IMG/VR virus record: IMGVR_UViG_3300042868_005269
Location: 1 to 61,405 of that record
Source of the DNA: a virus
Direction: 5' to 3' (one strand)
Length of the DNA: 61,405 bases
Both the position numbers and the translations under genes were made by a program. Below, in pieces: positions 1 to 61,405 of the stretch. Position 1 is the stretch's first letter; the number at the start of each line of letters is the position of its first letter. Below the pieces are notes generated by a model that worked only from the letters and a program-made list of their open reading frames with translations, did not search any database and had not been told where the DNA came from.

Positions 1-1808
1 TTCTTGTCCACCCGCAGCATGCCGTCTGTCATCACCACACGCGCAGTTCCCTGCACGATGTTGTTCGTTATCTTCCCAGCGTACAGCTTGGTTGGCTTGA
101 CGCCAGCTTCACCGTACACCCAATTGCGTTGCTTTGTTTCTTTGTCGTATTCGTTACGTAAGTTCGGATACTTGAGGGTCATGCCCGAGGGCAAGACGAT
201 CTCTTCTTTTCTGAACGTGACGCATTTATACACCACCTCCTCGCCGCCGTAAAGCGACTTCTCCATCAGCTTGCTGCACATGTCCCAGAAGCTCACCACC
301 GGGTGCGCAGTGCTGCGGTAGATGTCGATGATCTTCTTGGCCGCGACGCAGTGGATCAGCAGCTCACGCTCCGTACAGGTGTGGGGAATCTCCCGGAGCT
401 TCTTAACATTCTCGTCCCACCCAACGAAACGGTCGATGTAGGCGGCGTCCACACCGAGCTTCTTTGCAAACGCTTTGTCGTACCTTACAGGCGGAGCGCC
501 GAGGAAGCCGACCAACAACTGCGCCGCAAACGATGCCCACCCGAGTCCGTAACCACACCCGAGCAAAGCGCTTTTCGCAGACTGCCGAAGGTCTGGATGG
601 CTTTCTTTTGAAAGTCCGGGTATGTTGAACATCTGAGCGCCGAACGCAGCGTAAGCGTCACTACCTGAGCGGAAGATGTCGAGCATGTCGTCGTAATCCG
701 CCAGCCACGCGAGAACTCGCGGCTCAATCTGAGAGAGGTCCCCGACAACGAGCTGGCTCCCTTGCGGAGCCATAATTGCTTTGCGTAGGAACGAACCTCG
801 CTTGAGGTTTTGCATGTTGATGGCCGACCCCTTGGCCGCAGTCCAGCGGCCCGTTGCTGCGCCGTAGTAGCTAAGCGGTACCGGGAGCGGGCCCCTGCCC
901 GAGATGTCCAAGAACCTCTGCGCACGCGTGCGCTCGGTTGTAGACTTGACCCTAAGACGCGCTTCGCAAAGAAGGGCAACGTCTTCACGTTCACCGTTGA
1001 GCAGCGCTTGAAATAGCGCGTCATTCTTTGCAAAAGCAAACGCCTCCTTCCCAGTGGTCTTGCTGACTTTCGTAGGGGGATTGACGCCCATGAGCGTGAG
1101 TACCTCCGCAAACTTAGGGTTCGACGCAAGCGCAGATTCCTCGATGCCGAGTTTTTTAAGTAGGCCTTCACGTTTCTCTCCTTCTTCTGATAGTGCTTTG
1201 ATGAGCATCTCACGGTCGAGCTCAAGGCAAGCGTTGGTGTACATGCGCAGGGTCATGTCGATGAGGCGCAGCTCCTTGGCGGGGTACCCCTCGATCAAGC
1301 GCAAGAATATCTGCTCACACAACCACGTGTCGTGGCAGCAGTAGTCAGCAAGGATGGCCTCCACATCGGCAGGCAGCTCGTCCAGAATGTTCTCGGACGG
1401 AGACAGCCCATCACCCTTGGGCGGTAGGTTAAACATCTCCGCGAGTTTCTTCAGGCTGTTGCCCACCTCCACACCGCGCAGCGCACGGCCCATGGACAGC
1501 GTGTCGAAGATGAACGCAGGCTTGGCGTTGTAGCGCCAGCACATGATGGACACATCGAACAGTGCGTTCTGTGCAACCACCGCAGTGCGGCTCCAGTCGA
1601 TCAACGCAAAGAACTTGGGCAGGTCCTTGCGTGTCACCCATACTGCGCCTTCATCGCTGCCCAGAGGCTTCCAAGACAGGCCCCATGCTTTGAAGCGGGG
1701 GTCACGCACGTACTCCTCGTTGGTCTGACACGAGAAGCCCAGCTTAACGCCGCGCCCCCACGAAGTTTCAAAATCCAACACGATGATGTTGTCGTATGGT
1801 GCAGTCAA
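1..1808 (-). CDS. polA: Family A DNA polymerase (N-terminal and palm/fingers part; gene continues at 61405-61086)
   Basis: Replicative family A DNA polymerase of the T7/Pol I type. I translated the frame and it is open from 1808 to the left edge; it resumes at the right end of the window, giving about 661 residues in the circular genome. The N-terminus has the 3'-5' exonuclease Exo I motif (IIVLDFET) and a later YCCHDTW segment fitting Exo III. Polymerase motif A is GDLSQIEPRVLAW. Motif B is RQSAKSALLGCGYG near residues 408-421, where the position equivalent to E. coli Phe762 is Leu (codon 561-563). The start is a TTG at 1808, chosen because AAGGAGA lies about 8 bases upstream and the TTGA overlaps the stop of the preceding gene. 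No frameshift was found at the places I checked. Confidence 0.95.
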   Translation of the reverse strand, partial: MTAPYDNIIVLDFETSWGRGVKLGFSCQTNEEYVRDPRFKAWGLSWKPLGSDEGAVWVTRKDLPKFFALIDWSRTAVVAQNALFDVSIMCWRYNAKPAFIFDTLSMGRALRGVEVGNSLKKLAEMFNLPPKGDGLSPSENILDELPADVEAILADYCCHDTWLCEQIFLRLIEGYPAKELRLIDMTLRMYTNACLELDREMLIKALSEEGEKREGLLKKLGIEESALASNPKFAEVLTLMGVNPPTKVSKTTGKEAFAFAKNDALFQALLNGEREDVALLCEARLRVKSTTERTRAQRFLDISGRGPLPVPLSYYGAATGRWTAAKGSAINMQNLKRGSFLRKAIMAPQGSQLVVGDLSQIEPRVLAWLADYDDMLDIFRSGSDAYAAFGAQMFNIPGLSKESHPDLRQSAKSALLGCGYGLGWASFAAQLLVGFLGAPPVRYDKAFAKKLGVDAAYIDRFVGWDENVKKLREIPHTCTERELLIHCVAAKKIIDIYRSTAHPVVSFWDMCSKLMEKSLYGGEEVVYKCVTFRKEEIVLPSGMTLKYPNLRNEYDKETKQRNWVYGEAGVKPTKLYAGKITNNIVQGTARVVMTDGMLRVDK

Positions 1809-2089
1809 TTAAACATCTCCTTGGGTGGTGCATTGCGCAGCACCATTGCCTGTGCCATCTCGTTTGCTTGACCGAGCATCTCGGCCAGCTCCATCTCGTC
1901 AGCGCCAGCGCAGAACGTCAGCAGTGACTCCCCAGTGTCGATAACCACGACGGCTTTGTGGGGTGCGTTTTCGTTGTAGCACTTGGCCAGCATCAGGATC
2001 AACCTCCCGAAGTGATCGCGCAGCCCCTCATCACTGTTGCGCAAGTCTTCTATCGCGGCAGTCCACGACTCTTGTGTCAGCTTATCCAT
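1805..2089 (-). CDS. Hypothetical protein, 94 aa
   Basis: I do not recognise this protein. It is predicted to be mostly helical and acidic, with an N-terminal MDKLTQESW and a central segment KAVVVIDTGESLLTF that may form a beta hairpin. There is no signal peptide or membrane segment. Its start overlaps the end of the VRR-NUC gene, and its stop overlaps the TTG start of the DNA polymerase, so all three are probably translated in a coupled way. A role as a small replication accessory protein is possible from context only. Confidence 0.7.
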   Translation of the reverse strand: MDKLTQESWTAAIEDLRNSDEGLRDHFGRLILMLAKCYNENAPHKAVVVIDTGESLLTFCAGADEMELAEMLGQANEMAQAMVLRNAPPKEMFN

Positions 2090-2373
2090 GCCAGCAACCT
2101 TTCTTCTAGTTCATCAAGGCAGGTCTCGTTCACCACGAACGTGAACCCACCAGCGTTACAGATCGCAATCAACTCACGCTCTTGCAGCGCAGTGGGCTTG
2201 CCCTTGCCAGCCTTGCACTCGATGGCAATGAACTTGCCATTCTTGCAGCCGATGATGTCGGGTATCCCCGAGCGCCCCAGCCCCATGCCCGGAGGCATGA
2301 AGTAGTAGATGCCGTGGCTGGCCAGCATCTTGCGCACAGCGTTCTTGACCTTCTTCTCTGGGGTGTCAGCCAT
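2077..2373 (-). CDS. VRR-NUC domain nuclease, 98 aa
   Basis: Small stand-alone VRR-NUC nuclease of the PD-(D/E)XK superfamily. The catalytic pattern is visible: GIPD (Asp39), IECK (Glu52 and Lys54) and a following Gln64 in TALQERE. Such phage and Fan1-related domains cut structured DNA, and stand-alone phage versions probably process replication or recombination junctions. The whole protein is the domain, which is the usual size for phage versions. I chose the ATG at 2373 because an AGGGGG lies about 9 bases upstream; an in-frame extension to 2457 overlaps the previous gene and has no merit. The gene lies directly upstream of the polymerase. Confidence 0.9.
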   Translation of the reverse strand: MADTPEKKVKNAVRKMLASHGIYYFMPPGMGLGRSGIPDIIGCKNGKFIAIECKAGKGKPTALQERELIAICNAGGFTFVVNETCLDELEERLLAWIS

Positions 2374-2374
2374 G

Positions 2375-2617
2375 TCAGTACCCCCTGAACTCTTTGAGTT
2401 TTTGCATGTAGTGCTTGGCCTTGCCAGCGTCATCGCTGCCGTCCTTGCGCCCAGCACGCAGGCTGTACTTGATGACGTTGCCTTTGAGGAAGCCTACGAA
2501 CTCCTCGGGGCTGAGCACTGCCTCCATGATGTGCCACGGCTGGATGGGCATGTCCTTGTAGTGGTTGCCGCTGACTTGGATGTCATCAGCAGTTACTCCG
2601 TTTACGTTTTGTTCCAT
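2375..2617 (-). CDS. DUF3310 family protein (SaV-like), 80 aa
   Basis: Matches the DUF3310 family, widespread in phages and often labelled nucleotide kinase without firm proof. The recognisable segments are GNHYKDMPIQPWHIMEA, then NVIKYSLRAGRKDG, then AGKAKHYMQKL. The ATG at 2617 has AAGGAGAAAG about 6 bases upstream and gives the normal family length. An upstream in-frame extension to 2815 reads through an unrelated gene. The stop lies one base before the VRR-NUC start, so the two are likely co-translated. Confidence 0.88.
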   Translation of the reverse strand: MEQNVNGVTADDIQVSGNHYKDMPIQPWHIMEAVLSPEEFVGFLKGNVIKYSLRAGRKDGSDDAGKAKHYMQKLKEFRGY

Positions 2618-2618
2618 T

Positions 2619-2867
2619 TCACTTTCTCCTTCGTTGGTTGTCGGGTTTGGGGCAATTCTCTGGTGGCACAACGACACACCAGATGGCTGTTGGTGGGTTA
2701 CCGCTTCGGCGCAGCCATCTGTCGATGTATGCGTCAGGCATTGTGCTGAGTAGTTTACGGATGTTGCTTGGCTCACGCTCAAGGTGGTTGGCCATGGTGC
2801 CCACATCCAGCCCATCAGGGTTGTCCTTGAGCAGCATACGCAGGGACTGCGTGGCGTTGGTTCTCAT
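2619..2867 (-). CDS. Hypothetical small protein with possible winged-helix fold, 82 aa
   Basis: Unknown protein. The segment LDVGTMANHLEREPSNIRKLLSTMPDA has the spacing of a helix-turn-helix and would fit a small DNA-binding domain, followed by a basic tail ending QRRRK. Its ATG overlaps the stop of the upstream gene as ATGA, and there is no good separate ribosome binding site, so translation is probably coupled. DNA binding is inferred only from the sequence pattern. Confidence 0.65.
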   Translation of the reverse strand: MRTNATQSLRMLLKDNPDGLDVGTMANHLEREPSNIRKLLSTMPDAYIDRWLRRSGNPPTAIWCVVVPPENCPKPDNQRRRK

Positions 2868-3076
2868 AGCTCGTGCTTGTTGAGTGAGGGTTTAACACCG
2901 GGATGCGCCCGGCTGTGGACGCTGAACTGTTTGTACGCAATCACGTTCTGTTCCTTGGTTAGATTTTCATACACCTTGGCGTTCTTTGGCCGAAAGTGAA
3001 CGTCCAGAGTAAACACGCTCGGTCTTGGGTTGTGCGCCCAGTGGAAGGGCGAGTCGGTGTGGCACTTACATTTCAT
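2864..3076 (-). CDS. Hypothetical protein, 70 aa
   Basis: Unknown small protein starting MKCKCHTDSPFHW, with two Cys and three His near the N-terminus that might bind a metal. The ATG is preceded by AGGGGAACAC and overlaps the stop of the small membrane protein upstream (ATGA). It belongs to the tightly packed early cassette; no function can be given. Confidence 0.6.
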   Translation of the reverse strand: MKCKCHTDSPFHWAHNPRPSVFTLDVHFRPKNAKVYENLTKEQNVIAYKQFSVHSRAHPGVKPSLNKHEL

Positions 3077-3222
3077 GTGTTCCCCTTAAAGTATTTCCAA
3101 ACTTTGAACACGGTGTACGGGATAAACCAGATTGGCAGTGTCAAAAGAACCAAGCTCACAATGACCATAAGCCACGCATACTCCATGAACCACAAAACTG
3201 TTTCAGTGAAAGTGTCGGTCAT
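3073..3222 (-). CDS. Small membrane protein, 49 aa
   Basis: Short protein with one long hydrophobic stretch, WLMVIVSLVLLTLPIWFIPY, flanked by an acidic N-terminus (MTDTFTET) and a basic C-terminus (KVWKYFKG). This suggests one or two membrane passes with the tail in the cytoplasm. The start at 3222 has AAGGGGGAAC upstream. It sits far from the lysis genes, so an early membrane-directed role is as likely as lysis. No family recognised. Confidence 0.65.
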   Translation of the reverse strand: MTDTFTETVLWFMEYAWLMVIVSLVLLTLPIWFIPYTVFKVWKYFKGNT

Positions 3223-3473
3223 GTGTTCCCCCTTGCTCGGATGGCTTCGGCACATAGATAGGCTTCTAAAGCGGCGGCGTTCGCCTTTTTGTTTTGCGTT
3301 TCAATTGCAATCTTTTTGCATCGCCAAGCATCGTTCTCACACACCTTCGCGCACTCATCACGCTCATCAGCACGGACATACTCAACAAGGCGGTCAAGAG
3401 CTTCGTTGCTACCTGTAATTCGGAAATTCAAATTGAAGCCAGCCTCACGGGCCATGTCTATCGTGGTTTTCAT
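3219..3473 (-). CDS. Conserved small phage protein, 84 aa
   Basis: Resembles a common small phage family with an N-terminal DMAREAGFN segment and a central ADERDECAKVCE segment, whose function is unknown. The Cys residues (DECAKVCEND, RCKK, LCAE) could bind metal but have no recognised pattern. The ATG at 3473 has AAGGAATGAA upstream and was preferred to the in-frame extension to 3503, which overlaps the previous gene. It overlaps the membrane protein start by ATGA. Confidence 0.7.
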   Translation of the reverse strand: MKTTIDMAREAGFNLNFRITGSNEALDRLVEYVRADERDECAKVCENDAWRCKKIAIETQNKKANAAALEAYLCAEAIRARGNT

Positions 3474-3691
3474 TTCATTCCTTTCAGCATCTCTGCCCTG
3501 CAATCGTTCCAGCCCTGCACATATTGGGGATGCTCACCCTCTCGCGTGCCAAAAGCATCGGGCACGGCTGGCTGTGCCAAAGCCATGCCACCCACAACAT
3601 CAATCAGCCTGTGTATCTCAACCACAAGCGCCGCCGTTGTTTCAGCATCTACTGGCACAACTGCGTTCGGAAATAGCCATTCTTCGTTCAT
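3470..3691 (-). CDS. Hypothetical protein, 73 aa
   Basis: Unknown. The C-terminal YVQGWNDCRAEMLKGMK is a segment often seen in small early phage proteins. The rest is helical and acidic. The start has AAGGAGAAGAACAC in front of the ATG, and both ends overlap neighbours by four bases, so it is part of a coupled run. Confidence 0.65.
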   Translation of the reverse strand: MNEEWLFPNAVVPVDAETTAALVVEIHRLIDVVGGMALAQPAVPDAFGTREGEHPQYVQGWNDCRAEMLKGMK

Positions 3692-3915
3692 GTGTTCTTC
3701 TCCTTGAGTCTTTGAATCATCGCCTTGGCTTCAACCGGGTCAACGTCAAACCCGCTCAACTCCTCATCCGTCAGCCCAACCCACTCACGCTTTGGCAGTT
3801 CTTTTTTTGCAAACGTCATGGCTTGCCCCAGTTTCTTGGTCAGCACATCTTCGATCAACGGCACTATGGCCTCTTGCAGGTAGTCACGCAACGCTTCTTC
3901 TTGTTTGGGAGTCAT
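3688..3915 (-). CDS. Hypothetical protein, 75 aa
   Basis: Unknown helical, charged protein. It contains KREWVGLTDEEL, a short segment recurring in unrelated phage proteins of unknown function. I chose the ATG at 3915 because GAGG lies about 8 bases upstream and it overlaps the stop of the zinc-ribbon mini-gene as ATGA. The longer ATG at 3951 has no ribosome binding site and would cover that mini-gene. Confidence 0.65.
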   Translation of the reverse strand: MTPKQEEALRDYLQEAIVPLIEDVLTKKLGQAMTFAKKELPKREWVGLTDEELSGFDVDPVEAKAMIQRLKEKNT

Positions 3916-4007
3916 TTGATAATCCTCAGAAAAGCGCCACACCGAGCGCATTTATAGATTGGTTGGCCCTCGACAGGCTCCCACATGTGTTGCTTGCAGT
4001 TGGTCAT
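3912..4007 (-). CDS. 31-residue mini-protein with a CxxC knuckle
   Basis: Very short open frame I translated by hand. It reads MTNCKQHMWEPVEG, then QPIYKCARCGAFLRIIK. The Cys-x-x-Cys in KCARCG, with Cys4 and His7 near the start, could form a small zinc ribbon. Its ATG overlaps the previous stop (ATGA) and its stop overlaps the next start (ATGA). This conserved four-base pattern on both sides argues that it is translated. Confidence 0.55.
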   Translation of the reverse strand: MTNCKQHMWEPVEGQPIYKCARCGAFLRIIK

Positions 4008-4159
4008 TGCAAAGCTCCCCGCATCTCCCAGCCTACTTGGAAGTACGCCCAGCGCACCTGCGTAGAAGACATTTTGTACTTGCCAGACGCGGTCTTGGAA
4101 AACTCCACATGGCCCTTGCTTCGCATGATGGCTTCAAAGATTACTTGTGCTTTTGTCAT
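4004..4159 (-). CDS. Hypothetical protein, 51 aa
   Basis: Short frame translated by hand, beginning MTKAQVIFEAIMRSKG and ending WAYFQVGWEMRGALQ. The N-terminal half looks helical and the middle is basic (SKTASGKYKMSS). GGTGAGGC stands just upstream of the ATG, and the stop overlaps the next mini-gene. The pattern vaguely recalls a winged-helix N-terminus, but I cannot assign a family. Confidence 0.55.
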   Translation of the reverse strand: MTKAQVIFEAIMRSKGHVEFSKTASGKYKMSSTQVRWAYFQVGWEMRGALQ

Positions 4160-4162
4160 GCC

Positions 4163-4666
4163 TCACCCCACCAAGACGTTACGCAATGCTTTGAACAGTG
4201 CGATGGCTTGATGCACAGTCAGCTTGTCGATGACATCGTTCGGTGACCACTCTTTAACCTCCGGGGTAGGCTCTGCAACGGGCGCTGCTTTGCGAGTGAT
4301 GGTGACGATCTTGCGTTGCTGTGCTTGAGGCTTCTTGGCCAGCGCCTTGATTGCCCTAGCTGACTTGATCGGCGTGTACTCATTCATCGTGACATAGAGC
4401 AAGTGTGCGCTCTCGCGCATCATGCCTTGCTTGCACATCTGCCCAAGCAGGGAGGTCACAGAGCTTGACTTAAACCCTTGCGTACCCAACGCAAGAGCGA
4501 CCTCTTTGCGGGTCTTGCCGGGGTTGTCTCGCACGTAGTCGAACGTGATGCGGGTCACGTTGTTGGTCACAGTGAAGTAGGGCTTGGCGGACTCGGGCAC
4601 AGGGGGCGAGGCAGGCGGCTCCCAATCGTCGAGGGCTTGGCGTAAAGCAGTTGCGATATCAGGCAT
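4163..4666 (-). CDS. Putative winged-helix DNA-binding protein, 167 aa
   Basis: A central part (about residues 38-95) reads like a winged helix: ITFDYVRDNPGKTRKEVALA, then LGTQGFKSSSVTSLLGQM, then CKQGMMRESAHLLYV. A basic linker rich in Lys and Ala follows, and then a short C-terminal helix pair. A small phage transcription or replication regulator is a reasonable inference. The start has AAGGAGAACCTC directly upstream. No family name is recognised. Confidence 0.7.
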   Translation of the reverse strand: MPDIATALRQALDDWEPPASPPVPESAKPYFTVTNNVTRITFDYVRDNPGKTRKEVALALGTQGFKSSSVTSLLGQMCKQGMMRESAHLLYVTMNEYTPIKSARAIKALAKKPQAQQRKIVTITRKAAPVAEPTPEVKEWSPNDVIDKLTVHQAIALFKALRNVLVG

Positions 4667-4693
4667 GAGGTTCTCCTTGTTGATAGGGAAAGA

Positions 4694-4909
4694 TTACTTG
4701 AGGCGATGGATGCGAGGCACAGCGAACCACGGCTCAGTGGTGTCGGCAATGACAGGTGGTTTCTCGGGGGGTGGGGGTGCGAGCTTCTCCGAGGGTGGAG
4801 CCCATCCGTACTTGCGCCACAGCGCCTGCACGTCAGCCCCGCTGCTCCACTTAAAGTCGGGATGACCTACCGGTATCCACGGCATGGTTTTATTTGCTTC
4901 GATGATCAT
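4694..4909 (-). CDS. Conserved small phage protein, 71 aa
   Basis: Resembles a small early phage family with GADVQALWRKYGWAPPSE followed by a proline-rich linker (APPPPEKPP). Function unknown. The ATG has AAGGAGAAAACT upstream. A copy of the 16-bp TGTCWAGYGYTWKACA motif lies 29 bases before the start, so the gene may sit behind an internal regulated promoter. Confidence 0.7.
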   Translation of the reverse strand: MIIEANKTMPWIPVGHPDFKWSSGADVQALWRKYGWAPPSEKLAPPPPEKPPVIADTTEPWFAVPRIHRLK

Positions 4910-4937
4910 AGTTTTCTCCTTGGGAATGTGTATTGTT

Positions 4938-4953
4938 TGTCAAGTGCTAGACA
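4938..4953. promoter_or_regulatory. Candidate operator, copy A of TGTCWAGYGYTWKACA
   Basis: The sequence TGTCAAGTGCTAGACA is an imperfect palindrome with TGTC/GACA ends. Two other places in the genome fit the same 16-bp consensus (12982-12997 and 58091-58106). It lies at the end of the 62-residue gene and 29 bases before the next start. Read leftward, the surrounding sequence contains TTGACA twice, so overlap with a promoter is possible, although I see no clear -10 box. Confidence 0.45.
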
Positions 4954-5135
4954 TTTGTCAACATCTTTTTTAGCTGTTGTATTTGGTACTCTATGTTCTG
5001 CCTACGCCGCCATGCTTGGTCGCTGTCTTGCAGGTCAGAGGGGCAGTTACGCACCTGATGTGCGGGTCTAGCGTAGCGGTCGCAGTCTTTGATAGCCTGC
5101 TCAAGCTCAGCGTGTAGTTGCTCTAGTGTTTTCAT
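4947..5135 (-). CDS. Hypothetical coiled-coil protein, 62 aa
   Basis: Short charged helical protein, MKTLEQLHAELEQAIKDCDR followed by QNIEYQIQQLKKML, with heptad-like Leu/Ile spacing. It probably oligomerises or pairs with a partner. GGAGTGATGA precedes the ATG. No function is recognised. Confidence 0.6.
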   Translation of the reverse strand: MKTLEQLHAELEQAIKDCDRYARPAHQVRNCPSDLQDSDQAWRRRQNIEYQIQQLKKMLTNV

Positions 5136-5138
5136 TCA

Positions 5139-5264
5139 TCACTCCAAGTAAAGAAACACGGCCATGAAGATGGCCAACAATAAAAATATGATGCGCTCAC
5201 CTTTGTCGGTGATGGGCTCGCGGTACGTGGGGATGGGCTTGGCTGGGCCTGTGTATCGTTTCAT
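5139..5264 (-). CDS. Small membrane protein, 41 aa
   Basis: Hand-translated mini-gene. A polar, proline-rich N-terminus (MKRYTGPAKPIPTYREP) is followed by one membrane segment, IIFLLLAIFMAVFLYLE, at the C-terminus. GAGGGG lies 6 bases upstream, and the ATG overlaps the stop of the upstream gene as ATGA. It is the second tiny membrane protein of the early cassette; its role is unknown. Confidence 0.6.
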   Translation of the reverse strand: MKRYTGPAKPIPTYREPITDKGERIIFLLLAIFMAVFLYLE

Positions 5265-5572
5265 TTGAACCCCTCTGCTTTGGCTATTGCATCGCGGGCT
5301 GCGTCAAACGCCTGCACGATCTCGTCGTCCCTGTCAGGGTCGTAGCAGTTGTCCATCATGGCGTACAGTGCCGCCAGTAGGTCAGGTGCAGCGGCCATCA
5401 AGCAAGCGTTTGCCTTGGCATCCTTGAGCGTAGTGCGCTTGTCTCCTTTGACCCGAGCAAGGGGTGCAAAGCCCCCGGACTCGCACGAGACTAGGAACTC
5501 CCCGTTGTGGCCCTCGCGGTAGTGCCAAGGGCCGTCTGTGTAAAAACCTTTGCGGTTTGGTGCGTCGTTCAT
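5261..5572 (-). CDS. Conserved phage protein of the GPW / AAAPDLL family, 103 aa
   Basis: Belongs to a common small phage family of unknown function: an N-terminal DGPWHYRE segment and a C-terminal NACLMAAAPDLLAALYAMM helix. A paralogue lies at 6766-7077 in the same cassette. CAAGGAGATAG precedes the ATG. It follows the first copy of the GTGATAC palindrome. Confidence 0.75.
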   Translation of the reverse strand: MNDAPNRKGFYTDGPWHYREGHNGEFLVSCESGGFAPLARVKGDKRTTLKDAKANACLMAAAPDLLAALYAMMDNCYDPDRDDEIVQAFDAARDAIAKAEGFK

Positions 5573-5593
5573 TTTCTATCTCCTTGGGGTTGT

Positions 5594-5620
5594 GCTGGTG
5601 ATACACCACGTATCACCAGC
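5594..5620. repeat. GTGATAC palindrome, copy 1
   Basis: Perfect inverted repeat with 11-base arms, GCTGGTGATAC and GTATCACCAGC, around a 5-base loop. It lies directly after the stop of the metallopeptidase gene and before the next start. Five related copies occur between 8.5 and 12.7 kb and none elsewhere that I could find. It could act as an RNA hairpin that stops or protects transcripts, or as a protein operator. There is no T-run after it in the leftward direction. Confidence 0.75.
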
Positions 5621-5627
5621 GGGTTGA

Positions 5628-6752
5628 TTACGCGGCGTAGGACTGGTCGAATATCTCGGCCAGCACTGCTGTGGGGTCATAGGTCACACTGTTCTTGAGC
5701 GCGTTGGCAAGCACCATCTCGTCGATTTTGTTGCGGTCGATCAGGCGCTCGGCCATCTCTGGGTCTTCGGGCCACACAGACTCACACATCAGCTCTATGA
5801 GCCACTGCTTGGAGCCAGCTTGCGCATCGTACAAAGCCTCCTGAAGCTCGATGGTGTACGAGTCATAGTCGTAGTCGTCATCATCAAGGTGATGCCACTT
5901 AGTCCAGTCGCTTGCATAGGCAGAACTGACACCCGTTGTCGATGGGGTATACCAAGAGGAGTAGTCCATGTACTCAACCACAGTCGGGTCGCGGTCAGTG
6001 GGCAGGGAGTCCCAGTCAATCAGGGCCACGCGGTCGGCCAGTGCTTGGAAGTGGATGATGTCGAGCGACTCCTTGTCGCTGTGCTCAGAGTAGTAGCCCA
6101 CGCTGATGTTGGTGCACTCGGGTATGACCTCGATGAACTCGGCCGTGTCGGTGTACACCCCTGTGTTGTCGGGCAGATACATCAGCGTCATGTCATCGTT
6201 GAGCGCATCACTCAGGGCATCGGCAAACGCATCGGAGCAGCAGCGCCCACGGCCTTGGTGTGTGATCACGCTGTCGATACCCCTGCGGTCAAAGGCAATG
6301 GCCCGGTCGAACTCGGCCAGTAGCTTGGCGTCATGCTTGGCCAGATGCGTAGCCCCGATACCGCCGCACTCCTCACCTTGTGTGAAGATGTAGTAGGCAG
6401 GCACACCGCTGTGCATCAGGTGCATGAGCATCGCCACACCCGCGCCATCATCGGCCCCCAAAGCTGCACCGTCAGCGTACCAGTAGGTAGGCGTCTGCTT
6501 GATCTTGTTGGGGCCTTCCTTGCGGTGCACAGTGTCAACGTGTGCAACGAACAGCGTCCGGTTGGATGCATTAAGGCGTGTGTCCACGTGCAGGTTGCCC
6601 GCCTTGTCGCGCTTGATGCGTGCATCAGCAGGGACACGATCTTCTAACCAGTCAGTCAAGCGGCGTGTACCCTCGCTGTTGTGTGGGCGCATCATCGACA
6701 GCGCACGGGCAAGGGTCTTGTACAAGATGGATTGTTTGTTGAGTGTAGTCAT
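5628..6752 (-). CDS. M20/M28-like zinc metallopeptidase, 374 aa
   Basis: Predicted cytoplasmic di-zinc amino- or carboxypeptidase-like enzyme. The metal-binding set of these families is visible: AHVDTVH (His71, Asp73), GADDGAG (Asp101), GEECGGIGA (Glu127 as base, Glu128 as ligand), FDRRG (Asp155) and YSEHSDKES (His224). No signal peptide is seen, so it would act inside the host cell. After the catalytic core, roughly residues 245-320 are rich in Asp and Tyr (DDDDYDYDSY), which is unusual. The start has GAAGGAGAAAC upstream. It lies among early unknown genes rather than lysis genes, which suggests host takeover or peptide turnover, but that is inference. Confidence 0.88.
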   Translation of the reverse strand: MTTLNKQSILYKTLARALSMMRPHNSEGTRRLTDWLEDRVPADARIKRDKAGNLHVDTRLNASNRTLFVAHVDTVHRKEGPNKIKQTPTYWYADGAALGADDGAGVAMLMHLMHSGVPAYYIFTQGEECGGIGATHLAKHDAKLLAEFDRAIAFDRRGIDSVITHQGRGRCCSDAFADALSDALNDDMTLMYLPDNTGVYTDTAEFIEVIPECTNISVGYYSEHSDKESLDIIHFQALADRVALIDWDSLPTDRDPTVVEYMDYSSWYTPSTTGVSSAYASDWTKWHHLDDDDYDYDSYTIELQEALYDAQAGSKQWLIELMCESVWPEDPEMAERLIDRNKIDEMVLANALKNSVTYDPTAVLAEIFDQSYAA

Positions 6753-6765
6753 GGATGTTTCTCCT

Positions 6766-7077
6766 TCAGAATGTTAATGTTGCTTTGGCGATGGCGGCGT
6801 GGGCTTTCTCTACCCAAGGTGCTTGCCGCTCGTCGTCTTGTTCGCTGTCAATGAACGGCATGAAGTATTGCAGTACCTCCAGCAAGTCAGGTGCGGCGGC
6901 GATCAGTACGGCGTTGGCTTGCCAGTTCACCAGTCGTTCGTCGTCGTCGGTACAGGCAATCAGTGGATGCCATTCGTCGCCATCCTCATGGCGTACTTTC
7001 TGTTCGGCGTAGATGTGCCGCCCTTGGTCGTTGAATTCAGTGCCGACGTACCACGGCCCCGGTGTGTGTTTGTTCAT
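6766..7077 (-). CDS. Conserved phage protein, paralogue of the gene at 5261-5572, 103 aa
   Basis: Has the same layout as its paralogue: HTPGPWYVG at the N-terminus and NAVLIAAAPDLLEVLQYF before a final helix ending EKAHAAIAKA. Length is also 103 residues. Function unknown. GGAGAAACCAA precedes the ATG, which overlaps the previous stop as ATGA. Confidence 0.75.
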   Translation of the reverse strand: MNKHTPGPWYVGTEFNDQGRHIYAEQKVRHEDGDEWHPLIACTDDDERLVNWQANAVLIAAAPDLLEVLQYFMPFIDSEQDDERQAPWVEKAHAAIAKATLTF

Positions 7078-8498
7078 TTGGTTTCTCCATCAGTTTCGTT
7101 GGTTGCTTCTTCAGTCTCTGGCTCAGGCGCATTGTCCGGGTGGTACAGGGAGCCGTCTATCTCTACGTTGTCGGTGTCGTCGGTGTACCAGTTGTTCGAC
7201 TCCTCGCATCTCCAGCAGTCATCTTTGAGCTCGTACTCATGCGTGTCCTCGGTGTAGCAGATGTCATCGTCCTCGTTGTGGTAGTACGCATCACAAGACT
7301 CAACATACACAGCGTTGTCACTGTGCGTGTAGTCGCCGTCATGCAGCTCCACGATGTCGTTGTCGCCAAGCCACTCGCTGTCGTACCAGTCACCCTCTTG
7401 CGTCTGCACTGCGTTCTCGTTGTGCACGTAGTACTCGTGGCGTCTGCGGCCATTCACCCTCGTGTAGTTGTCGATGCAACACGGGCCGACTGTACTGTCG
7501 CCGCCGTAGCCGATCGAGTAACTGTCGTCCTCGTCCATACCCTCGCCGCAGTCATCGCAGGTACAGGTGTGGCCGTTGATGATGCCGCTGGTACTGCACG
7601 CCTCGTACCCATCGTATTGGCTGATGCGGAAGGTGTCGTCCTCCTCGACAACGTGCTGACTACCACCGTCGATGTACGGCATCAAGTACCCCTCACGGCG
7701 TAGCGGATAGCGCATGATGTGGATGTGGTCAGGCCAGCCGCGCCACTTGGCATAACCCAAGCCCTTGAGATACGCCTCGATAGCCTCGTCAGCACCTGAG
7801 TGCGAGCTGTACTCACGCTCTCGTTTGTATGAGCGCACGAACCCCTTGCCGTCATCGCTCTCGTGCACAAGGCAGCGACCCAGCACCATGCCGTCAGTGT
7901 CAGTCCGCACAGCCATGCCCCAGCCAAGCGATGGGTCGTACACCTCATAAGGGTGGCGCTCTTGCTTGTCATGGCACAGGATGTCGAAGCTGCTACTCAT
8001 ACATGAGCGAGGCCCGTGTATGACTGCATGAACCATCTTGTCCATCTCCTTGGTGATGATGGTCGAGCCACCATACGTGTACTTGGCACCGATGTCCCGG
8101 ATCAGGTTCGATGGTGCGTCAGGGAAGTGACGCGTCAAGTACTTGCCGATGGTGGTCACGACAGCCTTGGCATCGCTGTCGCCGTTGTGCATAGCCGCTT
8201 GCTCGTTGCGTGTGTAGGCTATGCGGTTGGGGTCAGTCAGCGCCTTGTGCGGCCACTCAAGCAACAGTTGCTGCCAGTCCTCGGCACGATGCTTGTACTC
8301 GGTCATCATGTCGAACACAGCAGGGTGCAGTTGATGGCGTTCGCGCTGTTGCTTGAACCACGTGCGGCCCTCATACACAAGGCGGTAGTTGCCGTAACCG
8401 ATACGCTCATGCACCCCGTCAGAGACGATGCGTGCGGAGGCGAAGAAGATGTAGTCCATGAAGTAGTGTGCTTCACGTGAGTCTTTCCATGTAGGCAT
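7074..8498 (-). CDS. Cys/Asp-rich conserved phage protein, 474 aa
   Basis: I do not know its function. The central part (about residues 150-270) has a segment seen in many phage proteins of unknown role: GPRSCMSSS, HPYEVYDPS, GMAVRTDTDGMVLGR, then SYKRERE and a helix ending LKGLGYAKWRGW. The C-terminal 170 residues are strongly acidic and contain repeated short units with Cys pairs (CTCDDCGEG, CCIDN, ESCDAYYHNEDDDICY, CWRCEESNNWYTD). These look like repeated small metal-binding or beta units. The ATG at 8498 has GGAGAAAGCAAA in front; the longer frame to 8579 runs into the palindrome and is not preferred. Confidence 0.75.
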   Translation of the reverse strand: MPTWKDSREAHYFMDYIFFASARIVSDGVHERIGYGNYRLVYEGRTWFKQQRERHQLHPAVFDMMTEYKHRAEDWQQLLLEWPHKALTDPNRIAYTRNEQAAMHNGDSDAKAVVTTIGKYLTRHFPDAPSNLIRDIGAKYTYGGSTIITKEMDKMVHAVIHGPRSCMSSSFDILCHDKQERHPYEVYDPSLGWGMAVRTDTDGMVLGRCLVHESDDGKGFVRSYKREREYSSHSGADEAIEAYLKGLGYAKWRGWPDHIHIMRYPLRREGYLMPYIDGGSQHVVEEDDTFRISQYDGYEACSTSGIINGHTCTCDDCGEGMDEDDSYSIGYGGDSTVGPCCIDNYTRVNGRRRHEYYVHNENAVQTQEGDWYDSEWLGDNDIVELHDGDYTHSDNAVYVESCDAYYHNEDDDICYTEDTHEYELKDDCWRCEESNNWYTDDTDNVEIDGSLYHPDNAPEPETEEATNETDGETK

Positions 8499-8570
8499 TT
8501 TGCTTTCTCCAGTTTCAGATTTTAGGAAGTGATGGGTATACCGGGATCGGTCGCCACCCATCAAGGCGCT

Positions 8571-8589
8571 GTGATACATCCTGTATCAC
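8571..8589. repeat. GTGATAC palindrome, copy 2
   Basis: Inverted repeat GTGATACA / TGTATCAC with 8-base arms and a 3-base loop, placed five bases after the stop of the gene ending at 8594 and before the start at 8498. It has the same core as the other five copies. Confidence 0.75.
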
Positions 8590-8593
8590 GGAT

Positions 8594-8821
8594 TCACTCA
8601 ACGACAACAGTCCAGCCCATCGCCTCGATGACTCGCTTAAGGGATGGGTCTGGCGTCATGCCAACGATGATCGTTGCTACCTTGTCGGTGTGGTTGATAC
8701 GCACCATCGTCATTGAACGCGGCACCATCCACACACCGCCATCCTTGACGGTGTCGAACATGTTGCGTGTCCACTTGACGGCGTTGCTCATGCCTGCCTT
8801 GGTGTCGAGGTCGTAACTCAT
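8594..8821 (-). CDS. Hypothetical protein, 75 aa
   Basis: Unknown small protein, MSYDLDTKAGMSNAVKWTRN with a beta-rich middle (GGVWMVPRSMTMVRI) and a C-terminal VIEAMGWTVVVE. The ATG at 8821 overlaps the upstream stop as ATGA and was preferred to the longer in-frame start at 8863, which covers the neighbour. Confidence 0.65.
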   Translation of the reverse strand: MSYDLDTKAGMSNAVKWTRNMFDTVKDGGVWMVPRSMTMVRINHTDKVATIIVGMTPDPSLKRVIEAMGWTVVVE

Positions 8822-9054
8822 TTGCGTGCTTTCTTCTTTGGCAGTGTGAATGTGCCGAGCCACTCAGCGCCCTCGACTTGAGGGCAGTACATCTTGATCT
8901 CGTACTCGGCATCGTGTGGGCCGGGCACCATGTACAGGTTGAATGTGTACCCGTCAGCCTCCATCAGTTCGAGCAGTGCAGGCAAGTCTCGCGTCTCGTT
9001 GGTCGTTGCCCACATAGCGCAGGACGAGGCGTAGAAGTGTTGGTTCTCTTTCAT
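8818..9054 (-). CDS. Hypothetical protein, 78 aa
   Basis: Unknown. Contains TRDLPALLELMEADGYTFNL and a basic C-terminus (LPKKKARK). AAAGGAGAAATGTA precedes the ATG, and the start overlaps the upstream stop in a TAATG arrangement. It belongs to the coupled early run. Confidence 0.65.
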   Translation of the reverse strand: MKENQHFYASSCAMWATTNETRDLPALLELMEADGYTFNLYMVPGPHDAEYEIKMYCPQVEGAEWLGTFTLPKKKARK

Positions 9055-9263
9055 TACATTTCTCCTTTGATGATCTGATCCATGCGGTGCTGGCGGTAGA
9101 ACTTGCAGAACAAGTCGTCGAACGCCGTGAGTAGGCGCTCTCTGTTGGTGGTGTCCGCTACGTAGAACGCTCGGGCGATGTGCCCTGCGAAACTGCCGCC
9201 CTCGCGCTCCATGAGCAGTGCCGCACTGAGCAGCATGTCGTGGTCTAAGTCCATTGCTTTCAT
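9054..9263 (-). CDS. Conserved small phage protein, 69 aa
   Basis: Resembles a small phage family with HIARAFYVADTTNRERLLTA and FDDLFCKFYR, of unknown function. AAAGGAGAAAGCAA precedes the ATG, which overlaps the stop of the next gene upstream as ATGA. Confidence 0.68.
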   Translation of the reverse strand: MKAMDLDHDMLLSAALLMEREGGSFAGHIARAFYVADTTNRERLLTAFDDLFCKFYRQHRMDQIIKGEM

Positions 9264-9439
9264 TTGCTTTCTCCTTTGGTTAATTCACACAGATCATTGA
9301 GGCGCATCAGCGCCACCTCCAGCCTGCCTCGCACATCTTCGCGCTTGGGCAAGTCATCGAGGTTGTTCAAGGCGTAGCGCAGTTGCGCCCGCATGTAGTC
9401 CAGCTCGATGTGCCACTCGTGCTCTTGTCCTTCAGTCAT
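9260..9439 (-). CDS. Hypothetical helical protein, 59 aa
   Basis: Hand-translated frame just under common size limits. It starts MTEGQEHEWHIELDYMRAQL and continues as two amphipathic helices (RYALNNLDDLPKRED, RLEVALMRLNDL). AAAGGAGATAAGCAA precedes the ATG, and the stop overlaps the next start. No family recognised. Confidence 0.65.
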   Translation of the reverse strand: MTEGQEHEWHIELDYMRAQLRYALNNLDDLPKREDVRGRLEVALMRLNDLCELTKGESK

Positions 9440-9456
9440 TTGCTTATCTCCTTTGG

Positions 9457-9723
9457 TTAAAGTGTGCAGTACCAGCGATGGGCGCTGATACGGCGGGTCT
9501 TCAGGCGTACGCCTGCGGTCTGGCGCAGATGGCTGTTGAACATCTTGACCAAGACGGACTCAACACCACCGCTTGGCATGGCGCGCAGTTGGTCGCTCTC
9601 GATGATGACAAAGCCTTGCGCTTTGAGCGTCTCGTGCAGTGCCTGCCAGTCATGCACCACCTTGGTAGGCACTGGGGTAGGTGCGGCGGTGTACGCCGTG
9701 TTGGGTATATCGTCGAGTCTCAT
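9457..9723 (-). CDS. Hypothetical protein, 88 aa
   Basis: Unknown. A proline/threonine-rich N-terminus (TAAPTPVPTK) leads into HDWQALHETLKAQGFVIIES and a basic C-terminus with RLKTRRISAHRW. AGGAGAAAGCAA precedes the ATG and the start overlaps the upstream stop (ATGA). Confidence 0.65.
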   Translation of the reverse strand: MRLDDIPNTAYTAAPTPVPTKVVHDWQALHETLKAQGFVIIESDQLRAMPSGGVESVLVKMFNSHLRQTAGVRLKTRRISAHRWYCTL

Positions 9724-9926
9724 TTGCTTTCTCCTAAAAGTTCATCACGCCATGCGTTGAGGTCAGAGAGAACTTTCTCTCTCGTACCCCAGTAGCCCAT
9801 CTGTTTCAGCATTGCGTATGCAGTCGGGCTTTTGCTTCGGCTCATGCCTAGCATCTCCAGCTTGAGCATCTGGCGCAGTGCCAGTAGGCGAGCCGCATCT
9901 ATTTGGTGTCCGGTTAGTACAGTCAT
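9720..9926 (-). CDS. Hypothetical helical protein, 68 aa
   Basis: Unknown, nearly all helix: IDAARLLALRQMLKLEMLGM, then SPTAYAMLKQMGYWGTREKV. It may be a small protein-interaction module. GGGGAGAAACCGA precedes the ATG, and it overlaps both neighbours by four bases. Confidence 0.63.
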   Translation of the reverse strand: MTVLTGHQIDAARLLALRQMLKLEMLGMSRSKSPTAYAMLKQMGYWGTREKVLSDLNAWRDELLGESK

Positions 9927-10186
9927 TCGGTTTCTCCCCAGACAGTGAAGCTGTGGATGGGCTCGCCGATGCTGTCCGTCCAGCCTGCTTTGTAGACGTC
10001 CACGTGCAGGTCGCTGTCTTTCTTGGCGTGGCCTGAGTAGTCAGCGCCAGCAAAGTTGATGTCGTACTCATCCCACACGACCCAGTCATCGGCCGTGGCC
10101 AGCGTGTCGCTGTGAAAGTTACGCTCGACAATCAGTGCCAAGCGATAGCCCTCGCAGAAGGCCCGCAGTTCTTGCAGTGTTCTCAT
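9923..10186 (-). CDS. Hypothetical protein, 87 aa
   Basis: Unknown. An N-terminal helix (LQELRAFCEGYRLALIVERN) is followed by acidic beta-rich segments (DWVVWDEYDINFAG, DSDLHVDVYKAGW). AAGGAGATAAGTAA precedes the ATG. No known family. Confidence 0.65.
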   Translation of the reverse strand: MRTLQELRAFCEGYRLALIVERNFHSDTLATADDWVVWDEYDINFAGADYSGHAKKDSDLHVDVYKAGWTDSIGEPIHSFTVWGETE

Positions 10187-10198
10187 TTACTTATCTCC

Positions 10199-10351
10199 TT
10201 ATTGGTTGATGTAGACCAGCACCATCTGTGCTTCTTGGCGAATGTCCATAGAGGCGAGCGTTGACTCGGCCTCATCCCTGTCCATGGGCGGGGTCGAGTG
10301 CGCTTGGCCTCGGGAGTCCCACCACTGAACGATCCATGCTTGTGTTCTCAT
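10199..10351 (-). CDS. Hypothetical protein, 50 aa
   Basis: Small protein MRTQAWIVQWWDSRGQ, ending ASMDIRQEAQMVLVYINQ, with predicted beta strands. The start at 10351 has GGAGAAAGCA upstream; the longer frame to 10438 runs into the palindrome. Function unknown. Confidence 0.6.
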   Translation of the reverse strand: MRTQAWIVQWWDSRGQAHSTPPMDRDEAESTLASMDIRQEAQMVLVYINQ

Positions 10352-10428
10352 TGCTTTCTCCAGTTTCAGATGCCGCCCTGTTTGGGGTAGGCTCGACCAT
10401 GCGGGCGGCGTTGCATGGTTGAGTGGTT

Positions 10429-10449
10429 GGTGATACACGGTGTATCACC
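10429..10449. repeat. GTGATAC palindrome, copy 3
   Basis: Palindrome with 10-base arms, GGTGATACAC and GTGTATCACC, around a single base. It lies three bases after the stop at 10453 of the 305-residue gene and before the start at 10351. It is the most symmetric of the six copies. Confidence 0.75.
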
Positions 10450-10452
10450 GGG

Positions 10453-11370
10453 TTATTTGATGAGGTTCAATAGCGTCTGCGCCAGAGGTTGCCTGTCCAT
10501 GTGCGCCAGTATTCGTTTCTGTTGGGCCGCTAGGTCTGCGGCCAGTGCCCTAGCTGCGGGGGGTGCTGTCATATCTGCCGGGGACAGGCGCTCTGCCAAT
10601 GATGGTTTGGATGCCCTCAAGATGTTGCCCCTGTTCTTGGGCGGCTTGGTCTTGACCGCCGACACCATCTGCTTGTCGTCGTCATCGCGCATGAGTTCGG
10701 GAACCATCTGCGCCCAGTGGTTGGGCACATGGGCGTTGTCATCCAAGGCGTTCACTCGCTCGATGGCCTTGCGTAACAGCAACTCTTTGCGTGCCAGCTT
10801 CTCGTTCTCGGGGTCTTCGTCCAGTCTTTCGATGGTGGTCTCAAGCGTGGCCCGTGTGTAGCGCAGTAGCCGGGCTTTGCGTTTGATGCACAGGCTGATC
10901 GGGCTTGTGCGTTGGAAGGGTTGTTTGAACTTGGCTCGGTCACGGGGCGGCACTTCGTCAGCGGCCACACGGAATGCTTCTTTGATTCGGTCGGGCACAA
11001 AGTCTGTCCAGTGGGTGTGCTCGGGCAGTTCACGGTCAATGCGCCGTATCTTTTCCAGCTTCTCGTACAGTTTGTTAAGCACTGCGAAGTAGTCGGCCAC
11101 GAACTCCTCACGCTCAGGCGCTGGGGTCTTGGTCTTGTAGCGCACCATGCTTCGCACAATCCGGCGTTCGTGTTGCAAGGCTTCGATCACCTCGCCCCAC
11201 TGCTTGTCGGACTCTTTGCGCTGGCGCTTGGCGATGCTCTGGGCACTGCGTTGCCGCTTGATTTGTGCGAGGGTCAGGTCTGCCATTTCGGGGGATTGGC
11301 CTTCGCTGAATAGCTTGGCCCGTATTTCACGGTAGGCCCAGCCTGCGTATTTACGGTAGGGGTCGCTCAT
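10453..11370 (-). CDS. Hypothetical charged helical protein, 305 aa
   Basis: Unknown protein. It is strongly charged and helical, with basic stretches (QIKRQRSAQSIAKRQRKE, CIKRKARLLRYTRATLE) and a Pro/Ala-rich C-terminal part (SPADMTAPPAARALAADLAA). There is no membrane segment. Basic character and position beside the putative origin fit a DNA- or RNA-binding role, but no motif proves it. AAAGGAGCATCC precedes the ATG. It is the first gene after the 405-bp non-coding region and may be driven from a promoter there. Confidence 0.75.
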   Translation of the reverse strand: MSDPYRKYAGWAYREIRAKLFSEGQSPEMADLTLAQIKRQRSAQSIAKRQRKESDKQWGEVIEALQHERRIVRSMVRYKTKTPAPEREEFVADYFAVLNKLYEKLEKIRRIDRELPEHTHWTDFVPDRIKEAFRVAADEVPPRDRAKFKQPFQRTSPISLCIKRKARLLRYTRATLETTIERLDEDPENEKLARKELLLRKAIERVNALDDNAHVPNHWAQMVPELMRDDDDKQMVSAVKTKPPKNRGNILRASKPSLAERLSPADMTAPPAARALAADLAAQQKRILAHMDRQPLAQTLLNLIK

Positions 11371-11524
11371 GGATGCTCCTTTGTTGATGGGGTGAACGGA
11401 TTGTAGCTCAGATTACTTCGATGTAATCACGCACAGACAGAAAACTGTCCGACCTTACTTCGCTTGGACGCAAAATTGGACAGTGGGAACCCGCATGGTT
11501 GCTGGTGTTGCCGTGTTTGTGTCC

Positions 11525-11554
11525 ACTCTAATGGTGTTTTTTACAGGGAGTCAA
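11525..11554 (-). promoter_or_regulatory. Candidate sigma70-like leftward promoter
   Basis: Read on the minus strand: TTGACT (11554-11549) as a -35 box, an 18-base spacer, then TAGAGT (11530-11525) as a weak -10 box. It would drive the 305-residue gene and the cassette below it. The -35 matches five of six consensus bases and the -10 four of six, so this is a weak call. Confidence 0.3.
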
Positions 11555-11651
11555 CGCCTGAACTTATTTTTTATTTAACAAAGCTGTGCCAACCTGCATG
11601 AAAGCAATTCTTCTTATCTATATCTTATTTAATATATATATATAGAGGGGA

Positions 11652-11703
11652 CAAGAAAAGACAAACGCCTTTATGAATCAACGACTTACGCTGTCTTTTC
11701 TTG
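11652..11703. repeat. 12-base perfect inverted repeat
   Basis: CAAGAAAAGACA (11652-11663) and TGTCTTTTCTTG (11692-11703) are exact reverse complements, separated by 28 bases. It stands beside the alternating-TA tract in the non-coding region. It may be a cruciform or a pair of binding sites. Confidence 0.65.
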
Positions 11704-11752
11704 GGGAAACGCGATGGAGGATCGGACAGTCCCAAAAAGCGTTAACTAAAGT

Positions 11753-11773
11753 GGTGATACGCCGTGTATCACC
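11753..11773. repeat. GTGATAC palindrome, copy 4
   Basis: GGTGATAC / GTATCACC with 8-base arms and the loop GCCGT, just three bases after the stop of the gene at 11776-12000. The whole 21 bases are identical to copy 5 at 12312-12332. Confidence 0.75.
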
Positions 11774-11775
11774 GA

Positions 11776-12000
11776 TCAGGAGCCGTGCATGGCTTTCTTT
11801 TGCCTGATGTTGACTTCGTGCCAGAGCTGGGACATGGATGCACAGGGTATCGAGACGGTCGTGCCTACCATCGCCACGCTTGCGACCCAGTAGGGGTCGT
11901 ACTTGCCACGGGGGTAGTGGATTTGAGCGCACCAGAGTGCGCCTGCTTGGTCACGCCATTGGGTGAGGGTTTCGGTGGTGGGTTGCTTGAGGTTACGCAT
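11776..12000 (-). CDS. Hypothetical protein, 74 aa
   Basis: Unknown. It contains LTQWRDQAGALWCAQIHY and ASMSQLWHEVNIRQKKAM. GAAGGAGAAACTTCC precedes the ATG. It is an early gene in the leftward block with a palindrome directly after its stop. Confidence 0.63.
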   Translation of the reverse strand: MRNLKQPTTETLTQWRDQAGALWCAQIHYPRGKYDPYWVASVAMVGTTVSIPCASMSQLWHEVNIRQKKAMHGS

Positions 12001-12013
12001 GGAAGTTTCTCCT

Positions 12014-12199
12014 TCAGTTGGTGTGGTGGATGCGGACGTAGCGGGCCATGGCCTTGAGCATGACCTTCTGGGGGACGCAGTACTTGATGGCTACCGCCTT
12101 GGCCACATAGGGCAGTTCGTGCGCTTGGATGTGGCACAGGATGTGGTGCAGTTCGTGGATGATGCGCTTGGCATCACGGGTTTGCAGGTTGTTGTGCAT
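12014..12199 (-). CDS. Small His-rich protein with an HELHH motif, 61 aa
   Basis: Reads MHNNLQTRDAKRIIHELHHI, then LCHIQAHELPYVAKAVAIKY and MARYVRIHH. HELHH fits the HExxH zinc-protease pattern inside a helix, and a second HE follows 9 residues later, but the protein is too short for a normal metalloprotease. It might be a tiny zincin-like remnant, a metal-binding protein or chance. GGAGAAACTTCC precedes the ATG, the same leader as the gene below it. Confidence 0.6.
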   Translation of the reverse strand: MHNNLQTRDAKRIIHELHHILCHIQAHELPYVAKAVAIKYCVPQKVMLKAMARYVRIHHTN

Positions 12200-12279
12200 G
12201 GAAGTTTCTCCGATTGGTTTTGGCTATGAAGTCGCCGCCGTGATTGTTTAAGCCACAGGCGGTTAGACATGGGGAGGAA

Positions 12280-12302
12280 CAACGGGCCAGCCACGCCCGT
12301 TG
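12280..12302. repeat. 8-bp GC-rich hairpin between early genes
   Basis: CAACGGGC and GCCCGTTG form a perfect 8-base stem around a 7-base loop. It lies in the 135-base gap 12200-12334 between two leftward genes, next to palindrome copy 5. In the leftward direction it is followed by TTCC rather than a T-run, so it may be an attenuator or RNA-processing signal rather than a strong terminator. I see no convincing gene in the gap. Confidence 0.5.
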
Positions 12303-12311
12303 AGTTTGCTT

Positions 12312-12332
12312 GGTGATACGCCGTGTATCACC
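12312..12332. repeat. GTGATAC palindrome, copy 5
   Basis: GGTGATAC / GTATCACC with loop GCCGT, two bases after the stop at 12335 of the first early gene. All 21 bases match copy 4. Confidence 0.75.
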
Positions 12333-12334
12333 GA

Positions 12335-12772
12335 TCACTTCAAGGCGTTCAGCAAAGCCATTGCTTGCTTGATCTGCTCTTGCAGAGTCTCGCCCTCGAA
12401 GTTGCCAAGGAAATCCATCGCCATAGCCTTGGCCGCCGTGCTGATGCGCTGTTGCTTGGCAGGGGCTTGGGCTTTCTCAGGGGTGAACCACACCATGACG
12501 TTGCGTCTCCACGATTGGAAGGCCGCGCCGTGGCGTGACTCACGCGTGGATTCTTCGCCGGTGTAGAACACGGCAGTCCCCGCCGTGTTCCATGTGTAGT
12601 TGCAGCCGTACTTCGTAGCATGGACTTTCGCAAGCTCCTCAAGAAGCGTGATACATGGTGTATCACCAAGTTCTTTCGCCGCCGCTTGCATGGCGTCCCC
12701 GTATGAGATGCCCGCAGTAAGGAAGTCTGAGTAGGCTTTGACGGCGGTTTGGATTGTGGTCAGTTTTTTCAT
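12335..12772 (-). CDS. First gene of the leftward block, hypothetical protein, 145 aa
   Basis: Unknown protein. The N-terminal half is helical (AVKAYSDFLTAGISYGDAMQ) and the middle has YGCNYTWNTAGTAVFYTGEE and WRRNVMVWFTPEK. The C-terminus is helical and Ala-rich. The ATG at 12772 has GGAGAAAATCC upstream; the extension to 12823 has no ribosome binding site. As the first gene after the divergent control region it is likely expressed earliest. A copy of the GTGATAC palindrome (12648-12666) lies inside its coding sequence, encoding GDTPCIT. Confidence 0.7.
   Translation of the reverse strand: MKKLTTIQTAVKAYSDFLTAGISYGDAMQAAAKELGDTPCITLLEELAKVHATKYGCNYTWNTAGTAVFYTGEESTRESRHGAAFQSWRRNVMVWFTPEKAQAPAKQQRISTAAKAMAMDFLGNFEGETLQEQIKQAMALLNALK
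12648..12666. repeat. GTGATAC palindrome, copy 6 (inside a gene)
   Basis: GTGATACA / TGTATCAC with a TGG loop, within the coding region of the 145-residue gene. It is the only copy inside a reading frame, which argues that the DNA or RNA site itself is selected, or that it arose by copy-and-paste. Confidence 0.7.
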
Positions 12773-12981
12773 GGATTTTCTCCGTTGGGTTGCTGTCTTG
12801 TAGGGCCATTCCCTACTCGACAAACCCTAGTTTCCGGCAACCCCCATTCGATAGCCCCTGAGCCCCCTATTTTCGAGGCAGAAAGGCCACTTTCCAGACC
12901 CCACCGTACCCCCATGGGCCTATATTAGAGCGTGACACGGCTTCGTAGTACAACACTGTTCCACACCCGCTCCCACCACTT

Positions 12982-12997
12982 TGTAAAACACTAGACA
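12982..12997. promoter_or_regulatory. Candidate operator, copy C of TGTCWAGYGYTWKACA
   Basis: On the plus strand TGTAAAACACTAGACA; its reverse complement TGTCTAGTGTTTTACA fits the consensus exactly. TTTGT and ACAAA arms extend the symmetry. It lies in the divergent region where both blocks begin, a natural place for a repressor or activator site. Confidence 0.5.
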
Positions 12998-13077
12998 AAG
13001 CAACACACCCCCCTGTATAAAAACACAGCCCTCTAAAAAATTTTATAAAAAATTTTAAAAAAACTGGGGACGAAAAA

Positions 13078-13105
13078 AAGCCCCCGGTCTTGCGACAGGG
13101 GGCTT
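13078..13105 (-). terminator. Strong leftward Rho-independent terminator
   Basis: AAGCCCCC and GGGGGCTT form an 8-base stem with a 12-base loop. On the minus strand it is followed by a run of seven T. No leftward gene lies above it, so it may end a short leftward transcript or insulate the early block from read-through. On the plus strand there is no T-run. Confidence 0.75.
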
Positions 13106-13133
13106 AAAGGGTCTCTCAACCCAAGGAGAAGCA

Positions 13134-13169
13134 ATGAATCAACCGAAGTTGCGCCATCACCAAAAGTGA
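13134..13169 (+). CDS. Possible 11-residue leader peptide before the terminase operon
   Basis: AAGGAGAAGCA stands directly before an ATG that opens the frame MNQPKLRHHQK and a TGA. The ribosome binding site is much better than that of the following terminase gene (which has only TTGGATTAA). It might be a leader that controls late-gene translation, or a remnant of a longer gene. There is no direct evidence of expression. Confidence 0.35.
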   Translation: MNQPKLRHHQK

Positions 13170-13178
13170 GTATATACT
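13149..13178 (+). promoter_or_regulatory. Candidate rightward promoter
   Basis: TTGCGC (13149-13154), an 18-base spacer, then TATACT (13173-13178). The -10 matches five of six consensus bases and the -35 only three of six. It lies about 40 bases before the terminase small subunit and overlaps the leader peptide. If it is used, the leader would need another promoter upstream. Confidence 0.3.
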
Positions 13179-13219
13179 GCGCACATCGGGAAAGCAACCC
13201 GCAACTCCACTTGGATTAA

Positions 13220-13837
13220 ATGTTAGATCACCTCCTTGACTTCGACCCAGAAGTTTTACCTAAGTCACAAGCGCCCTCCCCAGCGGAGAAGGCCGCGCCC
13301 GTTGAGTTGCTGAACGGCAAGATCAGTACGAGCGACTGGCTTAAGGAGATGGGTGTACCTGACGCCGAGACCGCAGTGTCCGAGTTGGAAAAGCAGCAGG
13401 CCCGTCAAACTTTCTCCGCGCTTACAACTGCATCCCCCATAAAAGAGCAGCACGACTTGGTCTCCAAGATAGAGACCCCAGCGGCCGTGCGCCATCTGGT
13501 CGGCATGCTGACCGCATACGACTGGGAGTTTGTGCACCAAGCGCAAGAGCTGCGCGGGTACGCCGTGGCCAAGATTTTGGAAGAGTGCGAGAACCCCAAC
13601 TCCAACATCCGGCTCAAAGCGTTGGGCCTTTTGGGCAAGGTCACAGAGATCGGGCTGTTCACCGAGAAGATCGAGATCAAGAAAACCGACATGACCGAGG
13701 CGGAGATCGACCAGCGCCTGAAAGAGAAGCTGGCCAAGTTCATGGACGTCTCAGACGCCGACGTCACGGACCTCGTGGACATCACGGAAGTCCCAACCCC
13801 CACCCAAGATGACAACCAACCCGCCGCTGACGCCTGA
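13220..13837 (+). CDS. Terminase small subunit-like protein, 205 aa
   Basis: Probable DNA-recognition subunit of the packaging motor. The call rests on position (first gene of the rightward block, overlapping the large subunit by 29 bases) and on a helical core, QELRGYAVAKILEECENPNS followed by IRLKALGLLGKVTEIGLF, which fits small-terminase helical bundles. The N-terminus is proline-rich and the C-terminus acidic (DVSDADVTDLVDITEV). The ribosome binding site is weak (TTGGATTAA). No clear helix-turn-helix motif can be named. Confidence 0.7.
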   Translation: MLDHLLDFDPEVLPKSQAPSPAEKAAPVELLNGKISTSDWLKEMGVPDAETAVSELEKQQARQTFSALTTASPIKEQHDLVSKIETPAAVRHLVGMLTAYDWEFVHQAQELRGYAVAKILEECENPNSNIRLKALGLLGKVTEIGLFTEKIEIKKTDMTEAEIDQRLKEKLAKFMDVSDADVTDLVDITEVPTPTQDDNQPAADA

Positions 13838-15341
13838 GCAAGCTGCGGTTCTGTTTAAGAACCTTGGCAAGATGTCCTCCGCTGAAAAGCTGGAGGCGTT
13901 GGAGCTTTTGGACAAGGCGCAGGACCACAAGCAGAAAAATCTGGCCCGCACGGACATGCTTGCGTTTGCCAAGAGCGTGTATCCGGGGTTCAAGATCGGG
14001 CCGCACCACAGGAAGCTGGCCAAAATCTTCACGGAAGTGATCGCCGGAACGAAAAAGCGGGTCATCATCAACATCGCGCCGCGTATGGGCAAGTCTGAGT
14101 TCAGCTCTTACCTGTTCCCGGCCTTCTTTCTAGGTAATTTCCCTGAGAAGAAGATCATCATGGGCACGCACACGGCAGGTCTGTCCGAAGACTTTGGCCG
14201 CAGGGTGCGAAACTTACTGGCGGACGACGACTACCATGGCCTTTTCCCTCAAACGCTGGTGGCCGACGATCAAAAAGCTGCCGGTAAGTGGTCTACAAGC
14301 GCTGGTGGTCAGTACTATGCTGCTGGTGTCGGCGGCGCTCTTGCTGGTCGTGGTGCTGATCTGTTCGTTATTGACGATCCTCACTCGGAGCAGGACGTTA
14401 AGGCCAACTCACGGCTGGCTTTCGACACTGCGTGGTCTTGGTTCCAGACCGGGCCGCTCCAGCGACTGATGCCGGGCGGCGCGATCATCATCGTGATGAC
14501 GCGCTGGGGCAAGTTGGACCTGACCGGACGCCTGATTGACTACCAAGCCAAGAACCCAGAGGCCGAGCCGTGGGAGATAGTCGAACTCCCCGCAATTCTC
14601 AACGAAGATACTGAGAATGAAAAAAGCCTTTGGCCCGAGCAGTGGCCACTGGCCACCCTCAAGGCAACCAAGGCCAGCATTGACCCCCAGTACTGGAACG
14701 CCCAGTACATGCAGCAGCCCACCAGCAACAGTGCGGCCATCATCTCGCGCAAGTCTTGGCGCATTTGGACGGGCGACGAGCCGCCCCGGTGTGACTACAT
14801 CATCCAGAGCTGGGACACGGCCTTTGAGACCAAGAACACGGCCGACTATTCTGCGTGCACCACATGGGGGGTGTTCTACAACGAGGAAGAGGGCGACAAG
14901 GCGCAGGTGATCCTGCTCGATGCGTTCAAAGACCGCATGGCGTTCCCGGAGTTAAAGGCGATCGCGCTCAAACATTACAAGGAATGGACGCCAGATGCGT
15001 TCATTGTGGAGAAGAAAGCGGCCGGAGCGCCGCTGATCCAAGAGCTTCGGGCCACCGGCATCCCGGTGGAGGAGTTCAGCCCCAGCCGGGGTAACGATAA
15101 AATCGTGCGGCTAAACGCCGTGTCTGACCTTTTTGCGTCGGGTACGGTCTGGGCCCCAGACACGCGCTGGGCCCGTGAGGTGATCGAGGAAGTTGCATCG
15201 TTCCCCAACGGAGAGAACGACGACTACGTTGACACCACCTCTCAGGCGCTGTTACGCTTCCGAAAGGGTGGGTTTATCCCCCTTGACTCGGACGAGAAAG
15301 AAGACCGGACATTTCGGCGTCGCAGAGCGGCGTACTACTAG
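13809..15341 (+). CDS. terL: Terminase large subunit, 510 aa
   Basis: ATP-driven DNA packaging motor and headful or site nuclease, acting at the portal of the prohead. The ATPase domain has Walker A APRMGKSE (Lys95) and Walker B DLFVIDD (Asp189-Asp190), with a following MTRWG coupling segment near residue 230. The nuclease domain has acidic residues in SWDTAFE (Asp336), FIVEKK (Glu401) and NDDYVD (about 471-475). The length is normal for the family. The ATG overlaps the small subunit gene, so translation is probably coupled. Type of packaging (pac or cos) cannot be read from the sequence. Confidence 0.96.
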   Translation: MTTNPPLTPEQAAVLFKNLGKMSSAEKLEALELLDKAQDHKQKNLARTDMLAFAKSVYPGFKIGPHHRKLAKIFTEVIAGTKKRVIINIAPRMGKSEFSSYLFPAFFLGNFPEKKIIMGTHTAGLSEDFGRRVRNLLADDDYHGLFPQTLVADDQKAAGKWSTSAGGQYYAAGVGGALAGRGADLFVIDDPHSEQDVKANSRLAFDTAWSWFQTGPLQRLMPGGAIIIVMTRWGKLDLTGRLIDYQAKNPEAEPWEIVELPAILNEDTENEKSLWPEQWPLATLKATKASIDPQYWNAQYMQQPTSNSAAIISRKSWRIWTGDEPPRCDYIIQSWDTAFETKNTADYSACTTWGVFYNEEEGDKAQVILLDAFKDRMAFPELKAIALKHYKEWTPDAFIVEKKAAGAPLIQELRATGIPVEEFSPSRGNDKIVRLNAVSDLFASGTVWAPDTRWAREVIEEVASFPNGENDDYVDTTSQALLRFRKGGFIPLDSDEKEDRTFRRRRAAYY

Positions 15342-15349
15342 GAACACAC

Positions 15350-17905
15350 ATGGCGACGAACATTGACAAATCCCTTTTCCAACAGCCCATGGGCATCGAC
15401 GCCGCAGGCGAGAAGGAAGAGCCGATCGAGATTGAGATCGTAGACCCGGAAGCCGTGCGTATCAGCGCCGGGGACATGGACATTGAGATTGAGCCGGGCG
15501 AGCCCAGCGTCGATGACTTCGACGCCAACTTGGCCGAGTACCTGCCCGAAGGGGAGCTGGCCTCATTGGTCAGCGACCTTGACAGCGACGTGGACAACGA
15601 CCGCAACTCCCGCAAAGAGTGGGAAAAAGCCTACGTCATGGGCCTAAAACTGCTGGGCCTGCAGATCGAGGAGCGCACAGAGCCTTGGGATGGCGCGTCT
15701 GGCGTGTTCCACCCGATGATTACTGAGGCCGTTGTCAGGTTCCAGTCAGAGACAATCACCGAGACGTTCCCGGCCATGGGCCCCGTGCGCACAAAAATCG
15801 TGGGTAAAGAGACCCCCGAGAAGAAAGAAGCCGCCATGCGGGTCCAAGATGACATGAATTTCCAGCTGACGGAGGTCATGCAGGAGTTCCGCCCAGAGCA
15901 CGAGCGCATGCTGTGGAGCCTGCCAGCCACCGGTTCGGCGTTCAAAAAGGTCTACTTTGACCCTAATATCGGTCGTCAAACGTCGGTTTTTATCCCTGCG
16001 GAGGACATGTTGCTGCCCTACGGCACTTCGGACATCCAGAGTTGCTACCGCGTCACGCACGTCATGCGCAAGACCGAGAACGAGATCAAGAAACTCCAGC
16101 AGGCAGGCTTTTACCGCGACGTGGACATCGGCTCGCCTGACAAACACATCGAAGAGATCAACAAGGCCAAGGACAAAGAGACCGGCTTTGCCGATCTGAA
16201 CGACGAGCGCTACACCCTGTACGAGTCACACGTGGACTTGGTGGTCAAAGGCGATCCGCTGTGCGAGAAGGACGACGATGGCGAGCCGACAGGCATCGCG
16301 CTGCCGTACGTGCTGACGTACATCCGGGGCAACAACACCGTGCTGTCCCTGCGCCGTAACTGGGGAGAAGACGACAACCTGCATTTGAAGCGCCAGCACT
16401 TCGTGCACTACCAGTACATCCCCGGCTTTGGGGCCTACGGCTTCGGTCTGTTCCACCTGATCGGGGGGTTTGCCAACTCGGCCACCAGCTTGATGCGCCA
16501 GTTGATTGATGCCGGTACGCTGAGCAACCTGCCCGGTGGTTTGAAGTCCCGTGGTCTGCGGATCAAGGGCGACGACACGCCGATCGCTCCCGGCGAGTGG
16601 CGCGATGTGGACGTGGGCTCCGGGGCCATCCGCGACAACATCTTGCCGCTGCCTTACAAAGACCCAAGCCAGACGCTGTACAACTTGCTGAATACAGTGG
16701 TGGAAGAAGGTCGCCGGTTTGCTGCAACAGCGGACATGAAGATCAGCGACATGGGGGCCAATGCGCCTGTGGGCTCGACTCTGGCCCTGCTGGAGCGCCA
16801 GCTCAAAGTCATGACGGCCGTGCAGGCGCGTGTGCACTTCACCTTGAAGCAAGAACTGCAGTTGCTGGCGGCTATCATCCGCGACTACACGGACGACGAG
16901 TACACCTACGAGCCAGATGGCGAAGAAGGCCCACGGGCCAAGAAGGGCGACTACCGCCACGTGGACATCCTGCCCGTGAGCGACCCCAACGCGGCTACCC
17001 TCTCGCAGCGCGTGGTCCAGTACCAAGCAGTGATCCAGCTGGCGCAGTCCGCCCCTGACATCTACGACTTGCCAAAGCTCCACCGGGGCATGCTGGAGGT
17101 GCTGGGCATCAAGAACGCCGACAAGCTCGTGCCGCTGGATGAGGACCAAAAGCCCACCGACCCGGTGTCTGAGAACATGAACGTGCTCAAGGGTAAACCC
17201 TTAAAAGCGTTCCAGTATCAAGACCATCAGTCGCATATCCAAGTGCACATGTCGGCCATGCAGGACCCGATCATCATGCAGTTGATCGGCCAGAACCCAC
17301 AGGCACCGAAGATTCAAGCAGCCATGATGGCCCACATTGCCGAGCACGTTGGGTTTGCCTACCGCCAGAAGATTGAGCAGCAGTTGGGCATGCCCCTGCC
17401 GCCCGAAGGCGAGCCGTTGCCACCGCAAATCGAGATCGCCCTGTCCGGCATGATGGCCCAAGCTGCCCAGCAGGTGCTGCAGCAAAACCAAGCGCAAGCT
17501 GCGCAAAAGCAAGCTCAGCAGCAACAGCAAGACCCTGTTGTACAAATGCAACAACAGGAGCTCAAGATCAAAGAGGGCGAGTTGCAGATCAAGCAGCAAA
17601 AGGCTCAGGCTGACCAGCAGCAGGCAGCGCAGGAATTGCAGATCAAACAGCAGAAGGCTCAGGCTGACCAGCAACGCGCTGCACAAGAGATGACGATCAA
17701 AGAAAAGCAAATGCAAATTGACGCTGCCGCCCGCGCCGATGAGCTGGAGATCAAAGAAAAGCAAATGCAGATTGACGCTGCTTACAAGGCCGACAAGCTG
17801 GAGGCTGACCAAGAACGTGACGGTGCCCGTATGGGCGTCGACATTGCAAGAAGCAGACAACAGTCTGCTGCCCAAAACCAAAGGAAAGGTCCCGGTAACA
17901 AATGA
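15350..17905 (+). CDS. Portal protein, 851 aa
   Basis: Dodecameric portal at the unique capsid vertex, the DNA entry and exit channel and docking site for terminase and tail. The identification comes from position after terL and from recognisable portal segments: YLPEGELASLVSDLDSDVDN, WDGASGVFHPMITEAVVRFQ, a central LIGGFANSATSLMRQLIDAG and the RRFAATADMKISDMGANAPV region. It is larger than most siphophage portals and closer in size to podovirus portals. The last 150 residues are a Gln/Lys-rich coiled coil with repeated LQIKQQKAQADQQ and KEKQMQIDAA units. The C-terminal coil may form a barrel inside the head. GGAACACAC precedes the ATG. Confidence 0.9.
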   Translation: MATNIDKSLFQQPMGIDAAGEKEEPIEIEIVDPEAVRISAGDMDIEIEPGEPSVDDFDANLAEYLPEGELASLVSDLDSDVDNDRNSRKEWEKAYVMGLKLLGLQIEERTEPWDGASGVFHPMITEAVVRFQSETITETFPAMGPVRTKIVGKETPEKKEAAMRVQDDMNFQLTEVMQEFRPEHERMLWSLPATGSAFKKVYFDPNIGRQTSVFIPAEDMLLPYGTSDIQSCYRVTHVMRKTENEIKKLQQAGFYRDVDIGSPDKHIEEINKAKDKETGFADLNDERYTLYESHVDLVVKGDPLCEKDDDGEPTGIALPYVLTYIRGNNTVLSLRRNWGEDDNLHLKRQHFVHYQYIPGFGAYGFGLFHLIGGFANSATSLMRQLIDAGTLSNLPGGLKSRGLRIKGDDTPIAPGEWRDVDVGSGAIRDNILPLPYKDPSQTLYNLLNTVVEEGRRFAATADMKISDMGANAPVGSTLALLERQLKVMTAVQARVHFTLKQELQLLAAIIRDYTDDEYTYEPDGEEGPRAKKGDYRHVDILPVSDPNAATLSQRVVQYQAVIQLAQSAPDIYDLPKLHRGMLEVLGIKNADKLVPLDEDQKPTDPVSENMNVLKGKPLKAFQYQDHQSHIQVHMSAMQDPIIMQLIGQNPQAPKIQAAMMAHIAEHVGFAYRQKIEQQLGMPLPPEGEPLPPQIEIALSGMMAQAAQQVLQQNQAQAAQKQAQQQQQDPVVQMQQQELKIKEGELQIKQQKAQADQQQAAQELQIKQQKAQADQQRAAQEMTIKEKQMQIDAAARADELEIKEKQMQIDAAYKADKLEADQERDGARMGVDIARSRQQSAAQNQRKGPGNK

Positions 17906-18096
17906 TCTCCGACTTCGCACGCGTATTGCGCGAAAAAATACGCATCGACATGAACAACTACGCCGATGACTTGGCGGGTGGGGCATGTCGCTCATTCGAC
18001 GATTACCAAAAACTCTGCGGCGTGATTCAAGGCCTAGCTACCGCAGAGCGTCACCTCCTCGACCTTGTAGAGAAAGTAGAGCAATCAGATGAGTGA
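17902..18096 (+). CDS. Conserved small protein after the portal, 64 aa
   Basis: Small helical protein with SFDDYQKLCGVIQGLATAER and HLLDLVEKVEQ. Similar small proteins often follow portal genes in related uncultured phages; function unknown. The ATG overlaps the portal stop as ATGA. Confidence 0.75.
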   Translation: MISDFARVLREKIRIDMNNYADDLAGGACRSFDDYQKLCGVIQGLATAERHLLDLVEKVEQSDE

Positions 18097-18523
18097 AATC
18101 ATTCTGCCTCCGGGCATCACACTGCCCAAACACATCCAACCCCTTGACGCCCCAGAGGCCGATGCGGGAGACGAAACAAAAGCATCTGCGCTGCCTATCC
18201 CTACGGGATACAAGCTGCTGTGCATCGTGCCCGAGGTCGATGAAAAGATCGCCGGTACGAGCCTCGACCTCGTTCGAGATGCTGCGACCCTACGAGCGGA
18301 AGAACACGCCACCACGGTGTTGTTCGTCATGCGGGTCGGACCAGACGCTTACAAAGACACCGCCAAGTTCCCGTCAGGGGCGTGGTGCAAGGAAGGTGAC
18401 TTTGTGCTCGTGCGCACCTATACAGGTACGCGTTTCAAGGTGTTTGGTAAGGAGTTCAGGGTTCTGAACGACGACCAAATTGAGTGTGTTGTGCAAGACC
18501 CACGCGGTTACACCCGCGCATAA
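18089..18523 (+). CDS. GroES-like co-chaperonin, 144 aa
   Basis: Predicted phage co-chaperonin of the Cpn10 fold. After a 37-residue extension rich in Pro and Asp, the core follows GroES order: GYKLLCIVPEVDEKIAG, a mobile-loop region (TSLDLVRDAATLRAE), then TTVLFVMRVGPDAYKD, KEGDFVLVRTYTGTRFK and the final VLNDDQIECVVQDP. It would cap host GroEL and help fold capsid proteins, as T4 gp31 does. It sits between the portal and the scaffold and capsid genes, which fits that job. The start overlaps the previous gene. Confidence 0.85.
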   Translation: MSEIILPPGITLPKHIQPLDAPEADAGDETKASALPIPTGYKLLCIVPEVDEKIAGTSLDLVRDAATLRAEEHATTVLFVMRVGPDAYKDTAKFPSGAWCKEGDFVLVRTYTGTRFKVFGKEFRVLNDDQIECVVQDPRGYTRA

Positions 18524-18532
18524 GGAGCAGAA

Positions 18533-19483
18533 ATGAGTGAGTACAAATTCCCAGACGAACTTGAGGACGAAGCCAAGTCCCAAGTAACCGTCTCAACAGA
18601 CGACGATGTCGAGATTGAGATCGTTGATGACACGCCTGAGCGTGACCGTGGCCGCAAGCCGCTGGACCGCGATGTGGCCGACCCCACGGACGACGAGATT
18701 GAGTCCTACTCCGACGGCGTCAAGAAGCGCATCAAGGAGCTGACCCATGCCCGTCACGACGAGCGCCGGGCCAAAGAGTCCCTCCTGCGTGAGAAGCAGG
18801 AGTTGGAGCGCCTTGCTCAGCACATGGTGGCCGAGAACAACCGTCTCAAGCAGTACGTGAACTCGGGCACTGAGCACTACGCCGCATCCCAGCTCACGAT
18901 TGCTGAGACCGAGGTGGATAAGGCCAAGCGGCAGCTCAAGGAAGCTACGGAGGCTTTTGACACAGATGGCGTCATTGCGGCACAAGATGCCCTGATGGAC
19001 GCCAAGATGAAAGTGCAGGCTGCAAAAAATTTCAAGCCCACCCCTTTACAGGTGGATGAAACTGCGGTACAACAGCAACAAAACCAAGCACCCCGTCAAG
19101 AACTTGACGATAAAACTGCACGCTGGCAGGCAAAAAACCAGTGGTTCGGTTCACCGGGGTACGAGGAAGTCACCAGCTTTGCACTAGGGCTGCACCAAAA
19201 GCTAGTCAACACCGGGGTTGATCCCCGCTCCGACGAATACTTCGAGCGCATTGATGCTCGCATGAAGTCTACGTTCCCCGAAGTTTTCGGTGGTACGGAG
19301 GACCGGCCAAAATCTGGCGATAGCTCCAAGCGACCTACATCGGTTGTGGCTCCGGCGACTCGTTCGACGGGGGCACGCAAAGTCCAGTTGACTCCTACGC
19401 AGGTTGCGTTGGCGAAAAAATACGGATTAACCCCGCAGCAATACGCTGCTGAAGTAGCAAAACTGGAGAAATCGAATGGCTGA
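18533..19483 (+). CDS. Scaffold-like capsid assembly protein, 316 aa
   Basis: Probable scaffolding protein: highly charged, with a long coiled coil (about residues 65-165: RIKELTHARHDERRAKESLL, EKQELERLAQHMVAENNRLK) and an acidic, disordered N-terminus. It lies upstream of the major capsid gene, the usual position. The C-terminal helix VALAKKYGLTPQQYAAEVAK may bind the capsid protein. AAGGAGCAGAA precedes the ATG. No protease is seen next to it. Confidence 0.75.
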   Translation: MSEYKFPDELEDEAKSQVTVSTDDDVEIEIVDDTPERDRGRKPLDRDVADPTDDEIESYSDGVKKRIKELTHARHDERRAKESLLREKQELERLAQHMVAENNRLKQYVNSGTEHYAASQLTIAETEVDKAKRQLKEATEAFDTDGVIAAQDALMDAKMKVQAAKNFKPTPLQVDETAVQQQQNQAPRQELDDKTARWQAKNQWFGSPGYEEVTSFALGLHQKLVNTGVDPRSDEYFERIDARMKSTFPEVFGGTEDRPKSGDSSKRPTSVVAPATRSTGARKVQLTPTQVALAKKYGLTPQQYAAEVAKLEKSNG

Positions 19484-19934
19484 AACAATCAACCGGAACC
19501 CCCGTGCACTTGAGGCACGCGATAAAACGACTCGTTATGTGTATACACCTGCGAGTTCACTGCCTGATCCAACCCCTGAGCCCGGTATGGTGTATCGCTG
19601 GATTGCGACACACGTACTTGGCGAAGCCCAAAACACGAACGTGTCTACCAAGATGCGTGAAGGTTGGGAACCGGTCAAAGCAGTAGACCATCCGGAACTG
19701 ATGCTGGAGGGTAATGCAAAAACTGGCAACGTCGAACTCGGCGGCCTCATGCTCTGCAAGATGCCACGTGAACGCGCTCAAGCCCGTGATGAGTATTACG
19801 CTAAACAAGCGCAGGCCCAGATGGAATCTGTGGATAACAGTTTCATGCGAAACAATGACCCCCGCATGCCGCTTTTCGCTGACCGCAAGTCATCGACCAG
19901 TCGCGGTGGTGGTTTTGGTTCTGGTTCAAAGTAA
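19476..19934 (+). CDS. Conserved head-region protein, 152 aa
   Basis: Matches a protein often found in this position in uncultured phages: YVYTPASSLPDPTPEPGMVY, RWIATHVLGEAQNTNVSTKM, REGWEPVKAVDHPEL. The C-terminus is Gly/Ser-rich. It is probably a minor head or completion protein; the role is not established. It overlaps the scaffold gene by 8 bases. Confidence 0.7.
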   Translation: MAETINRNPRALEARDKTTRYVYTPASSLPDPTPEPGMVYRWIATHVLGEAQNTNVSTKMREGWEPVKAVDHPELMLEGNAKTGNVELGGLMLCKMPRERAQARDEYYAKQAQAQMESVDNSFMRNNDPRMPLFADRKSSTSRGGGFGSGSK

Positions 19935-19948
19935 CAAGGAGTCTTTAA

Positions 19949-20557
19949 ATGGCACTTACAGCTACCCCCTACGGGCTGATCCCCGTAAATCGTATCGACG
20001 GCATGCCTTATGCTGGCGCTACTTCGCAGTTTCTGATCGACCCCGCTGGCGAAGCGACCAACCTGTTTTACGGGCAAGTCGTTATCATCGGTGCCGACGG
20101 TTACATTGCTCTGTCAACCGCTACTGGCGCTGACCTGACTACCAACAACCTTGGTGGTTCGAGTCTTGGTGCTATCGGCGTGTTTGTCGGTTGCTCCTAC
20201 GTCAACGCACAAGGTCAGCAAATCTACGGCCAGTACTACCCCTCTGGCACTGCCAACGGTGGTCCTATCACGGCATACGTGGTTACTGACGACAGCGTGA
20301 CGTTCCAAGCTCAGCTGGATGGCACCGCCACTCAAGCCGCTTTGGGCGCTAACACCTTCTTTGCTGCTGCACAGTCCACCTCTACAGGTTCTACCCGTAC
20401 AGGTAACTCGACCAGCGCATTGGAGTCGACTGTTGTCACGACCGCTGCCGCGTTCAAAATCATCGGCTTTGCATCCCCTGTGAGTGACGCTTTCCCAGAC
20501 GTTCTGGTTAAGTTCAATCCGGGCGCACACGCCTTTTCCAACGCCGTCGGCATCTAA
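19949..20557 (+). CDS. Putative capsid decoration or head protein, 202 aa
   Basis: Beta-rich protein rich in Gly, Ala, Ser and Thr, without Cys pairs or membrane segments except one Cys in GVFVGCSYVN. The segments YGLIPVNRIDGMPYAG and YIALSTATGADL are typical of small head-coat proteins just before the capsid gene. Function inferred from position and composition. AAGGAGTCTTTAA precedes the ATG. Confidence 0.65.
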   Translation: MALTATPYGLIPVNRIDGMPYAGATSQFLIDPAGEATNLFYGQVVIIGADGYIALSTATGADLTTNNLGGSSLGAIGVFVGCSYVNAQGQQIYGQYYPSGTANGGPITAYVVTDDSVTFQAQLDGTATQAALGANTFFAAAQSTSTGSTRTGNSTSALESTVVTTAAAFKIIGFASPVSDAFPDVLVKFNPGAHAFSNAVGI

Positions 20558-20568
20558 GGAGCTAAACC

Positions 20569-21501
20569 ATGGCTATTTCACGCGCACAACTGCTCAAAGA
20601 GCTGCTCCCCGGTTTGAACGCCTTGTTCGGTTTGGAGTACGCACGCTACGGCGAGCAACACAAAGAAATCTACGAGACAGAGAAATCTGAGCGTAGCTTT
20701 GAAGAAGAGACCAAGCTGTCCGGTTTTGGCGCTGCTCCTGTCAAGAACGAAGGCTCCGCCATCGCTTATGACAACGCGCAGGAAGCCTTCACTGCACGCT
20801 ACACCCACGAAACCATCGCTTTGGGCTTCTCCATCACGGAAGAAGCTGTGGAAGACAACCTGTACGACAGTCTGTCTGCCCGCTACACCAAGGCTCTGGC
20901 TCGCGGTATGGCTTACACCAAGCAAGTCAAAGCGGCTTCCGTGCTGAACACCGGCTTCGCCGGTACAGCTCTGGGCGGCGACGGCGTGTCTTTGTTCGGC
21001 AACAACTCCAGCGGCACTCGCGTTGGTCACCCTCTGGTCGGCGGCGGCGTTAACTACAACAGCCCCACCACCGGTGTTGACCTGAACGAGACTTCCTTGG
21101 AAAACGCAACGATCCAGATCGCTGCGTGGACTGATGAACGTGGCCTGTTGATCGCTGCCAAGCCTGTCAAGTTGATCATCCCTCCATCACTGATGTTCGT
21201 TGCCAAGCGCTTGCTGGACACCGAACTGCGTGTTGGTACTGCTGACAACGACATCAACGCGTTGAAGCAGATGGGTACCATCTCTGGCGGCTACACCGTC
21301 AACAACTTCTTGACCGACACAAACGCTTGGTTCTTGACCACAGACGTTCCAAACGGCCTGAAGCATTTCGAGCGTACCGCTCTGTCCACTTCGATGGACG
21401 GCGACTTTGATACCGGCAACGTCCGTTACAAAGCCCGCGAGCGTTATTCGTTCGGCTGGTCTGACCCATTGGGTATGTGGGGCTCTTCAGGTTCGACCTG
21501 A
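20569..21501 (+). CDS. Major capsid protein, 310 aa
   Basis: Major coat protein, probably HK97-fold. It resembles Mu gpT-like and other phage capsids: LLPGLNALFGLEYARYGEQH, AIAYDNAQEAFTARYTHETI, ALGFSITEEAVEDNLYDSLS, and the C-terminal RERYSFGWSDPLGMWGSSGS. The gene has an excellent ribosome binding site (AAGGAGCTAAACC) and a strong terminator directly after its stop, as expected for the most highly expressed late gene. Confidence 0.9.
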   Translation: MAISRAQLLKELLPGLNALFGLEYARYGEQHKEIYETEKSERSFEEETKLSGFGAAPVKNEGSAIAYDNAQEAFTARYTHETIALGFSITEEAVEDNLYDSLSARYTKALARGMAYTKQVKAASVLNTGFAGTALGGDGVSLFGNNSSGTRVGHPLVGGGVNYNSPTTGVDLNETSLENATIQIAAWTDERGLLIAAKPVKLIIPPSLMFVAKRLLDTELRVGTADNDINALKQMGTISGGYTVNNFLTDTNAWFLTTDVPNGLKHFERTALSTSMDGDFDTGNVRYKARERYSFGWSDPLGMWGSSGST

Positions 21502-21510
21502 TAGAAGCGG

Positions 21511-21535
21511 AAAAAGGGGCCTTGTGCCCCTTTTT
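21511..21535 (+). terminator. Strong Rho-independent terminator after the capsid gene
   Basis: AAAAAGGGGC and GCCCCTTTTT form a 10-base stem with a CTTGT loop, followed by CTTTT. A weak promoter-like pair, TTGTGC at 21522 and TATATT at 21545 (17-base spacer), overlaps it and might restart transcription. The 105 bases from here to 21640 contain further short inverted repeats but no gene. Confidence 0.9.
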
Positions 21536-21640
21536 CTTTTGGTGTATATTGCCACCACTCCCGGACTTTTCCGGTGTATCTGACGGCTCCGGGCCGACGT
21601 CATGCAGACAGATACGCCTCAACCGCATGAGGAAAATACC

Positions 21641-22060
21641 ATGTCTTTGACCACCTTCTCCGGCCCAGTACGTTCTTTGAACGGTTTCATCACTGGCCAC
21701 CAGCCCACCGCTTTCAACGCAATCAACGCAACAGCCACTGCAACAGCGGCTCAAGTTGCTGACGGTTACATTACCTCGACTTCGGCTGCCGCCACCACCA
21801 TTACGCTGCCCACGGGCACGTTGTTGGGCGCTGCACTAGGCGCTTCGCAGGGCACATCGTTTGACCTGTACGTAGACAACACCGCTGGCGCAAACACTGT
21901 GACTATTGCGGTTGCCACCAATGGCATCTTGTCCAGCGCTGCTGCTGACACTGCCGGTTCGTTTGGCGACCTGACGATTGCTGCTGGCGCTACTGGTCTG
22001 GCACGATTCACAATCATGTTCTCCAGCGCCACAGCGTACGTGTTTACCCGCACTGCCTAA
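21641..22060 (+). CDS. Beta-rich virion protein, 139 aa
   Basis: Small Ala/Thr-rich protein with LNGFITGHQPTAFNAINATA and TITLPTGTLLGAALGASQG, which reads like a head-decoration or fibre-like beta sandwich. GAGGAAAATACC precedes the ATG at 21641; the longer frame to 21602 lacks a ribosome binding site. Virion location is inferred from position. Confidence 0.65.
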   Translation: MSLTTFSGPVRSLNGFITGHQPTAFNAINATATATAAQVADGYITSTSAAATTITLPTGTLLGAALGASQGTSFDLYVDNTAGANTVTIAVATNGILSSAAADTAGSFGDLTIAAGATGLARFTIMFSSATAYVFTRTA

Positions 22061-22069
22061 TCAACCTCT

Positions 22070-22083
22070 GGGGCTTCGGCCCC
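22070..22083 (+). terminator. Short UUCG hairpin, weak terminator or attenuator
   Basis: GGGGC-TTCG-GCCCC, a 5-base stem closed by the very stable UUCG tetraloop, followed by TGTTTTA. It lies between two small virion genes and could lower downstream expression or stabilise an mRNA 3' end. Confidence 0.55.
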
Positions 22084-22103
22084 TGTTTTAAAGGAGATTG
22101 ATT

Positions 22104-22577
22104 ATGACGATGCAATTTGACGTTAAATCGCAACACGCGGCCGTTTCCGGCCTTATGGTTCCGTACCGAACTCGTTTGAAGGGGGCGGTAATATTCCCTT
22201 TTTCAGCCGCAACGGGCTACAGCGTATTTGTGAACGATGTTTCTATTTCAGGCACATACGCACGCACTACGACCACTGCAACCGTAACCGCAACAGCCCA
22301 CGGCTTGTCTACGGGTCAGTGGGTGTACTTGGACTGGGATTTGACTGACAACCCTTACCAAGTGACTGTGACAAACGCCAACGTCTTTACGGTAACTGTG
22401 GCAGACAGCGGCGCAGCAAGCGGTAACGTCACCGTCTGGAACCAAGTGCTCCTCCAAGCAGATGCGTCTAATGCAACGGCGTTTAACTTAGTTATCCCCG
22501 GAGAAGGCATTATGGCTAAAGACGGAATTCGGACTTTCCTTGCAACCGACGTGCACTGCACGGTGTTTTATGGCTAA
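22104..22577 (+). CDS. Virion protein with an FCCH-like beta domain, 157 aa
   Basis: Contains a beta repeat of the kind annotated in phages as E1 FCCH-like: ATVTATAHGLSTGQWVYLDW, then YQVTVTNANVFTVTV and SGNVTVW. A related domain lies in the protein at 35209-37182. Such domains are found in phage tail and fibre proteins. The ATG at 22104 has AAAGGAG upstream; an upstream TTG at 22098 was not preferred. Confidence 0.7.
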   Translation: MTMQFDVKSQHAAVSGLMVPYRTRLKGAVIFPFSAATGYSVFVNDVSISGTYARTTTTATVTATAHGLSTGQWVYLDWDLTDNPYQVTVTNANVFTVTVADSGAASGNVTVWNQVLLQADASNATAFNLVIPGEGIMAKDGIRTFLATDVHCTVFYG

Positions 22578-22824
22578 GAGCCCCGCATGGACACGCAAAG
22601 AAGGCAAGTCCGAGAAGGGCGGCTTGAACGCAAAGGGGCGGGCGTCTTACAACAAGGCCAACCCCGGCAAGCCCGGCCTGAAGGCTCCCCAGCCAGAGGG
22701 CGGCAAACGCCGCGACTCTTTTTGCGCCCGGATGGAAGGCATGAAGTCAAAACTGACCAGTGCCAAAACAGCCAAAGACCCGGACTCGCGGATCAACAAA
22801 AGCTTGCGGGCTTGGAAGTGCTGA
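22570..22824 (+). CDS. DUF6321-like basic protein, 84 aa
   Basis: Lys/Gly-rich protein close to the DUF6321 type: SPAWTRKEGKSEKGGLNAKG, RASYNKANPGKPGLKAP, then DSFCARMEGMK and a C-terminal SRINKSLRAWKC. It is found in many tailed phages; role unknown, possibly a DNA-associated virion component given the charge. The start ATG lies inside the last codons of the previous gene. Confidence 0.75.
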   Translation: MAKSPAWTRKEGKSEKGGLNAKGRASYNKANPGKPGLKAPQPEGGKRRDSFCARMEGMKSKLTSAKTAKDPDSRINKSLRAWKC

Positions 22825-22825
22825 C

Positions 22826-23074
22826 ATGGAACTGATGGTATGGAACGTGATTCTGTCATTCGCATCTGCCCTGATCCTGTTGTGGGTCAAAGGCGTGCAC
22901 GAAGAACTCAAGCGCGTTCAAATTTTGCTCAACAAGACTCGGGAAGAGATGCCCAAGGAGTACGTGACTAAGGCTGATGTCCACAACGACATGAACCGCG
23001 TCATTCAACGCCTTGATCGTCTTGATGCCAAGCTCGATGAGTTTATGAAGGAGCAGCGCAGTGCCCTCGGTTAG
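22826..23074 (+). CDS. Membrane-anchored coiled-coil protein, 82 aa
   Basis: One N-terminal membrane segment (VWNVILSFASALILLWV) followed by a long charged coiled coil (EELKRVQILLNKTREEM, MNRVIQRLDRLDAKLDEFMK). The layout resembles an i-spanin or a minor virion membrane-contact protein. It lies far from the holin and lysozyme, so a spanin role is uncertain. The start follows the previous stop by one base. Confidence 0.65.
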   Translation: MELMVWNVILSFASALILLWVKGVHEELKRVQILLNKTREEMPKEYVTKADVHNDMNRVIQRLDRLDAKLDEFMKEQRSALG

Positions 23075-23390
23075 CAAGAAGCAGCACAACTTCATGGCGG
23101 CGGTGGCCAACAACCCATCGTTTGCCAAGAAAACAGGCGTCCCACAGTCCGTGGGCAAAGAATTCTCCAACGCGGACAAGAGCCGCAAATTCAAAGAAGG
23201 TGGCGATATGGCAACGAAAATGAACCCTGCTTTCAAAGCAATGATCGAGAAGAAAAAGGCAGGCGCTAAACCCGCAGGCAAGATGATGGAGCCAAAGGGC
23301 AAGCCGTTTGCCAAGGGCGGCGGCATCGAGTCCAAGGGTAAGACCAAGGGCAAGATGATCACCATGAAGTCCGGCGGCAAGACCTGCTAA
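23061..23390 (+). CDS. Lys/Gly-rich virion-type protein, 109 aa
   Basis: Starts with GTG at 23061 inside the previous gene. The N-terminus VSKKQHNFMAAVANNPSFAK, then GVPQSVGKEFSNADKSRKF, is a conserved phage segment recalling DUF3008-type proteins. The rest is a Lys/Gly/Met-rich tail (GGGIESKGKTKGKMITMKSG). It is probably a basic DNA-associated structural protein. Function not established. Confidence 0.7.
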   Translation: MPSVSKKQHNFMAAVANNPSFAKKTGVPQSVGKEFSNADKSRKFKEGGDMATKMNPAFKAMIEKKKAGAKPAGKMMEPKGKPFAKGGGIESKGKTKGKMITMKSGGKTC

Positions 23391-23399
23391 GGAGCTACC

Positions 23400-23585
23400 A
23401 TGAGCCCCGCTGAAAAAGAAGCCCGCCAGATGATGGCGGACAAAAAGGCTGCTGAAGCGGCCGAAAAAGCCTACAACGCTGCCAGCACCACGTCTCCCAA
23501 GCCTGCGGACAAAAAAGCCAAAGGCGGTGTTACGCGTGCGGATGGCTGCGTGACCAAGGGCCACACAAAAGGTAGGATGGTTTAA
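23400..23585 (+). CDS. Small basic protein with shared C-terminal tag, 61 aa
   Basis: Lys/Ala-rich helix followed by the C-terminal GGVTRADGCVTKGHTKG and a final RMV. The same peptide ends the next protein (23588-23866). AAGGAGCTACC precedes the ATG. Likely a virion component, role unknown. Confidence 0.68.
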   Translation: MSPAEKEARQMMADKKAAEAAEKAYNAASTTSPKPADKKAKGGVTRADGCVTKGHTKGRMV

Positions 23586-23587
23586 TC

Positions 23588-23866
23588 ATGAAATTCTCTG
23601 ACATTTCCCCTCTGGCAGGCATGGTTACGGGCGAAGGCGCGATGGGTAAGCTCATTGGCAAAGGTCTTGGCGGTGTGCTGCCTGCGGCAATTGCGCGCCG
23701 GGCACAAAAAGACGCCGCTGAAGAAGAGCGCCAAAAAGCGATTGCCGCTTCCGCGCAAGGCCAGCCGATGAAAAAAGGCGGCAAGGCCAAAGGCCATGCC
23801 AAGGGCGGCGTGACCCGCGCAGACGGTTGTGTGACCAAGGGTCACACAAAAGGAAAGATGGTCTGA
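23588..23866 (+). CDS. Small basic protein with the same C-terminal tag, 92 aa
   Basis: The N-terminal half is Gly/Ala-rich and slightly hydrophobic (MGKLIGKGLGGVLPAAIARR), then comes a charged helix, a Lys/Gly linker and the tag GGVTRADGCVTKGHTKG with final KMV. It shares nothing else with its neighbour. Possibly a minor virion protein contacting DNA or membrane. Confidence 0.68.
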   Translation: MKFSDISPLAGMVTGEGAMGKLIGKGLGGVLPAAIARRAQKDAAEEERQKAIAASAQGQPMKKGGKAKGHAKGGVTRADGCVTKGHTKGKMV

Positions 23867-23867
23867 C

Positions 23868-24143
23868 ATGATGGCCAGTCGCGGCATGGGGGACATCGCC
23901 CCCTCCAAAATGCCCAAAGGCGTGAAAAAAGCACGCCGGGATGACACCGACTTCACGCAGTACGCTGAAGGCGGCAAAGTCAATGCGGCTGGCAATTACA
24001 CCAAGCCCAGTTTGCGCAAGCGGATTGTGAGCCAAGTCAAGTCGGCCGCAACGCAAGGCACAGGGGCAGGTCAGTGGTCAGCCCGAAAAGCACAGCTTGT
24101 GGCCAAAAAGTACAAGGCCGCTGGCGGCGGGTACCGAGACTGA
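23868..24143 (+). CDS. Conserved basic phage protein, 91 aa
   Basis: Contains GGKVNAAGNYTKPSLRKRIV and TGAGQWSARKAQLVAKKYKA, ending AAGGGYRD. This end segment recurs widely in tailed phage genomes near the head genes. Highly basic, probably nucleic-acid contacting; function unknown. Confidence 0.72.
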   Translation: MMASRGMGDIAPSKMPKGVKKARRDDTDFTQYAEGGKVNAAGNYTKPSLRKRIVSQVKSAATQGTGAGQWSARKAQLVAKKYKAAGGGYRD

Positions 24144-24144
24144 C

Positions 24145-24378
24145 ATGAAGGCTCCCCAGCAATCCCTCAAAGACTGGGGCGACCAGAAGTGGCGCACCAA
24201 GAGTGGAAAGCCGTCTTCAAAAACAGGTGAGCGCTATTTGCCGGAGAAGGCGATAAAATCGCTCAGCCCCGCAGAGTATGCAGCGACCACAAAAGCCAAG
24301 CGTGCTGGTAAGGCGGCGGGCAAACAGTTTGTGGCCCAGCCCAAGACCATCGCAAAGAAAACAGCAGGGTTCAGATAA
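24145..24378 (+). CDS. DUF5872-like basic protein, 77 aa
   Basis: Reads DWGDQKWRTKSGKPSSKTGE, RYLPEKAIKSLSPAEYAATT, KAKRAGKAAGKQF. This resembles the DUF5872 pattern seen in phage structural regions. The ATG at 24145 follows the previous stop by one base; the stop overlaps the next ATG as TAATG. Role unknown. Confidence 0.7.
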   Translation: MKAPQQSLKDWGDQKWRTKSGKPSSKTGERYLPEKAIKSLSPAEYAATTKAKRAGKAAGKQFVAQPKTIAKKTAGFR

Positions 24379-25076
24379 TGGCAACTTCAGGGCTCTCCAA
24401 TTTCAACCTCGATTTGACTGAAATCGTTGAGGAAGCGTTCGAGCGCGTGGGCGGGGAGATGCGTACGGGCTATGACCTGCGCACGGCCCGCCGTTCGATG
24501 AACTTGATGTTTGCCGATTGGGCCAACCGTGGCCTGAACATGTTCACCTACGAGCAGGGTTCGATCGTGCTGGTGCCGGGCACGGCTACCTACAACTTGC
24601 CAGAAGATACCGTAGACCTGCTGGAGCACGTCATTCGCACGGGCGCTGGCAGTGCTTCAACACAGGCAGACCTGACCATTACCCGGATCAGCGTCTCTAC
24701 TTACGCCACGATTCCCAACAAGCTGCAGCAAGCCCGGCCCATTCAAGTCTGGATTGAGCGTTTGAACACACCTCGTTTCACCGTTTGGCCCGTGCCAGAC
24801 AACACCCAGACCTACACGTTTGTGTACTGGCGCTTGCGCCGCATCCAGAATGCGGGTGATGGTGTCAACACGATGGACATGCCGTTCCGCTTCTTGCCCT
24901 GCATGGTTGCAGGCTTGGCCTATTACTTGGCCCTGAAGGTGCCCGGTGGCACAGAACGCCTTGGCGTTTTGAAGCAGCAGTACGACGAAGCTTGGGACCT
25001 CGCCTCCAGCGAAGACCGTGAGAAGGCTGCAGTACGCTTTGTACCGCGCCGTCAATACATTGGAAGCGGGACCTAA
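24378..25076 (+). CDS. Head-tail adaptor-like protein, 232 aa
   Basis: Probable connector or tail accessory protein. The helical N-terminus (LDLTEIVEEAFERVGGEMRT, ARRSMNLMFADWANRGLN) followed by a beta region (YNLPEDTVDLLEHVI) and C-terminal helix (YYLALKVPGGTERL) fits adaptor families such as P22 gp4-like proteins. A second protein of the same general plan lies at 25855-26511. The assignment is by fold pattern and position. Confidence 0.68.
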   Translation: MATSGLSNFNLDLTEIVEEAFERVGGEMRTGYDLRTARRSMNLMFADWANRGLNMFTYEQGSIVLVPGTATYNLPEDTVDLLEHVIRTGAGSASTQADLTITRISVSTYATIPNKLQQARPIQVWIERLNTPRFTVWPVPDNTQTYTFVYWRLRRIQNAGDGVNTMDMPFRFLPCMVAGLAYYLALKVPGGTERLGVLKQQYDEAWDLASSEDREKAAVRFVPRRQYIGSGT

Positions 25077-25466
25077 ATGGGCAATCGGTTTGCCAGCGCC
25101 AAGAACTCGATCGCCCAGTGCGATCGTTGTGGTTTCCGTTTCAAGCTCACAGAGCTGCGCAAGGAAATCATCAAGACCAAGACCTACAATCTCTTGGTCT
25201 GCGATTCGTGCTGGGACCCCGATCAACCGCAGCTGCAACTGGGCATGTACCCTGTGGACGACCCACAAGCAGTGCGCAACCCCCGCAGAGACACAACGTA
25301 TGTGACGGCCGGGCCCAACGTGGCAGGCTTCCCAACAGGCGGCAGCCGGGACATTCAGTGGGGGTGGAACCCTGTTGGTGGCTCGAAGTTTTTTGACGAC
25401 GCATTGACCCCCAACTATTTGGTGTTGACTACCGCAGTCGGCCAAGTGACAATCTCAACATCTTAA
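25077..25466 (+). CDS. Zinc-ribbon protein in the tail-adaptor region, 129 aa
   Basis: An N-terminal zinc ribbon of two CxxC pairs: QCDRCGFRF and VCDSCWDPD, about 25 residues apart. Then follow PQLQLGMYPVDDPQAVRNPR and a beta-rich C-terminus. A conserved protein of this type occurs between the two adaptor genes in related uncultured phages. It may be a structural zinc protein of the neck; no nuclease residues are seen. Confidence 0.72.
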   Translation: MGNRFASAKNSIAQCDRCGFRFKLTELRKEIIKTKTYNLLVCDSCWDPDQPQLQLGMYPVDDPQAVRNPRRDTTYVTAGPNVAGFPTGGSRDIQWGWNPVGGSKFFDDALTPNYLVLTTAVGQVTISTS

Positions 25467-25476
25467 GGAGTTCATC

Positions 25477-25641
25477 ATGGACGCAAAGAAAGCAGTTCGC
25501 AAACACGAAGCCAACATGCACCCCGGCAAAAAGCCTACCAAGCTGCGTGCTGGCGGCAAAACCAACAGCGACATGCTGAAGATGGGGCGTGGTTTGGCCA
25601 AGGTTGCCAATCAAAAATCCCCCGGCCGTAAAGGAGCCTGA
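25477..25641 (+). CDS. Small basic protein, 54 aa
   Basis: Hand-translated frame: MDAKKAVRKHEANMHPGKKP, TKLRAGGKTNSDMLKMGRGL, AKVANQKSPGRKGA. It is strongly basic and fits the surrounding set of small Lys/Gly-rich virion proteins. AAGGAGTTCATC precedes the ATG. Confidence 0.65.
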   Translation: MDAKKAVRKHEANMHPGKKPTKLRAGGKTNSDMLKMGRGLAKVANQKSPGRKGA

Positions 25642-25642
25642 T

Positions 25643-25846
25643 ATGGCTGCGTACAACCAACCAAAACCTGCAGCCACAAACGCCGTGTTGCCCAACACGG
25701 ACAACAAGAAGTACATGCGCGACATGAACGTCTCTGTGGGCACCAACCACAGCAACGACTATCCGGGCGTCAAGACCTCAGGTATCAAGATTCGCGGTAC
25801 TGGCTGCGCCACGAAAGGCGTCATGGCCCGTGGCCCAATGGCGTGA
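25643..25846 (+). CDS. Small virion-type protein, 67 aa
   Basis: Reads MAAYNQPKPAATNAVLP, a middle MNVSVGTNHSNDYPGVKTSG, and a C-terminal IRGTGCATKGVMARGPMA. The GC-x-TKG end recalls the tag of the two proteins at 23.4-23.9 kb. AAAGGAGCCTGAT precedes the ATG; the longer frame to 25589 is not preferred. Confidence 0.68.
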   Translation: MAAYNQPKPAATNAVLPNTDNKKYMRDMNVSVGTNHSNDYPGVKTSGIKIRGTGCATKGVMARGPMA

Positions 25847-25854
25847 GGTAAGGC

Positions 25855-26511
25855 ATGAACTACACCCAGTTGACCGCTGCTATCTGCGACTACACGCAGA
25901 ACTTTGAGCAGGAGTTTGTTGCAAACATCCCGGTGTTCGTGCAGCAGGCCGAGCAGCGCATCTATAACACGGTGCAGTTCCCCTCGCTTCGCAGCAACGT
26001 GACGGGTATAACTTCGGCCAGCAACAAGTACCTGTCCTGCCCCGGAGACTTCTTGGCTACGTACTCTATGGCGGTGATAGACGCCAGCGGCAACTACGAG
26101 TATTTGTTGAACAAGGACGTGAACTTTATTCGGCAAGCGTACCCCAACCCGACAAGCACGGGGATTCCCAAGTACTACGCCATCTTTGGTCCTGCCACGG
26201 CGGATTCCAAAGAGCTGACGTTCATTCTTGGCCCGACACCGGATGCGGCCTACTCGGTTGAGCTGCACTATTACTACTACCCAGAGTCGATCGTGACCGC
26301 CAGTACCACTTGGCTGGGCGACAACTTTGATACGGTGCTGCTGTACGGCACACTTGTTGAGGCGGTTACATTCATGAAGGGCGAGGCCGACATGGTTGCT
26401 TTGTACGACGGTAAGTACAAAGAAGCGCTTGCACTGGCCAAACGTCTGGGCGACGGGCTTGAGCGTCAGGACGCATACCGGTCCGGGCAGTTCCGACAGG
26501 CGGTGACTTGA
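25855..26511 (+). CDS. Second tail adaptor-like protein, 218 aa
   Basis: Helical N-terminus (YTQLTAAICDYTQNFEQEFV, FVQQAEQRIYNTVQFPSLRS), beta centre and C-terminal helix (YKEALALAKRLGDGLERQDA), as in phage adaptor proteins linking portal and tail. It probably stacks below the first adaptor. No catalytic motif. Confidence 0.7.
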   Translation: MNYTQLTAAICDYTQNFEQEFVANIPVFVQQAEQRIYNTVQFPSLRSNVTGITSASNKYLSCPGDFLATYSMAVIDASGNYEYLLNKDVNFIRQAYPNPTSTGIPKYYAIFGPATADSKELTFILGPTPDAAYSVELHYYYYPESIVTASTTWLGDNFDTVLLYGTLVEAVTFMKGEADMVALYDGKYKEALALAKRLGDGLERQDAYRSGQFRQAVT

Positions 26512-26512
26512 T

Positions 26513-26929
26513 ATGGCTTTTGACCAAACACTCACCACCAGCTTCAAGCAGGACATGCTGAATGGGGCTCAGAATCTGGCCACGGATACGTTAAAAATTG
26601 CGCTGTATACGGCCAATGCGTCGTTGGATGCCGCCACGACGGCGTACTCCACAACCAATGAAGTTGTGGGCACGGGCTACGTGGCAGGGGGCAACACCCT
26701 CACAGGCGTGACAATCCTTACCTCGGACACCACGGTGTACGTTGACTTCAACAACACCGCATGGGCCCCAGCCAGCTTTACAGCCCGGGGGGCACTCATT
26801 TACAATGCCAGCAAGAGCAACAAAGCGATTGCGGTGTTGGACTTTGGCGCGGATAAAACCGCAACCACAACTTTCACTGTGCAGATGCCCGCAAACACGG
26901 CAACTTCAGCACTTATTCGCATCGCGTAA
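26513..26929 (+). CDS. Conserved virion protein, 138 aa
   Basis: Beta-rich protein of a type common in phages of water bacteria: TTSFKQDMLNGAQNLATDTL, KIALYTANASLDAATTAYST, FTARGALIYNASKSNKAIAV. It may be a tail or capsid decoration protein. It starts one base after the previous stop. Confidence 0.7.
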   Translation: MAFDQTLTTSFKQDMLNGAQNLATDTLKIALYTANASLDAATTAYSTTNEVVGTGYVAGGNTLTGVTILTSDTTVYVDFNNTAWAPASFTARGALIYNASKSNKAIAVLDFGADKTATTTFTVQMPANTATSALIRIA

Positions 26930-26939
26930 GGAGCAAACC

Positions 26940-27518
26940 ATGTCTCTCGAAAAAGTCAAAACTTCTGATGGCATGTCCAGTGGCTTGATCGCTGGCACCC
27001 GCTCTGGCGAAGACGCCTTGGCTCTTGGCTACTTCACCATTCAGTGCTTCGACAAAGACGGCAAGCTGAAATGGGAAGATTCCAACCACAACCTCGTGGT
27101 CAACCAAGGCTTGCAGTACATGTGCGGCACAGCCCTGACAAGCGTGACGCAGATTACCACTTGGTTTATCGGCCTGTACGGTGCTGGCGCTTCCAACACC
27201 CCAGCTGCTGGCGACACAATGGCTTCTCACGCTGGCTGGACTGAGGTTGTGCCTTACAGCAACGCCACACGCCCTGCCTGCACGTTTGCCACCGCAACCA
27301 CCGCCAACCCCTCGGTTGCCACCAACTCAGCTTCTGTGGCAGCGTTCAACATCAACGCCACGGCCACTGTGGGCGGCGCGTTCCTTGTGAGCAACAGCAC
27401 CAAGTCTGGCTCGACCGGTACTCTGTTCTCCGCAGCTGATTTCTCGGCTCCCGGCGACCGCGCAGTGGCCTCTGGCGACACCTTGAACGTGACCTACACG
27501 CTCAGCTTGGCCGGTTGA
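26940..27518 (+). CDS. Virion protein, 192 aa
   Basis: The N-terminus has a short helix, then GYFTIQCFDKDGKLKWEDSN and a NLVVNQGLQYMCG segment seen in phage structural proteins, followed by Thr/Ala-rich beta sequence. AAGGAGCAAACC precedes the ATG at 26940. A strong terminator follows the gene. Role within the virion unknown. Confidence 0.7.
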   Translation: MSLEKVKTSDGMSSGLIAGTRSGEDALALGYFTIQCFDKDGKLKWEDSNHNLVVNQGLQYMCGTALTSVTQITTWFIGLYGAGASNTPAAGDTMASHAGWTEVVPYSNATRPACTFATATTANPSVATNSASVAAFNINATATVGGAFLVSNSTKSGSTGTLFSAADFSAPGDRAVASGDTLNVTYTLSLAG

Positions 27519-27543
27519 TACCCAGTCCCCCTTGGGCTAAACT

Positions 27544-27570
27544 ACACCTGCCCTCGCGCAGGTGTTTTTC
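27544..27570 (+). terminator. Strong Rho-independent terminator
   Basis: ACACCTGC and GCAGGTGT form an 8-base stem with a 6-base loop, followed by TTTTCTTT. It separates the small virion-protein cluster from the fibre genes; the next gene's ribosome binding site lies only a few bases after it. Confidence 0.88.
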
Positions 27571-27582
27571 TTTGGAGTGACC

Positions 27583-27765
27583 ATGAAAATCGACTTTGAA
27601 TACGAAACCGAATACGGCAAGTTTGGTGATGCCTTGTGGTTTCCTGATGATGAGCCACTGCCCAGCGAGGCAGAAATTGAGGCCATGAAGCAACAGCGTC
27701 TGGACAATTGGCTTGCGATTGTCACGCCGCAGCCTGAGCCCGTTGAAGAAATCCCACAGGAGTAA
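27583..27765 (+). CDS. Small acidic protein before the fibre gene, 60 aa
   Basis: Reads MKIDFEYETEYGKFGDALWF, PDDEPLPSEAEIEAMKQQRL, with a Pro/Glu-rich end. It could be a fibre chaperone or attachment piece given its place, but no family is recognised. TTTGGAGTGACC precedes the ATG. Confidence 0.65.
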   Translation: MKIDFEYETEYGKFGDALWFPDDEPLPSEAEIEAMKQQRLDNWLAIVTPQPEPVEEIPQE

Positions 27766-27768
27766 CGC

Positions 27769-30700
27769 ATGGCAATTTCATTTGTTGCTGCTGGTGCTGT
27801 AGCCACGGGCACTAACCCGACCGTTGCTGTTCCAACCGGGTATGCTACGGACGATTTTTTAGTTCTTGCGGTAGCGGCAAATGCGGCTGTAACTACGCCA
27901 GCGGGGTGGACTTTAATTGGTTCTCAAATCACAACGCCCCGAATTTACTTGTATCGTAAATTTGCGACATCTTCAGAGTCAAGCGTAACTGTCACTGTTG
28001 CTTCAACTACAGCGGTGGGTGTCATGTTGGCTTACCGTGGGGTAAATACAACCGATACTATCTCAACAGGCAGAACGGCAACTTCCACAACAATTGCCAC
28101 AAACACATTAACTACAACATACGCCAACGAATATGTAGTTAGCGCGTATGCGATGACAATTGGTGCAGCAACATGGACTGCCCCAGCTTCAACAACCAGC
28201 CGTGTAGATTCAGCGAGTACTGCTGCTCTTGACGGTCTTCTTATTGTTGACGAACTACAGGCCGCAGCAGGCGTATCCACAGCCCGAACCGCAACAAGCT
28301 CAGTGTCTAAAGCACTGGGTGCTATTTCTTTTTCCATCTACACAAGTGATCGCTATTGGGTAGGCGGTTCTGGTACATGGAACACAACTTCCACAACCAA
28401 CTGGTCTTTCTCATCGGGCGGCGCAAGTGGCGCGCCCCGTCCAACAGCGCGGGACAATGTAGTGTTTGACCAAGCAGGCACTTACACCGTCACCCGTACC
28501 GGCGCTTTGACTTGTTTGGACTTCACAGTATCAGCAGGTACGGTAACATTTAGCAGCACAGGAACACTTGCTATTAGTGGGTCTTTGACATTACTGGCTG
28601 GAACTGTATGGAGCGCCACAGGAGCCAACACGTTCAACTCTACGTCTACAGGTAGAACGATTACCACTAACGGTGTGACAATAACCGGAGCCATTACATT
28701 TAACGGCGTTGGTGGTGGCTGGACATTAGGTAGTGCATTAACCACATCAGGCGCGTTTAGTCTTACAAACGGGACTTTTGATACTTCTGTTAGTAATTAC
28801 GCAGTCACAGCAGTGGGTACGCATAATACTGCTACTGGCGCAACATTAAATCTTAATGGCTCAACATACACGCAGTCCGCAGCGGCTTCTTATTGGACGG
28901 TTGACTCCGGTGCAATCATAAACGCTGGGACATCAACTATAAGCTTCCCAAACGGTTGCATTTTATTTCGAGGGGGAGGTAAAACTTATAATAATATAAC
29001 AGTAACTGGATATATAAACATTACTGATGGCTCCAATACAATCGGGGATTTGACTTATACATTCAGCGGTGGTGGTGTTATTGCCATTGGTGGGAATACC
29101 ACCATTACAACATTAGTCGCATCGGGTACAAGCTTAACATCAAGAATTCAGATACAAGGAAATATCTTCTATTTTGCCGGTGGCTTTGGTTATAGGTCAA
29201 GCACACCTCGCACATTAACTGTTGGCACATGGGTCACAAAACAGTATATTGATTTTCGTGACATTACAGCGGCTGGAGCATCTGCTCCGTGGTCAGGAAC
29301 AAGTTTTGGTGACTGTGGCGGCAACAGTAACATAACATTTCCTGCGCCCAAAACAGTGTATTGGAACCTTGCTGGAGCCAATAACTCAAGTGCAAATGGA
29401 TGGGCGGCAACCAGCGGTGGGTCGCCTGCAACTTCCAATTATCCTTTGGCGCAAGACACGGCAGTTATTGATAACAGTAGTGCTGGAAGCTCAATAGATA
29501 TGGTCGGTAATATAGGAAGTATTTCAACTTCATCAAGAACAAGCGCCATTACGTTAATACTTCGCAGTACCCTGTATGGTAATTTAACCACTGGGTCTGG
29601 TATTACATATTCCTACGTTGGCGGCGTTGGTTTTATCATTGCGGGTAATTCACCACAAACAATTTCATTAAATGGAAAAAATATAGAGGCCCCTCTTACT
29701 TTGGTTTCAACAAGCACGGTAACGCTTCAAGACGCTTTTACATCAAATTACGGAATAACAGTTGTACAAGGTACTTTTGATGCCAACAACTTTTCGGTTA
29801 CGGCAACTGTTTTGAATACTTCGATTCCGTTGACAAGAACGGTTGCTTTCGGTTCTGGCACATGGACGCTATCATCTAATGGAGTCGTAGTTAACGCAAA
29901 TGGGAGTTTATTGACCGTTACTGGTAGCGGTACAATCAGCCTAACAAGTGCATCTGCCAAAAGCTTTCTTGGCAACGGATTGACCTATTACAACATCAAC
30001 CAAGGCGGCGCAGGTGCTTTGACCATTATTGGATCAAACACTTTTAACGACATCACCAACACCTACAACGCTACTGGCGCAACCTCTATTCTTTTTCAGG
30101 CTGGCACAACAAGCACGTTTACCAATTGGAATGCAAGCGGCGCGTCTGGGCGACTCTTGACAATAGGCTCCTCAACAGCGGCATCCCACACGCTGTCCAA
30201 AGCATCTGGCACGGTAAATGCTGATTTCTTGTCGATTAGTCGTTCAAATGCTACTGGCGGCGCTACTTGGAACGCAGCCAACTCAACAGACGGCGGCAAC
30301 AACACGGGTTGGCTTTTTGGCGTCACTTATGCCAGCGCCTTCTCCGACACAGCAACAGGGTCGGACACGTTCTCCGCAGCCTTTGCGTTCTTAGGCAGCA
30401 TTGCTGAGACAGCCACCGCAACGGACGCAATCGACACAATCGCCACGCTGAACTCAGCAACGGACGAAACAGCGACCGGAACTGACGAAATCACGCCTAC
30501 GTACCTTGCGTACCCTGCTGTGAACGAGACTGCAAACGCTACGGATAGTGTGTTTGGCAACTTCGCATACATGGTTTTCACCGCCGAAACTGCGGCGGCC
30601 ACAGATGAAATGGCGGGGGGCAATGGGTTATTTGCGCAGTTGTCCGAGGCGGTAACCGCCAGCGACAGCAATGTCGCACTTATGGTGCTGGCATGCCAAA

Positions 30701-31110
30701 TCGGGGAGACCGCCACGGCCACGGACGCCGTGCGGCGCGTCACGATCTTTGTTGGGGCAATCGCGGAACTGGCCACGGGAACGGATGCGGTGCGTGCGCT
30801 TGTCCGCTTTACGGCTCGAATCCTTGAGACCACAACCGCCACGGATGTGACGTTGGTAGCTCCTTCGGTGTACCGCGCACGGGTTGCTGAAGCCGCAACC
30901 GCGCTGGAGGCGCTGTTCCCCTCAGGCGTTTTCAACGTCCAGTTTGTAGACTCTGCCACAGCCCTTGACGCAGTGGTTGGTGCGTACCTGTGGAACCCCA
31001 TTGATGACAACCAGACTGCAAACTGGCAAAATGTCAACAACAGCCAATCCCCAACGTGGACTGATGTAAACAACAGTCAAACTCCGGGGTGGACCCCCGT
31101 TATTCCGTAA
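27769..31110 (+). CDS. Large fibre-like receptor-binding protein with C-terminal repeats, 1113 aa
   Basis: Thr/Ser/Gly-rich beta protein, probably a tail fibre or adhesin outside the virion. Residues 1-190 form a beta-sandwich-like head (VPTGYATDDFLVLAVAANAA). Residues about 195-850 are repeated beta-solenoid-like segments with two WVGGSGTWNTTSTTNW / WNLAGANNSSANGWAA units. Residues about 858-1085 hold eleven repeats of the form (A/D/N/G)ET(A/T)TATDAV separated by about 20 residues. The end reads NWQNVNNSQSPTWTDVNNSQ. The DNA from about 28.9 to 29.8 kb is clearly richer in A and T than its surroundings, suggesting an exchanged host-range module. AGGAGTAACGC precedes the ATG. Confidence 0.78.
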   Translation: MAISFVAAGAVATGTNPTVAVPTGYATDDFLVLAVAANAAVTTPAGWTLIGSQITTPRIYLYRKFATSSESSVTVTVASTTAVGVMLAYRGVNTTDTISTGRTATSTTIATNTLTTTYANEYVVSAYAMTIGAATWTAPASTTSRVDSASTAALDGLLIVDELQAAAGVSTARTATSSVSKALGAISFSIYTSDRYWVGGSGTWNTTSTTNWSFSSGGASGAPRPTARDNVVFDQAGTYTVTRTGALTCLDFTVSAGTVTFSSTGTLAISGSLTLLAGTVWSATGANTFNSTSTGRTITTNGVTITGAITFNGVGGGWTLGSALTTSGAFSLTNGTFDTSVSNYAVTAVGTHNTATGATLNLNGSTYTQSAAASYWTVDSGAIINAGTSTISFPNGCILFRGGGKTYNNITVTGYINITDGSNTIGDLTYTFSGGGVIAIGGNTTITTLVASGTSLTSRIQIQGNIFYFAGGFGYRSSTPRTLTVGTWVTKQYIDFRDITAAGASAPWSGTSFGDCGGNSNITFPAPKTVYWNLAGANNSSANGWAATSGGSPATSNYPLAQDTAVIDNSSAGSSIDMVGNIGSISTSSRTSAITLILRSTLYGNLTTGSGITYSYVGGVGFIIAGNSPQTISLNGKNIEAPLTLVSTSTVTLQDAFTSNYGITVVQGTFDANNFSVTATVLNTSIPLTRTVAFGSGTWTLSSNGVVVNANGSLLTVTGSGTISLTSASAKSFLGNGLTYYNINQGGAGALTIIGSNTFNDITNTYNATGATSILFQAGTTSTFTNWNASGASGRLLTIGSSTAASHTLSKASGTVNADFLSISRSNATGGATWNAANSTDGGNNTGWLFGVTYASAFSDTATGSDTFSAAFAFLGSIAETATATDAIDTIATLNSATDETATGTDEITPTYLAYPAVNETANATDSVFGNFAYMVFTAETAAATDEMAGGNGLFAQLSEAVTASDSNVALMVLACQIGETATATDAVRRVTIFVGAIAELATGTDAVRALVRFTARILETTTATDVTLVAPSVYRARVAEAATALEALFPSGVFNVQFVDSATALDAVVGAYLWNPIDDNQTANWQNVNNSQSPTWTDVNNSQTPGWTPVIP

Positions 31111-31118
31111 GGACTTCT

Positions 31119-33098
31119 ATGAGCACGTATTCACCCAGTCTTCGGATTGAACTCATCACCACCGGCGATCAGGCCGGTGTATGGGGCACCACGACCAACA
31201 CGAACCTTGGCACACTGGTTGAGTCAGCGATTGCCGGGTACACCTCGGTATCAGTCACTTCGGCCAACCAAGCCCTGACCGCTTTGGATGGCGTTGCTGA
31301 CCAGTCCCGCAACATGACGCTTGCGCTGACTACTACCACGGCGGCCGTTTTCAACGTCTACGCACCCCCAGCGGAAAAGACGTACGTCATCAAAAACTCC
31401 AGCGCTTACGCGGCCACCATCTATAACTCCACGGTTATCGGCAACACCACGGCGGCGGGCACTGGGGTGAGCATTCCGGCGGGGAAAACCGTGACGGTCT
31501 GGTCTGATGGCACTAACTTTGCGTTTCAAAACGATCACCTCTCCAGCTTGACGCTTGCCTCCCCACTGGCTGAAGCTTCTGGCGGTACAGGTCTTACGGC
31601 TCTGGGCACCGGCGTGGCCACATTCTTGGGGACACCGTCGTCGGCTAACTTGGCTGCAGCCGTAACCGACGAAACAGGCTCTGGCGCTTTGGTGTTTGCC
31701 ACCAGCCCAACACTTGTCACCCCTGCACTGGGTACCCCATCTAGCGCGACATTGACAAACGCAACGGGTTTGCCCATAGCCACCGGTGTGTCTGGTCTTG
31801 GTGCTGGCGTTGCCACATTCTTGGCAACTCCAAGTTCTGCAAACCTTGCTGCAGCCGTAACCGACGAAACAGGCTCTGGCGCTTTGGTGTTTGCCACCAG
31901 CCCAACACTTGTCACCCCTGCATTGGGCACACCCGCAAGTGGCGTGATGACCAACGTAACGGGCTTGCCTCTGACTACGGGCGTAACAGGCACTTTGCCT
32001 GTTGCCAACGGCGGAACGGGCCTTGCCACAACCCCTACAAACGGGCAGCTAAATATTGGTAACGGTACCGGGTTTACCCGCGCTACGCTGACCGCTGGTT
32101 CTGGCGTGACCATCACCAATTCGGCTGGCGGAATTTCTATCGCTGCAACGGGTTCAGGCGGCACGATCACATCTGTTACGGGAACATCCCCTGTTGCGTC
32201 TTCTGGCGGCACAACCCCTGCCATCAGCTTGAACGCGGCCTACGGCGACACACTGAACCCATACGCCAGCAAGACAGCAAACAACTTCTTGGCTGCGCCC
32301 AACGGGGCGGCGGGTGTGCCCACTTTCCGGGCAATGGTTGCGGCGGACGTCCCCACTTTGAACCAGAACACAACGGGGACAGCCGCAAACGTGACCGGCA
32401 TTGTGGCAGTTGCCAACGGCGGAACAGGTGTTACCACTTCGACGGGGACAGGCAGCACCGTGCGGTCGGCTTCGCCTACGTTGACATCGCCCACATTGGT
32501 GACGCCAGTTTTGGGGACGCCCTCAAGCGGCGTAATGACCAACGTGACGGGCCTGCCGCTGTCCACTGGTGTGACGGGTACTCTGCCTGTGGCAAATGGT
32601 GGCACGGGGGTTACAACCTCAACTGGCACGGGCAGTGTTGTGTTGTCCGACAGCCCTACCTTGGTCTCGCCTGCTTTGGGCACGCCCTCGGCCTTGGTAG
32701 GCACGAACATCACAGGCACGGCGGCGGGCTTGAGTATTGGCGGCAATGCAGCAACTGCCACAGACGCAACAAACGCAACCAACGCAACTAACGCAAGCAC
32801 GGTTACAACCATCACCACTGCGCAGGTGTTAAACGCCACAGCAGGCGCTTCTCTTGGCGCTGTGGGGACTTATGCTCTTTTGTCTCGCCCCGGGTATTCT
32901 GCAACGGTAATCAATCCCGGAGATACTATTGCAGGATCAAATTTGAGATATGCAGGTGGTTTGGCAAGTGGCGCTAATCTAGCTAGCATATCAGCAACAG
33001 CTCCTTCGGGCACATGGAGGGCTATGGGGTACGCAAACAATATCTTTGCCTGTTGTAACGCAGCGGAATTTGCAACTCTATTTCTCCGCATTTCTTAA
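31119..33098 (+). CDS. Tail fibre protein, 659 aa
   Basis: Tail fibre. The N-terminus (SLRIELITTGDQAGVWGTTT, NTNLGTLVESAIAGYTS) is a conserved attachment region. The shaft has repeats TFLGTPSSANLAAAVTDETG, ALVFATSPTLVTPALGTPS, and TGTLPVANGGTG, which are widespread in phage fibres. The C-terminal 80 residues (LLSRPGYSATVINPGDTIAG, ending FATLFLRIS) are unrelated to the shaft and likely form the tip. AAGGACTTCT precedes the ATG at 31119. Confidence 0.88.
   Translation: MSTYSPSLRIELITTGDQAGVWGTTTNTNLGTLVESAIAGYTSVSVTSANQALTALDGVADQSRNMTLALTTTTAAVFNVYAPPAEKTYVIKNSSAYAATIYNSTVIGNTTAAGTGVSIPAGKTVTVWSDGTNFAFQNDHLSSLTLASPLAEASGGTGLTALGTGVATFLGTPSSANLAAAVTDETGSGALVFATSPTLVTPALGTPSSATLTNATGLPIATGVSGLGAGVATFLATPSSANLAAAVTDETGSGALVFATSPTLVTPALGTPASGVMTNVTGLPLTTGVTGTLPVANGGTGLATTPTNGQLNIGNGTGFTRATLTAGSGVTITNSAGGISIAATGSGGTITSVTGTSPVASSGGTTPAISLNAAYGDTLNPYASKTANNFLAAPNGAAGVPTFRAMVAADVPTLNQNTTGTAANVTGIVAVANGGTGVTTSTGTGSTVRSASPTLTSPTLVTPVLGTPSSGVMTNVTGLPLSTGVTGTLPVANGGTGVTTSTGTGSVVLSDSPTLVSPALGTPSALVGTNITGTAAGLSIGGNAATATDATNATNATNASTVTTITTAQVLNATAGASLGAVGTYALLSRPGYSATVINPGDTIAGSNLRYAGGLASGANLASISATAPSGTWRAMGYANNIFACCNAAEFATLFLRIS
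31653..31922 (+). repeat. 75-bp perfect direct repeat in the fibre shaft
   Basis: Positions 31653-31727 and 31848-31922 are identical over 75 bases and 195 bases apart in frame, encoding the same shaft unit. Identity at every third position shows a recent duplication or gene conversion, and the pair could recombine to change shaft length. Confidence 0.85.
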
Positions 33099-33110
33099 AA
33101 GGGCCACAAC

Positions 33111-33362
33111 ATGCAAGCCACGCTTACATTACTATCAAACCCACGTTGGGCAAACGCAGAGCAAACAATGATCGACTGCGAAATTGCAACCAGTCAGTTT
33201 GGCGATGAGGTACTACCATTCACAGCAAGCTCAACCGACTGTGAGGCGCACGGACGTGCGATCTTTTCTGACATTGTTGCTGGCAAACATGGTCCGATTG
33301 CTGAATACATCGCGCCACCAGAGCCAGTGCAGCCAACAGTTGATGGGGCACAGACGCTGTGA
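33111..33362 (+). CDS. Conserved small protein after the tail fibre, 83 aa
   Basis: Reads WANAEQTMIDCEIATSQFGD, EVLPFTASSTDCEAHGRAIF. This type is often found next to fibre genes; it may be a fibre-tip or assembly protein. No motif gives a firm function. The stop overlaps the next GTG start as GTGA. Confidence 0.7.
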   Translation: MQATLTLLSNPRWANAEQTMIDCEIATSQFGDEVLPFTASSTDCEAHGRAIFSDIVAGKHGPIAEYIAPPEPVQPTVDGAQTL

Positions 33363-33637
33363 ACGCAATAACCCCTCGTTTTACCGTCACACAAGATGGC
33401 ACAACGCTGAATGTTTACCATGCAGCGGTGGGCGAGGGTTTGCCAAAGCACGAACACATCTATTCGCATTTGACCATGTGTCACTCGGGCAGTTGCATTG
33501 TTCGCAATGAGCGCCGAAGCTTAGTCATGACCAAAGACACGCAACCAGTTAATCTTGTGGCAAACGAGTGGCATGAGATTGAGGCGTTGGAAGACGGCAC
33601 AGTGTTTGTTAACGTGTTTGCCGAAGGTAAAGCATGA
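33359..33637 (+). CDS. Cupin-like protein, 92 aa
   Basis: Predicted single-domain cupin barrel: GLPKHEHIYSHLTMCHSGSC (His pair), a hydrophobic strand set and VANEWHEIEALEDGTVFVNV at the end. Cupins of this size occur in phage tail regions with unknown role. The start is GTG at 33359, chosen for the GTGA overlap. The stop overlaps a tiny frame at 33634. Confidence 0.68.
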   Translation: MNAITPRFTVTQDGTTLNVYHAAVGEGLPKHEHIYSHLTMCHSGSCIVRNERRSLVMTKDTQPVNLVANEWHEIEALEDGTVFVNVFAEGKA

Positions 33638-33708
33638 TCACGCACCACTTCAGCGATGGGCGCATTATTTGGTGCGTACGTATTTTTGTTGGAGTAATTT
33701 ATGGTTGA
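33634..33708 (+). CDS. 24-residue frame, possibly a truncated cupin
   Basis: MITHHFSDGRIIWCVRIFVGVIYG, coupled to the previous stop by ATGA and overlapping the next start. From memory, the MITHHFSDG start resembles that of longer phage cupins; here it breaks off and continues as a hydrophobic tail. It may be a degraded second cupin gene kept only as a translational bridge. Confidence 0.35.
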   Translation: MITHHFSDGRIIWCVRIFVGVIYG

Positions 33709-34162
33709 TCTTACTAAAGCCATCGGGGCTGTTGCCGCCAGTGTTGCCGCGATGGGCGGCAGTTACACCCTTGCCGACAAGTTTGGTTGGTTTGACAGGG
33801 CGATCATTGAGTGGTCACCTGAGAACTTTAAGATCGTGGCGCAGGCCGGTGAGCCAATTAACGTCACCGTTGCCCGGATCAAAAAACGCGATGACTGCTC
33901 CGTAGAGAGTTTTACGCCAAGCATTCGTGATGCAGCAGGCATGGTGCATGAGGCGACCACCACAGCCAGCAAGTTTAGCGGCCCCGCAGGACCAGAGATA
34001 GACACCTTCACGTACCAACTCACCATGGCGCAAAAAGAAAAAATTGCGGCTGGCAAGGCCACATTGCTGGCAACGATCAAATACAAATGCCCAGAGGGTG
34101 AGCGCGTTGTGCAGTACCCGCGTCACCCCAACCTAAGTTTTGACCTGAATGGGAAAAAATAA
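33701..34162 (+). CDS. Hypothetical protein before the lysis genes, 153 aa
   Basis: A mildly hydrophobic N-terminus (AIGAVAASVAAMGGSYTLAD) is followed by a beta-rich domain (EPINVTVARIKKRDDCSVES, TFTYQLTMAQKEKIAAGKA). It might be a membrane-associated or exported protein linked to lysis by position. The ribosome binding site is TTGGAGTAATTT, and the stop overlaps the holin start. Confidence 0.65.
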   Translation: MVDLTKAIGAVAASVAAMGGSYTLADKFGWFDRAIIEWSPENFKIVAQAGEPINVTVARIKKRDDCSVESFTPSIRDAAGMVHEATTTASKFSGPAGPEIDTFTYQLTMAQKEKIAAGKATLLATIKYKCPEGERVVQYPRHPNLSFDLNGKK

Positions 34163-34665
34163 TGCTGTCTTTACTTTCCACCCTTGGAGGTCTTCTGATC
34201 TCCGGCCTTCCCAAACTGCTGGAGTATTTTCAGAACAAGGCCGATCAAGCGCATGAGCTGAGGCTCGCTCAGGTTCAGACTGAGCGCGAGTTGCAACTGG
34301 CGGCGGCTGGCTTTGCGGCGCAGGCTAGGATGGAGGAGATCCGCACCGATCAGGTGGCAATGGAGACTGATGCCCGGATGACTGAGGCGGCACTGGAGCA
34401 CGATGCCAAGGTGCTTGAGAAGGCCAGCACATGGGTTGCCAGCTACGTTGGCACGGTGCGCCCAACAGTGACCTACATCTTTGTGATCGAGCTGCTGCTG
34501 ATCAACGGCTTCATGTGCTTCTACTTGTGGCAACACCCCGGCTTGATTACCAGCATTGACGATGTAATCCGCTACTCTGACATCATTTTCAGCGCTGACG
34601 AGATGGCGATGCTTGGCGGTATTTTGGGCTTCTGGTTTGGTTCAAGGACTTGGGGAAAGAAGTGA
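34162..34665 (+). CDS. Holin of the 3-TM gene-transfer-agent type, 167 aa
   Basis: Predicted holin that opens the inner membrane for the lysozyme. The N-terminal hydrophobic helix (LLSTLGGLLISGLPKLL) leads into the family's charged helix (HELRLAQVQTERELQLAAAG), then YVGTVRPTVTYIFVIELLLI with a second membrane helix and a third, MLGGILGFWFGSRTWGKK. This matches the GTA 3TM holin pattern. It overlaps the lysozyme gene by GTGA. Confidence 0.82.
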   Translation: MLSLLSTLGGLLISGLPKLLEYFQNKADQAHELRLAQVQTERELQLAAAGFAAQARMEEIRTDQVAMETDARMTEAALEHDAKVLEKASTWVASYVGTVRPTVTYIFVIELLLINGFMCFYLWQHPGLITSIDDVIRYSDIIFSADEMAMLGGILGFWFGSRTWGKK

Positions 34666-35177
34666 AGCTCTCCAAGGCTGGCGCAGACCTGATGCACCGC
34701 TACGAGGGGTGCAGGAACAAGCCATACCTGTGCCCAGCTCACATCTGGACGATTGGCTACGGTCATGTGCTGTACCAAGAGCAGATCAGATTGCCCATGG
34801 TGCGCCCACCCGGCAAGACCAAAGAGGATATCCCCATGATTCGCAGCGAGTACCCGCTAAAACCGGAGGACAATCGTGTCTGGACCAAGGAAGAGATCAA
34901 CGAACTATTCGCAACTGATGTCGCGTCTTTTGAACGCGGTGTTCTTCGACTTGTTCCCGGCTGTGTTGGCCGTCAAGGCAGCTTTGACGCTCTGGTCTCT
35001 ATAAGTTTTAATTTCGGGTTGGGCAATCTCCAACGCTCCACCATCCGCATGAGGGCCAACCGGGGGGACTGGGAAGGCGCAGCCGATTCGTTTCGCGTTT
35101 GGACCAAGGGCGGAGGCAAAGTCCTGCCGGGTCTGGTCAAGCGCAGGGAAGCAGAGATTGCGCTGTTTCTGAGTTAA
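34662..35177 (+). CDS. GH24 lysozyme (endolysin) with Cys in the catalytic Asp position, 171 aa
   Basis: Muramidase that hydrolyses peptidoglycan at lysis. The E-x8-[D/C]-x5-T triad is Glu15, Cys24, Thr30 in YEGCRNKPYLCPAHIW followed by TIGYGH. Cys replaces the usual Asp; T4 lysozyme with the same change is known to stay active. A long charged loop (about residues 42-75) is inserted after the catalytic motif. The C-terminal part (SFNFGLGNLQRSTIRM) is typical. There is no signal peptide, so release depends on the holin. Start is GTG at 34662, coupled to the holin stop; a TTG at 34650 is less likely. Confidence 0.92.
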   Translation: MKLSKAGADLMHRYEGCRNKPYLCPAHIWTIGYGHVLYQEQIRLPMVRPPGKTKEDIPMIRSEYPLKPEDNRVWTKEEINELFATDVASFERGVLRLVPGCVGRQGSFDALVSISFNFGLGNLQRSTIRMRANRGDWEGAADSFRVWTKGGGKVLPGLVKRREAEIALFLS

Positions 35178-35208
35178 GTGCGAAAATGCCATAAAACTGA
35201 GGTAAACG

Positions 35209-37182
35209 ATGCCCCTGCAAAAACTACAACTGCGTCCCGGCGTAAACCGAGAATCGACAACGCTGGCCAATGAAGGCACTTGGTTCGAGATGGACAAGGT
35301 GCGCTTTCGCTCGGGCTATCCTGAGAAACTTGGCGGCTGGGCCCTTGACACGGGTACGTATAACCCTGACGGCGGCATAGCCGCTCCTCCGCCAACTGGG
35401 TCTTTTTGGGGCGTGTGCCGGTCGTTGTTTAACTGGATCACGCAGGCAGGCTTCAACTTGATGGGGCTTGGCACCAACCTTAAATACTACATCCAACAAA
35501 CGGCGGGCGGCACGTTCTATGACGTTACGCCTATTCGGGACGTTAATGTCGGTGTCGTCAACGCCTTTACTACAACCAACGCGTCAACGACCGTTGTTGT
35601 CAATGACCCGGGCCACGGGGCGCAAACCGGCGATTTTGTAACTGTTTCTGGGGTTGTTGGCGCAGTCAACGGTATCCCCGCATCCGCGCTTAACCGCGAG
35701 TTTCAACTCACGTACCTCAGCGCCAACACATATAGCATCGTTGTGTCGTCCCCCGCCACATCCTCCGGGACTGCGGGAACTGCGACGCTCACCTACCAGA
35801 TCGGGGTCGGCGGTGAGATTTACACGGTCGGTGTGGGTTGGGGTGCGGGCGGTTGGGGCGGTAACACAGGAGGCGTGTTGAGTGGATGGGGGAGCGCAGC
35901 CGCCGCAGGTGTCGGTGTCGACGTTCAATTGCGGCTGTGGAGCGAAGACAACTTTGGTGATTACCTTGTGCTGAGTCCGCGTGGCGGGCCAATTTATCTG
36001 TGGGTTCCGGCAGCATCGCCGTCTACGTACAACCGGGCGCAGGTTCTGTCCTCAACAAATACCGCCACACAGGATGGTAATCAGTACTGGCTGACGGACA
36101 CCAGCTGCCCCACGGCGTGCAACATTGTGGCTACCTCTGACACGTCCCGGTTTGTGATTGCTTTCGGTTGTAACGACTACGGCTCAGCCACGCTGGACCC
36201 GCTGTTGGTGCGCTGGTCAGACCAAGAAGACTACAAGATTTGGGCCCCATCCGCGACCAACCAAGCGGGTAGCTACCGCCTTAACATCGGCTCGTCGATC
36301 GTGGCCGAGTTGCAGTCTCGTCAGGAAATTTTGATTTGGACTGACGCCGCGCTGTATTCGATGCAGTACCTTGGCCCACCGTATGTCTGGGGCTTTCAGA
36401 TTTTGGGCGACAACATCTCCATCATGGGGCCCAACGCACCTGCCACAGCGGCAGGCGTCACGTACTGGATGGGGCGCGACAAGTTCTACATGTACTCCGG
36501 CCGTCTGGAGACGCTGTACTGCCCCCTGCGCCAGTATGTTTTTAACGACCTGAACCTCGATCAAGCATATCAGTTCTTCGCCAGCACAAACGAAGCGTTC
36601 AACGAAATCTGGTTCTACTATTGTTCGGCCAATTCGACCGTGATTGATCGGTACGTGGTTTTCAACCACCTTGAAAAAATCTGGTCTTACGGCACTTTGT
36701 CGCGCACGGCGTGGCTTGACACAAGTCTGCGGGATTTCCCTACCGCTGCCGGTTACGGCGGGCAGTTGATTTACCACGAAAACGGTGTGAATGACGGCAC
36801 TACAAACCCGCCCAGCCCAATTATTTCGTTCGTTCAGTCTGCCGACTTCAACATTGGTGACGGGCACAACTACGGTTTTGTCTGGCGGATGATCCCGGAC
36901 ATCACGTTTGATGGCTCAACGGTCAACAACCCCTCGGTCACATTCAGCATGCGCCCAAGGCAAAACCCCGGCTCGAACTACGGTACAGCACCTACCCCTG
37001 CTGTCACCAGCACGCTGAACTACCAGACACAGCGCAACTACCTTGTGCAGCAGTTTACGCAGATCATTTACACACGCATTCGCGGACGCCAGATGGCGTT
37101 CAAAATTAGCTCGGATGGTTTGGGTGTTCAATGGCAGCTTGGCGTGCCATCGCTCGATGTGCGTCCTGACGGGAGACGCTGA
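35209..37182 (+). CDS. Tail hub/nozzle-type beta-propeller protein with FCCH-like insert, 657 aa
   Basis: Probable P22 gp10-like DNA stabilisation or tail nozzle protein. Recognisable: PGVNRESTTLANEGTWFEMD at the N-terminus, many Trp- and Tyr-rich beta segments (WSDQEDYKIWAPSATNQAG, IWTDAALYSMQYLGPPYVWG) and GVTYWMGRDKFYMYSG, all typical of such propellers. An FCCH-like beta domain (VVVNDPGHGAQTGDFVTVSG) is inserted at about residues 130-200. It closes the tail tube below the adaptors. GAGGTAAACG precedes the ATG. Confidence 0.78.
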   Translation: MPLQKLQLRPGVNRESTTLANEGTWFEMDKVRFRSGYPEKLGGWALDTGTYNPDGGIAAPPPTGSFWGVCRSLFNWITQAGFNLMGLGTNLKYYIQQTAGGTFYDVTPIRDVNVGVVNAFTTTNASTTVVVNDPGHGAQTGDFVTVSGVVGAVNGIPASALNREFQLTYLSANTYSIVVSSPATSSGTAGTATLTYQIGVGGEIYTVGVGWGAGGWGGNTGGVLSGWGSAAAAGVGVDVQLRLWSEDNFGDYLVLSPRGGPIYLWVPAASPSTYNRAQVLSSTNTATQDGNQYWLTDTSCPTACNIVATSDTSRFVIAFGCNDYGSATLDPLLVRWSDQEDYKIWAPSATNQAGSYRLNIGSSIVAELQSRQEILIWTDAALYSMQYLGPPYVWGFQILGDNISIMGPNAPATAAGVTYWMGRDKFYMYSGRLETLYCPLRQYVFNDLNLDQAYQFFASTNEAFNEIWFYYCSANSTVIDRYVVFNHLEKIWSYGTLSRTAWLDTSLRDFPTAAGYGGQLIYHENGVNDGTTNPPSPIISFVQSADFNIGDGHNYGFVWRMIPDITFDGSTVNNPSVTFSMRPRQNPGSNYGTAPTPAVTSTLNYQTQRNYLVQQFTQIIYTRIRGRQMAFKISSDGLGVQWQLGVPSLDVRPDGRR

Positions 37183-37185
37183 TCT

Positions 37186-37830
37186 ATGCTGCAAATAACA
37201 CTCACCACGCCGCCACGGCTACCTTCAGCGCCGACTCAATACGAGCAGCGGTTTCACGACCAGCACAGTGATGTGCTGCGACTGTACTTCAACCAGCTCA
37301 ACAACGCGGTTGCCACGGTTATTGGCCCCAACGGGGTGGCATACCTGCAGACCCCCCACGCCATGCTAATGAGCGATCAGGACCAAACCAGTGCAGGAAC
37401 GACGGTTGCCAACATCTTGACCTACAACCAGCCAGTCATCACACAAGGCGTGGAGGTTCGCAACAGCGGCGAGATTTGGTTTGAGCAGGCGGGGCAGTAC
37501 CTTGTAACTTTTACGCTACAGGTATCCAACAGGGGTAACGCCCTGCAGGAATTCGAGGTCTGGGCGTCGTATAACGGAACAAACTACCCCCTGTCAAACA
37601 CACGCTTTGATATTCCTGCACGGAAAAGTGTGTCCGTTTGGTCGCATATTGTCCCGGCCATCACAGGCATTTTTACGGTGCAGAACCCGTCTACGGAATA
37701 CCTGACAATCAAGTGGTGGTCGGACAGCACGGATGTGTTCCTTGAGCACTACCCTGTAAACACCAGCCCAACACGTCCAGCAATCCCGTCCGTCATCATG
37801 ACGGTCAATCTTATATCCCGTTTGCCGTAA
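37186..37830 (+). CDS. Jelly-roll-like virion protein, 214 aa
   Basis: The N-terminus binds by a short segment (YEQRFHDQHSDVLRLYFNQL), then VEVRNSGEIWFEQAGQYLVT and FTLQVSNRGNALQEFEVWAS form a beta sandwich of the C1q/TNF-like kind used in phage fibre or decoration trimers. It starts three bases after the previous stop. The exact place in the virion is unknown. Confidence 0.7.
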   Translation: MLQITLTTPPRLPSAPTQYEQRFHDQHSDVLRLYFNQLNNAVATVIGPNGVAYLQTPHAMLMSDQDQTSAGTTVANILTYNQPVITQGVEVRNSGEIWFEQAGQYLVTFTLQVSNRGNALQEFEVWASYNGTNYPLSNTRFDIPARKSVSVWSHIVPAITGIFTVQNPSTEYLTIKWWSDSTDVFLEHYPVNTSPTRPAIPSVIMTVNLISRLP

Positions 37831-37887
37831 TTGCGCCGGAAAGCCCCGCATGATAGACTCAACCAACCCCCATTCCGTGAGGCCCCA

Positions 37888-39609
37888 ATGAGCCTAGAAC
37901 TTGCTGCACAACATCTTGCCAGTCGTGGGCGCAAAGGCGACTCCATGTTGGTACACATGGCCCCACAAGAAGTGTCGGGCCTACAGGCGCTTGCCAAGGC
38001 TGCTGGCGGCTCACTGACGCTCAACCCAGATACGGGTTTACCCGAAGCCAACTTTCTTAAGCGCATGCTGCCCATGATTATTGGCGCAGGCATCACTGCC
38101 GCTACGGGCGGCGCTGCAGCTCCTTGGATGATCGGCTTGGGCCTTGGCGGCGCTGAAACTCTCCGCACAGGCAGTTTGGAAAAAGGGTTGATGGCGGGCT
38201 TGGGCGCATATGGCGGTGCGGGCATTGGCGCGGGCTTGCTTGGTGCGGGCACTGCTGGAACGGCCGGTGCGAGCACGAGCGCATTGGACGTGCTTGGCCA
38301 ACCCATGACGGGAACCGCGCAAGCTGCGGGTCAAGGCTTTGGCGCAAATCTTTCCCAGATGGGCCAAGGTGTCAGTGCTTTGGGCACTGAAGCAGGCCGC
38401 TCGGCCGCAATGTCCTCCATGGGCGGCGGCATGGGTGCGGCAAAGTACGGTCTGGCGGCAGCAATGCCGGTGTTGCAAGGCGAGCCTCCAGCACCGTACG
38501 CGGGCAGCGGCCCGAACCCGTACGAATACAGCTACGATCCCAACAACCAGCAATACACCCGCGTGCCGCCCGGAACCCGGCAAAGAGACATTCTTGCACC
38601 CACCACCCAGATGATGGCGGCGGGGGGTCCGGTTGACGAGATGTCCCAGCGCAATCAAATGGAAACCATGATGGCCAACGGCGGTCAAATGTTTGCTGCT
38701 GGCGGGCAAATCAATCTGCAAGGCACTATCAATATGGGGGATGGGGGTGGTGGCCAGCCCGGCCCGGCAAGTGCCAACGGCTATCAGCCTGCAGGAGGCA
38801 CACCGCTTCAAGGTTTTTCAAGTTCCTTCGGCCAAATGGGTGGCGGGCGAATGAGTGGCGGGCGAATGAGTGGCGGGCAAATGGGAGGGTTCGATCTTCG
38901 TCAACTTCAAGCGGACGGGTATGACCCCCGCGCTGTTCAAGCTAACCCGCAAGGCTTTCGGCAACAACTTGTTGCCGAACAGCAACGTCGTGCGCAAGCT
39001 AACGCAGTGGGGCATCTCCCCAAACGCCCGCAACAACAGATGCCATCGGTGGGTAAGGCCGCGATACCGGATCAAGGAGCCATCGGGATTGGTGATTTTA
39101 TGCAAACCCAGTTCCCGCCGCAAAGCATGGCTCATGTTATGCCGCAAGAATACGGCTCTTTTAGCAAACTCAAGCTGCCTACCTCACCCGGCGGCCAAAT
39201 GATGGGTGACATGCGCGATCGCCCAGAGCGAGATGACGCAATTATTGCGGCCAATCAAGCGATTTCTAATTTTGAGTATTATGCTCAAGGCGGTATGGCT
39301 TCCATGGCTCGAGGTGGTCCAAGCCACCTTGGCGACTACTCCGACGGCGGTCGTCTTTTGAAAGGTCCCGGCGATGGTGTATCTGATTCCATTCCTGCAA
39401 CGATTGCGAACAAGCGCCCAGCGCGTCTTGCTGATGGTGAGTTCGTTGTGCCTGCTCGTATCGTTTCTGAGTTAGGCAACGGCTCGACTGAAGCCGGGGC
39501 CCGCAAGCTGTACGCCATGATGGACCGGGTTCAAAAAGCTCGCGGCAGGACCACGGGCAAAGACCGTGTGGCCGTGAATAGTCGCGCTGAAAAACTTCTC
39601 CCCGCGTAA
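37888..39609 (+). CDS. Gly/Ala-rich internal virion or ejection protein, 573 aa
   Basis: Residues 55-160 are Gly/Ala-rich and hydrophobic (PMIIGAGITAATGGAAAPWM, LMAGLGAYGGAGIGAGLLGA), able to insert in membranes. The middle is Gly/Gln/Met-rich with a triplicated SGGRM unit. The C-terminus (GPGDGVSDSIPATI, LADGEFVVPARIVSELGNGS) is a segment often seen in phage internal or tape-measure-like proteins. A role in DNA ejection through the host envelope is inferred. The ATG at 37888 has GTGAGGCCCCA in front. Confidence 0.7.
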   Translation: MSLELAAQHLASRGRKGDSMLVHMAPQEVSGLQALAKAAGGSLTLNPDTGLPEANFLKRMLPMIIGAGITAATGGAAAPWMIGLGLGGAETLRTGSLEKGLMAGLGAYGGAGIGAGLLGAGTAGTAGASTSALDVLGQPMTGTAQAAGQGFGANLSQMGQGVSALGTEAGRSAAMSSMGGGMGAAKYGLAAAMPVLQGEPPAPYAGSGPNPYEYSYDPNNQQYTRVPPGTRQRDILAPTTQMMAAGGPVDEMSQRNQMETMMANGGQMFAAGGQINLQGTINMGDGGGGQPGPASANGYQPAGGTPLQGFSSSFGQMGGGRMSGGRMSGGQMGGFDLRQLQADGYDPRAVQANPQGFRQQLVAEQQRRAQANAVGHLPKRPQQQMPSVGKAAIPDQGAIGIGDFMQTQFPPQSMAHVMPQEYGSFSKLKLPTSPGGQMMGDMRDRPERDDAIIAANQAISNFEYYAQGGMASMARGGPSHLGDYSDGGRLLKGPGDGVSDSIPATIANKRPARLADGEFVVPARIVSELGNGSTEAGARKLYAMMDRVQKARGRTTGKDRVAVNSRAEKLLPA

Positions 39610-39611
39610 CC

Positions 39612-40019
39612 ATGCCGTTGCACCACGTACACCCTAGCACTCTGCCAACCATTTGGCCGATTGCGTTCCCGCTGTTAAAAAAAGCGATTGACCTCGACCC
39701 CGAGGCCTACAACCCGCAGTTCATTGAGTACAGCATCCGTACAGGACGCGTGCATTTGCTGGTGTGGGAAGAGCCGGAGGTGGGGATTACGGGCGCTTGC
39801 ACGATTGAAATTATGGATGATCCGTTAGAGCGTATTGCGCACGTTCACCTCATGGGGGGAAAAGGCGTTGTGCGGGAGCACGTGTTTGACGAAGCCAAAG
39901 ATTTTATGCGCCGTTGCGGAGCAACGAAAGCGCAGTGCTGGGCCAAAGGCACGCTGGTCGATATGTACAAAAAAATGGGGTTGGAAAACACCCACCAAGT
40001 AATGAGGGTCAAGCTATGA
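39612..40019 (+). CDS. GNAT-like acetyltransferase-fold protein, 135 aa
   Basis: Reads like the GNAT fold: FIEYSIRTGRVHLLVWEEPE, GITGACTIEIMDDPLERIAH, HLMGGKGVVREHVFDEAKDF, then a C-terminal strand. The G-K-G segment fits the acyl-CoA loop loosely. In T7-like phages a protein at this position is needed for internal core assembly, so this may be structural rather than enzymatic. It starts three bases after the previous stop. Confidence 0.65.
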   Translation: MPLHHVHPSTLPTIWPIAFPLLKKAIDLDPEAYNPQFIEYSIRTGRVHLLVWEEPEVGITGACTIEIMDDPLERIAHVHLMGGKGVVREHVFDEAKDFMRRCGATKAQCWAKGTLVDMYKKMGLENTHQVMRVKL

Positions 40020-41899
40020 AAACGAGCTATTCACGCCGCGAACTTTACGAGTTTGGGGAGTCGCTGGGCGACGCTGTTACCCGCAAAGAAGGCGGGCGCA
40101 CCATTTACGGCGGTGGGGGTAGTGGCGGGGGTGGCGGCGGTACGCAAACACAAGTCACAGACTTGCCTGAGTGGGCCAAACCTACAGCTCAAAAACAGCT
40201 GGGCCTTGCCGAGTCCTTAACGGACATCAACAAAAACCCCTACCAGAGCTACGGCCAGTACGCGCAAAAACAGGGGATGGACCCCACGCAAGTAGCAGGC
40301 TTTACCGGGTTGCAGAATCAAGCGTTTCAGGGCGCTCAAAACTTGCAGCCATCCGCAGCTATTGGTGCAGGCATGGGCATTGCTGGCGCTGCGGCAAACC
40401 GTGCCATGGACATGGGGTACAACCCCTACCAAGCGCAAAACCAATATCAAAGCATTGAAGGCTACAACCCTTCACAGTTCTCCAACCAGTTCCAAGGCCC
40501 CGACGCGTACCAGTCCGGCCAGTTTGGCGGCACCTACGATGCTCCAGAGGCATTTCAGAGTGGGCAGTTTCAGAACCGATTCCAAGGCCCCGAGTCTTAT
40601 CAGGCGGGGCAGTTTGGTGCGGAGCGTGTGAGCGGTCCCCAACTTGAGCAGTTACAAATGGGTCCGGCCGAGCGCGTCCGCGCCGATACGTTTGGCGGTA
40701 GCCAAGCCGCGCAGTACATGTCGCCGTATATCGAGCAGGCCATGGAGCCGCAGTTGCGCGAGGCGCAGCGTTCTTCTGAAATGCAGCGCAATCAAAACCA
40801 AGCCCAAGCCGTCCAGCAGGGCGCTTTTGGTGGTTCCCGTCAGGCCATCGTAGAGGCTGAGCGTCAGCGCAATCTTGGCACCCAGATGGGAGACATCCGT
40901 GCCAAAGGTTTGCAGTCCGCGTACGAACAAGCAACGCAACAGTTCAACCAAGACGCCGCCCGCCGTTTGCAATCTCAGCAGCTCAACCAGCAAGCTGGAC
41001 TTACCGTGGGCGGCCAGAACCTGCAGTCTCGGCTGAGCACCCAGCAGCTTGGCGCACAAACAGGGCTGCAAGCGGCACTGGCCAACCAACAAACAGGCAT
41101 GCAATCTCAGCAACTGGCAGAACAATCTCGTCAGTTCGGGGCGGGTCAGGGTCTGTCCGCAGCGCAACTGCAAGCACAGTACGGCCTGTCGGCCGATCAA
41201 GCTGCCGAGGCATCACGGCAGTTTGGCTCCACTCAAGCAGGACAAGTTGCGGCCCAGCAGTCCCAAGCACGCCAAGCCGCTCAGCAGGGGCTGGAGCAGT
41301 CCCGTCAGTTCGGTGCTGGCCAAGGCATGACTGCCGCGCAGCTTCAAGCGCAGTACGGTATGTCGGCACAGCAAGCACAGGAAGCCGCAAACCAGTTTGG
41401 TTATGGGCAATCCGCTCAGCAGGCGCAGCAACGCGCTCAGTATGGGCAGTCTGCACAGCAGCTGGCAGAGCAGTCCCGTCAGTTTGGCGGCTCTCTGGGT
41501 ATCCAAGGTCTTCAGACCGCCATGCAAGGTGCGGGCCAGCTGGGCACTCTGGGCGGTCAACAGTTCGGCCAGCAAAAAGACACTCTGGGGCTGCAGAACC
41601 AGTTTGGTACGCAGCAACAGCAGCAACAGCAGGCGCTTATCAACGCCCGCATGAACGACTACGCAGCGCAGCAGCGGTACCCATATCAAAATCTGGAGTT
41701 CATGTCGAACATCCTGCGCGGCACCCCGATGGGCACGGTTCAGTCTATGTACGGTGCTCAGCCCTCGGCCGCAAGTCAAGTGGCGGGCGCAGGCACATCT
41801 CTGGCCGGGGCGTACATGATGGGTGGCGGCAGGTTTGCAAAAGGCGGCAGGGTTCGAAGCGCCGCCGGTTTAAATGAGCTGGCTCTGTCCAAAATCTGA
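40016..41899 (+). CDS. Gln/Ala-rich internal virion protein, 627 aa
   Basis: After a Gly run (GGGGSGGGGGG) and LPEWAKPTAQKQLGLAES, the protein has Tyr/Gln/Gly repeats (YNPSQFSNQFQGPDAYQSGQ) and then a long Gln/Ala helix region with about six LAEQSRQFGAGQ / LQAQYGMSAQQAQEA units. It ends with a Gly/Lys-rich tail (GGGRFAKGGRVRSAAGLNEL). Such repeat helices fit ejection-tube proteins stored in the head. Start ATG overlaps the previous stop (ATGA). Confidence 0.7.
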   Translation: MKTSYSRRELYEFGESLGDAVTRKEGGRTIYGGGGSGGGGGGTQTQVTDLPEWAKPTAQKQLGLAESLTDINKNPYQSYGQYAQKQGMDPTQVAGFTGLQNQAFQGAQNLQPSAAIGAGMGIAGAAANRAMDMGYNPYQAQNQYQSIEGYNPSQFSNQFQGPDAYQSGQFGGTYDAPEAFQSGQFQNRFQGPESYQAGQFGAERVSGPQLEQLQMGPAERVRADTFGGSQAAQYMSPYIEQAMEPQLREAQRSSEMQRNQNQAQAVQQGAFGGSRQAIVEAERQRNLGTQMGDIRAKGLQSAYEQATQQFNQDAARRLQSQQLNQQAGLTVGGQNLQSRLSTQQLGAQTGLQAALANQQTGMQSQQLAEQSRQFGAGQGLSAAQLQAQYGLSADQAAEASRQFGSTQAGQVAAQQSQARQAAQQGLEQSRQFGAGQGMTAAQLQAQYGMSAQQAQEAANQFGYGQSAQQAQQRAQYGQSAQQLAEQSRQFGGSLGIQGLQTAMQGAGQLGTLGGQQFGQQKDTLGLQNQFGTQQQQQQQALINARMNDYAAQQRYPYQNLEFMSNILRGTPMGTVQSMYGAQPSAASQVAGAGTSLAGAYMMGGGRFAKGGRVRSAAGLNELALSKI

Positions 41900-41907
41900 G
41901 GTACGCC

Positions 41908-43662
41908 ATGATTGATGTCAACAAAATTACCTCCACGCTGGCCAAGTTGCCGGACCAGCAGCTGCAGCAGTACGCGCAGATGCACAAGAACGACCCGTAC
42001 ATCATGGCGCTGGCCATGTCCGAGTCCAACCGCCGCAAAGAAATGCGCTCTGCAGGTCAGGGCGGACAAGGTGCGCAAGAGCAGCCCAAGGTGGTTGATC
42101 AAGAGATCGCCCGCATGGGGGGCATGCAAAACCCAAGTCCCGAACAAATGGCTCGACTGTCGCAGCTTCTGGAAGCCAGAAAACAAGCCGAGTACAAAGA
42201 ATTTACAGGTGGCGGGCGGGATCAACAAAGCCCCCAGCAGCAACAGCAACTCCCAGAAGACCAAGGCATTGGCCAGCTCCCTGCAGGCGACATGAACTTT
42301 GCCGATGGCGGCATCATTGCGTTTGCTGGTGGCGGCGATGTGGAGCGTTATTCTGGCGAATTTGGTTCGTTTATTGACCGGTTAACTTACGGGAACATTA
42401 CCCCTGCCGAACGTGCACGCCGCGAAAAACTGCAGGCCGAAGCAGCCGCAGGCCGCTTGCCCACCCCGTACGAACAAGAACGTGCGGCCAATATGGCAAA
42501 GGTATCAGCCGGTAGTACCTACACGCCAGAAGCCTACGGCGTGACCACACCCGCACCGCTTGAACAAGGTGCTCGTTATCCCGGCGCAATGCCTGCCGCA
42601 CCTGCCGCACCTGCGGTAGACAACAAAGCCGCGCCCACTGCCAATACTACCCGCCGTGCTGGCCCCAGTGCCGGACCCGCAGCGCCTATTGCAGCAGCCG
42701 TACCATCAACAGGTCCAACCGACATTGATGCGCTCCAGCAGAAATACTTTGGCGGTATTGACCAAGGAGTGGGGGAGTTGCGCACCGCCCGTGCGGGGTT
42801 GGTTGCAGGCATTAAAGACCTGACCGAGAAAAACTTGGCCGCAACCAAGGCCGATATTGATAAACGCGGCGATGTGTACAAAGGCCGTGAAGAACGGCTG
42901 GCCAAACAGGAAAAAGGTTTGGAAGGCATGGGCGACAGGTATATGGGTTTGGCGCTGCTGCAAGCAGGCGCGTCCATGATGTCTACCCCCGGGGCGCTTA
43001 GCGTTGCTCTAGGCAAAGGCATCCAAGTTGGTAGTGAGCGATATGTCGCAGGTCTGGACAAAATTGAGGCAGCTAAGTCCAAGTTTGCCGAAGCCCGTGA
43101 TCGTCTGGACGACCTGCGCATCAACCGCGACGACATGAACAATAAAGACATTCGTGCAGCGGAGAAAGAAGCACGCGAGTCGGAACTCAAAGGCACAGAA
43201 ATGCTGTACAACGGCTTGGTTTCCGATTTGGGCATCAAGCAAAAGAACGTCACTGCCATCTTTGGCGCAGCAGCAGGCGCTCTGGAAACCGACAAGAGGA
43301 TTGCTTCTTCGGAAAAGATTGCGGCAACACAAGAACGTGGCCAGACCGCCCGGTCCGCTGCGCAGATTGCCGCCACACTCAATACGCCTGAACGTATGGC
43401 TTTTACGGCCGCGCTGGACAAAACCAAAACCAAAGAAAATCCGCAAGGCGATCCTACTGCCGCATACCAAAGCATTGTTGCAATGAAACGTGAGCCCGTT
43501 TCTGAAGAAAAACTTCGCGGTGATTGGCTTGATCCAGCAAAGAACATGCAGATCAAAGCCGACTACCCCAACATTAAAACTTTTGAAGACTACAAAGCAG
43601 TCTTTGGCGGAAGCACCGGCGGAGGTGGGGGCGGCGGCTTTAAGGTTGTCGGCGTGCGATAA
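41908..43662 (+). CDS. Internal virion-type protein, 584 aa
   Basis: The N-terminal helix set (LAKLPDQQLQQYAQMHKNDP, YIMALAMSESNRRKEMR) is a segment common to internal proteins of this phage type. Next come DMNFADGGIIAFAGGGDVER, an Ala/Pro linker (PAAPAAPAVDNKAAPTANTT), a coiled coil (residues about 290-450) and a Gly run near the end. It is probably ejected with the DNA or lines the portal. GAGGTACGCC precedes the ATG. Confidence 0.7.
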   Translation: MIDVNKITSTLAKLPDQQLQQYAQMHKNDPYIMALAMSESNRRKEMRSAGQGGQGAQEQPKVVDQEIARMGGMQNPSPEQMARLSQLLEARKQAEYKEFTGGGRDQQSPQQQQQLPEDQGIGQLPAGDMNFADGGIIAFAGGGDVERYSGEFGSFIDRLTYGNITPAERARREKLQAEAAAGRLPTPYEQERAANMAKVSAGSTYTPEAYGVTTPAPLEQGARYPGAMPAAPAAPAVDNKAAPTANTTRRAGPSAGPAAPIAAAVPSTGPTDIDALQQKYFGGIDQGVGELRTARAGLVAGIKDLTEKNLAATKADIDKRGDVYKGREERLAKQEKGLEGMGDRYMGLALLQAGASMMSTPGALSVALGKGIQVGSERYVAGLDKIEAAKSKFAEARDRLDDLRINRDDMNNKDIRAAEKEARESELKGTEMLYNGLVSDLGIKQKNVTAIFGAAAGALETDKRIASSEKIAATQERGQTARSAAQIAATLNTPERMAFTAALDKTKTKENPQGDPTAAYQSIVAMKREPVSEEKLRGDWLDPAKNMQIKADYPNIKTFEDYKAVFGGSTGGGGGGGFKVVGVR

Positions 43663-43675
43663 ACTCCGTAAAATA

Positions 43676-43696
43676 ACGCCAGCGCCATGCTGGCGT
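43676..43696. repeat. Hairpin before the giant gene
   Basis: ACGCCAGC and GCTGGCGT form a perfect 8-base stem with a GCCAT loop, ending 24 bases before the start of the 3102-residue gene. There is no T-run. It may damp or process the transcript. Confidence 0.5.
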
Positions 43697-43719
43697 ACCT
43701 ACAATTCAGGAAGCAGGCT

Positions 43720-46700
43720 ATGCCCATTTACAGCGTACAGGGTCCAGATGGACGTATTTATGATGTGGAGGGGCCTGCTGGCGCTTCCGAAGAACAGATT
43801 CTGGGGGCGGTGCGCCGTCAGTTTTTGGCAACTCCGGCCTCTGCGCCAGAAAAAAAGGGCTCCGGGTTGGGCGACATTGCTCGCTCATTTGGTCTGGGGG
43901 CGGTTGGCGCAACGAAAGCTATTACCAGTGCGGCGGGGGCGGATAACGAGGCAGCGCGTGCGCTCGGTAGAGCCGGTGAAAGTCTGCAAGAAGGCTTTAG
44001 CGCAAGCCGCAAAGCTGAGTTGCAGGCACAAGCCGAGCGCATGAAGAAAGCCGAAGCGTCTGGCTCAACCCTTGAAGAAATTAAAGCCGGTGCGCTGAAC
44101 GTGCTGGAAGCGCCGTTGCAGTCTGCCGCGCAGGCCGTGGGCTCATTTGCTCCACTCATTCCCACAATGTTCTTGGCCAAGCCTTTGGCGGCTTTGGGTC
44201 TGGGGGCACGCGCCATCATGGGTGTTCGTGGTGCTATCGGGGGAGCGCAGGGTGCCGGTGCAGTCAAGCAAAATATCTACGACACAGTGCTGGAAGCGGA
44301 AAAAACCGACGGTAAGACAGATGAGCAAGCTGCCGCTGCCGCCTCGCGGGCTCAGTCCTACATCAGCGAAAACGCAGACCAGATTCTTCTGGGCACCGGT
44401 CTTGGTGTTGCGGCAGGTACTAGCGGTGTTGAACGCATTTTGCCCGGCGGCGTGCGCGGTGCTGCAAGCAAGACGCAAGAAGCACTCGCCAAGCGTCTGG
44501 GCGCACGCACAGCCTCGGGTATCACAACAGCCGCAGCCGAGATGCCGCTGGAAGGTCTGCAAGGCGGACAAGAACGGCTTGCCGCTAACCTTGCACTGCA
44601 ACGCACAGGCCGTGACGTAGATGCGTTTACCGGCGTAGCAGGTCAAGCCACGCAAGAAGCACTGACAGGCGCACTGGGGGCGGGACCCATCGGCGCACTT
44701 GTACCAGATCGCCGTGCAGAAATTGCAGAAAAAGAGCGTCAGCAAAAAGAGCAAGCCGACGCTGTGGCCGCAGCCGAAGCTGCCAAGAACACCCCTGAAG
44801 CCCTGCGCCAGCTTGATACAGAGTTCCGCACTGCAGACCAGCAGCTCAAAGCGTTGAACGCGCAGCTCACCGCAAACAGACCCAAGAAGGGGGCCACAGA
44901 CGAGCAAAAGCAAGCGTATGACACGCTCAAAGCCCAGCGCGATGAGTTGTTGACCACGTACAAACCCCTGCGCCAAGAGTTCATGCAGCGCAAAGAAGCA
45001 ATCGACGAGCTTCAAATGGCTGAGCAGTCGGCAATTGAGGTTGCAGCAGCGCAAGGTCAGGCTGCGGCAAAGCTGCCACTGCCGTCCGACATCCCCGGTG
45101 CACAGCCGTTCCAGTTGTCCGACACCTCACGTTTGATGAACGACTACGACACCATGCGCGGCCAAGTGTCCGCGTTGGAGCAGCAACTGGCTGCGGGCCC
45201 TGATCTGGATACCCAGACACAACTGACGCAGCAGCGCGGGCAACTCATGGCGCGTATGAACGAGATGGCTCCGGTCATTGAGGAACGTGGCGGGGTCACC
45301 GACACCGAGCCGGAGTTTGCCAAGAAAATGGCTGCGGCCGAAAAAGAACGCCTGCGCCTGCTTGAGATTGGTGACTTTGATGCTGCGGCAAACCAAGCCG
45401 AGAAAGTCCGTGACCTGCAAACACGCGCTCCCTTCTTGCAAGAGCTGAACGACTTCCGCACAAAAGCAGGGCAGAACCGGGAGCTGACGCTGGAAGAGCC
45501 TGCACAGCCAGAAGGCGCGGGCGTTAAGTACGTGTCGCCTACGGGCAAACCAGTCACGCCTTTCCCAGCAACGGCTACGGAAGCTGCACCGCTGCCTGCC
45601 GACAAGCCCGAAGAACTGGCGGCAGTCCAGACTGCCCAGACCAACGTAAACGCTGCGCAGACTGCGCTGGATGAGGCCGTCAAGACCAAAGACACAACCA
45701 AAATCTTTGGCGCAGTGGACGCGCTCAACCAAGCACAAAACACAGTGGCTCGGGCACAAGAGGATGTGGGTCGCCCACTACTCAAGCCCGCAGTGCTGGA
45801 CATTTTCAGCCCCGCCAACTTGTTTCGCACAGCTTTTGCAAACAACGATACAAAACTGCTCAATGACCTTGCGTCCCACGCCGATACTACGGCGCTGCGG
45901 GCAGCCCTCAACCAGAACCTCAGTGAGCGCGAGAAGCTGGTTAACGTGTTGGAGAACCGCGCTGGTGTTGGTGGTGATGAAAAAGCCATCGACCCCCGTA
46001 CCGGCGAGCCCGGCGAGAGGCTCAAGAGCGTCAAGCGCGAACGCGCTGACTTGTTCTCCCAACTGTACGACGCTCGTCAACAGGCGTTGTTCAAGAACGG
46101 CCAAAACCTTGAGACCATAGAAAGACCTCGCACCGAGCTTGCAGAAGACTTTCAGCTTGATAAAACCGGCAAGCCTGTAGTTGGCGAAGACGGCAAACCT
46201 GTAGTCGTGCGGCAATACGAAAAACCCGTGCTTGATAAAAACGGCCGTCCGGTTATGGACACCGTTCGCTTACAGGACATCTACGACCAAGGTGGCCCCG
46301 CCGCAGTTGAGTACGAGCGCGTCATGCAAGACGTTGAGGACCTGTCCAAGAAAGTCACGACCAAGCAAGGCAACGCCAAGAAGTCTCTGTACGAGCAGCT
46401 CATTGATTTGGCTGCGCAGCACTCTGCGTTGGTGGCGCAAATGGAATCGGGCATTGCTACGCCCAACATGCGGGAGAAGACCACTGCGTTGCAAGCCAAG
46501 ATGGGTAAAGGCGAAGCCCCGGCTGAGCGCCAGATGGATGCCAAGGAAAAGTTTGACCTCCAGCGCCGCATCGACACGCTGGTTAACAAGTACCGCCTGA
46601 CCGAAGGCCAAATTGCTCCCGTCCGTGACCAGATCACGAAGTTGTACAACAGCCTGTACAAGACCACGCCGCTTGAGAAGACCAGTAAGGCTGCGGACAG

Positions 46701-49700
46701 AAAAGCCACTGAGGCCGAAGAGCGCAAAGAACGTGCTAAGCCTCTAAAAGAAATTGCCGACAAGTACGGTATGAAGTCGCCTGAGTACAAAGAGGCTTTG
46801 GCAAAACAAGTTGCTGAGAGTAAAGCCGCAGGGCGTGTGCCTAAAGTATCAGTGTCACGCACAGCCCAGACAGCCGCACGGCTTGCCAAGGGCGATGTGC
46901 GCAAAGAAGCCGAAACGTCAAAACAAATGCGCGACTTAGCGATTGAGTTGGGGCAGCGCGAACCGGAATATGTGCGGATGCAAGCCAACGCAGAAAAGCG
47001 TTTAACGGCTTTGGAGAACAAATACGGTAAAGGCGATCCGCAAGTACGCGCCTACAGCACGCAAGTGATGGATGCGTTAGAAGCAAAAGCCGTTGGCTTG
47101 GGTAAACAAACGCCCGAGTACAAGGCCACACTGAAAGAGCAGGTCGAATACGTCAAAGGCGCTCTGTCCCAGAGCAAGCAGACAGTGCCAACCAAACGTA
47201 CAGGGCCAGTTACGCGCACGCAGTCATCCGCGCCTACACGCCTTGTCAGTTCTTCACCTGAAAGTCGTGAGCAGACGGACATGGAGAACAAAGCAATTAA
47301 CGCGCAGCGCCGCGCTATTAAAGATGCACGCGAAGCGCTGCGGTCTGAAAAAGAAGACCGTGACTACCTGCGCGGTGTTGAGACTGAAAGCCTTGAGTTG
47401 AGTCGTGACGTAGTTGCGTTGCTTGAAAAAGGTGATGTGCGCGGCGCACTGCTGCTGATCAGTAAAGACCCGGCTGTGGACAAGTTTAGCCAAGCTGTTG
47501 CTGCGCGTCTTGAGCCGTTCCTTGATGTCACCAAGGTTGAAATTAAAAACAACATGCGCTCTGACGACGGCAAAGAAGTCTTAGGTGCCGCCACGAGCAA
47601 GTTGATTGAACTCAACCGCAATGGCGGTCTGTCCGTTGAGACGTTGCTTCACGAAGCCACACACGCCGCAGCCGAACGCGTTGTGCAGTTGTCTGAGACA
47701 AATCCTAACGCACTTACCAAAGAGCAGAAGCTGGCCATCAACGAGCTCAAAGCGTTGCACGCCCGCGTTAAAAACGACAAAGGCATCACCAGCAAAAACG
47801 CCAAGAGCAGCTTGTCGGAGTTTGTGGCCGAAGTCATGTCCAACCGCAACTTGCAAAAGCAACTGGCCCAACGTCAGTGGCGCTTGGTGGATGCGTGGAA
47901 GGGCGTTAAGTCCATCATCATGCGCATGTTGGGCATGCAAAAAGTGGAGACCATGTTTGGCGCGTCTGTTGTGGCGGTCGATCAATTGTTCGTCCCTGCA
48001 AGCGCCAAGGTCGGTAAGGGTCGCAAAGAGACACGCGTTACCCGCAGCTTGTCGGCTAAGGACATTGCTGCGCTGGACGACGGCAGCAACTCCATGAAAC
48101 AATTTGCTGACCAGTTCGGCCAACTTATCAAACAAAAAGACCGCACACCCGCCGACGTTGAGCGCATCGGTGCCCAAGTGATTGATGACATGCTGAACAG
48201 TGTGTCGCCTATGCCGCGCAACACGGGGGCACCTAGACCCAGAAGCGAAGCAGAAAAACTTCAAGCAGAGCACGATGCAAAGTCTGTTGTGGCGCTTCCA
48301 ACAGCAGACTCGTTGGACTACAAGGGTATGGTTACCATGTCTGACGGCAAAGTGTACGACGAGAACAACCCCCTGCACTACGTTGAAGCAACCCCCGCGA
48401 CGTTTGCTGCGTTGGAGGCTGTGAACAACCCGTCACTGCGCAAACGCGAAGCGGAATCAATTGCGTCCCAACGCAAAACAGACTTCCTCAACTTGATAAG
48501 CTACTTGATGGGGAACTACGAAAACTACACCACGGCTGAAACAGCGCTGGTGCTCAAAGCTGCGGCCAAGTACGGCGTCATCTCCGGCAGCAACGGCCGT
48601 TTGAAACTTGTTGAGATCGGCAAAGACAACCGCCACAACATTGCAGTGCTGGGCAAAGAAACAGCAGACGCAATCATCGAGCAGTTGCGTGCGGGCAAAG
48701 GCCTCAAGCAAGCCTTCTTGGATGGTTTGCAAAAAAACGCAGACGACAACGCCAAGAACAACGAGCGCAAGAACGGTTGGAAGAAGTTTGATCAGGCCGA
48801 CCAAGAATACCTTCCCAACGCATACCCTGACGACGAAGTCGATGCTGCCATTTTAGATGCGGGTTTGAGTGATGAGGACATCCGCGATAACGGTTGGGAC
48901 AAAGAAGCTACGATTGGGTGGCTTATTGAAAACGGCTATCTTGAAGATCGCACGGGCGGCAAAATTTTTGAAGAAGCTGCCATTGCGCTGAACGAAGGTT
49001 GCGCAGGCACGCCATGGTGCACGGGCGCAAGCGTAAGCACTGCCCGCAGCCAGATTGAAGGGGGTGACTTTTACGTTTATTACAACAAGGGGCGTCCCGA
49101 AGTTGCGGTGCGCATGAATGGTAAAGACCGAATTGGTGAAATTCGCGGCAACAACCCGAACCAAGCGCTTGATCCTGCGCAGCAACAAATTGCTGCTGAC
49201 TTTTTACGGGCAAAAAAGTTTGAAAAAGCAGACCAATACCTTTCCGAGTTTGAGCGCCGTGAAGCGTTGGTTAAGTTGGCCAAAGGCGAAACAAAACTGG
49301 GCGTCAGTGATTTGCTGGGCGATAAAAGCCCGTTGGACAGCAACGGCAAAGTGGACGACTACGAAATAAACAGATTGTTGAAGTTCCGCACAATCGACGG
49401 TTACGGCAACCGCCCAAAACCTGTAGACAGCGTCGTAAAGTTTTTTGGTCAGCAGTACCTTGACGCGGCAATCCGTGCGTACGAAAACAACGAGTTTGTG
49501 TTTTCAAAATTAGACGTGGATGAAGATTCAAATACTAAACCTGTTGAGGTGGAGTTTGCCGGTAAAAAGTACACGGCTTCCCCTGCGGACGTTAAGGCAC
49601 TTAACCGGGTTACTGTTAGCGTGTACGCTTACGGGTCAAAACCAGCGGCTCCTGTAGTACTTCCAAAACTTGCAAAGCTGGGGGAGCTCAGTTTCTTTCG

Positions 49701-52700
49701 CGGTGAACTAGATTTGCCCGCGTTGCAAACGGTGGATACAGTCACTTTCTTCAATGAAGTTTCCAGACTTAATACCGTTGCAAGAATAAAAATGCCGACA
49801 GACGCACGCGTTAACAAAGTGCAAAGCTACGGTAAAAAAGTAAGCGGCATTATTGAAGGACCGCAGACTATCAACCTTGTAACGCTTACGCGTGAAGGCG
49901 GCGCGTTGACGCTGGATTTGCCGGACACTAAGTACGTCGCCGTTTTGGACGACCCGAAAGGCGTGGCTAGGCACTTTTCGTCTGAAGCGGATAACGCCAT
50001 TGATAACCTGCTGAAAGCTGACGGTCTTGATTTTGCCGACATCATGCGTGCAAAACGCGGCGAAGCCACGATGGCACAAAACGCTGCATACCAAAAAGTT
50101 GCAAAGCAGCAAATTAAAAAGTTTTTTGATGCGTTGGAAAAATCTTTTGGGTACACGGCGTACGAGCACGCATTGAACAATGGGGACACGGCCGAAGCGT
50201 TCAGGATTACGAACGACTACCGAAAGGCAATTCGCAACGCCGTAGACGATGTGCTGGAGCTTAACAAGTACTCCCGCGAAGCCTTTGACAAAATGGCAAA
50301 GGTCGTCAAAGACTCCACCGGCGCAGAGGTGGCGTACCCCGAAGGGCAGCTGATTGCGCCCAAGCGTGTGGGCGATCCACCGTACGGCGCGGAGTTTACT
50401 GAAGCGCCTGAACAGCGTCGCTTTGCGCCCAAAGATGTGGGTGTGCAAGAGGACAAGAAAGGCTTGTTCTCGTTTGCCCGTAAGCAAGTCAACTCGTCGT
50501 CTGTGGTTGCGCGTGAGCCGGGCGTTGTGGACACCTTGCTTGGCAACATCATGGGCTTGGCTGGCCGCGTGCAGTTTATCGACCAGTACGCAGCTTTGGA
50601 AGCCGCTACTAAGAAGGGCTTGAGCGCAGGCGTCATCAGCAGCTTGGAGGCAACCAACGCCAACTACCTGCTGCGGTTTGGCCAGCAGCGCAGCCAGTTC
50701 TCAGGGCAGTTCCTGACCAACGGTCCGGTCAAGGCGGAGATCACACGCAAGAACGGCGGCACTGAAACGCTGTACCGCAGCACCAAGGGCACGTCCATGG
50801 TGGACGTTGCGCAGGCACTCAACAAATCCAAGCTGTCCAACGACGTGGAGCAAGAGAACATGTTCACGTTGTACGTGGCAGGCAAGCGTGCGCAGCAAGT
50901 TGGGTGGGACAAGCTCAACTTTTCCAGCCCTACGCAAGCCAAGGCTGAGTACGACGCTGTCATCGCACGACTGAACAACAACGACACTGCCAAGAAAGCG
51001 TTTGAAGAAGCGGCCAAGCTGTACCAAGAGTACAACGCAGGCTTGCTGGACTTCCTTGCGCAGACAGGCGCGTTGTCGGACAAGAAGGTAGCCGAACTCA
51101 AAGCGATCAGCTACGTGCCGTTCTACCGGGTGAACAACAACGGTGAAGTGCAGTTGATGGTGGACAAAGAGCGCCCTGTGCGGATTGCCAATATCAAGGA
51201 CCAGCCGCAGCTCAAAGAGCTGATTGGCGGCAACACAGCCATCTTGCCGATCTTTACCAGCGCAGCGCAGAACACATTCATGCTGACTGGCATGGGCCTG
51301 CGCAACCAAGCGGTGAAGGAGACCTCCTTCATGCTGCAAAAGCTGGGCATCGCCAGCCGCGTATCGTCTGGCAACGGCCCGACAGGGGCCAACGTGGTGC
51401 GCTTCTTCAAGAAGGGCGAGCCGTACTACGCGCTGATCGACACCGATGCTTACGGCATTCCGGCTGATTTAATTGTGCGGGGTATGGAGGGCATCAAGAC
51501 AACGCTGCCTGCCGTTATCAAACTGATGGGCATGCCCGCCAACATCTTGCGCTCGTTTGTTGTGCGTAACCCGGCTTACGCTGTGCGCCAGATCATCCGC
51601 GACCCGCTCAACGCATGGATGACAACGGGCACAGACGCTGTGCCAGTGCTTTCGTCTATGAAAGAGCTGGCCAAAATGGTTGCTGGGCGCAGTGATGCCG
51701 AGCGCAAGCTCATGGAGACAGGTGCGATCAGCAGCAACGTCTACAGCGGCGACGATCAGGACATGGCCAAGTTCCTCAAAGACATGTCGGCAGGCAAGTC
51801 AGGTTGGGACAAAGCCACCGCGATGCTGGACACGTTTGCGCTGCAAGGCGACGCTGCTACACGCGCTGTGATCTACAAAGACTCGCTGGCCAAAGGCATG
51901 TCGGAGCAAGAAGCTCTGCTGCGCACACTGGAGTCCATGAACTTTAGCCGCCGGGGCGTGTCTCCAAGCATGCAGGCGCTGTCCACGCTCATCCCGTTCT
52001 TCAACGCACAGGTGCAGGGTCTGGACGTAATCTACCGAGCCATGAAAGGCGACATGCCGTACAGCCAGCAGTTGGACATTCGGGGCAAGATGGTGCGCCG
52101 TGGGTTGATGCTGGCCGCAGGCACGATTGCTTACGCCGCTATGATGGAGGACGACGAAGCCTACAAACGCGCCAAGCCTGAAGAACGCCTTGCCAACTGG
52201 TTTGTGTATGTGCCCGGTATTGACGAGCCTGTGCGTGTACCCATCCCGTTTGAAATGGGCTTTTTGTTCAAGGCGTTGCCTGAAGCTGTGTACGCCATGG
52301 CTATGCAAGACGGCAAAGCGGACGCTGCGCTGAGCGGGCTATCCAAACTGGCGTTGCAGACCATTCCGTTGAGCCTGCCGCAAGCCGTTAAGCCGCTGAC
52401 AGAAGCGGTGCTGGGCAAGTCGTTCTACAGCGGCGACATCGAGTCTGTTCGTGAGAAAGACGTATTGGCCACGCAGCGTTACCGCGACAACTCCACAGAG
52501 CTGGCCAAAACAATTGGCGCAGTGACAGGAAACATTGGACTCAGCCCAATCACGATCGACTACCTGATCCGTGGGTACACAGGCGGGCTGGGTATTGCGT
52601 TGGTGCAGTTGGCCAACCCGATACTGGCTCCCGGCGACAAAGCCGAGGTTGCACAGCCCACAACCAAGATCAGCAAACAGCCGTTCATCGGCGGATTGTT

Positions 52701-53028
52701 CCAGCCAGTTGAAGGCCGGGGCACGCTGGACGAAGCCTACGACCGCATGAAAGAGATTCAGCAGGTCAAGGGTACGTTCAATGATCTCGTAGATAAAGGT
52801 AAGCGGGCCGAAGCGATGGCGTTTGCACAGGAGTACTCGGACAAGCTGGCAGCAGCATCCGTCTCAGGCAGCGTGCAAAAACGTCTGGGAGAGTTGGCCA
52901 AGCTGGAGCGCCAGATCAAGAGCAGTCCGAACCTGAGCACAGAGCAGAAAGATGTACGTCTGGCCCAGCTCGACAAACTCAAGACGGCGACAGCAACGCA
53001 GTTTCTTGCAACAACCGCTCAGCGGTAA
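43720..53028 (+). CDS. Giant polyvalent protein with metalloprotease motif, 3102 aa
   Basis: Probably packaged and injected with the DNA, like other phage polyvalent proteins. Order: conserved head (IYSVQGPDGRIYDVEGPAGA, residues 3-22); Ala/Gly hydrophobic stretch (about 133-245); long charged coiled coil (about 320-1250); zincin motif LLHEATHAAAE (His1311, Glu1312, His1315) with likely third ligand Glu1367 in LSEFVAEVM; a module with NEGCAGTPWCTGAS (Trp1766) followed by beta segments and LRR-like lines (about 1966-2080); then a C-terminal region of about 850 residues resembling the LPD38 type (NPAYAVRQIIRDPLNAW near 2617, LSTLIPFFNAQVQGLDVIYR near 2755). The ATG at 43720 has AGGAAGCAGGCT upstream. 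No ribosome slip is needed: the frame is continuous. Confidence 0.85.
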   Translation: MPIYSVQGPDGRIYDVEGPAGASEEQILGAVRRQFLATPASAPEKKGSGLGDIARSFGLGAVGATKAITSAAGADNEAARALGRAGESLQEGFSASRKAELQAQAERMKKAEASGSTLEEIKAGALNVLEAPLQSAAQAVGSFAPLIPTMFLAKPLAALGLGARAIMGVRGAIGGAQGAGAVKQNIYDTVLEAEKTDGKTDEQAAAAASRAQSYISENADQILLGTGLGVAAGTSGVERILPGGVRGAASKTQEALAKRLGARTASGITTAAAEMPLEGLQGGQERLAANLALQRTGRDVDAFTGVAGQATQEALTGALGAGPIGALVPDRRAEIAEKERQQKEQADAVAAAEAAKNTPEALRQLDTEFRTADQQLKALNAQLTANRPKKGATDEQKQAYDTLKAQRDELLTTYKPLRQEFMQRKEAIDELQMAEQSAIEVAAAQGQAAAKLPLPSDIPGAQPFQLSDTSRLMNDYDTMRGQVSALEQQLAAGPDLDTQTQLTQQRGQLMARMNEMAPVIEERGGVTDTEPEFAKKMAAAEKERLRLLEIGDFDAAANQAEKVRDLQTRAPFLQELNDFRTKAGQNRELTLEEPAQPEGAGVKYVSPTGKPVTPFPATATEAAPLPADKPEELAAVQTAQTNVNAAQTALDEAVKTKDTTKIFGAVDALNQAQNTVARAQEDVGRPLLKPAVLDIFSPANLFRTAFANNDTKLLNDLASHADTTALRAALNQNLSEREKLVNVLENRAGVGGDEKAIDPRTGEPGERLKSVKRERADLFSQLYDARQQALFKNGQNLETIERPRTELAEDFQLDKTGKPVVGEDGKPVVVRQYEKPVLDKNGRPVMDTVRLQDIYDQGGPAAVEYERVMQDVEDLSKKVTTKQGNAKKSLYEQLIDLAAQHSALVAQMESGIATPNMREKTTALQAKMGKGEAPAERQMDAKEKFDLQRRIDTLVNKYRLTEGQIAPVRDQITKLYNSLYKTTPLEKTSKAADRKATEAEERKERAKPLKEIADKYGMKSPEYKEALAKQVAESKAAGRVPKVSVSRTAQTAARLAKGDVRKEAETSKQMRDLAIELGQREPEYVRMQANAEKRLTALENKYGKGDPQVRAYSTQVMDALEAKAVGLGKQTPEYKATLKEQVEYVKGALSQSKQTVPTKRTGPVTRTQSSAPTRLVSSSPESREQTDMENKAINAQRRAIKDAREALRSEKEDRDYLRGVETESLELSRDVVALLEKGDVRGALLLISKDPAVDKFSQAVAARLEPFLDVTKVEIKNNMRSDDGKEVLGAATSKLIELNRNGGLSVETLLHEATHAAAERVVQLSETNPNALTKEQKLAINELKALHARVKNDKGITSKNAKSSLSEFVAEVMSNRNLQKQLAQRQWRLVDAWKGVKSIIMRMLGMQKVETMFGASVVAVDQLFVPASAKVGKGRKETRVTRSLSAKDIAALDDGSNSMKQFADQFGQLIKQKDRTPADVERIGAQVIDDMLNSVSPMPRNTGAPRPRSEAEKLQAEHDAKSVVALPTADSLDYKGMVTMSDGKVYDENNPLHYVEATPATFAALEAVNNPSLRKREAESIASQRKTDFLNLISYLMGNYENYTTAETALVLKAAAKYGVISGSNGRLKLVEIGKDNRHNIAVLGKETADAIIEQLRAGKGLKQAFLDGLQKNADDNAKNNERKNGWKKFDQADQEYLPNAYPDDEVDAAILDAGLSDEDIRDNGWDKEATIGWLIENGYLEDRTGGKIFEEAAIALNEGCAGTPWCTGASVSTARSQIEGGDFYVYYNKGRPEVAVRMNGKDRIGEIRGNNPNQALDPAQQQIAADFLRAKKFEKADQYLSEFERREALVKLAKGETKLGVSDLLGDKSPLDSNGKVDDYEINRLLKFRTIDGYGNRPKPVDSVVKFFGQQYLDAAIRAYENNEFVFSKLDVDEDSNTKPVEVEFAGKKYTASPADVKALNRVTVSVYAYGSKPAAPVVLPKLAKLGELSFFRGELDLPALQTVDTVTFFNEVSRLNTVARIKMPTDARVNKVQSYGKKVSGIIEGPQTINLVTLTREGGALTLDLPDTKYVAVLDDPKGVARHFSSEADNAIDNLLKADGLDFADIMRAKRGEATMAQNAAYQKVAKQQIKKFFDALEKSFGYTAYEHALNNGDTAEAFRITNDYRKAIRNAVDDVLELNKYSREAFDKMAKVVKDSTGAEVAYPEGQLIAPKRVGDPPYGAEFTEAPEQRRFAPKDVGVQEDKKGLFSFARKQVNSSSVVAREPGVVDTLLGNIMGLAGRVQFIDQYAALEAATKKGLSAGVISSLEATNANYLLRFGQQRSQFSGQFLTNGPVKAEITRKNGGTETLYRSTKGTSMVDVAQALNKSKLSNDVEQENMFTLYVAGKRAQQVGWDKLNFSSPTQAKAEYDAVIARLNNNDTAKKAFEEAAKLYQEYNAGLLDFLAQTGALSDKKVAELKAISYVPFYRVNNNGEVQLMVDKERPVRIANIKDQPQLKELIGGNTAILPIFTSAAQNTFMLTGMGLRNQAVKETSFMLQKLGIASRVSSGNGPTGANVVRFFKKGEPYYALIDTDAYGIPADLIVRGMEGIKTTLPAVIKLMGMPANILRSFVVRNPAYAVRQIIRDPLNAWMTTGTDAVPVLSSMKELAKMVAGRSDAERKLMETGAISSNVYSGDDQDMAKFLKDMSAGKSGWDKATAMLDTFALQGDAATRAVIYKDSLAKGMSEQEALLRTLESMNFSRRGVSPSMQALSTLIPFFNAQVQGLDVIYRAMKGDMPYSQQLDIRGKMVRRGLMLAAGTIAYAAMMEDDEAYKRAKPEERLANWFVYVPGIDEPVRVPIPFEMGFLFKALPEAVYAMAMQDGKADAALSGLSKLALQTIPLSLPQAVKPLTEAVLGKSFYSGDIESVREKDVLATQRYRDNSTELAKTIGAVTGNIGLSPITIDYLIRGYTGGLGIALVQLANPILAPGDKAEVAQPTTKISKQPFIGGLFQPVEGRGTLDEAYDRMKEIQQVKGTFNDLVDKGKRAEAMAFAQEYSDKLAAASVSGSVQKRLGELAKLERQIKSSPNLSTEQKDVRLAQLDKLKTATATQFLATTAQR

Positions 53029-53161
53029 AACCACACCCCGCTGAGTCCTTTGTGGACGGCGGGGTAGGCCTTGGCGTCAAAGATGCGGCAGCGCAGCGCC
53101 TCACTGAGGCCTGCTTTGCGAACTTGCTCAGAGTTGAGGCAGGGGACGAAAAACCCCTGCC
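53018..53161. terminator. Convergent terminator zone between the two blocks
   Basis: Three stem-loops lie between the stop of the giant gene (53028) and the stop of the primase gene (53167): CTCAGCGG / CCGCTGAG (53018-53025 and 53038-53045); GCCTCA-C-TGAGGC (53098-53110); and GGCAGGGG / CCCCTGCC (53138-53145 and 53154-53161). The last has an A-rich loop and a possible outer TTGAG/CTCAA extension. T-runs are weak, so termination may rely on the clash of convergent polymerases. Confidence 0.6.
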
Positions 53162-53166
53162 CCCGC

Positions 53167-56142
53167 TCAACCCGAGACCATGGGAATGCTCTGGAGTACT
53201 GAGTCATCGAGTGTGCTCATGTTCGCGCTCAGGCGCAGTGTGGACACACGCATCGGCGGGCCATCCGTCTTGGCCAGCATGTCCTTCTTGGGGACCTGAA
53301 GTACGATAAACGACTGGGCGATGTCCTGCTTGAACGTGGAGTAACTGAAGCTCATGTTGGAGCAAAACGCACGGAGCAGGCGCTCCTCGATGTAGTAGTC
53401 GATGTACCCCGGATTGACGCCATGCTCGACCCGGCCCATGATCTCTTGCCGCGTGGTGGTCTTGCCCACACTGGTGCCGTCCCCGAACATAGCCGCAGGG
53501 CCCGCCTTCTCGCCATACTTGACGATGACGAACTTGCCTTGGAACTCTTGGGTGAACGCGTTGAGCACATCTTCTGCTGTGCGCTTGCCGCCCTTGATGG
53601 CCTGACGCTGGTGGTCGATCTGGCGGCGGTACGACTCGATGATCTCTTGCAAGGGGATGTTGACGATGCCCGTGTGCTTGTCACTCAGAAGCAGACCTGC
53701 CGCCACGATTGCGCCCACACCTGCCATCCAGTACCGCTCGTCGTTGGGGGCTTTGTACTCGGTGTACATCCGGCGTACGCACTCAGGCACCAGTTCCCGC
53801 AGCATGCTTGCGTTGTCCACCAGATACTGCGACAAGATTTCGCCTGCTACGCCAAAGTTAAACGGCAGCGTCTTGATGATCTCAATCTCATCTTGCGTCC
53901 ATTCCAGCTTCACGTCCATGTTGAACTCGATCATGCGGCGCAGCTCACCTTCGGAGGAGTGCTTGCGCTCACCTGTCATGTAGTCAACGGCCGGGCGGTT
54001 GGAGGACATCAGCGCCAGCGTGGCCCATGTAGACAGGTTCAACCGTTCCTTGTTGGTGCCCGACTCCATGCGCTCTTTGCCGCGCCCCTCGCTCATGCTG
54101 AACAAGAAGGCAGGGAACCACTCGAAGTCCTTGCGGTTGTTGGTTGTGATCTCGTCCGTAATCAGCGGCAAGCTGCGCAGGTGCCCAAGGCGTTGCTGCA
54201 TGGCAACAGGCGATGTGCCCGAGCCTGTGCGGTAGTGAATCGGATGGCCCCAGATGGATGCAGCGGCGTCCAGTGACAAGGACTTGCCTGTACCGGACTC
54301 AGTGGACGCTACGTGCACGGTCATGCCCAGCAGGCCTGTGAACTTCATCAAGGGGGCAGCAGCGCCCGCCAACACCACGGCCAACTGATCCCACATCTTG
54401 CGCCGCACCATCATGTTGATGACGTTTCTCCACGCATCCAGCGTGCCAGTGGGCTTGGTGCTGCTCACGATGTTTTGCAACTCTGTCATTGGCACCATGA
54501 CGGGCTGGCGGTTTGCGCTGTACACGCGGCTTGCAAACACAAATGTGCCATCGTCTTGCCATCCGTAGCTTGGCGGCATGTTGATAGGGGATCGCTCCAC
54601 GCTAATCTTCTCAACGCTGGCGCGGACGTAGTCGTAGAAGTTCTTGTCGTTGCCGGAACCAAACGCAGCCATGACGTTCTGGTTGGCCAAGTGCTTGATC
54701 GTCTCGTCCTTGCTGGCCAGACATTTTTGTGGCACCAGCACGTTGTGAAGCTGCTTGTTCTTGATGACGCAAAAGTGCACCTCATGGCTGCCGTTGTTGT
54801 TCAGCACGTCCACCGGGAAGATAGTGTTGGAGCACAGCAGCAGTTGCTTGGTCACCTTGTGGCCGTCAGTGTCTTCCTCGATGCGTTCCAAAAAAACACC
54901 TCCCCTTGCGCCAAAGGCGTAGCCCCGTGGGGGCTCTGGCTGGGCGATGCGTACCGTGTCGGCCTCCGTATCGTCATCGGACGCTGCGCTGCTTTGGACC
55001 TCGACCGTAGTCTCGGCGGTGGTCAGCGCCATCTCCCGGCCCCACAGCAGTGGGTTGGTGATCTTGCCCCAGTGCGGGCACTTGCGGCACACGCCGGGGT
55101 TCATGTCGTCCATGGCAGCGCATGAGTACGGCCCCCTGATCTCGGCCAGCTTCTGGTGCATGCGCTCGTGTGGGTAAGGGTGCAGGTCACTCAACCACGT
55201 AGCAGCCTTCTCACCGTCTGCGCAGACCTTGGCCCAACTGAGCATCCCGCGCCAGATCGGCTCCATGCCATCGTCCGATGCGTTCTCCACGTAGTTCTCA
55301 AGCTGGGCGCAGCCTGAGCCGTGTTTGGTCTTGACCAGAATTTTCTTAAACAACGTCACGCTGTTTTGTGCAAGCGCCGTCAACGTGGACGGTGCACTGA
55401 CACCCGTTGGCCTCTGTCCGGGCAGCGCCAGCGTGGAGCTGGTGGGCTTCTTCACGAAGTCTGGGCCGAACCCTTCGGCCGTCAGGATGGCCTCGATGTC
55501 AGCCACCTCAAACCTGCCGCCGTCAGCAATGCTGCGCACACGGGTAGCTGCACGCACAGCCTTGCCGTTCTTCACGCCCGTGTTGGTGCTGTCAGGCACC
55601 CGCAAGACTCGGGAAGCATCGCCTGTGACAGCGGTGTCGATGGCCAGCCCGTGCTTGATGCACAGCTCTTTGAAACGCTTGGCCAGCGGATACCAGTCCT
55701 CTTTGAACAGCATCTCATCGAGCGGCCAGTAGGCGTGTATGCCGCCACCAGAGTGAACCAGCCAAGGGTCGCCCAGCGCAGCCAGCCCCGTGTCCTCACA
55801 GAACTTCTGCAAGGCTTGCGCCGCAGCTTTGGCGCTCGGGTATGCCTTGGGCTTGATGACGCCCTCTTCGTTGGGGATGTCCTTGGGGTGGTTGCAGTCA
55901 AGGTCCACGGCCAGCACTTGACTGCCGTGCATGTTCTCCTTGGTGCGGTCCTTGTCCGTGCCGAACGTGCCCAACGCAAAGTACGTGTCAAGCCCCGCCT
56001 TCGCCCACTTCTCCACCGTGGGCATGAGTTCCTCAAGTGTTTGTCCGTAGACGTGTTGTTTTTTCTTTGTAAGCTCTACCGCGCAGTAATAGCCATTACC
56101 CGGAGACGGCAAAACCGCCGCCATCAAATCGAGCGGAGTCAT
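53167..56142 (-). CDS. Primase-helicase (AEP-type primase fused to helicase), 991 aa
   Basis: Replicative primase-helicase. The N-terminal archaeo-eukaryotic primase domain has VLAVDLDC (Asp80, Asp82), SGGGIHAYWPL (His136) and AIDTAVTGDASRVLR (Asp169 region). A Cys cluster (CAAMDDMNPGVCRKC, Cys341, 352, 355) may bind zinc. The C-terminal helicase has Walker A STESGTGKS (Lys620) and a Walker B-like LPLITDE (Asp663-Glu664), as in DUF927-type primase-linked helicases. It is the last gene of the leftward block and would prime and unwind for the Pol A at the block's other end. AAGGACCTCC precedes the ATG. Confidence 0.88.
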   Translation of the reverse strand: MTPLDLMAAVLPSPGNGYYCAVELTKKKQHVYGQTLEELMPTVEKWAKAGLDTYFALGTFGTDKDRTKENMHGSQVLAVDLDCNHPKDIPNEEGVIKPKAYPSAKAAAQALQKFCEDTGLAALGDPWLVHSGGGIHAYWPLDEMLFKEDWYPLAKRFKELCIKHGLAIDTAVTGDASRVLRVPDSTNTGVKNGKAVRAATRVRSIADGGRFEVADIEAILTAEGFGPDFVKKPTSSTLALPGQRPTGVSAPSTLTALAQNSVTLFKKILVKTKHGSGCAQLENYVENASDDGMEPIWRGMLSWAKVCADGEKAATWLSDLHPYPHERMHQKLAEIRGPYSCAAMDDMNPGVCRKCPHWGKITNPLLWGREMALTTAETTVEVQSSAASDDDTEADTVRIAQPEPPRGYAFGARGGVFLERIEEDTDGHKVTKQLLLCSNTIFPVDVLNNNGSHEVHFCVIKNKQLHNVLVPQKCLASKDETIKHLANQNVMAAFGSGNDKNFYDYVRASVEKISVERSPINMPPSYGWQDDGTFVFASRVYSANRQPVMVPMTELQNIVSSTKPTGTLDAWRNVINMMVRRKMWDQLAVVLAGAAAPLMKFTGLLGMTVHVASTESGTGKSLSLDAAASIWGHPIHYRTGSGTSPVAMQQRLGHLRSLPLITDEITTNNRKDFEWFPAFLFSMSEGRGKERMESGTNKERLNLSTWATLALMSSNRPAVDYMTGERKHSSEGELRRMIEFNMDVKLEWTQDEIEIIKTLPFNFGVAGEILSQYLVDNASMLRELVPECVRRMYTEYKAPNDERYWMAGVGAIVAAGLLLSDKHTGIVNIPLQEIIESYRRQIDHQRQAIKGGKRTAEDVLNAFTQEFQGKFVIVKYGEKAGPAAMFGDGTSVGKTTTRQEIMGRVEHGVNPGYIDYYIEERLLRAFCSNMSFSYSTFKQDIAQSFIVLQVPKKDMLAKTDGPPMRVSTLRLSANMSTLDDSVLQSIPMVSG

Positions 56143-56161
56143 GGAGGTCCTTGGGAATGGG

Positions 56162-56311
56162 TTACTTGAGGTCGTCTTCGGCTACGTCCAGCAGCGCAGA
56201 GAAGCGCTCATACAGCTCTTTCACGACTTCGGCAGGCACGTTGTAGTTGGCCATGTAGATGTGCGTCAGCAGTTCTTCGTTACTCAGGGTTTCAGGTTGT
56301 ACTCGTGACAT
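56162..56311 (-). CDS. Small hypothetical protein, 49 aa
   Basis: Reads MSRVQPETLSNEELLTHIYM, then ANYNVPAEVVKELYERFSAL, two amphipathic helices with an acidic end. GGAGAAGAAT precedes the ATG at 56311; an in-frame ATG at 56323 has a weaker site. It overlaps the end of the XRE-like gene by 28 bases and may be a partner of the primase or regulator. Confidence 0.6.
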   Translation of the reverse strand: MSRVQPETLSNEELLTHIYMANYNVPAEVVKELYERFSALLDVAEDDLK

Positions 56312-56562
56312 ATTCTTCTCCATGCTTCGTCCGCTGTGTTTGAGGACTGCATTATTGTTAAAAGGGTTTCCACGCGGTGGCGGTACGCGACAAAGACTTC
56401 TGATCCGTTGAACCAGTTGTAGACAGTCTGTCGTGTGACGCCGAGGGCGTAGGCGATTTTGGTGACAGGGAAATCCAAGTGGATAGCCCAACGCCCAAGC
56501 TGGTTGCCCAGAGACTTGGGAGTCTTCATCACGTCGTCAATGATTTTTTGTGAGTAGGCCAT
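56284..56562 (-). CDS. XRE-like helix-turn-helix regulator, 92 aa
   Basis: Small DNA-binding protein of the Cro/XRE type. The helix-turn-helix is TKIAYALGVTRQTVYNWFNG (about residues 34-53). It is the only clear transcription factor of the genome, so it is a candidate to bind the 16-bp TGTCWAGYGYTWKACA sites or the GTGATAC palindromes. The region before its start has no good ribosome binding site, which suggests low expression or a wrong start. Function inferred from fold. Confidence 0.78.
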   Translation of the reverse strand: MAYSQKIIDDVMKTPKSLGNQLGRWAIHLDFPVTKIAYALGVTRQTVYNWFNGSEVFVAYRHRVETLLTIMQSSNTADEAWRRICHEYNLKP

Positions 56563-56599
56563 GGTGTTTAGGTGGGGGTACTCGCTGCGTCTGTTTGCT

Positions 56600-56637
56600 C
56601 TAGGCTTGGGACCTAGTGCGTGAGGAATTCAACTCAC
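56600..56637. terminator. Pair of short hairpins between the SSB and regulator genes
   Basis: CTAGG / CCTAG (56600-56616) and GTGAG / CTCAC (56620-56637) lie in the 102-base gap after the SSB-like gene. They may slow transcription so that the regulator is made less than the SSB. No T-run is present, so termination is weak at best. Confidence 0.35.
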
Positions 56638-56664
56638 CAGCATCCGCTTTCCCCCCGATTCTTT

Positions 56665-57648
56665 TTACTCGTCGTCCCAATCGGACACGATGTCAGCCAG
56701 CTTGGACTTCTTGGCTGGCACAGCAGCGCCTCTGGCACCTTCTTTGCGCACTTCCGGTTCGTCAGCTTCAGCTTCGGGTTCAGCCTTGGCTTTGGCCTTG
56801 GGCTTGGCGGCTTTAACTTCAGCCATCGCAGCAGTGTCGTCCTCGTCCATCATCTCGCCCATGGGCTTGGTAACGGGCTTGGGGGCAGCGCCGGGGATAG
56901 CCATCGGTGCGGCCTTCACGCCGTCAGCTTGCGCCACCGTGAGGATCGTTGCCTTCTTGGCATCGTCAGAGTCACCTTGCGACACTGCGATCGGGTACTC
57001 GTCATCTGTCAGCCAGCGCGTAGGCGCGAAGAACAGCTTGGGAGACTCGGCCTTGGTGTCGAACTTCATGCGCGTGACGATCTGCTCGGGATTAACCGGA
57101 GGTGTCTGCGCTGCCAAGAAGCGGGCGTAGGCTTGCAGGGGACGCTTGTCGCCATCTTCCTTGCCGAAGATGCTGGTAGCTGGGAGTGTCAGTTGCAGCA
57201 CATCACCTTCAGGGTTGTTGGCCAGCACAACAGCAAGGCGCTGTTGGAAGCGGCAGGCACGGCTGTTGCCGTTACCGGAACCGGCTTCGTTCTGTGGGCA
57301 ACCCATGCAGGTCTTGCTCTGTGGAGCAGCGATGCTTGTGTCAGGTTTCTCGCCGTCATTGCTCCAGCAGTCAGGACGCACAATCGCTTCGGCGTTGTAA
57401 GCGCCAGCGTAGAAGATGCGGCTGACCTTGGGGGCAGCACGGACGATGATGACGTCAAGGTGACGGTCTTCGATGGCGGCGACTTCCTTGCCACCTGCCA
57501 CCAGACGGAACACGCCGCCTTTGATGGAGATGCGCTTGGTCGATACACCAGCACCGCCGCCCGTCAGGGCCTTGGCTGTGTCAGACAACTCGTTGTTACG
57601 AGCAAATGCGGGGACGTTGGACGAATTGAAAAGCGTAATGTTGCTCAT
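56665..57648 (-). CDS. Putative single-stranded DNA-binding protein, 327 aa
   Basis: Probable phage SSB. Residues 1-230 form a beta-rich domain (ISIKGGVFRLVAGGKEVAAI, LDVIIVRAAPKVSRIFYAGA) with a Cys-containing insert (KTCMGCPQNEAGSG, RACRF) that could hold zinc. The rest is an Ala/Lys/Glu-rich linker ending in the acidic tail SDWDDE, the hallmark of SSB C-termini that dock partners. It sits between the helicase and primase genes. I find no strong ribosome binding site before the ATG. Confidence 0.75.
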   Translation of the reverse strand: MSNITLFNSSNVPAFARNNELSDTAKALTGGGAGVSTKRISIKGGVFRLVAGGKEVAAIEDRHLDVIIVRAAPKVSRIFYAGAYNAEAIVRPDCWSNDGEKPDTSIAAPQSKTCMGCPQNEAGSGNGNSRACRFQQRLAVVLANNPEGDVLQLTLPATSIFGKEDGDKRPLQAYARFLAAQTPPVNPEQIVTRMKFDTKAESPKLFFAPTRWLTDDEYPIAVSQGDSDDAKKATILTVAQADGVKAAPMAIPGAAPKPVTKPMGEMMDEDDTAAMAEVKAAKPKAKAKAEPEAEADEPEVRKEGARGAAVPAKKSKLADIVSDWDDE

Positions 57649-57655
57649 GATTGCG

Positions 57656-58072
57656 TTACTTTCTTGCTTTGGTTACACGAATGTCGAACTCAGTGACTGA
57701 GTTCAGCCCCGGCGGCAGAACACCGGGGTTCTCTTCCAGAAACTGTGCCATGTTGGTTTGGGCGATGCGCTTTTCCAACAGGTCTACGACTTGATGCTCA
57801 AGCACGAATGCTTTGAACGAGTCCCAGTCCTGCGTGTTGTAGCGCGTCTTCTTAATCAACGACACGGTTCCCGTGGAGGTCTGGACCGATGTCAGGCCAA
57901 GGGCCTTCATCTGGTCTTTGATAGCGAGGCGCACTTGCGTGCGCTGCTCGTCCAGCTCAGCGAGCTGGCGATCAAGGCCTTCCATCTTGGCTTTGATCTT
58001 GGTGTGAATGGCAACCAGCTTGTCGAGCGGAATTGCTTCGACTTCCGGTGCTTCTTCGATGTCTTCGGTCAT
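57656..58072 (-). CDS. Coiled-coil protein of the replication cluster, 138 aa
   Basis: Reads IPLDKLVAIHTKIKAKMEGL, DRQLAELDEQRTQVRLAIKD, QMKALGLTSVQTSTGTVSLI, then a helical end. This recalls small phage proteins next to SSB or recombination genes, some Gam- or Gp157-like, but I do not assign one. The ATG at 58072 has AGGAGAAAGCA in front; an upstream TTG at 58096 lies inside operator copy B and is unlikely. Confidence 0.68.
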   Translation of the reverse strand: MTEDIEEAPEVEAIPLDKLVAIHTKIKAKMEGLDRQLAELDEQRTQVRLAIKDQMKALGLTSVQTSTGTVSLIKKTRYNTQDWDSFKAFVLEHQVVDLLEKRIAQTNMAQFLEENPGVLPPGLNSVTEFDIRVTKARK

Positions 58073-58090
58073 TGCTTTCTCCTGTGTTTT

Positions 58091-58106
58091 TGTCAAGCGT
58101 TATACA
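58091..58106. promoter_or_regulatory. Candidate operator, copy B of TGTCWAGYGYTWKACA
   Basis: TGTCAAGCGTTATACA, 18 bases before the start of the 138-residue gene. On the leftward strand it reads TGTATAACGCTTGACA and is followed by AAAA. It may form part of a promoter for the SSB group as well as a protein site. Confidence 0.45.
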
Positions 58107-58140
58107 GTTTACATGGCTTTTTTGGTGGCGCAACCCCCTT

Positions 58141-59700
58141 TCAAGAATTTATTTCAAGGGTAAACATCTCAGTCAGAAGTGAGCTATCGCTTACTTTCGC
58201 TCCGAGGGCTTTGAACATCTTGACCTCCACTGGGGAGCTCTGGATGTGGAAGACTGTCACCTTGTCGGAGTTCTGGCCCTTGCGGTCGGCACGGGCAATG
58301 CACTGGATGTACTGCTCCACGCTCATCAACGGGCCGTAGAACACCACGGTGTCAGCGGCAGTCAGCGTAATGCCGTGCGCTGTGGCCGCAGGCTGCATGA
58401 CCAGCACCCTTGGGTCGGGGTCGGTCTGGAAGCGGTGGATGATGTCGCCGCGCTTGTTTGCAGACACGCCGCCGTGGATGCACTCGTTGGTGATGCCCTT
58501 GGATGTCAGGTGCCGCTGGATGGTCTCGATGCTGGCGCGGAACAACGCGAAGATGATGACCTTGCGCGATGTCTCCTCCAGAATTTCTTCCAGCACGCCA
58601 AGCCGGGGGCTGGCGTCGAACTCCACCACCTCTTTGGTATCCGTGAGCGCAGCGCCGCAACTGACTTGCAGCAGCTTACTCAGCATAGCAGCGGCATTGA
58701 CCGCTGTGATGACCTCTCCAGCCGCCTGCACTAGCATCTGGTCCTTGAGCAGGTTGTAGTACTTGGCTTGCTGCGGAGTCAGCGGCACCTCACGGGTAAG
58801 CGTCATCACTGGCGGCAAGTCAAGGCACTGGTCTTTGGAGTACCGGATCGCTGGCTGCAGCGCATTGAACACACGGTCACGCGCATCAGGCTTGGGGGCC
58901 CACTTGTACAGCGTGATCTTGTTCATCACCGAGTCGCGCCATCCTGTGTAGAACATCGGCACGTTGTCGGGGTTGACCAGCTTGGCCAGCCCGTACGCAT
59001 CAGCAGGCGACTGCGATGCAGGTGTGCCCGTCATCATCCACAGGTGGGTCTTGGGCGTGAGGATCGACTTGAGCGTCTTCCAGCGCTTGGTGGTCACGGT
59101 CTTGTAGGCGTTGGCCTCATCGACAATCACCAGATCAAAGCGGCCATCGTTGACGATCTCCTCGGCAATCAGGTTCAGCCCGTCATAGTTGCAGATCACG
59201 AACTCGTAGTCTTGCTGGATCATCTCGATCCGGCGTGATGCCTTGTTGTGATGCGCCACGATGGCCGAACGATGGATGATGCTGTTGTTCAGATCACTGA
59301 GCCATGCTGAGTGCATGATCGACAGTGGGCACAGTATCAACACACGCTTCACAAAGCCTAGCTTCATCAAGTAGTCAGCGGCCCACAGCGCTGCAAGCGT
59401 CTTGCCTGTGCCGGGATCGTTGAAACAAAACGCACGCTTGTGCATGGTGAGGAACGATGCGGTATCCACTTGGTGCTCCATCGGCTTGTAACGCCCCGGC
59501 CAGTCGTAGCGCCGTGTGATGGGTGACCGAATGTCTTTCACGCCTAGATTCTTCAGGACACGCGCTTCGTCCAAGCCCCAGTACACAGCAACATCGAAGC
59601 TGCCGTCATCGCGTTCGATGACTTTGTGCTTGGGGATGATGCGGTACTTGTCGGGGTTGCGCGTTCTGAAGACAACGGCTTTGTTGTCGATGATGTCCAC
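58141..59700 (-). CDS. SNF2-family DNA helicase/translocase, 519 aa
   Basis: Superfamily 2 ATPase of the SNF2 type. Motif I is FNDPGTGKT (Lys100), motif II is VDEAN (Asp194-Glu195), motif III-like MMTGTPASQ, and the C-terminal RecA domain has HGGVSANKRGDIIHRF and motif VI QCIARADRKGQ. Phage versions are thought to remodel DNA-protein complexes during replication or recombination. The start is GTG at 59700, which has AAGGAGAAGCA in front. It is followed by a 45-base gap before the coiled-coil gene's operator. Confidence 0.92.
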   Translation of the reverse strand: MDIIDNKAVVFRTRNPDKYRIIPKHKVIERDDGSFDVAVYWGLDEARVLKNLGVKDIRSPITRRYDWPGRYKPMEHQVDTASFLTMHKRAFCFNDPGTGKTLAALWAADYLMKLGFVKRVLILCPLSIMHSAWLSDLNNSIIHRSAIVAHHNKASRRIEMIQQDYEFVICNYDGLNLIAEEIVNDGRFDLVIVDEANAYKTVTTKRWKTLKSILTPKTHLWMMTGTPASQSPADAYGLAKLVNPDNVPMFYTGWRDSVMNKITLYKWAPKPDARDRVFNALQPAIRYSKDQCLDLPPVMTLTREVPLTPQQAKYYNLLKDQMLVQAAGEVITAVNAAAMLSKLLQVSCGAALTDTKEVVEFDASPRLGVLEEILEETSRKVIIFALFRASIETIQRHLTSKGITNECIHGGVSANKRGDIIHRFQTDPDPRVLVMQPAATAHGITLTAADTVVFYGPLMSVEQYIQCIARADRKGQNSDKVTVFHIQSSPVEVKMFKALGAKVSDSSLLTEMFTLEINS

Positions 59701-59715
59701 TGCTTCTCCTTAGCT

Positions 59716-59961
59716 TTATTTTGAACTGGCGCGGTTCTTTGCAACGCTGCGCATTCGCAAGTTGCCACGGGCGGATGTACCGCCACTCTTGAGCGGCTTG
59801 ATGTGGTCAACATCTTTGCCGTCGCCTTTGCTGGCTGTGCCCTCGGCCTCCATGATGCGGCGGGCTTTCACTCGCTCACCTCGTTTGGCCACTTGGTCGG
59901 GCTTGCCGTGGAACTCGGCGTATTCTTTTTTGTAGTTCCGTTTGCTGGGGTCTTGTGCCAT
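59716..59961 (-). CDS. Small HNH-like nuclease, 81 aa
   Basis: The C-terminal half carries DVDHIKPLKSGGTSARGNLR (Asp52, His53, Asn67) and ends SVAKNRASSK, the usual small HNH pattern. The N-terminus is basic (KRNYKKEYAEFHGK). Single-domain phage HNH proteins often assist packaging or recombination; here it lies in the replication block, which favours recombination. AGAGAGATTGAT precedes the ATG. The in-frame extension to 60165 crosses the next gene and was rejected. Confidence 0.82.
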   Translation of the reverse strand: MAQDPSKRNYKKEYAEFHGKPDQVAKRGERVKARRIMEAEGTASKGDGKDVDHIKPLKSGGTSARGNLRMRSVAKNRASSK

Positions 59962-59962
59962 A

Positions 59963-60628
59963 TCAATCTCTCTTTCGGTTGTGTTCACAGGTTTTAACGG
60001 CACACCAGCCGCATAGCGGTGTGGGCTTGGGGTTCCATACCCCGGTCTCATGCGCCTTTTCAATGCGGGCGACGCGCTCCCGGTAATCCCACCAGTACTC
60101 CTCGGCTTCACCGCGCAAGAAGCTGGCCTTGACCAAGTCGTTCTTGACCACGAACAGCAAACCACCGCTGACTTTGCGGATGTGCGGGAAGTGCACGAAC
60201 ACCATCAAAGCCATCAGCCGAAGCTGCTCCCGATCAGGGTACTTGTTGTTCCCCGTTTTATAGTCCACCACGCGAGCTGTCAAGTTGTCATCGTCGATGA
60301 TGAGCAAGTCGGCAATGCCGCGCACCCATACATCTTTGTCCATGAACCCGCAAGGGCGCAGATCGGCCGTCACGCCCATCTCGTGCTCACACAGCTTGCG
60401 GCCGGGCTTGGCCTTAAGCGCATCGAGCATGTCCTTGACGAACTCAAACTGTGGTGGCAGCGGCTTGTCGTCCTTGATGTAGAACTCCGCTGCTGAGTGC
60501 AGCTCCTTGCCGTAAAGAATAGCTTCGGTCTCTGGGAAGGGGTACTTCTTCAAGACCTTCACTTCGTGGTAGCGCCGGGGACAACCTTCGTAGTCCTTGA
60601 GCGCTGAGTGTGACCATTTAACTGTCAT
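59963..60628 (-). CDS. Cas4/RecB-like PD-(D/E)XK nuclease with four Cys, 221 aa
   Basis: Exonuclease of the RecB family. Catalytic residues: LHSAAEFY (His44), GIADLLII (Asp107), VVDYKTG (Asp122, Lys124), and Gln135. Cys16 in YEGCPRRYH and the C-terminal CGWCAVKTC (Cys206, 209, 214) match the four-Cys iron-sulfur layout of Cas4 and AddB. It likely resects DNA ends for recombination-dependent replication. The start overlaps the stop of the HExxH gene by one base. There is no CRISPR array, so a CRISPR link is not suggested. Confidence 0.9.
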   Translation of the reverse strand: MTVKWSHSALKDYEGCPRRYHEVKVLKKYPFPETEAILYGKELHSAAEFYIKDDKPLPPQFEFVKDMLDALKAKPGRKLCEHEMGVTADLRPCGFMDKDVWVRGIADLLIIDDDNLTARVVDYKTGNNKYPDREQLRLMALMVFVHFPHIRKVSGGLLFVVKNDLVKASFLRGEAEEYWWDYRERVARIEKAHETGVWNPKPTPLCGWCAVKTCEHNRKRD

Positions 60629-60936
60629 CAGAACCTCGCAGATTGAATTGCTTTTGATAAGCGGTTACTGAACTCCTCGACGAAGTGCTCGTCGTTGTTC
60701 AGGTCAGGGCGGTCCATGCTCTCAAGTATGGCGTGCGTCAGCTCATGCCAGAACGTCTCTTGCAGTGCCGAGAGTTTCAGCGGTATGCCGTGATACGACT
60801 TCCTTGCCAGCGTGATGGTGCGCTTGGCGTAGTGCACCTCGCCCATGTACAGACGCTCACGCATCGCTTCCGCGATCTCCACGCTGTACCAGTTGTCCCC
60901 CACTTTGATCTTCTTGGGTAGTGTCAGTTGCTTCAT
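60628..60936 (-). CDS. Small HExxH metallopeptidase-like protein, 102 aa
   Basis: N-terminal beta strands (KKIKVGDNWYSVEIAEAMRE, EVHYAKRTITLARKS) then the helix ETFWHELTHAILESM (His64, Glu65, His68) and a later EHFVEEF (Glu87 or Glu88 as third ligand). This resembles ImmA/IrrE- or SprT-type small phage peptidases. It might cleave a repressor or a host replication protein. AAGGAGAAAGCAA precedes the ATG at 60936; the extension to 61059 overlaps another gene. Confidence 0.82.
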   Translation of the reverse strand: MKQLTLPKKIKVGDNWYSVEIAEAMRERLYMGEVHYAKRTITLARKSYHGIPLKLSALQETFWHELTHAILESMDRPDLNNDEHFVEEFSNRLSKAIQSARF

Positions 60937-61084
60937 TTGCTTTCTCCTTCTGTTTAAATTTGTTGGCCAGACCCCAAAGGTCCAGCATCCGGATGACAAC
61001 GATGGCGCGTCCATCGGAGTCGTCGTATATGGTCTCGTACATACACTCGTCATAGACAAACTTCCAAAATTCTGCGTAAGTCAT
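60857..61084 (-). CDS. Small hypothetical protein, 75 aa
   Basis: MTYAEFWKFVYDECMYETIY, then DDSDGRAIVVIRMLDLWGLA. The first 57 residues lie in a clear space just after the polymerase stop; the rest overlaps the metallopeptidase by 80 bases and is Gln/Asp-rich, probably tolerated rather than selected. AAAGGGATGAT precedes the ATG. No family recognised. Confidence 0.55.
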   Translation of the reverse strand: MTYAEFWKFVYDECMYETIYDDSDGRAIVVIRMLDLWGLANKFKQKEKANEATDTTQEDQSGGQLVQRGDRGSDA

Positions 61085-61085
61085 A

Positions 61086-61405
61086 TCATCCCTTTGCCAA
61101 ACCGTAACGGCGGTGTGCACCGACCTCTGAGTTCAGCGGTATGCCGGGCATGTACTTGGGCTGTGCAATCATCTGCTCCAGCACCCACACCTTGGCACCC
61201 TCGACCTCAGCGTCAGGCACGACACAGAGCAACTCATCATGCACTGTGCCTACCACGGGGTACTTCTTGTCCACCCGCAGCATGCCGTCTGTCATCACCA
61301 CACGCGCAGTTCCCTGCACGATGTTGTTCGTTATCTTCCCAGCGTACAGCTTGGTTGGCTTGACGCCAGCTTCACCGTACACCCAATTGTTTTGCTTTGC
61401 TTCTT
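61086..61405 (-). CDS. polA: Family A DNA polymerase, C-terminal part (continues from position 1)
   Basis: This is the end of the polymerase gene that begins at 1808. It contains motif C, VGTVHDELLCVVP, with the catalytic His-Asp-Glu, and ends GAHRRYGLAKG. The frame is the same as that at 1-1808 when 61264 is set equal to 1. Two residues differ between the overlapping ends (Asn for Arg and Ala for Thr) because of three base mismatches. Confidence 0.93.
   Translation of the reverse strand, partial: EAKQNNWVYGEAGVKPTKLYAGKITNNIVQGTARVVMTDGMLRVDKKYPVVGTVHDELLCVVPDAEVEGAKVWVLEQMIAQPKYMPGIPLNSEVGAHRRYGLAKG
61264..61405 (+). repeat. Terminal overlap with 1-142
   Basis: The last 142 bases match the first 142 except at 127, 128 and 137. 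The first 126 bases are identical. It lies inside the polymerase gene, so it is best read as circular-assembly overlap rather than a true terminal repeat. The three late mismatches suggest two closely related strains in the sample. Confidence 0.9.

Follow-up and report, generated by a model that had tools for sequence, protein, structure and literature searches.

What purpose do six copies of one palindrome serve in the early genes of a freshwater phage, and which protein, if any, reads them? The window, meaning the whole 61,405-base IMG/VR virus contig IMGVR_UViG_3300042868_005269, had been described in an earlier note, which placed six palindromes in the leftward early cassette and suggested that they were RNA hairpins setting transcript 3' ends, operators of a phage regulator such as an XRE-like protein, or replication-linked sites. 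All six are present where they had been placed, each as an exact GTGATAC-N5-GTATCAC and all inside that cassette (cores at 5598-5616, 8571-8589, 10430-10448, 11754-11772, 12313-12331, and 12648-12666), while 100 dinucleotide shuffles of the window yielded no copy. Beyond this array, the window holds just two half-sites, each standing alone, at 44519 and 60790. The loops of differing length reported by the note did not hold up, as the half-site spacing is fixed at N5 in all six copies and the apparent loops of 1, 3, or 5 bases result from chance pairing of inner bases in some of them.

We treat the six copies as candidate operators, with no strand assigned. Operator 1 (5594-5620; core GTGATAC-ACCAC-GTATCAC with 11-bp arms) lies between the stop of the M28-like peptidase gene and the next gene, and its centre is retained in the relatives G001 and L046. 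Operators 2 (8571-8589) and 3 (10429-10449) begin 4 nt past the minus-strand stop codons at 8594 and 10453, operator 4 (11753-11773) begins 3 nt past the stop codon at 11776, and operator 5 (12312-12332) begins 3 nt past that of the first leftward gene. The spacing to stop codons given previously is corrected to 3 to 4 nt for copies 2 to 5 and to 11 nt for copy 1, or 7 nt if measured from the extended arm. Operator 6 (12648-12666) is indeed intragenic, lying within the first leftward gene (ORF 12335-12772), where it encodes the peptide GDTPCIT.

The same layout recurs in a wider phage group. We gathered 80 related viral loci via the terminase large subunit (TerL) and scanned them blindly for repeated palindromes. 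A repeated palindrome of its own occurs at matching places in each of about 55 related viral contigs, and in most of the 80 loci the palindromes lie upstream of terS/terL. The types include GTGGGAC, GTGAGAC, GTGGCAC, GGGGACA, AGAGAGA, AGATAGA, GCTGACA, GCGGACA, GCAGACA, GTGGTCA, and GGGGTAC, among others, and have centres of odd (N3) or even (N2) length; the type is uniform inside one phage and unrelated to the TerL phylogeny. A clear palindrome family restricted to the early cassette is seen in 8 of 10 near-complete relatives. The near-complete relative G009 has just two to three copies, and G010, whose contig stops at terL with the upstream region absent, has none. Over the whole set, 213 sites fall in 258 kb of early cassette versus 4 in 585 kb elsewhere, and all 4 belong to G011, a circularly permuted contig in which they lie in the same cassette. 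The absence of copies from the virion block, first remarked in the window, therefore holds across the family. Placement relative to genes is equally regular, with 70% of the 138 sites outside the candidate regulator's own gene lying at most 12 nt past a stop codon, versus 8.6% of random positions, and most sites beginning 3 to 5 nt past it. A search of known phages by DNA gave no match; the nearest isolates by TerL are 47 to 53% identical, and four of the five fetched have no such arrays. The literature searched, comprising papers available without subscription, yielded no report of the palindromes of this phage group.

Between close relatives, the palindrome is swapped in place and its flanks are retained. 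The TerL of L126 is 98% identical to that of the window, yet L126 carries AGATAGA-type sites (AGAGAGA at one), and in a site-by-site alignment the flanks are conserved to within a few bases while the palindrome differs. In one such case, a CAACGGGCGNGGCTGGCCCGTTGTTCCTCCCC element common to both phages is followed by a different palindrome in each; at the place of operator 2, L126 has an AGATAGA-type site between conserved flanks, and at that of operator 3 the palindrome is again replaced between conserved flanks. Both arms change, so the symmetry is preserved. Loss of symmetry in close relatives, which would have spoken against selection on the dyad, was looked for, and we found that the sequence changes and the symmetry stays.

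Could these sites be mobile or recombination-homogenized repeats with no dedicated reader, converted to the copy arriving with the first gene? Their uniformity in each genome would suit such a process, as would the mosaic phages L156, L144, L132, and L126; L156, for instance, has one GTGGGAC site in the first gene and GTGAGAC sites elsewhere, and from their sequences such mosaics look like transitions between types. However, the arms alone change, flanks within a few bases being kept, and the centre bases are specific to each site and retained at orthologous sites (ACCAC at copy 1 and GCCGT at copy 5 in the window, G001, and L046). This persistence argues against copying between sites, as conversion between copies would erase the differences. 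Moreover, the other cassette genes do not track the type, and we consider homogenization very improbable.

Sites that are perfect inverted repeats and begin 3 to 5 nt past stop codons could equally be RNA hairpins at gene ends, with covarying stems, acting in processing, in stabilization, or as protein-bound RNA, and a GC stem-loop does follow the first-gene site. This stem-loop (CAACGGGC-N7-GCCCGTTG, 12280-12302, minus strand) lies after operator 5, is kept in L126, and is possibly an attenuator or a 3' hairpin. Downstream folding was significant after the first-gene site alone (mean z, -2.05) and not at distal sites, and we rejected a downstream stem-loop as a general partner of the palindromes. 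As for the palindromes themselves, their imperfect stem pairs, read in the transcript sense, comprised 30 G.U, 40 A.C, and 37 others, and thus show no wobble bias; a structured RNA element with a wobble-tolerant stem was rejected on this count and on the lack of any Rfam family match. Within a phage the half-sites keep a constant distance while the bases of the central "loop" are free to vary, and no T-tract was found after the palindromes, which therefore differ from the GC-rich hairpin and T-tract of an intrinsic terminator. In addition, one site lies in a coding region, and the sites of one genome all change together, something that folding by itself would not demand. Altogether, the hairpin suggestion made previously is not supported, and we judge it quite improbable. 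We also rejected a link to promoters, as sigma-70 promoter-like matches, the class covered by our scan, were not in excess downstream of the sites.

If the sites are read as DNA, the reader is expected among proteins that follow the palindrome type. The candidate that emerged is g12335 (12335-12772, minus strand), the first leftward early gene, whose 145-aa product we propose as the cognate DNA-binding protein from its covariation with the type. The protein consists of a variable N-domain (about residues 1 to 95) and a C-terminal helical hairpin (about residues 112 to 144), and the gene was found in all relatives having sequence at that place. Over 51 phages, palindrome distance correlated with N-domain distance (Spearman, 0.48), compared with 0.004 for TerL and 0.07 for TerS, and the partial rank correlation of the N-domain given the C-module, TerS, and TerL was 0.468 (0 of 1,000 permutations). 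The site embedded in the gene does not create this correlation, since typing by sites more than 100 nt beyond g12335 alone still gave a partial correlation of 0.376 (0 of 1,000 permutations). When the comparison was extended to the 7 gene clusters of the cassette with at least 12 members, just g12335 tracked the type well (0.394; 0 of 300 permutations); the cluster ranked second is a frame that overlaps g12335, and a 474-aa protein reached 0.21, a value matched or exceeded in 15 of 300 permutations. Natural swaps are also found. L160 and L158, with a TerL similarity of 1.00, carry AGAGAGA and GTGAGAC, respectively, and have unrelated N-domains; L126 and L136 combine the window's C-module type with another N-domain and another palindrome; and L074 and L100 combine a window-like N-domain and palindrome with a different C-module. 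The site variant hence covaries with a phage-encoded protein, as it does in the Cluster A stoperator system.

Two other proteins of the window, the XRE-like protein (56284-56562) and a winged-helix (wHTH) protein (4163-4666; weak MarR/MotA PHROG matches), both resemble DNA-binding proteins and might own the operators instead, and the latter evolves fast and occurs in most relatives for which enough sequence is available. However, G002 has exactly the same XRE-like protein (100% identity) but the palindrome GGGGACA. Neither the recognition helix nor the domain of the wHTH protein follows the type, and its initial promise reflected fast divergence; in the same 15 phages, its raw and partial correlations with palindrome type were 0.02 and -0.14, against 0.65 and 0.62 for the N-domain of g12335. 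We regard it as extremely unlikely that either of them, or another phage protein, is the reader. A 305-aa protein (10453-11370) was also rejected, as G001, despite sharing the palindrome, yielded no homologue, and as it showed no tracking over 25 phages. Among the interpretations of the earlier note, that of phage-regulator operators gains strong support from the tracking of the N-domain, the RNA hairpins and the XRE-like binder are not borne out, and we found no support for replication-linked sites. The sites are very probably DNA operators of the g12335 product, and we infer from sequence comparison that this protein binds them directly, as a dimer.

The g12335 protein has no noteworthy sequence match in Pfam, PHROG, or PDB, and its AF2 model (pLDDT, 90.5) has no fold match in PDB or BFVD. 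In this model, the GDTPCIT peptide encoded by operator 6 lies in the loop joining helices 1 and 2. The lack of a match to any known DNA-binding family or fold weighs against the N-domain as a reader, and so does its net charge in the window, of only +1. The L132 protein, representing a second N-domain type, was modeled with a pLDDT of 90.1 and an all-helical N-domain, compared with a predicted long helix and beta-hairpin in the window; the C-terminal helical hairpin is predicted to be the same in both. As the two N-domain types differ in predicted topology, it is solely through covariation that this part of the protein is called a DNA-binding domain.

The association was then put to a forward test, with predictions for four N-domain subfamilies written ahead of scanning and new contigs, sharing no 40-mer with the earlier ones in the gene region, typed by script. 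The predictions were correct in 52 of the 61 new contigs with a repeated palindrome, or 53 once a filter artefact was corrected. By subfamily, 17 of 23 matched for GTGNNAC, 21 of 22 for GGGGA, where the prediction left centre parity free, and 14 of 15 for GC[TG]GAC. The single scripted contig of the AGAGAGA subfamily, L316, was scored as a miss; it holds repeated AGAGAGA sites that had been dropped by the two-letter-arm filter. The nine typed loci off the predicted class mostly differed from it by one or two bases (GGGAACA, ACTGACA). No scripted repeated palindrome was obtained in 16 of 38 new GGGGA-class (A4-type) loci, several of them with short flanks, and one GTGNNAC contig had no repeat.

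We propose a model in which the first gene of the leftward early operon would encode a dimeric DNA-binding protein for the palindromes, with an N-terminal domain that would read the half-sites and a C-terminal helical hairpin that would act as an exchangeable module, probably for dimerization or effector contact. As this protein builds up, it would occupy its sites and block or terminate elongating RNA polymerase at gene ends, and this roadblock would turn off g12335 and the early genes as the phage shifts to replication and virion production. After the acquisition of a new N-domain, the sites of the phage would change to match. The roadblock is suggested by sites that (i) lie inside one transcribed operon, (ii) start in the 5' part of the regulator's own gene, (iii) avoid promoters, and (iv) follow stop codons. 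The g12335 protein is probably a modular DNA-binding protein of this kind, acting on its own operon. Operators within an operon could act otherwise, the roadblock being one option, and we put the chance that the protein acts by a roadblock or by early shut-off at about even, or a shade above. For the reading as a whole, that of double-stranded DNA operators of a self-encoded dimeric protein that roadblocks its own operon, the balance tips slightly in favor.

The g12335 protein might use its operators to other ends, such as organizing, tethering, or segregating phage DNA in a centromere-like manner, or labeling the early region for replication or packaging. A centromere- or nucleoid-type system would likewise be consistent with a cognate protein and several dispersed palindromes, and the g12335 homologue adjoins terS/terL in relatives. 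However, TerS does not track the sites, and the preference for places just past stop codons points to transcription. Nor is there a sign of lysogeny that would call for partition, as the window, a possibly incomplete contig, has no integrase or resolvase match (PF00589 or PF00239), and no close TerL relative or prophage copy was found among 84,980 bacterial genomes. On these grounds lysogeny of this phage appears unlikely, and we consider such a role of the operators unlikely as well.

Among known systems, the proposed roadblock comes nearest to the stoperators of Cluster A mycobacteriophages (L5, Bxb1), many short regulator sites that stop transcription elongation; these are asymmetric and oriented, belong to temperate phages in which a monomeric repressor reads them, and diverge with genome distance (PMC6550527, PMC9283540). 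Both systems have repeated short sites within transcribed regions of one operon, and in both the site variant differs from phage to phage and is paired with a cognate regulator (here, a proposed one) with separable N- and C-terminal parts. Unlike stoperators, the sites described here have full or nearly full dyad symmetry and are confined to one cassette, in a phage with no detectable lysogeny genes, and their type is uncorrelated with TerL and follows one protein domain. By analogy, the window's system would operate in the manner of Cluster A stoperators, although it is distinct from them. Cluster O mycobacteriophages have 17-bp dyad repeats (TGTTCGG-N3-CCGAACA, 34 copies in Corndog) that are genome-wide and identical in all members, with no reader protein named in that report (PMC4351075). 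They share with our sites the 7-bp arms around 3 free bases, the many copies concentrated in a leftward operon, and a presence in phages that are not obviously temperate. Unlike the Cluster O repeats, which have no tie to stop codons, the window's sites number six in one cassette, mostly follow stop codons, and are of a type that varies among relatives. The 22-bp intergenic repeats of the T1-like lytic phages TLS and Stevie, likened by their authors to stoperators (PMC11447400, PMC4319613), are likewise repeated intergenic sites of lytic phages, but they are asymmetric and directional. In SPbeta, a repeated intergenic element is read by the master regulator MrpR, which has no classical HTH repressor fold (PMC10516654); unlike those of the window, these sites lie in prophage promoter regions and have a single specificity.

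Our study joins a candidate reader that matches no known family or fold to dispersed early-region palindromes of a kind that had no explanation, like those of Cluster O mycobacteriophages. Closely related phages here supply more than 15 naturally occurring protein-site specificities, together with natural domain swaps, which makes it directly testable how a regulator and all of its dispersed sites shift specificity together, and the N-domains would newly add to the supply of orthogonal DNA-binding domains. A more speculative and rather doubtful extension is that a lineage with no detectable lysogeny has evolved a typing akin to immunity groups, with at least two unrelated DNA-reading folds on one common C-module. 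If so, the first early protein would shut off early transcription of a co- or superinfecting phage of the same type, rare operator types would be favored, and an N-domain swap with in-place rewriting of all operators would create new types. Immunity-like typing in phages that do not lysogenize thus becomes testable as well.

Elsewhere in the window, the virion block contains a 3,113-aa ORF with an LPD38 domain (43687-53028), and two phrog_1273 paralogues (5261-5572 and 6766-7077) flank the M28-like peptidase gene, the second of them with a weak, below-cutoff match to a Tad2-like anti-Thoeris domain. Outside the group, no g12335 homologue was found in Planktothrix phage Pag-Yong1 (L210; OL906435.1), which carries 16 copies of GGTTCA-N3-TGAACC, most of them in a leftward block and several located 2 to 3 nt past a TGA stop and about 22 nt ahead of the next start; judged by its sequence, this phage appears to be an independent instance of this layout.
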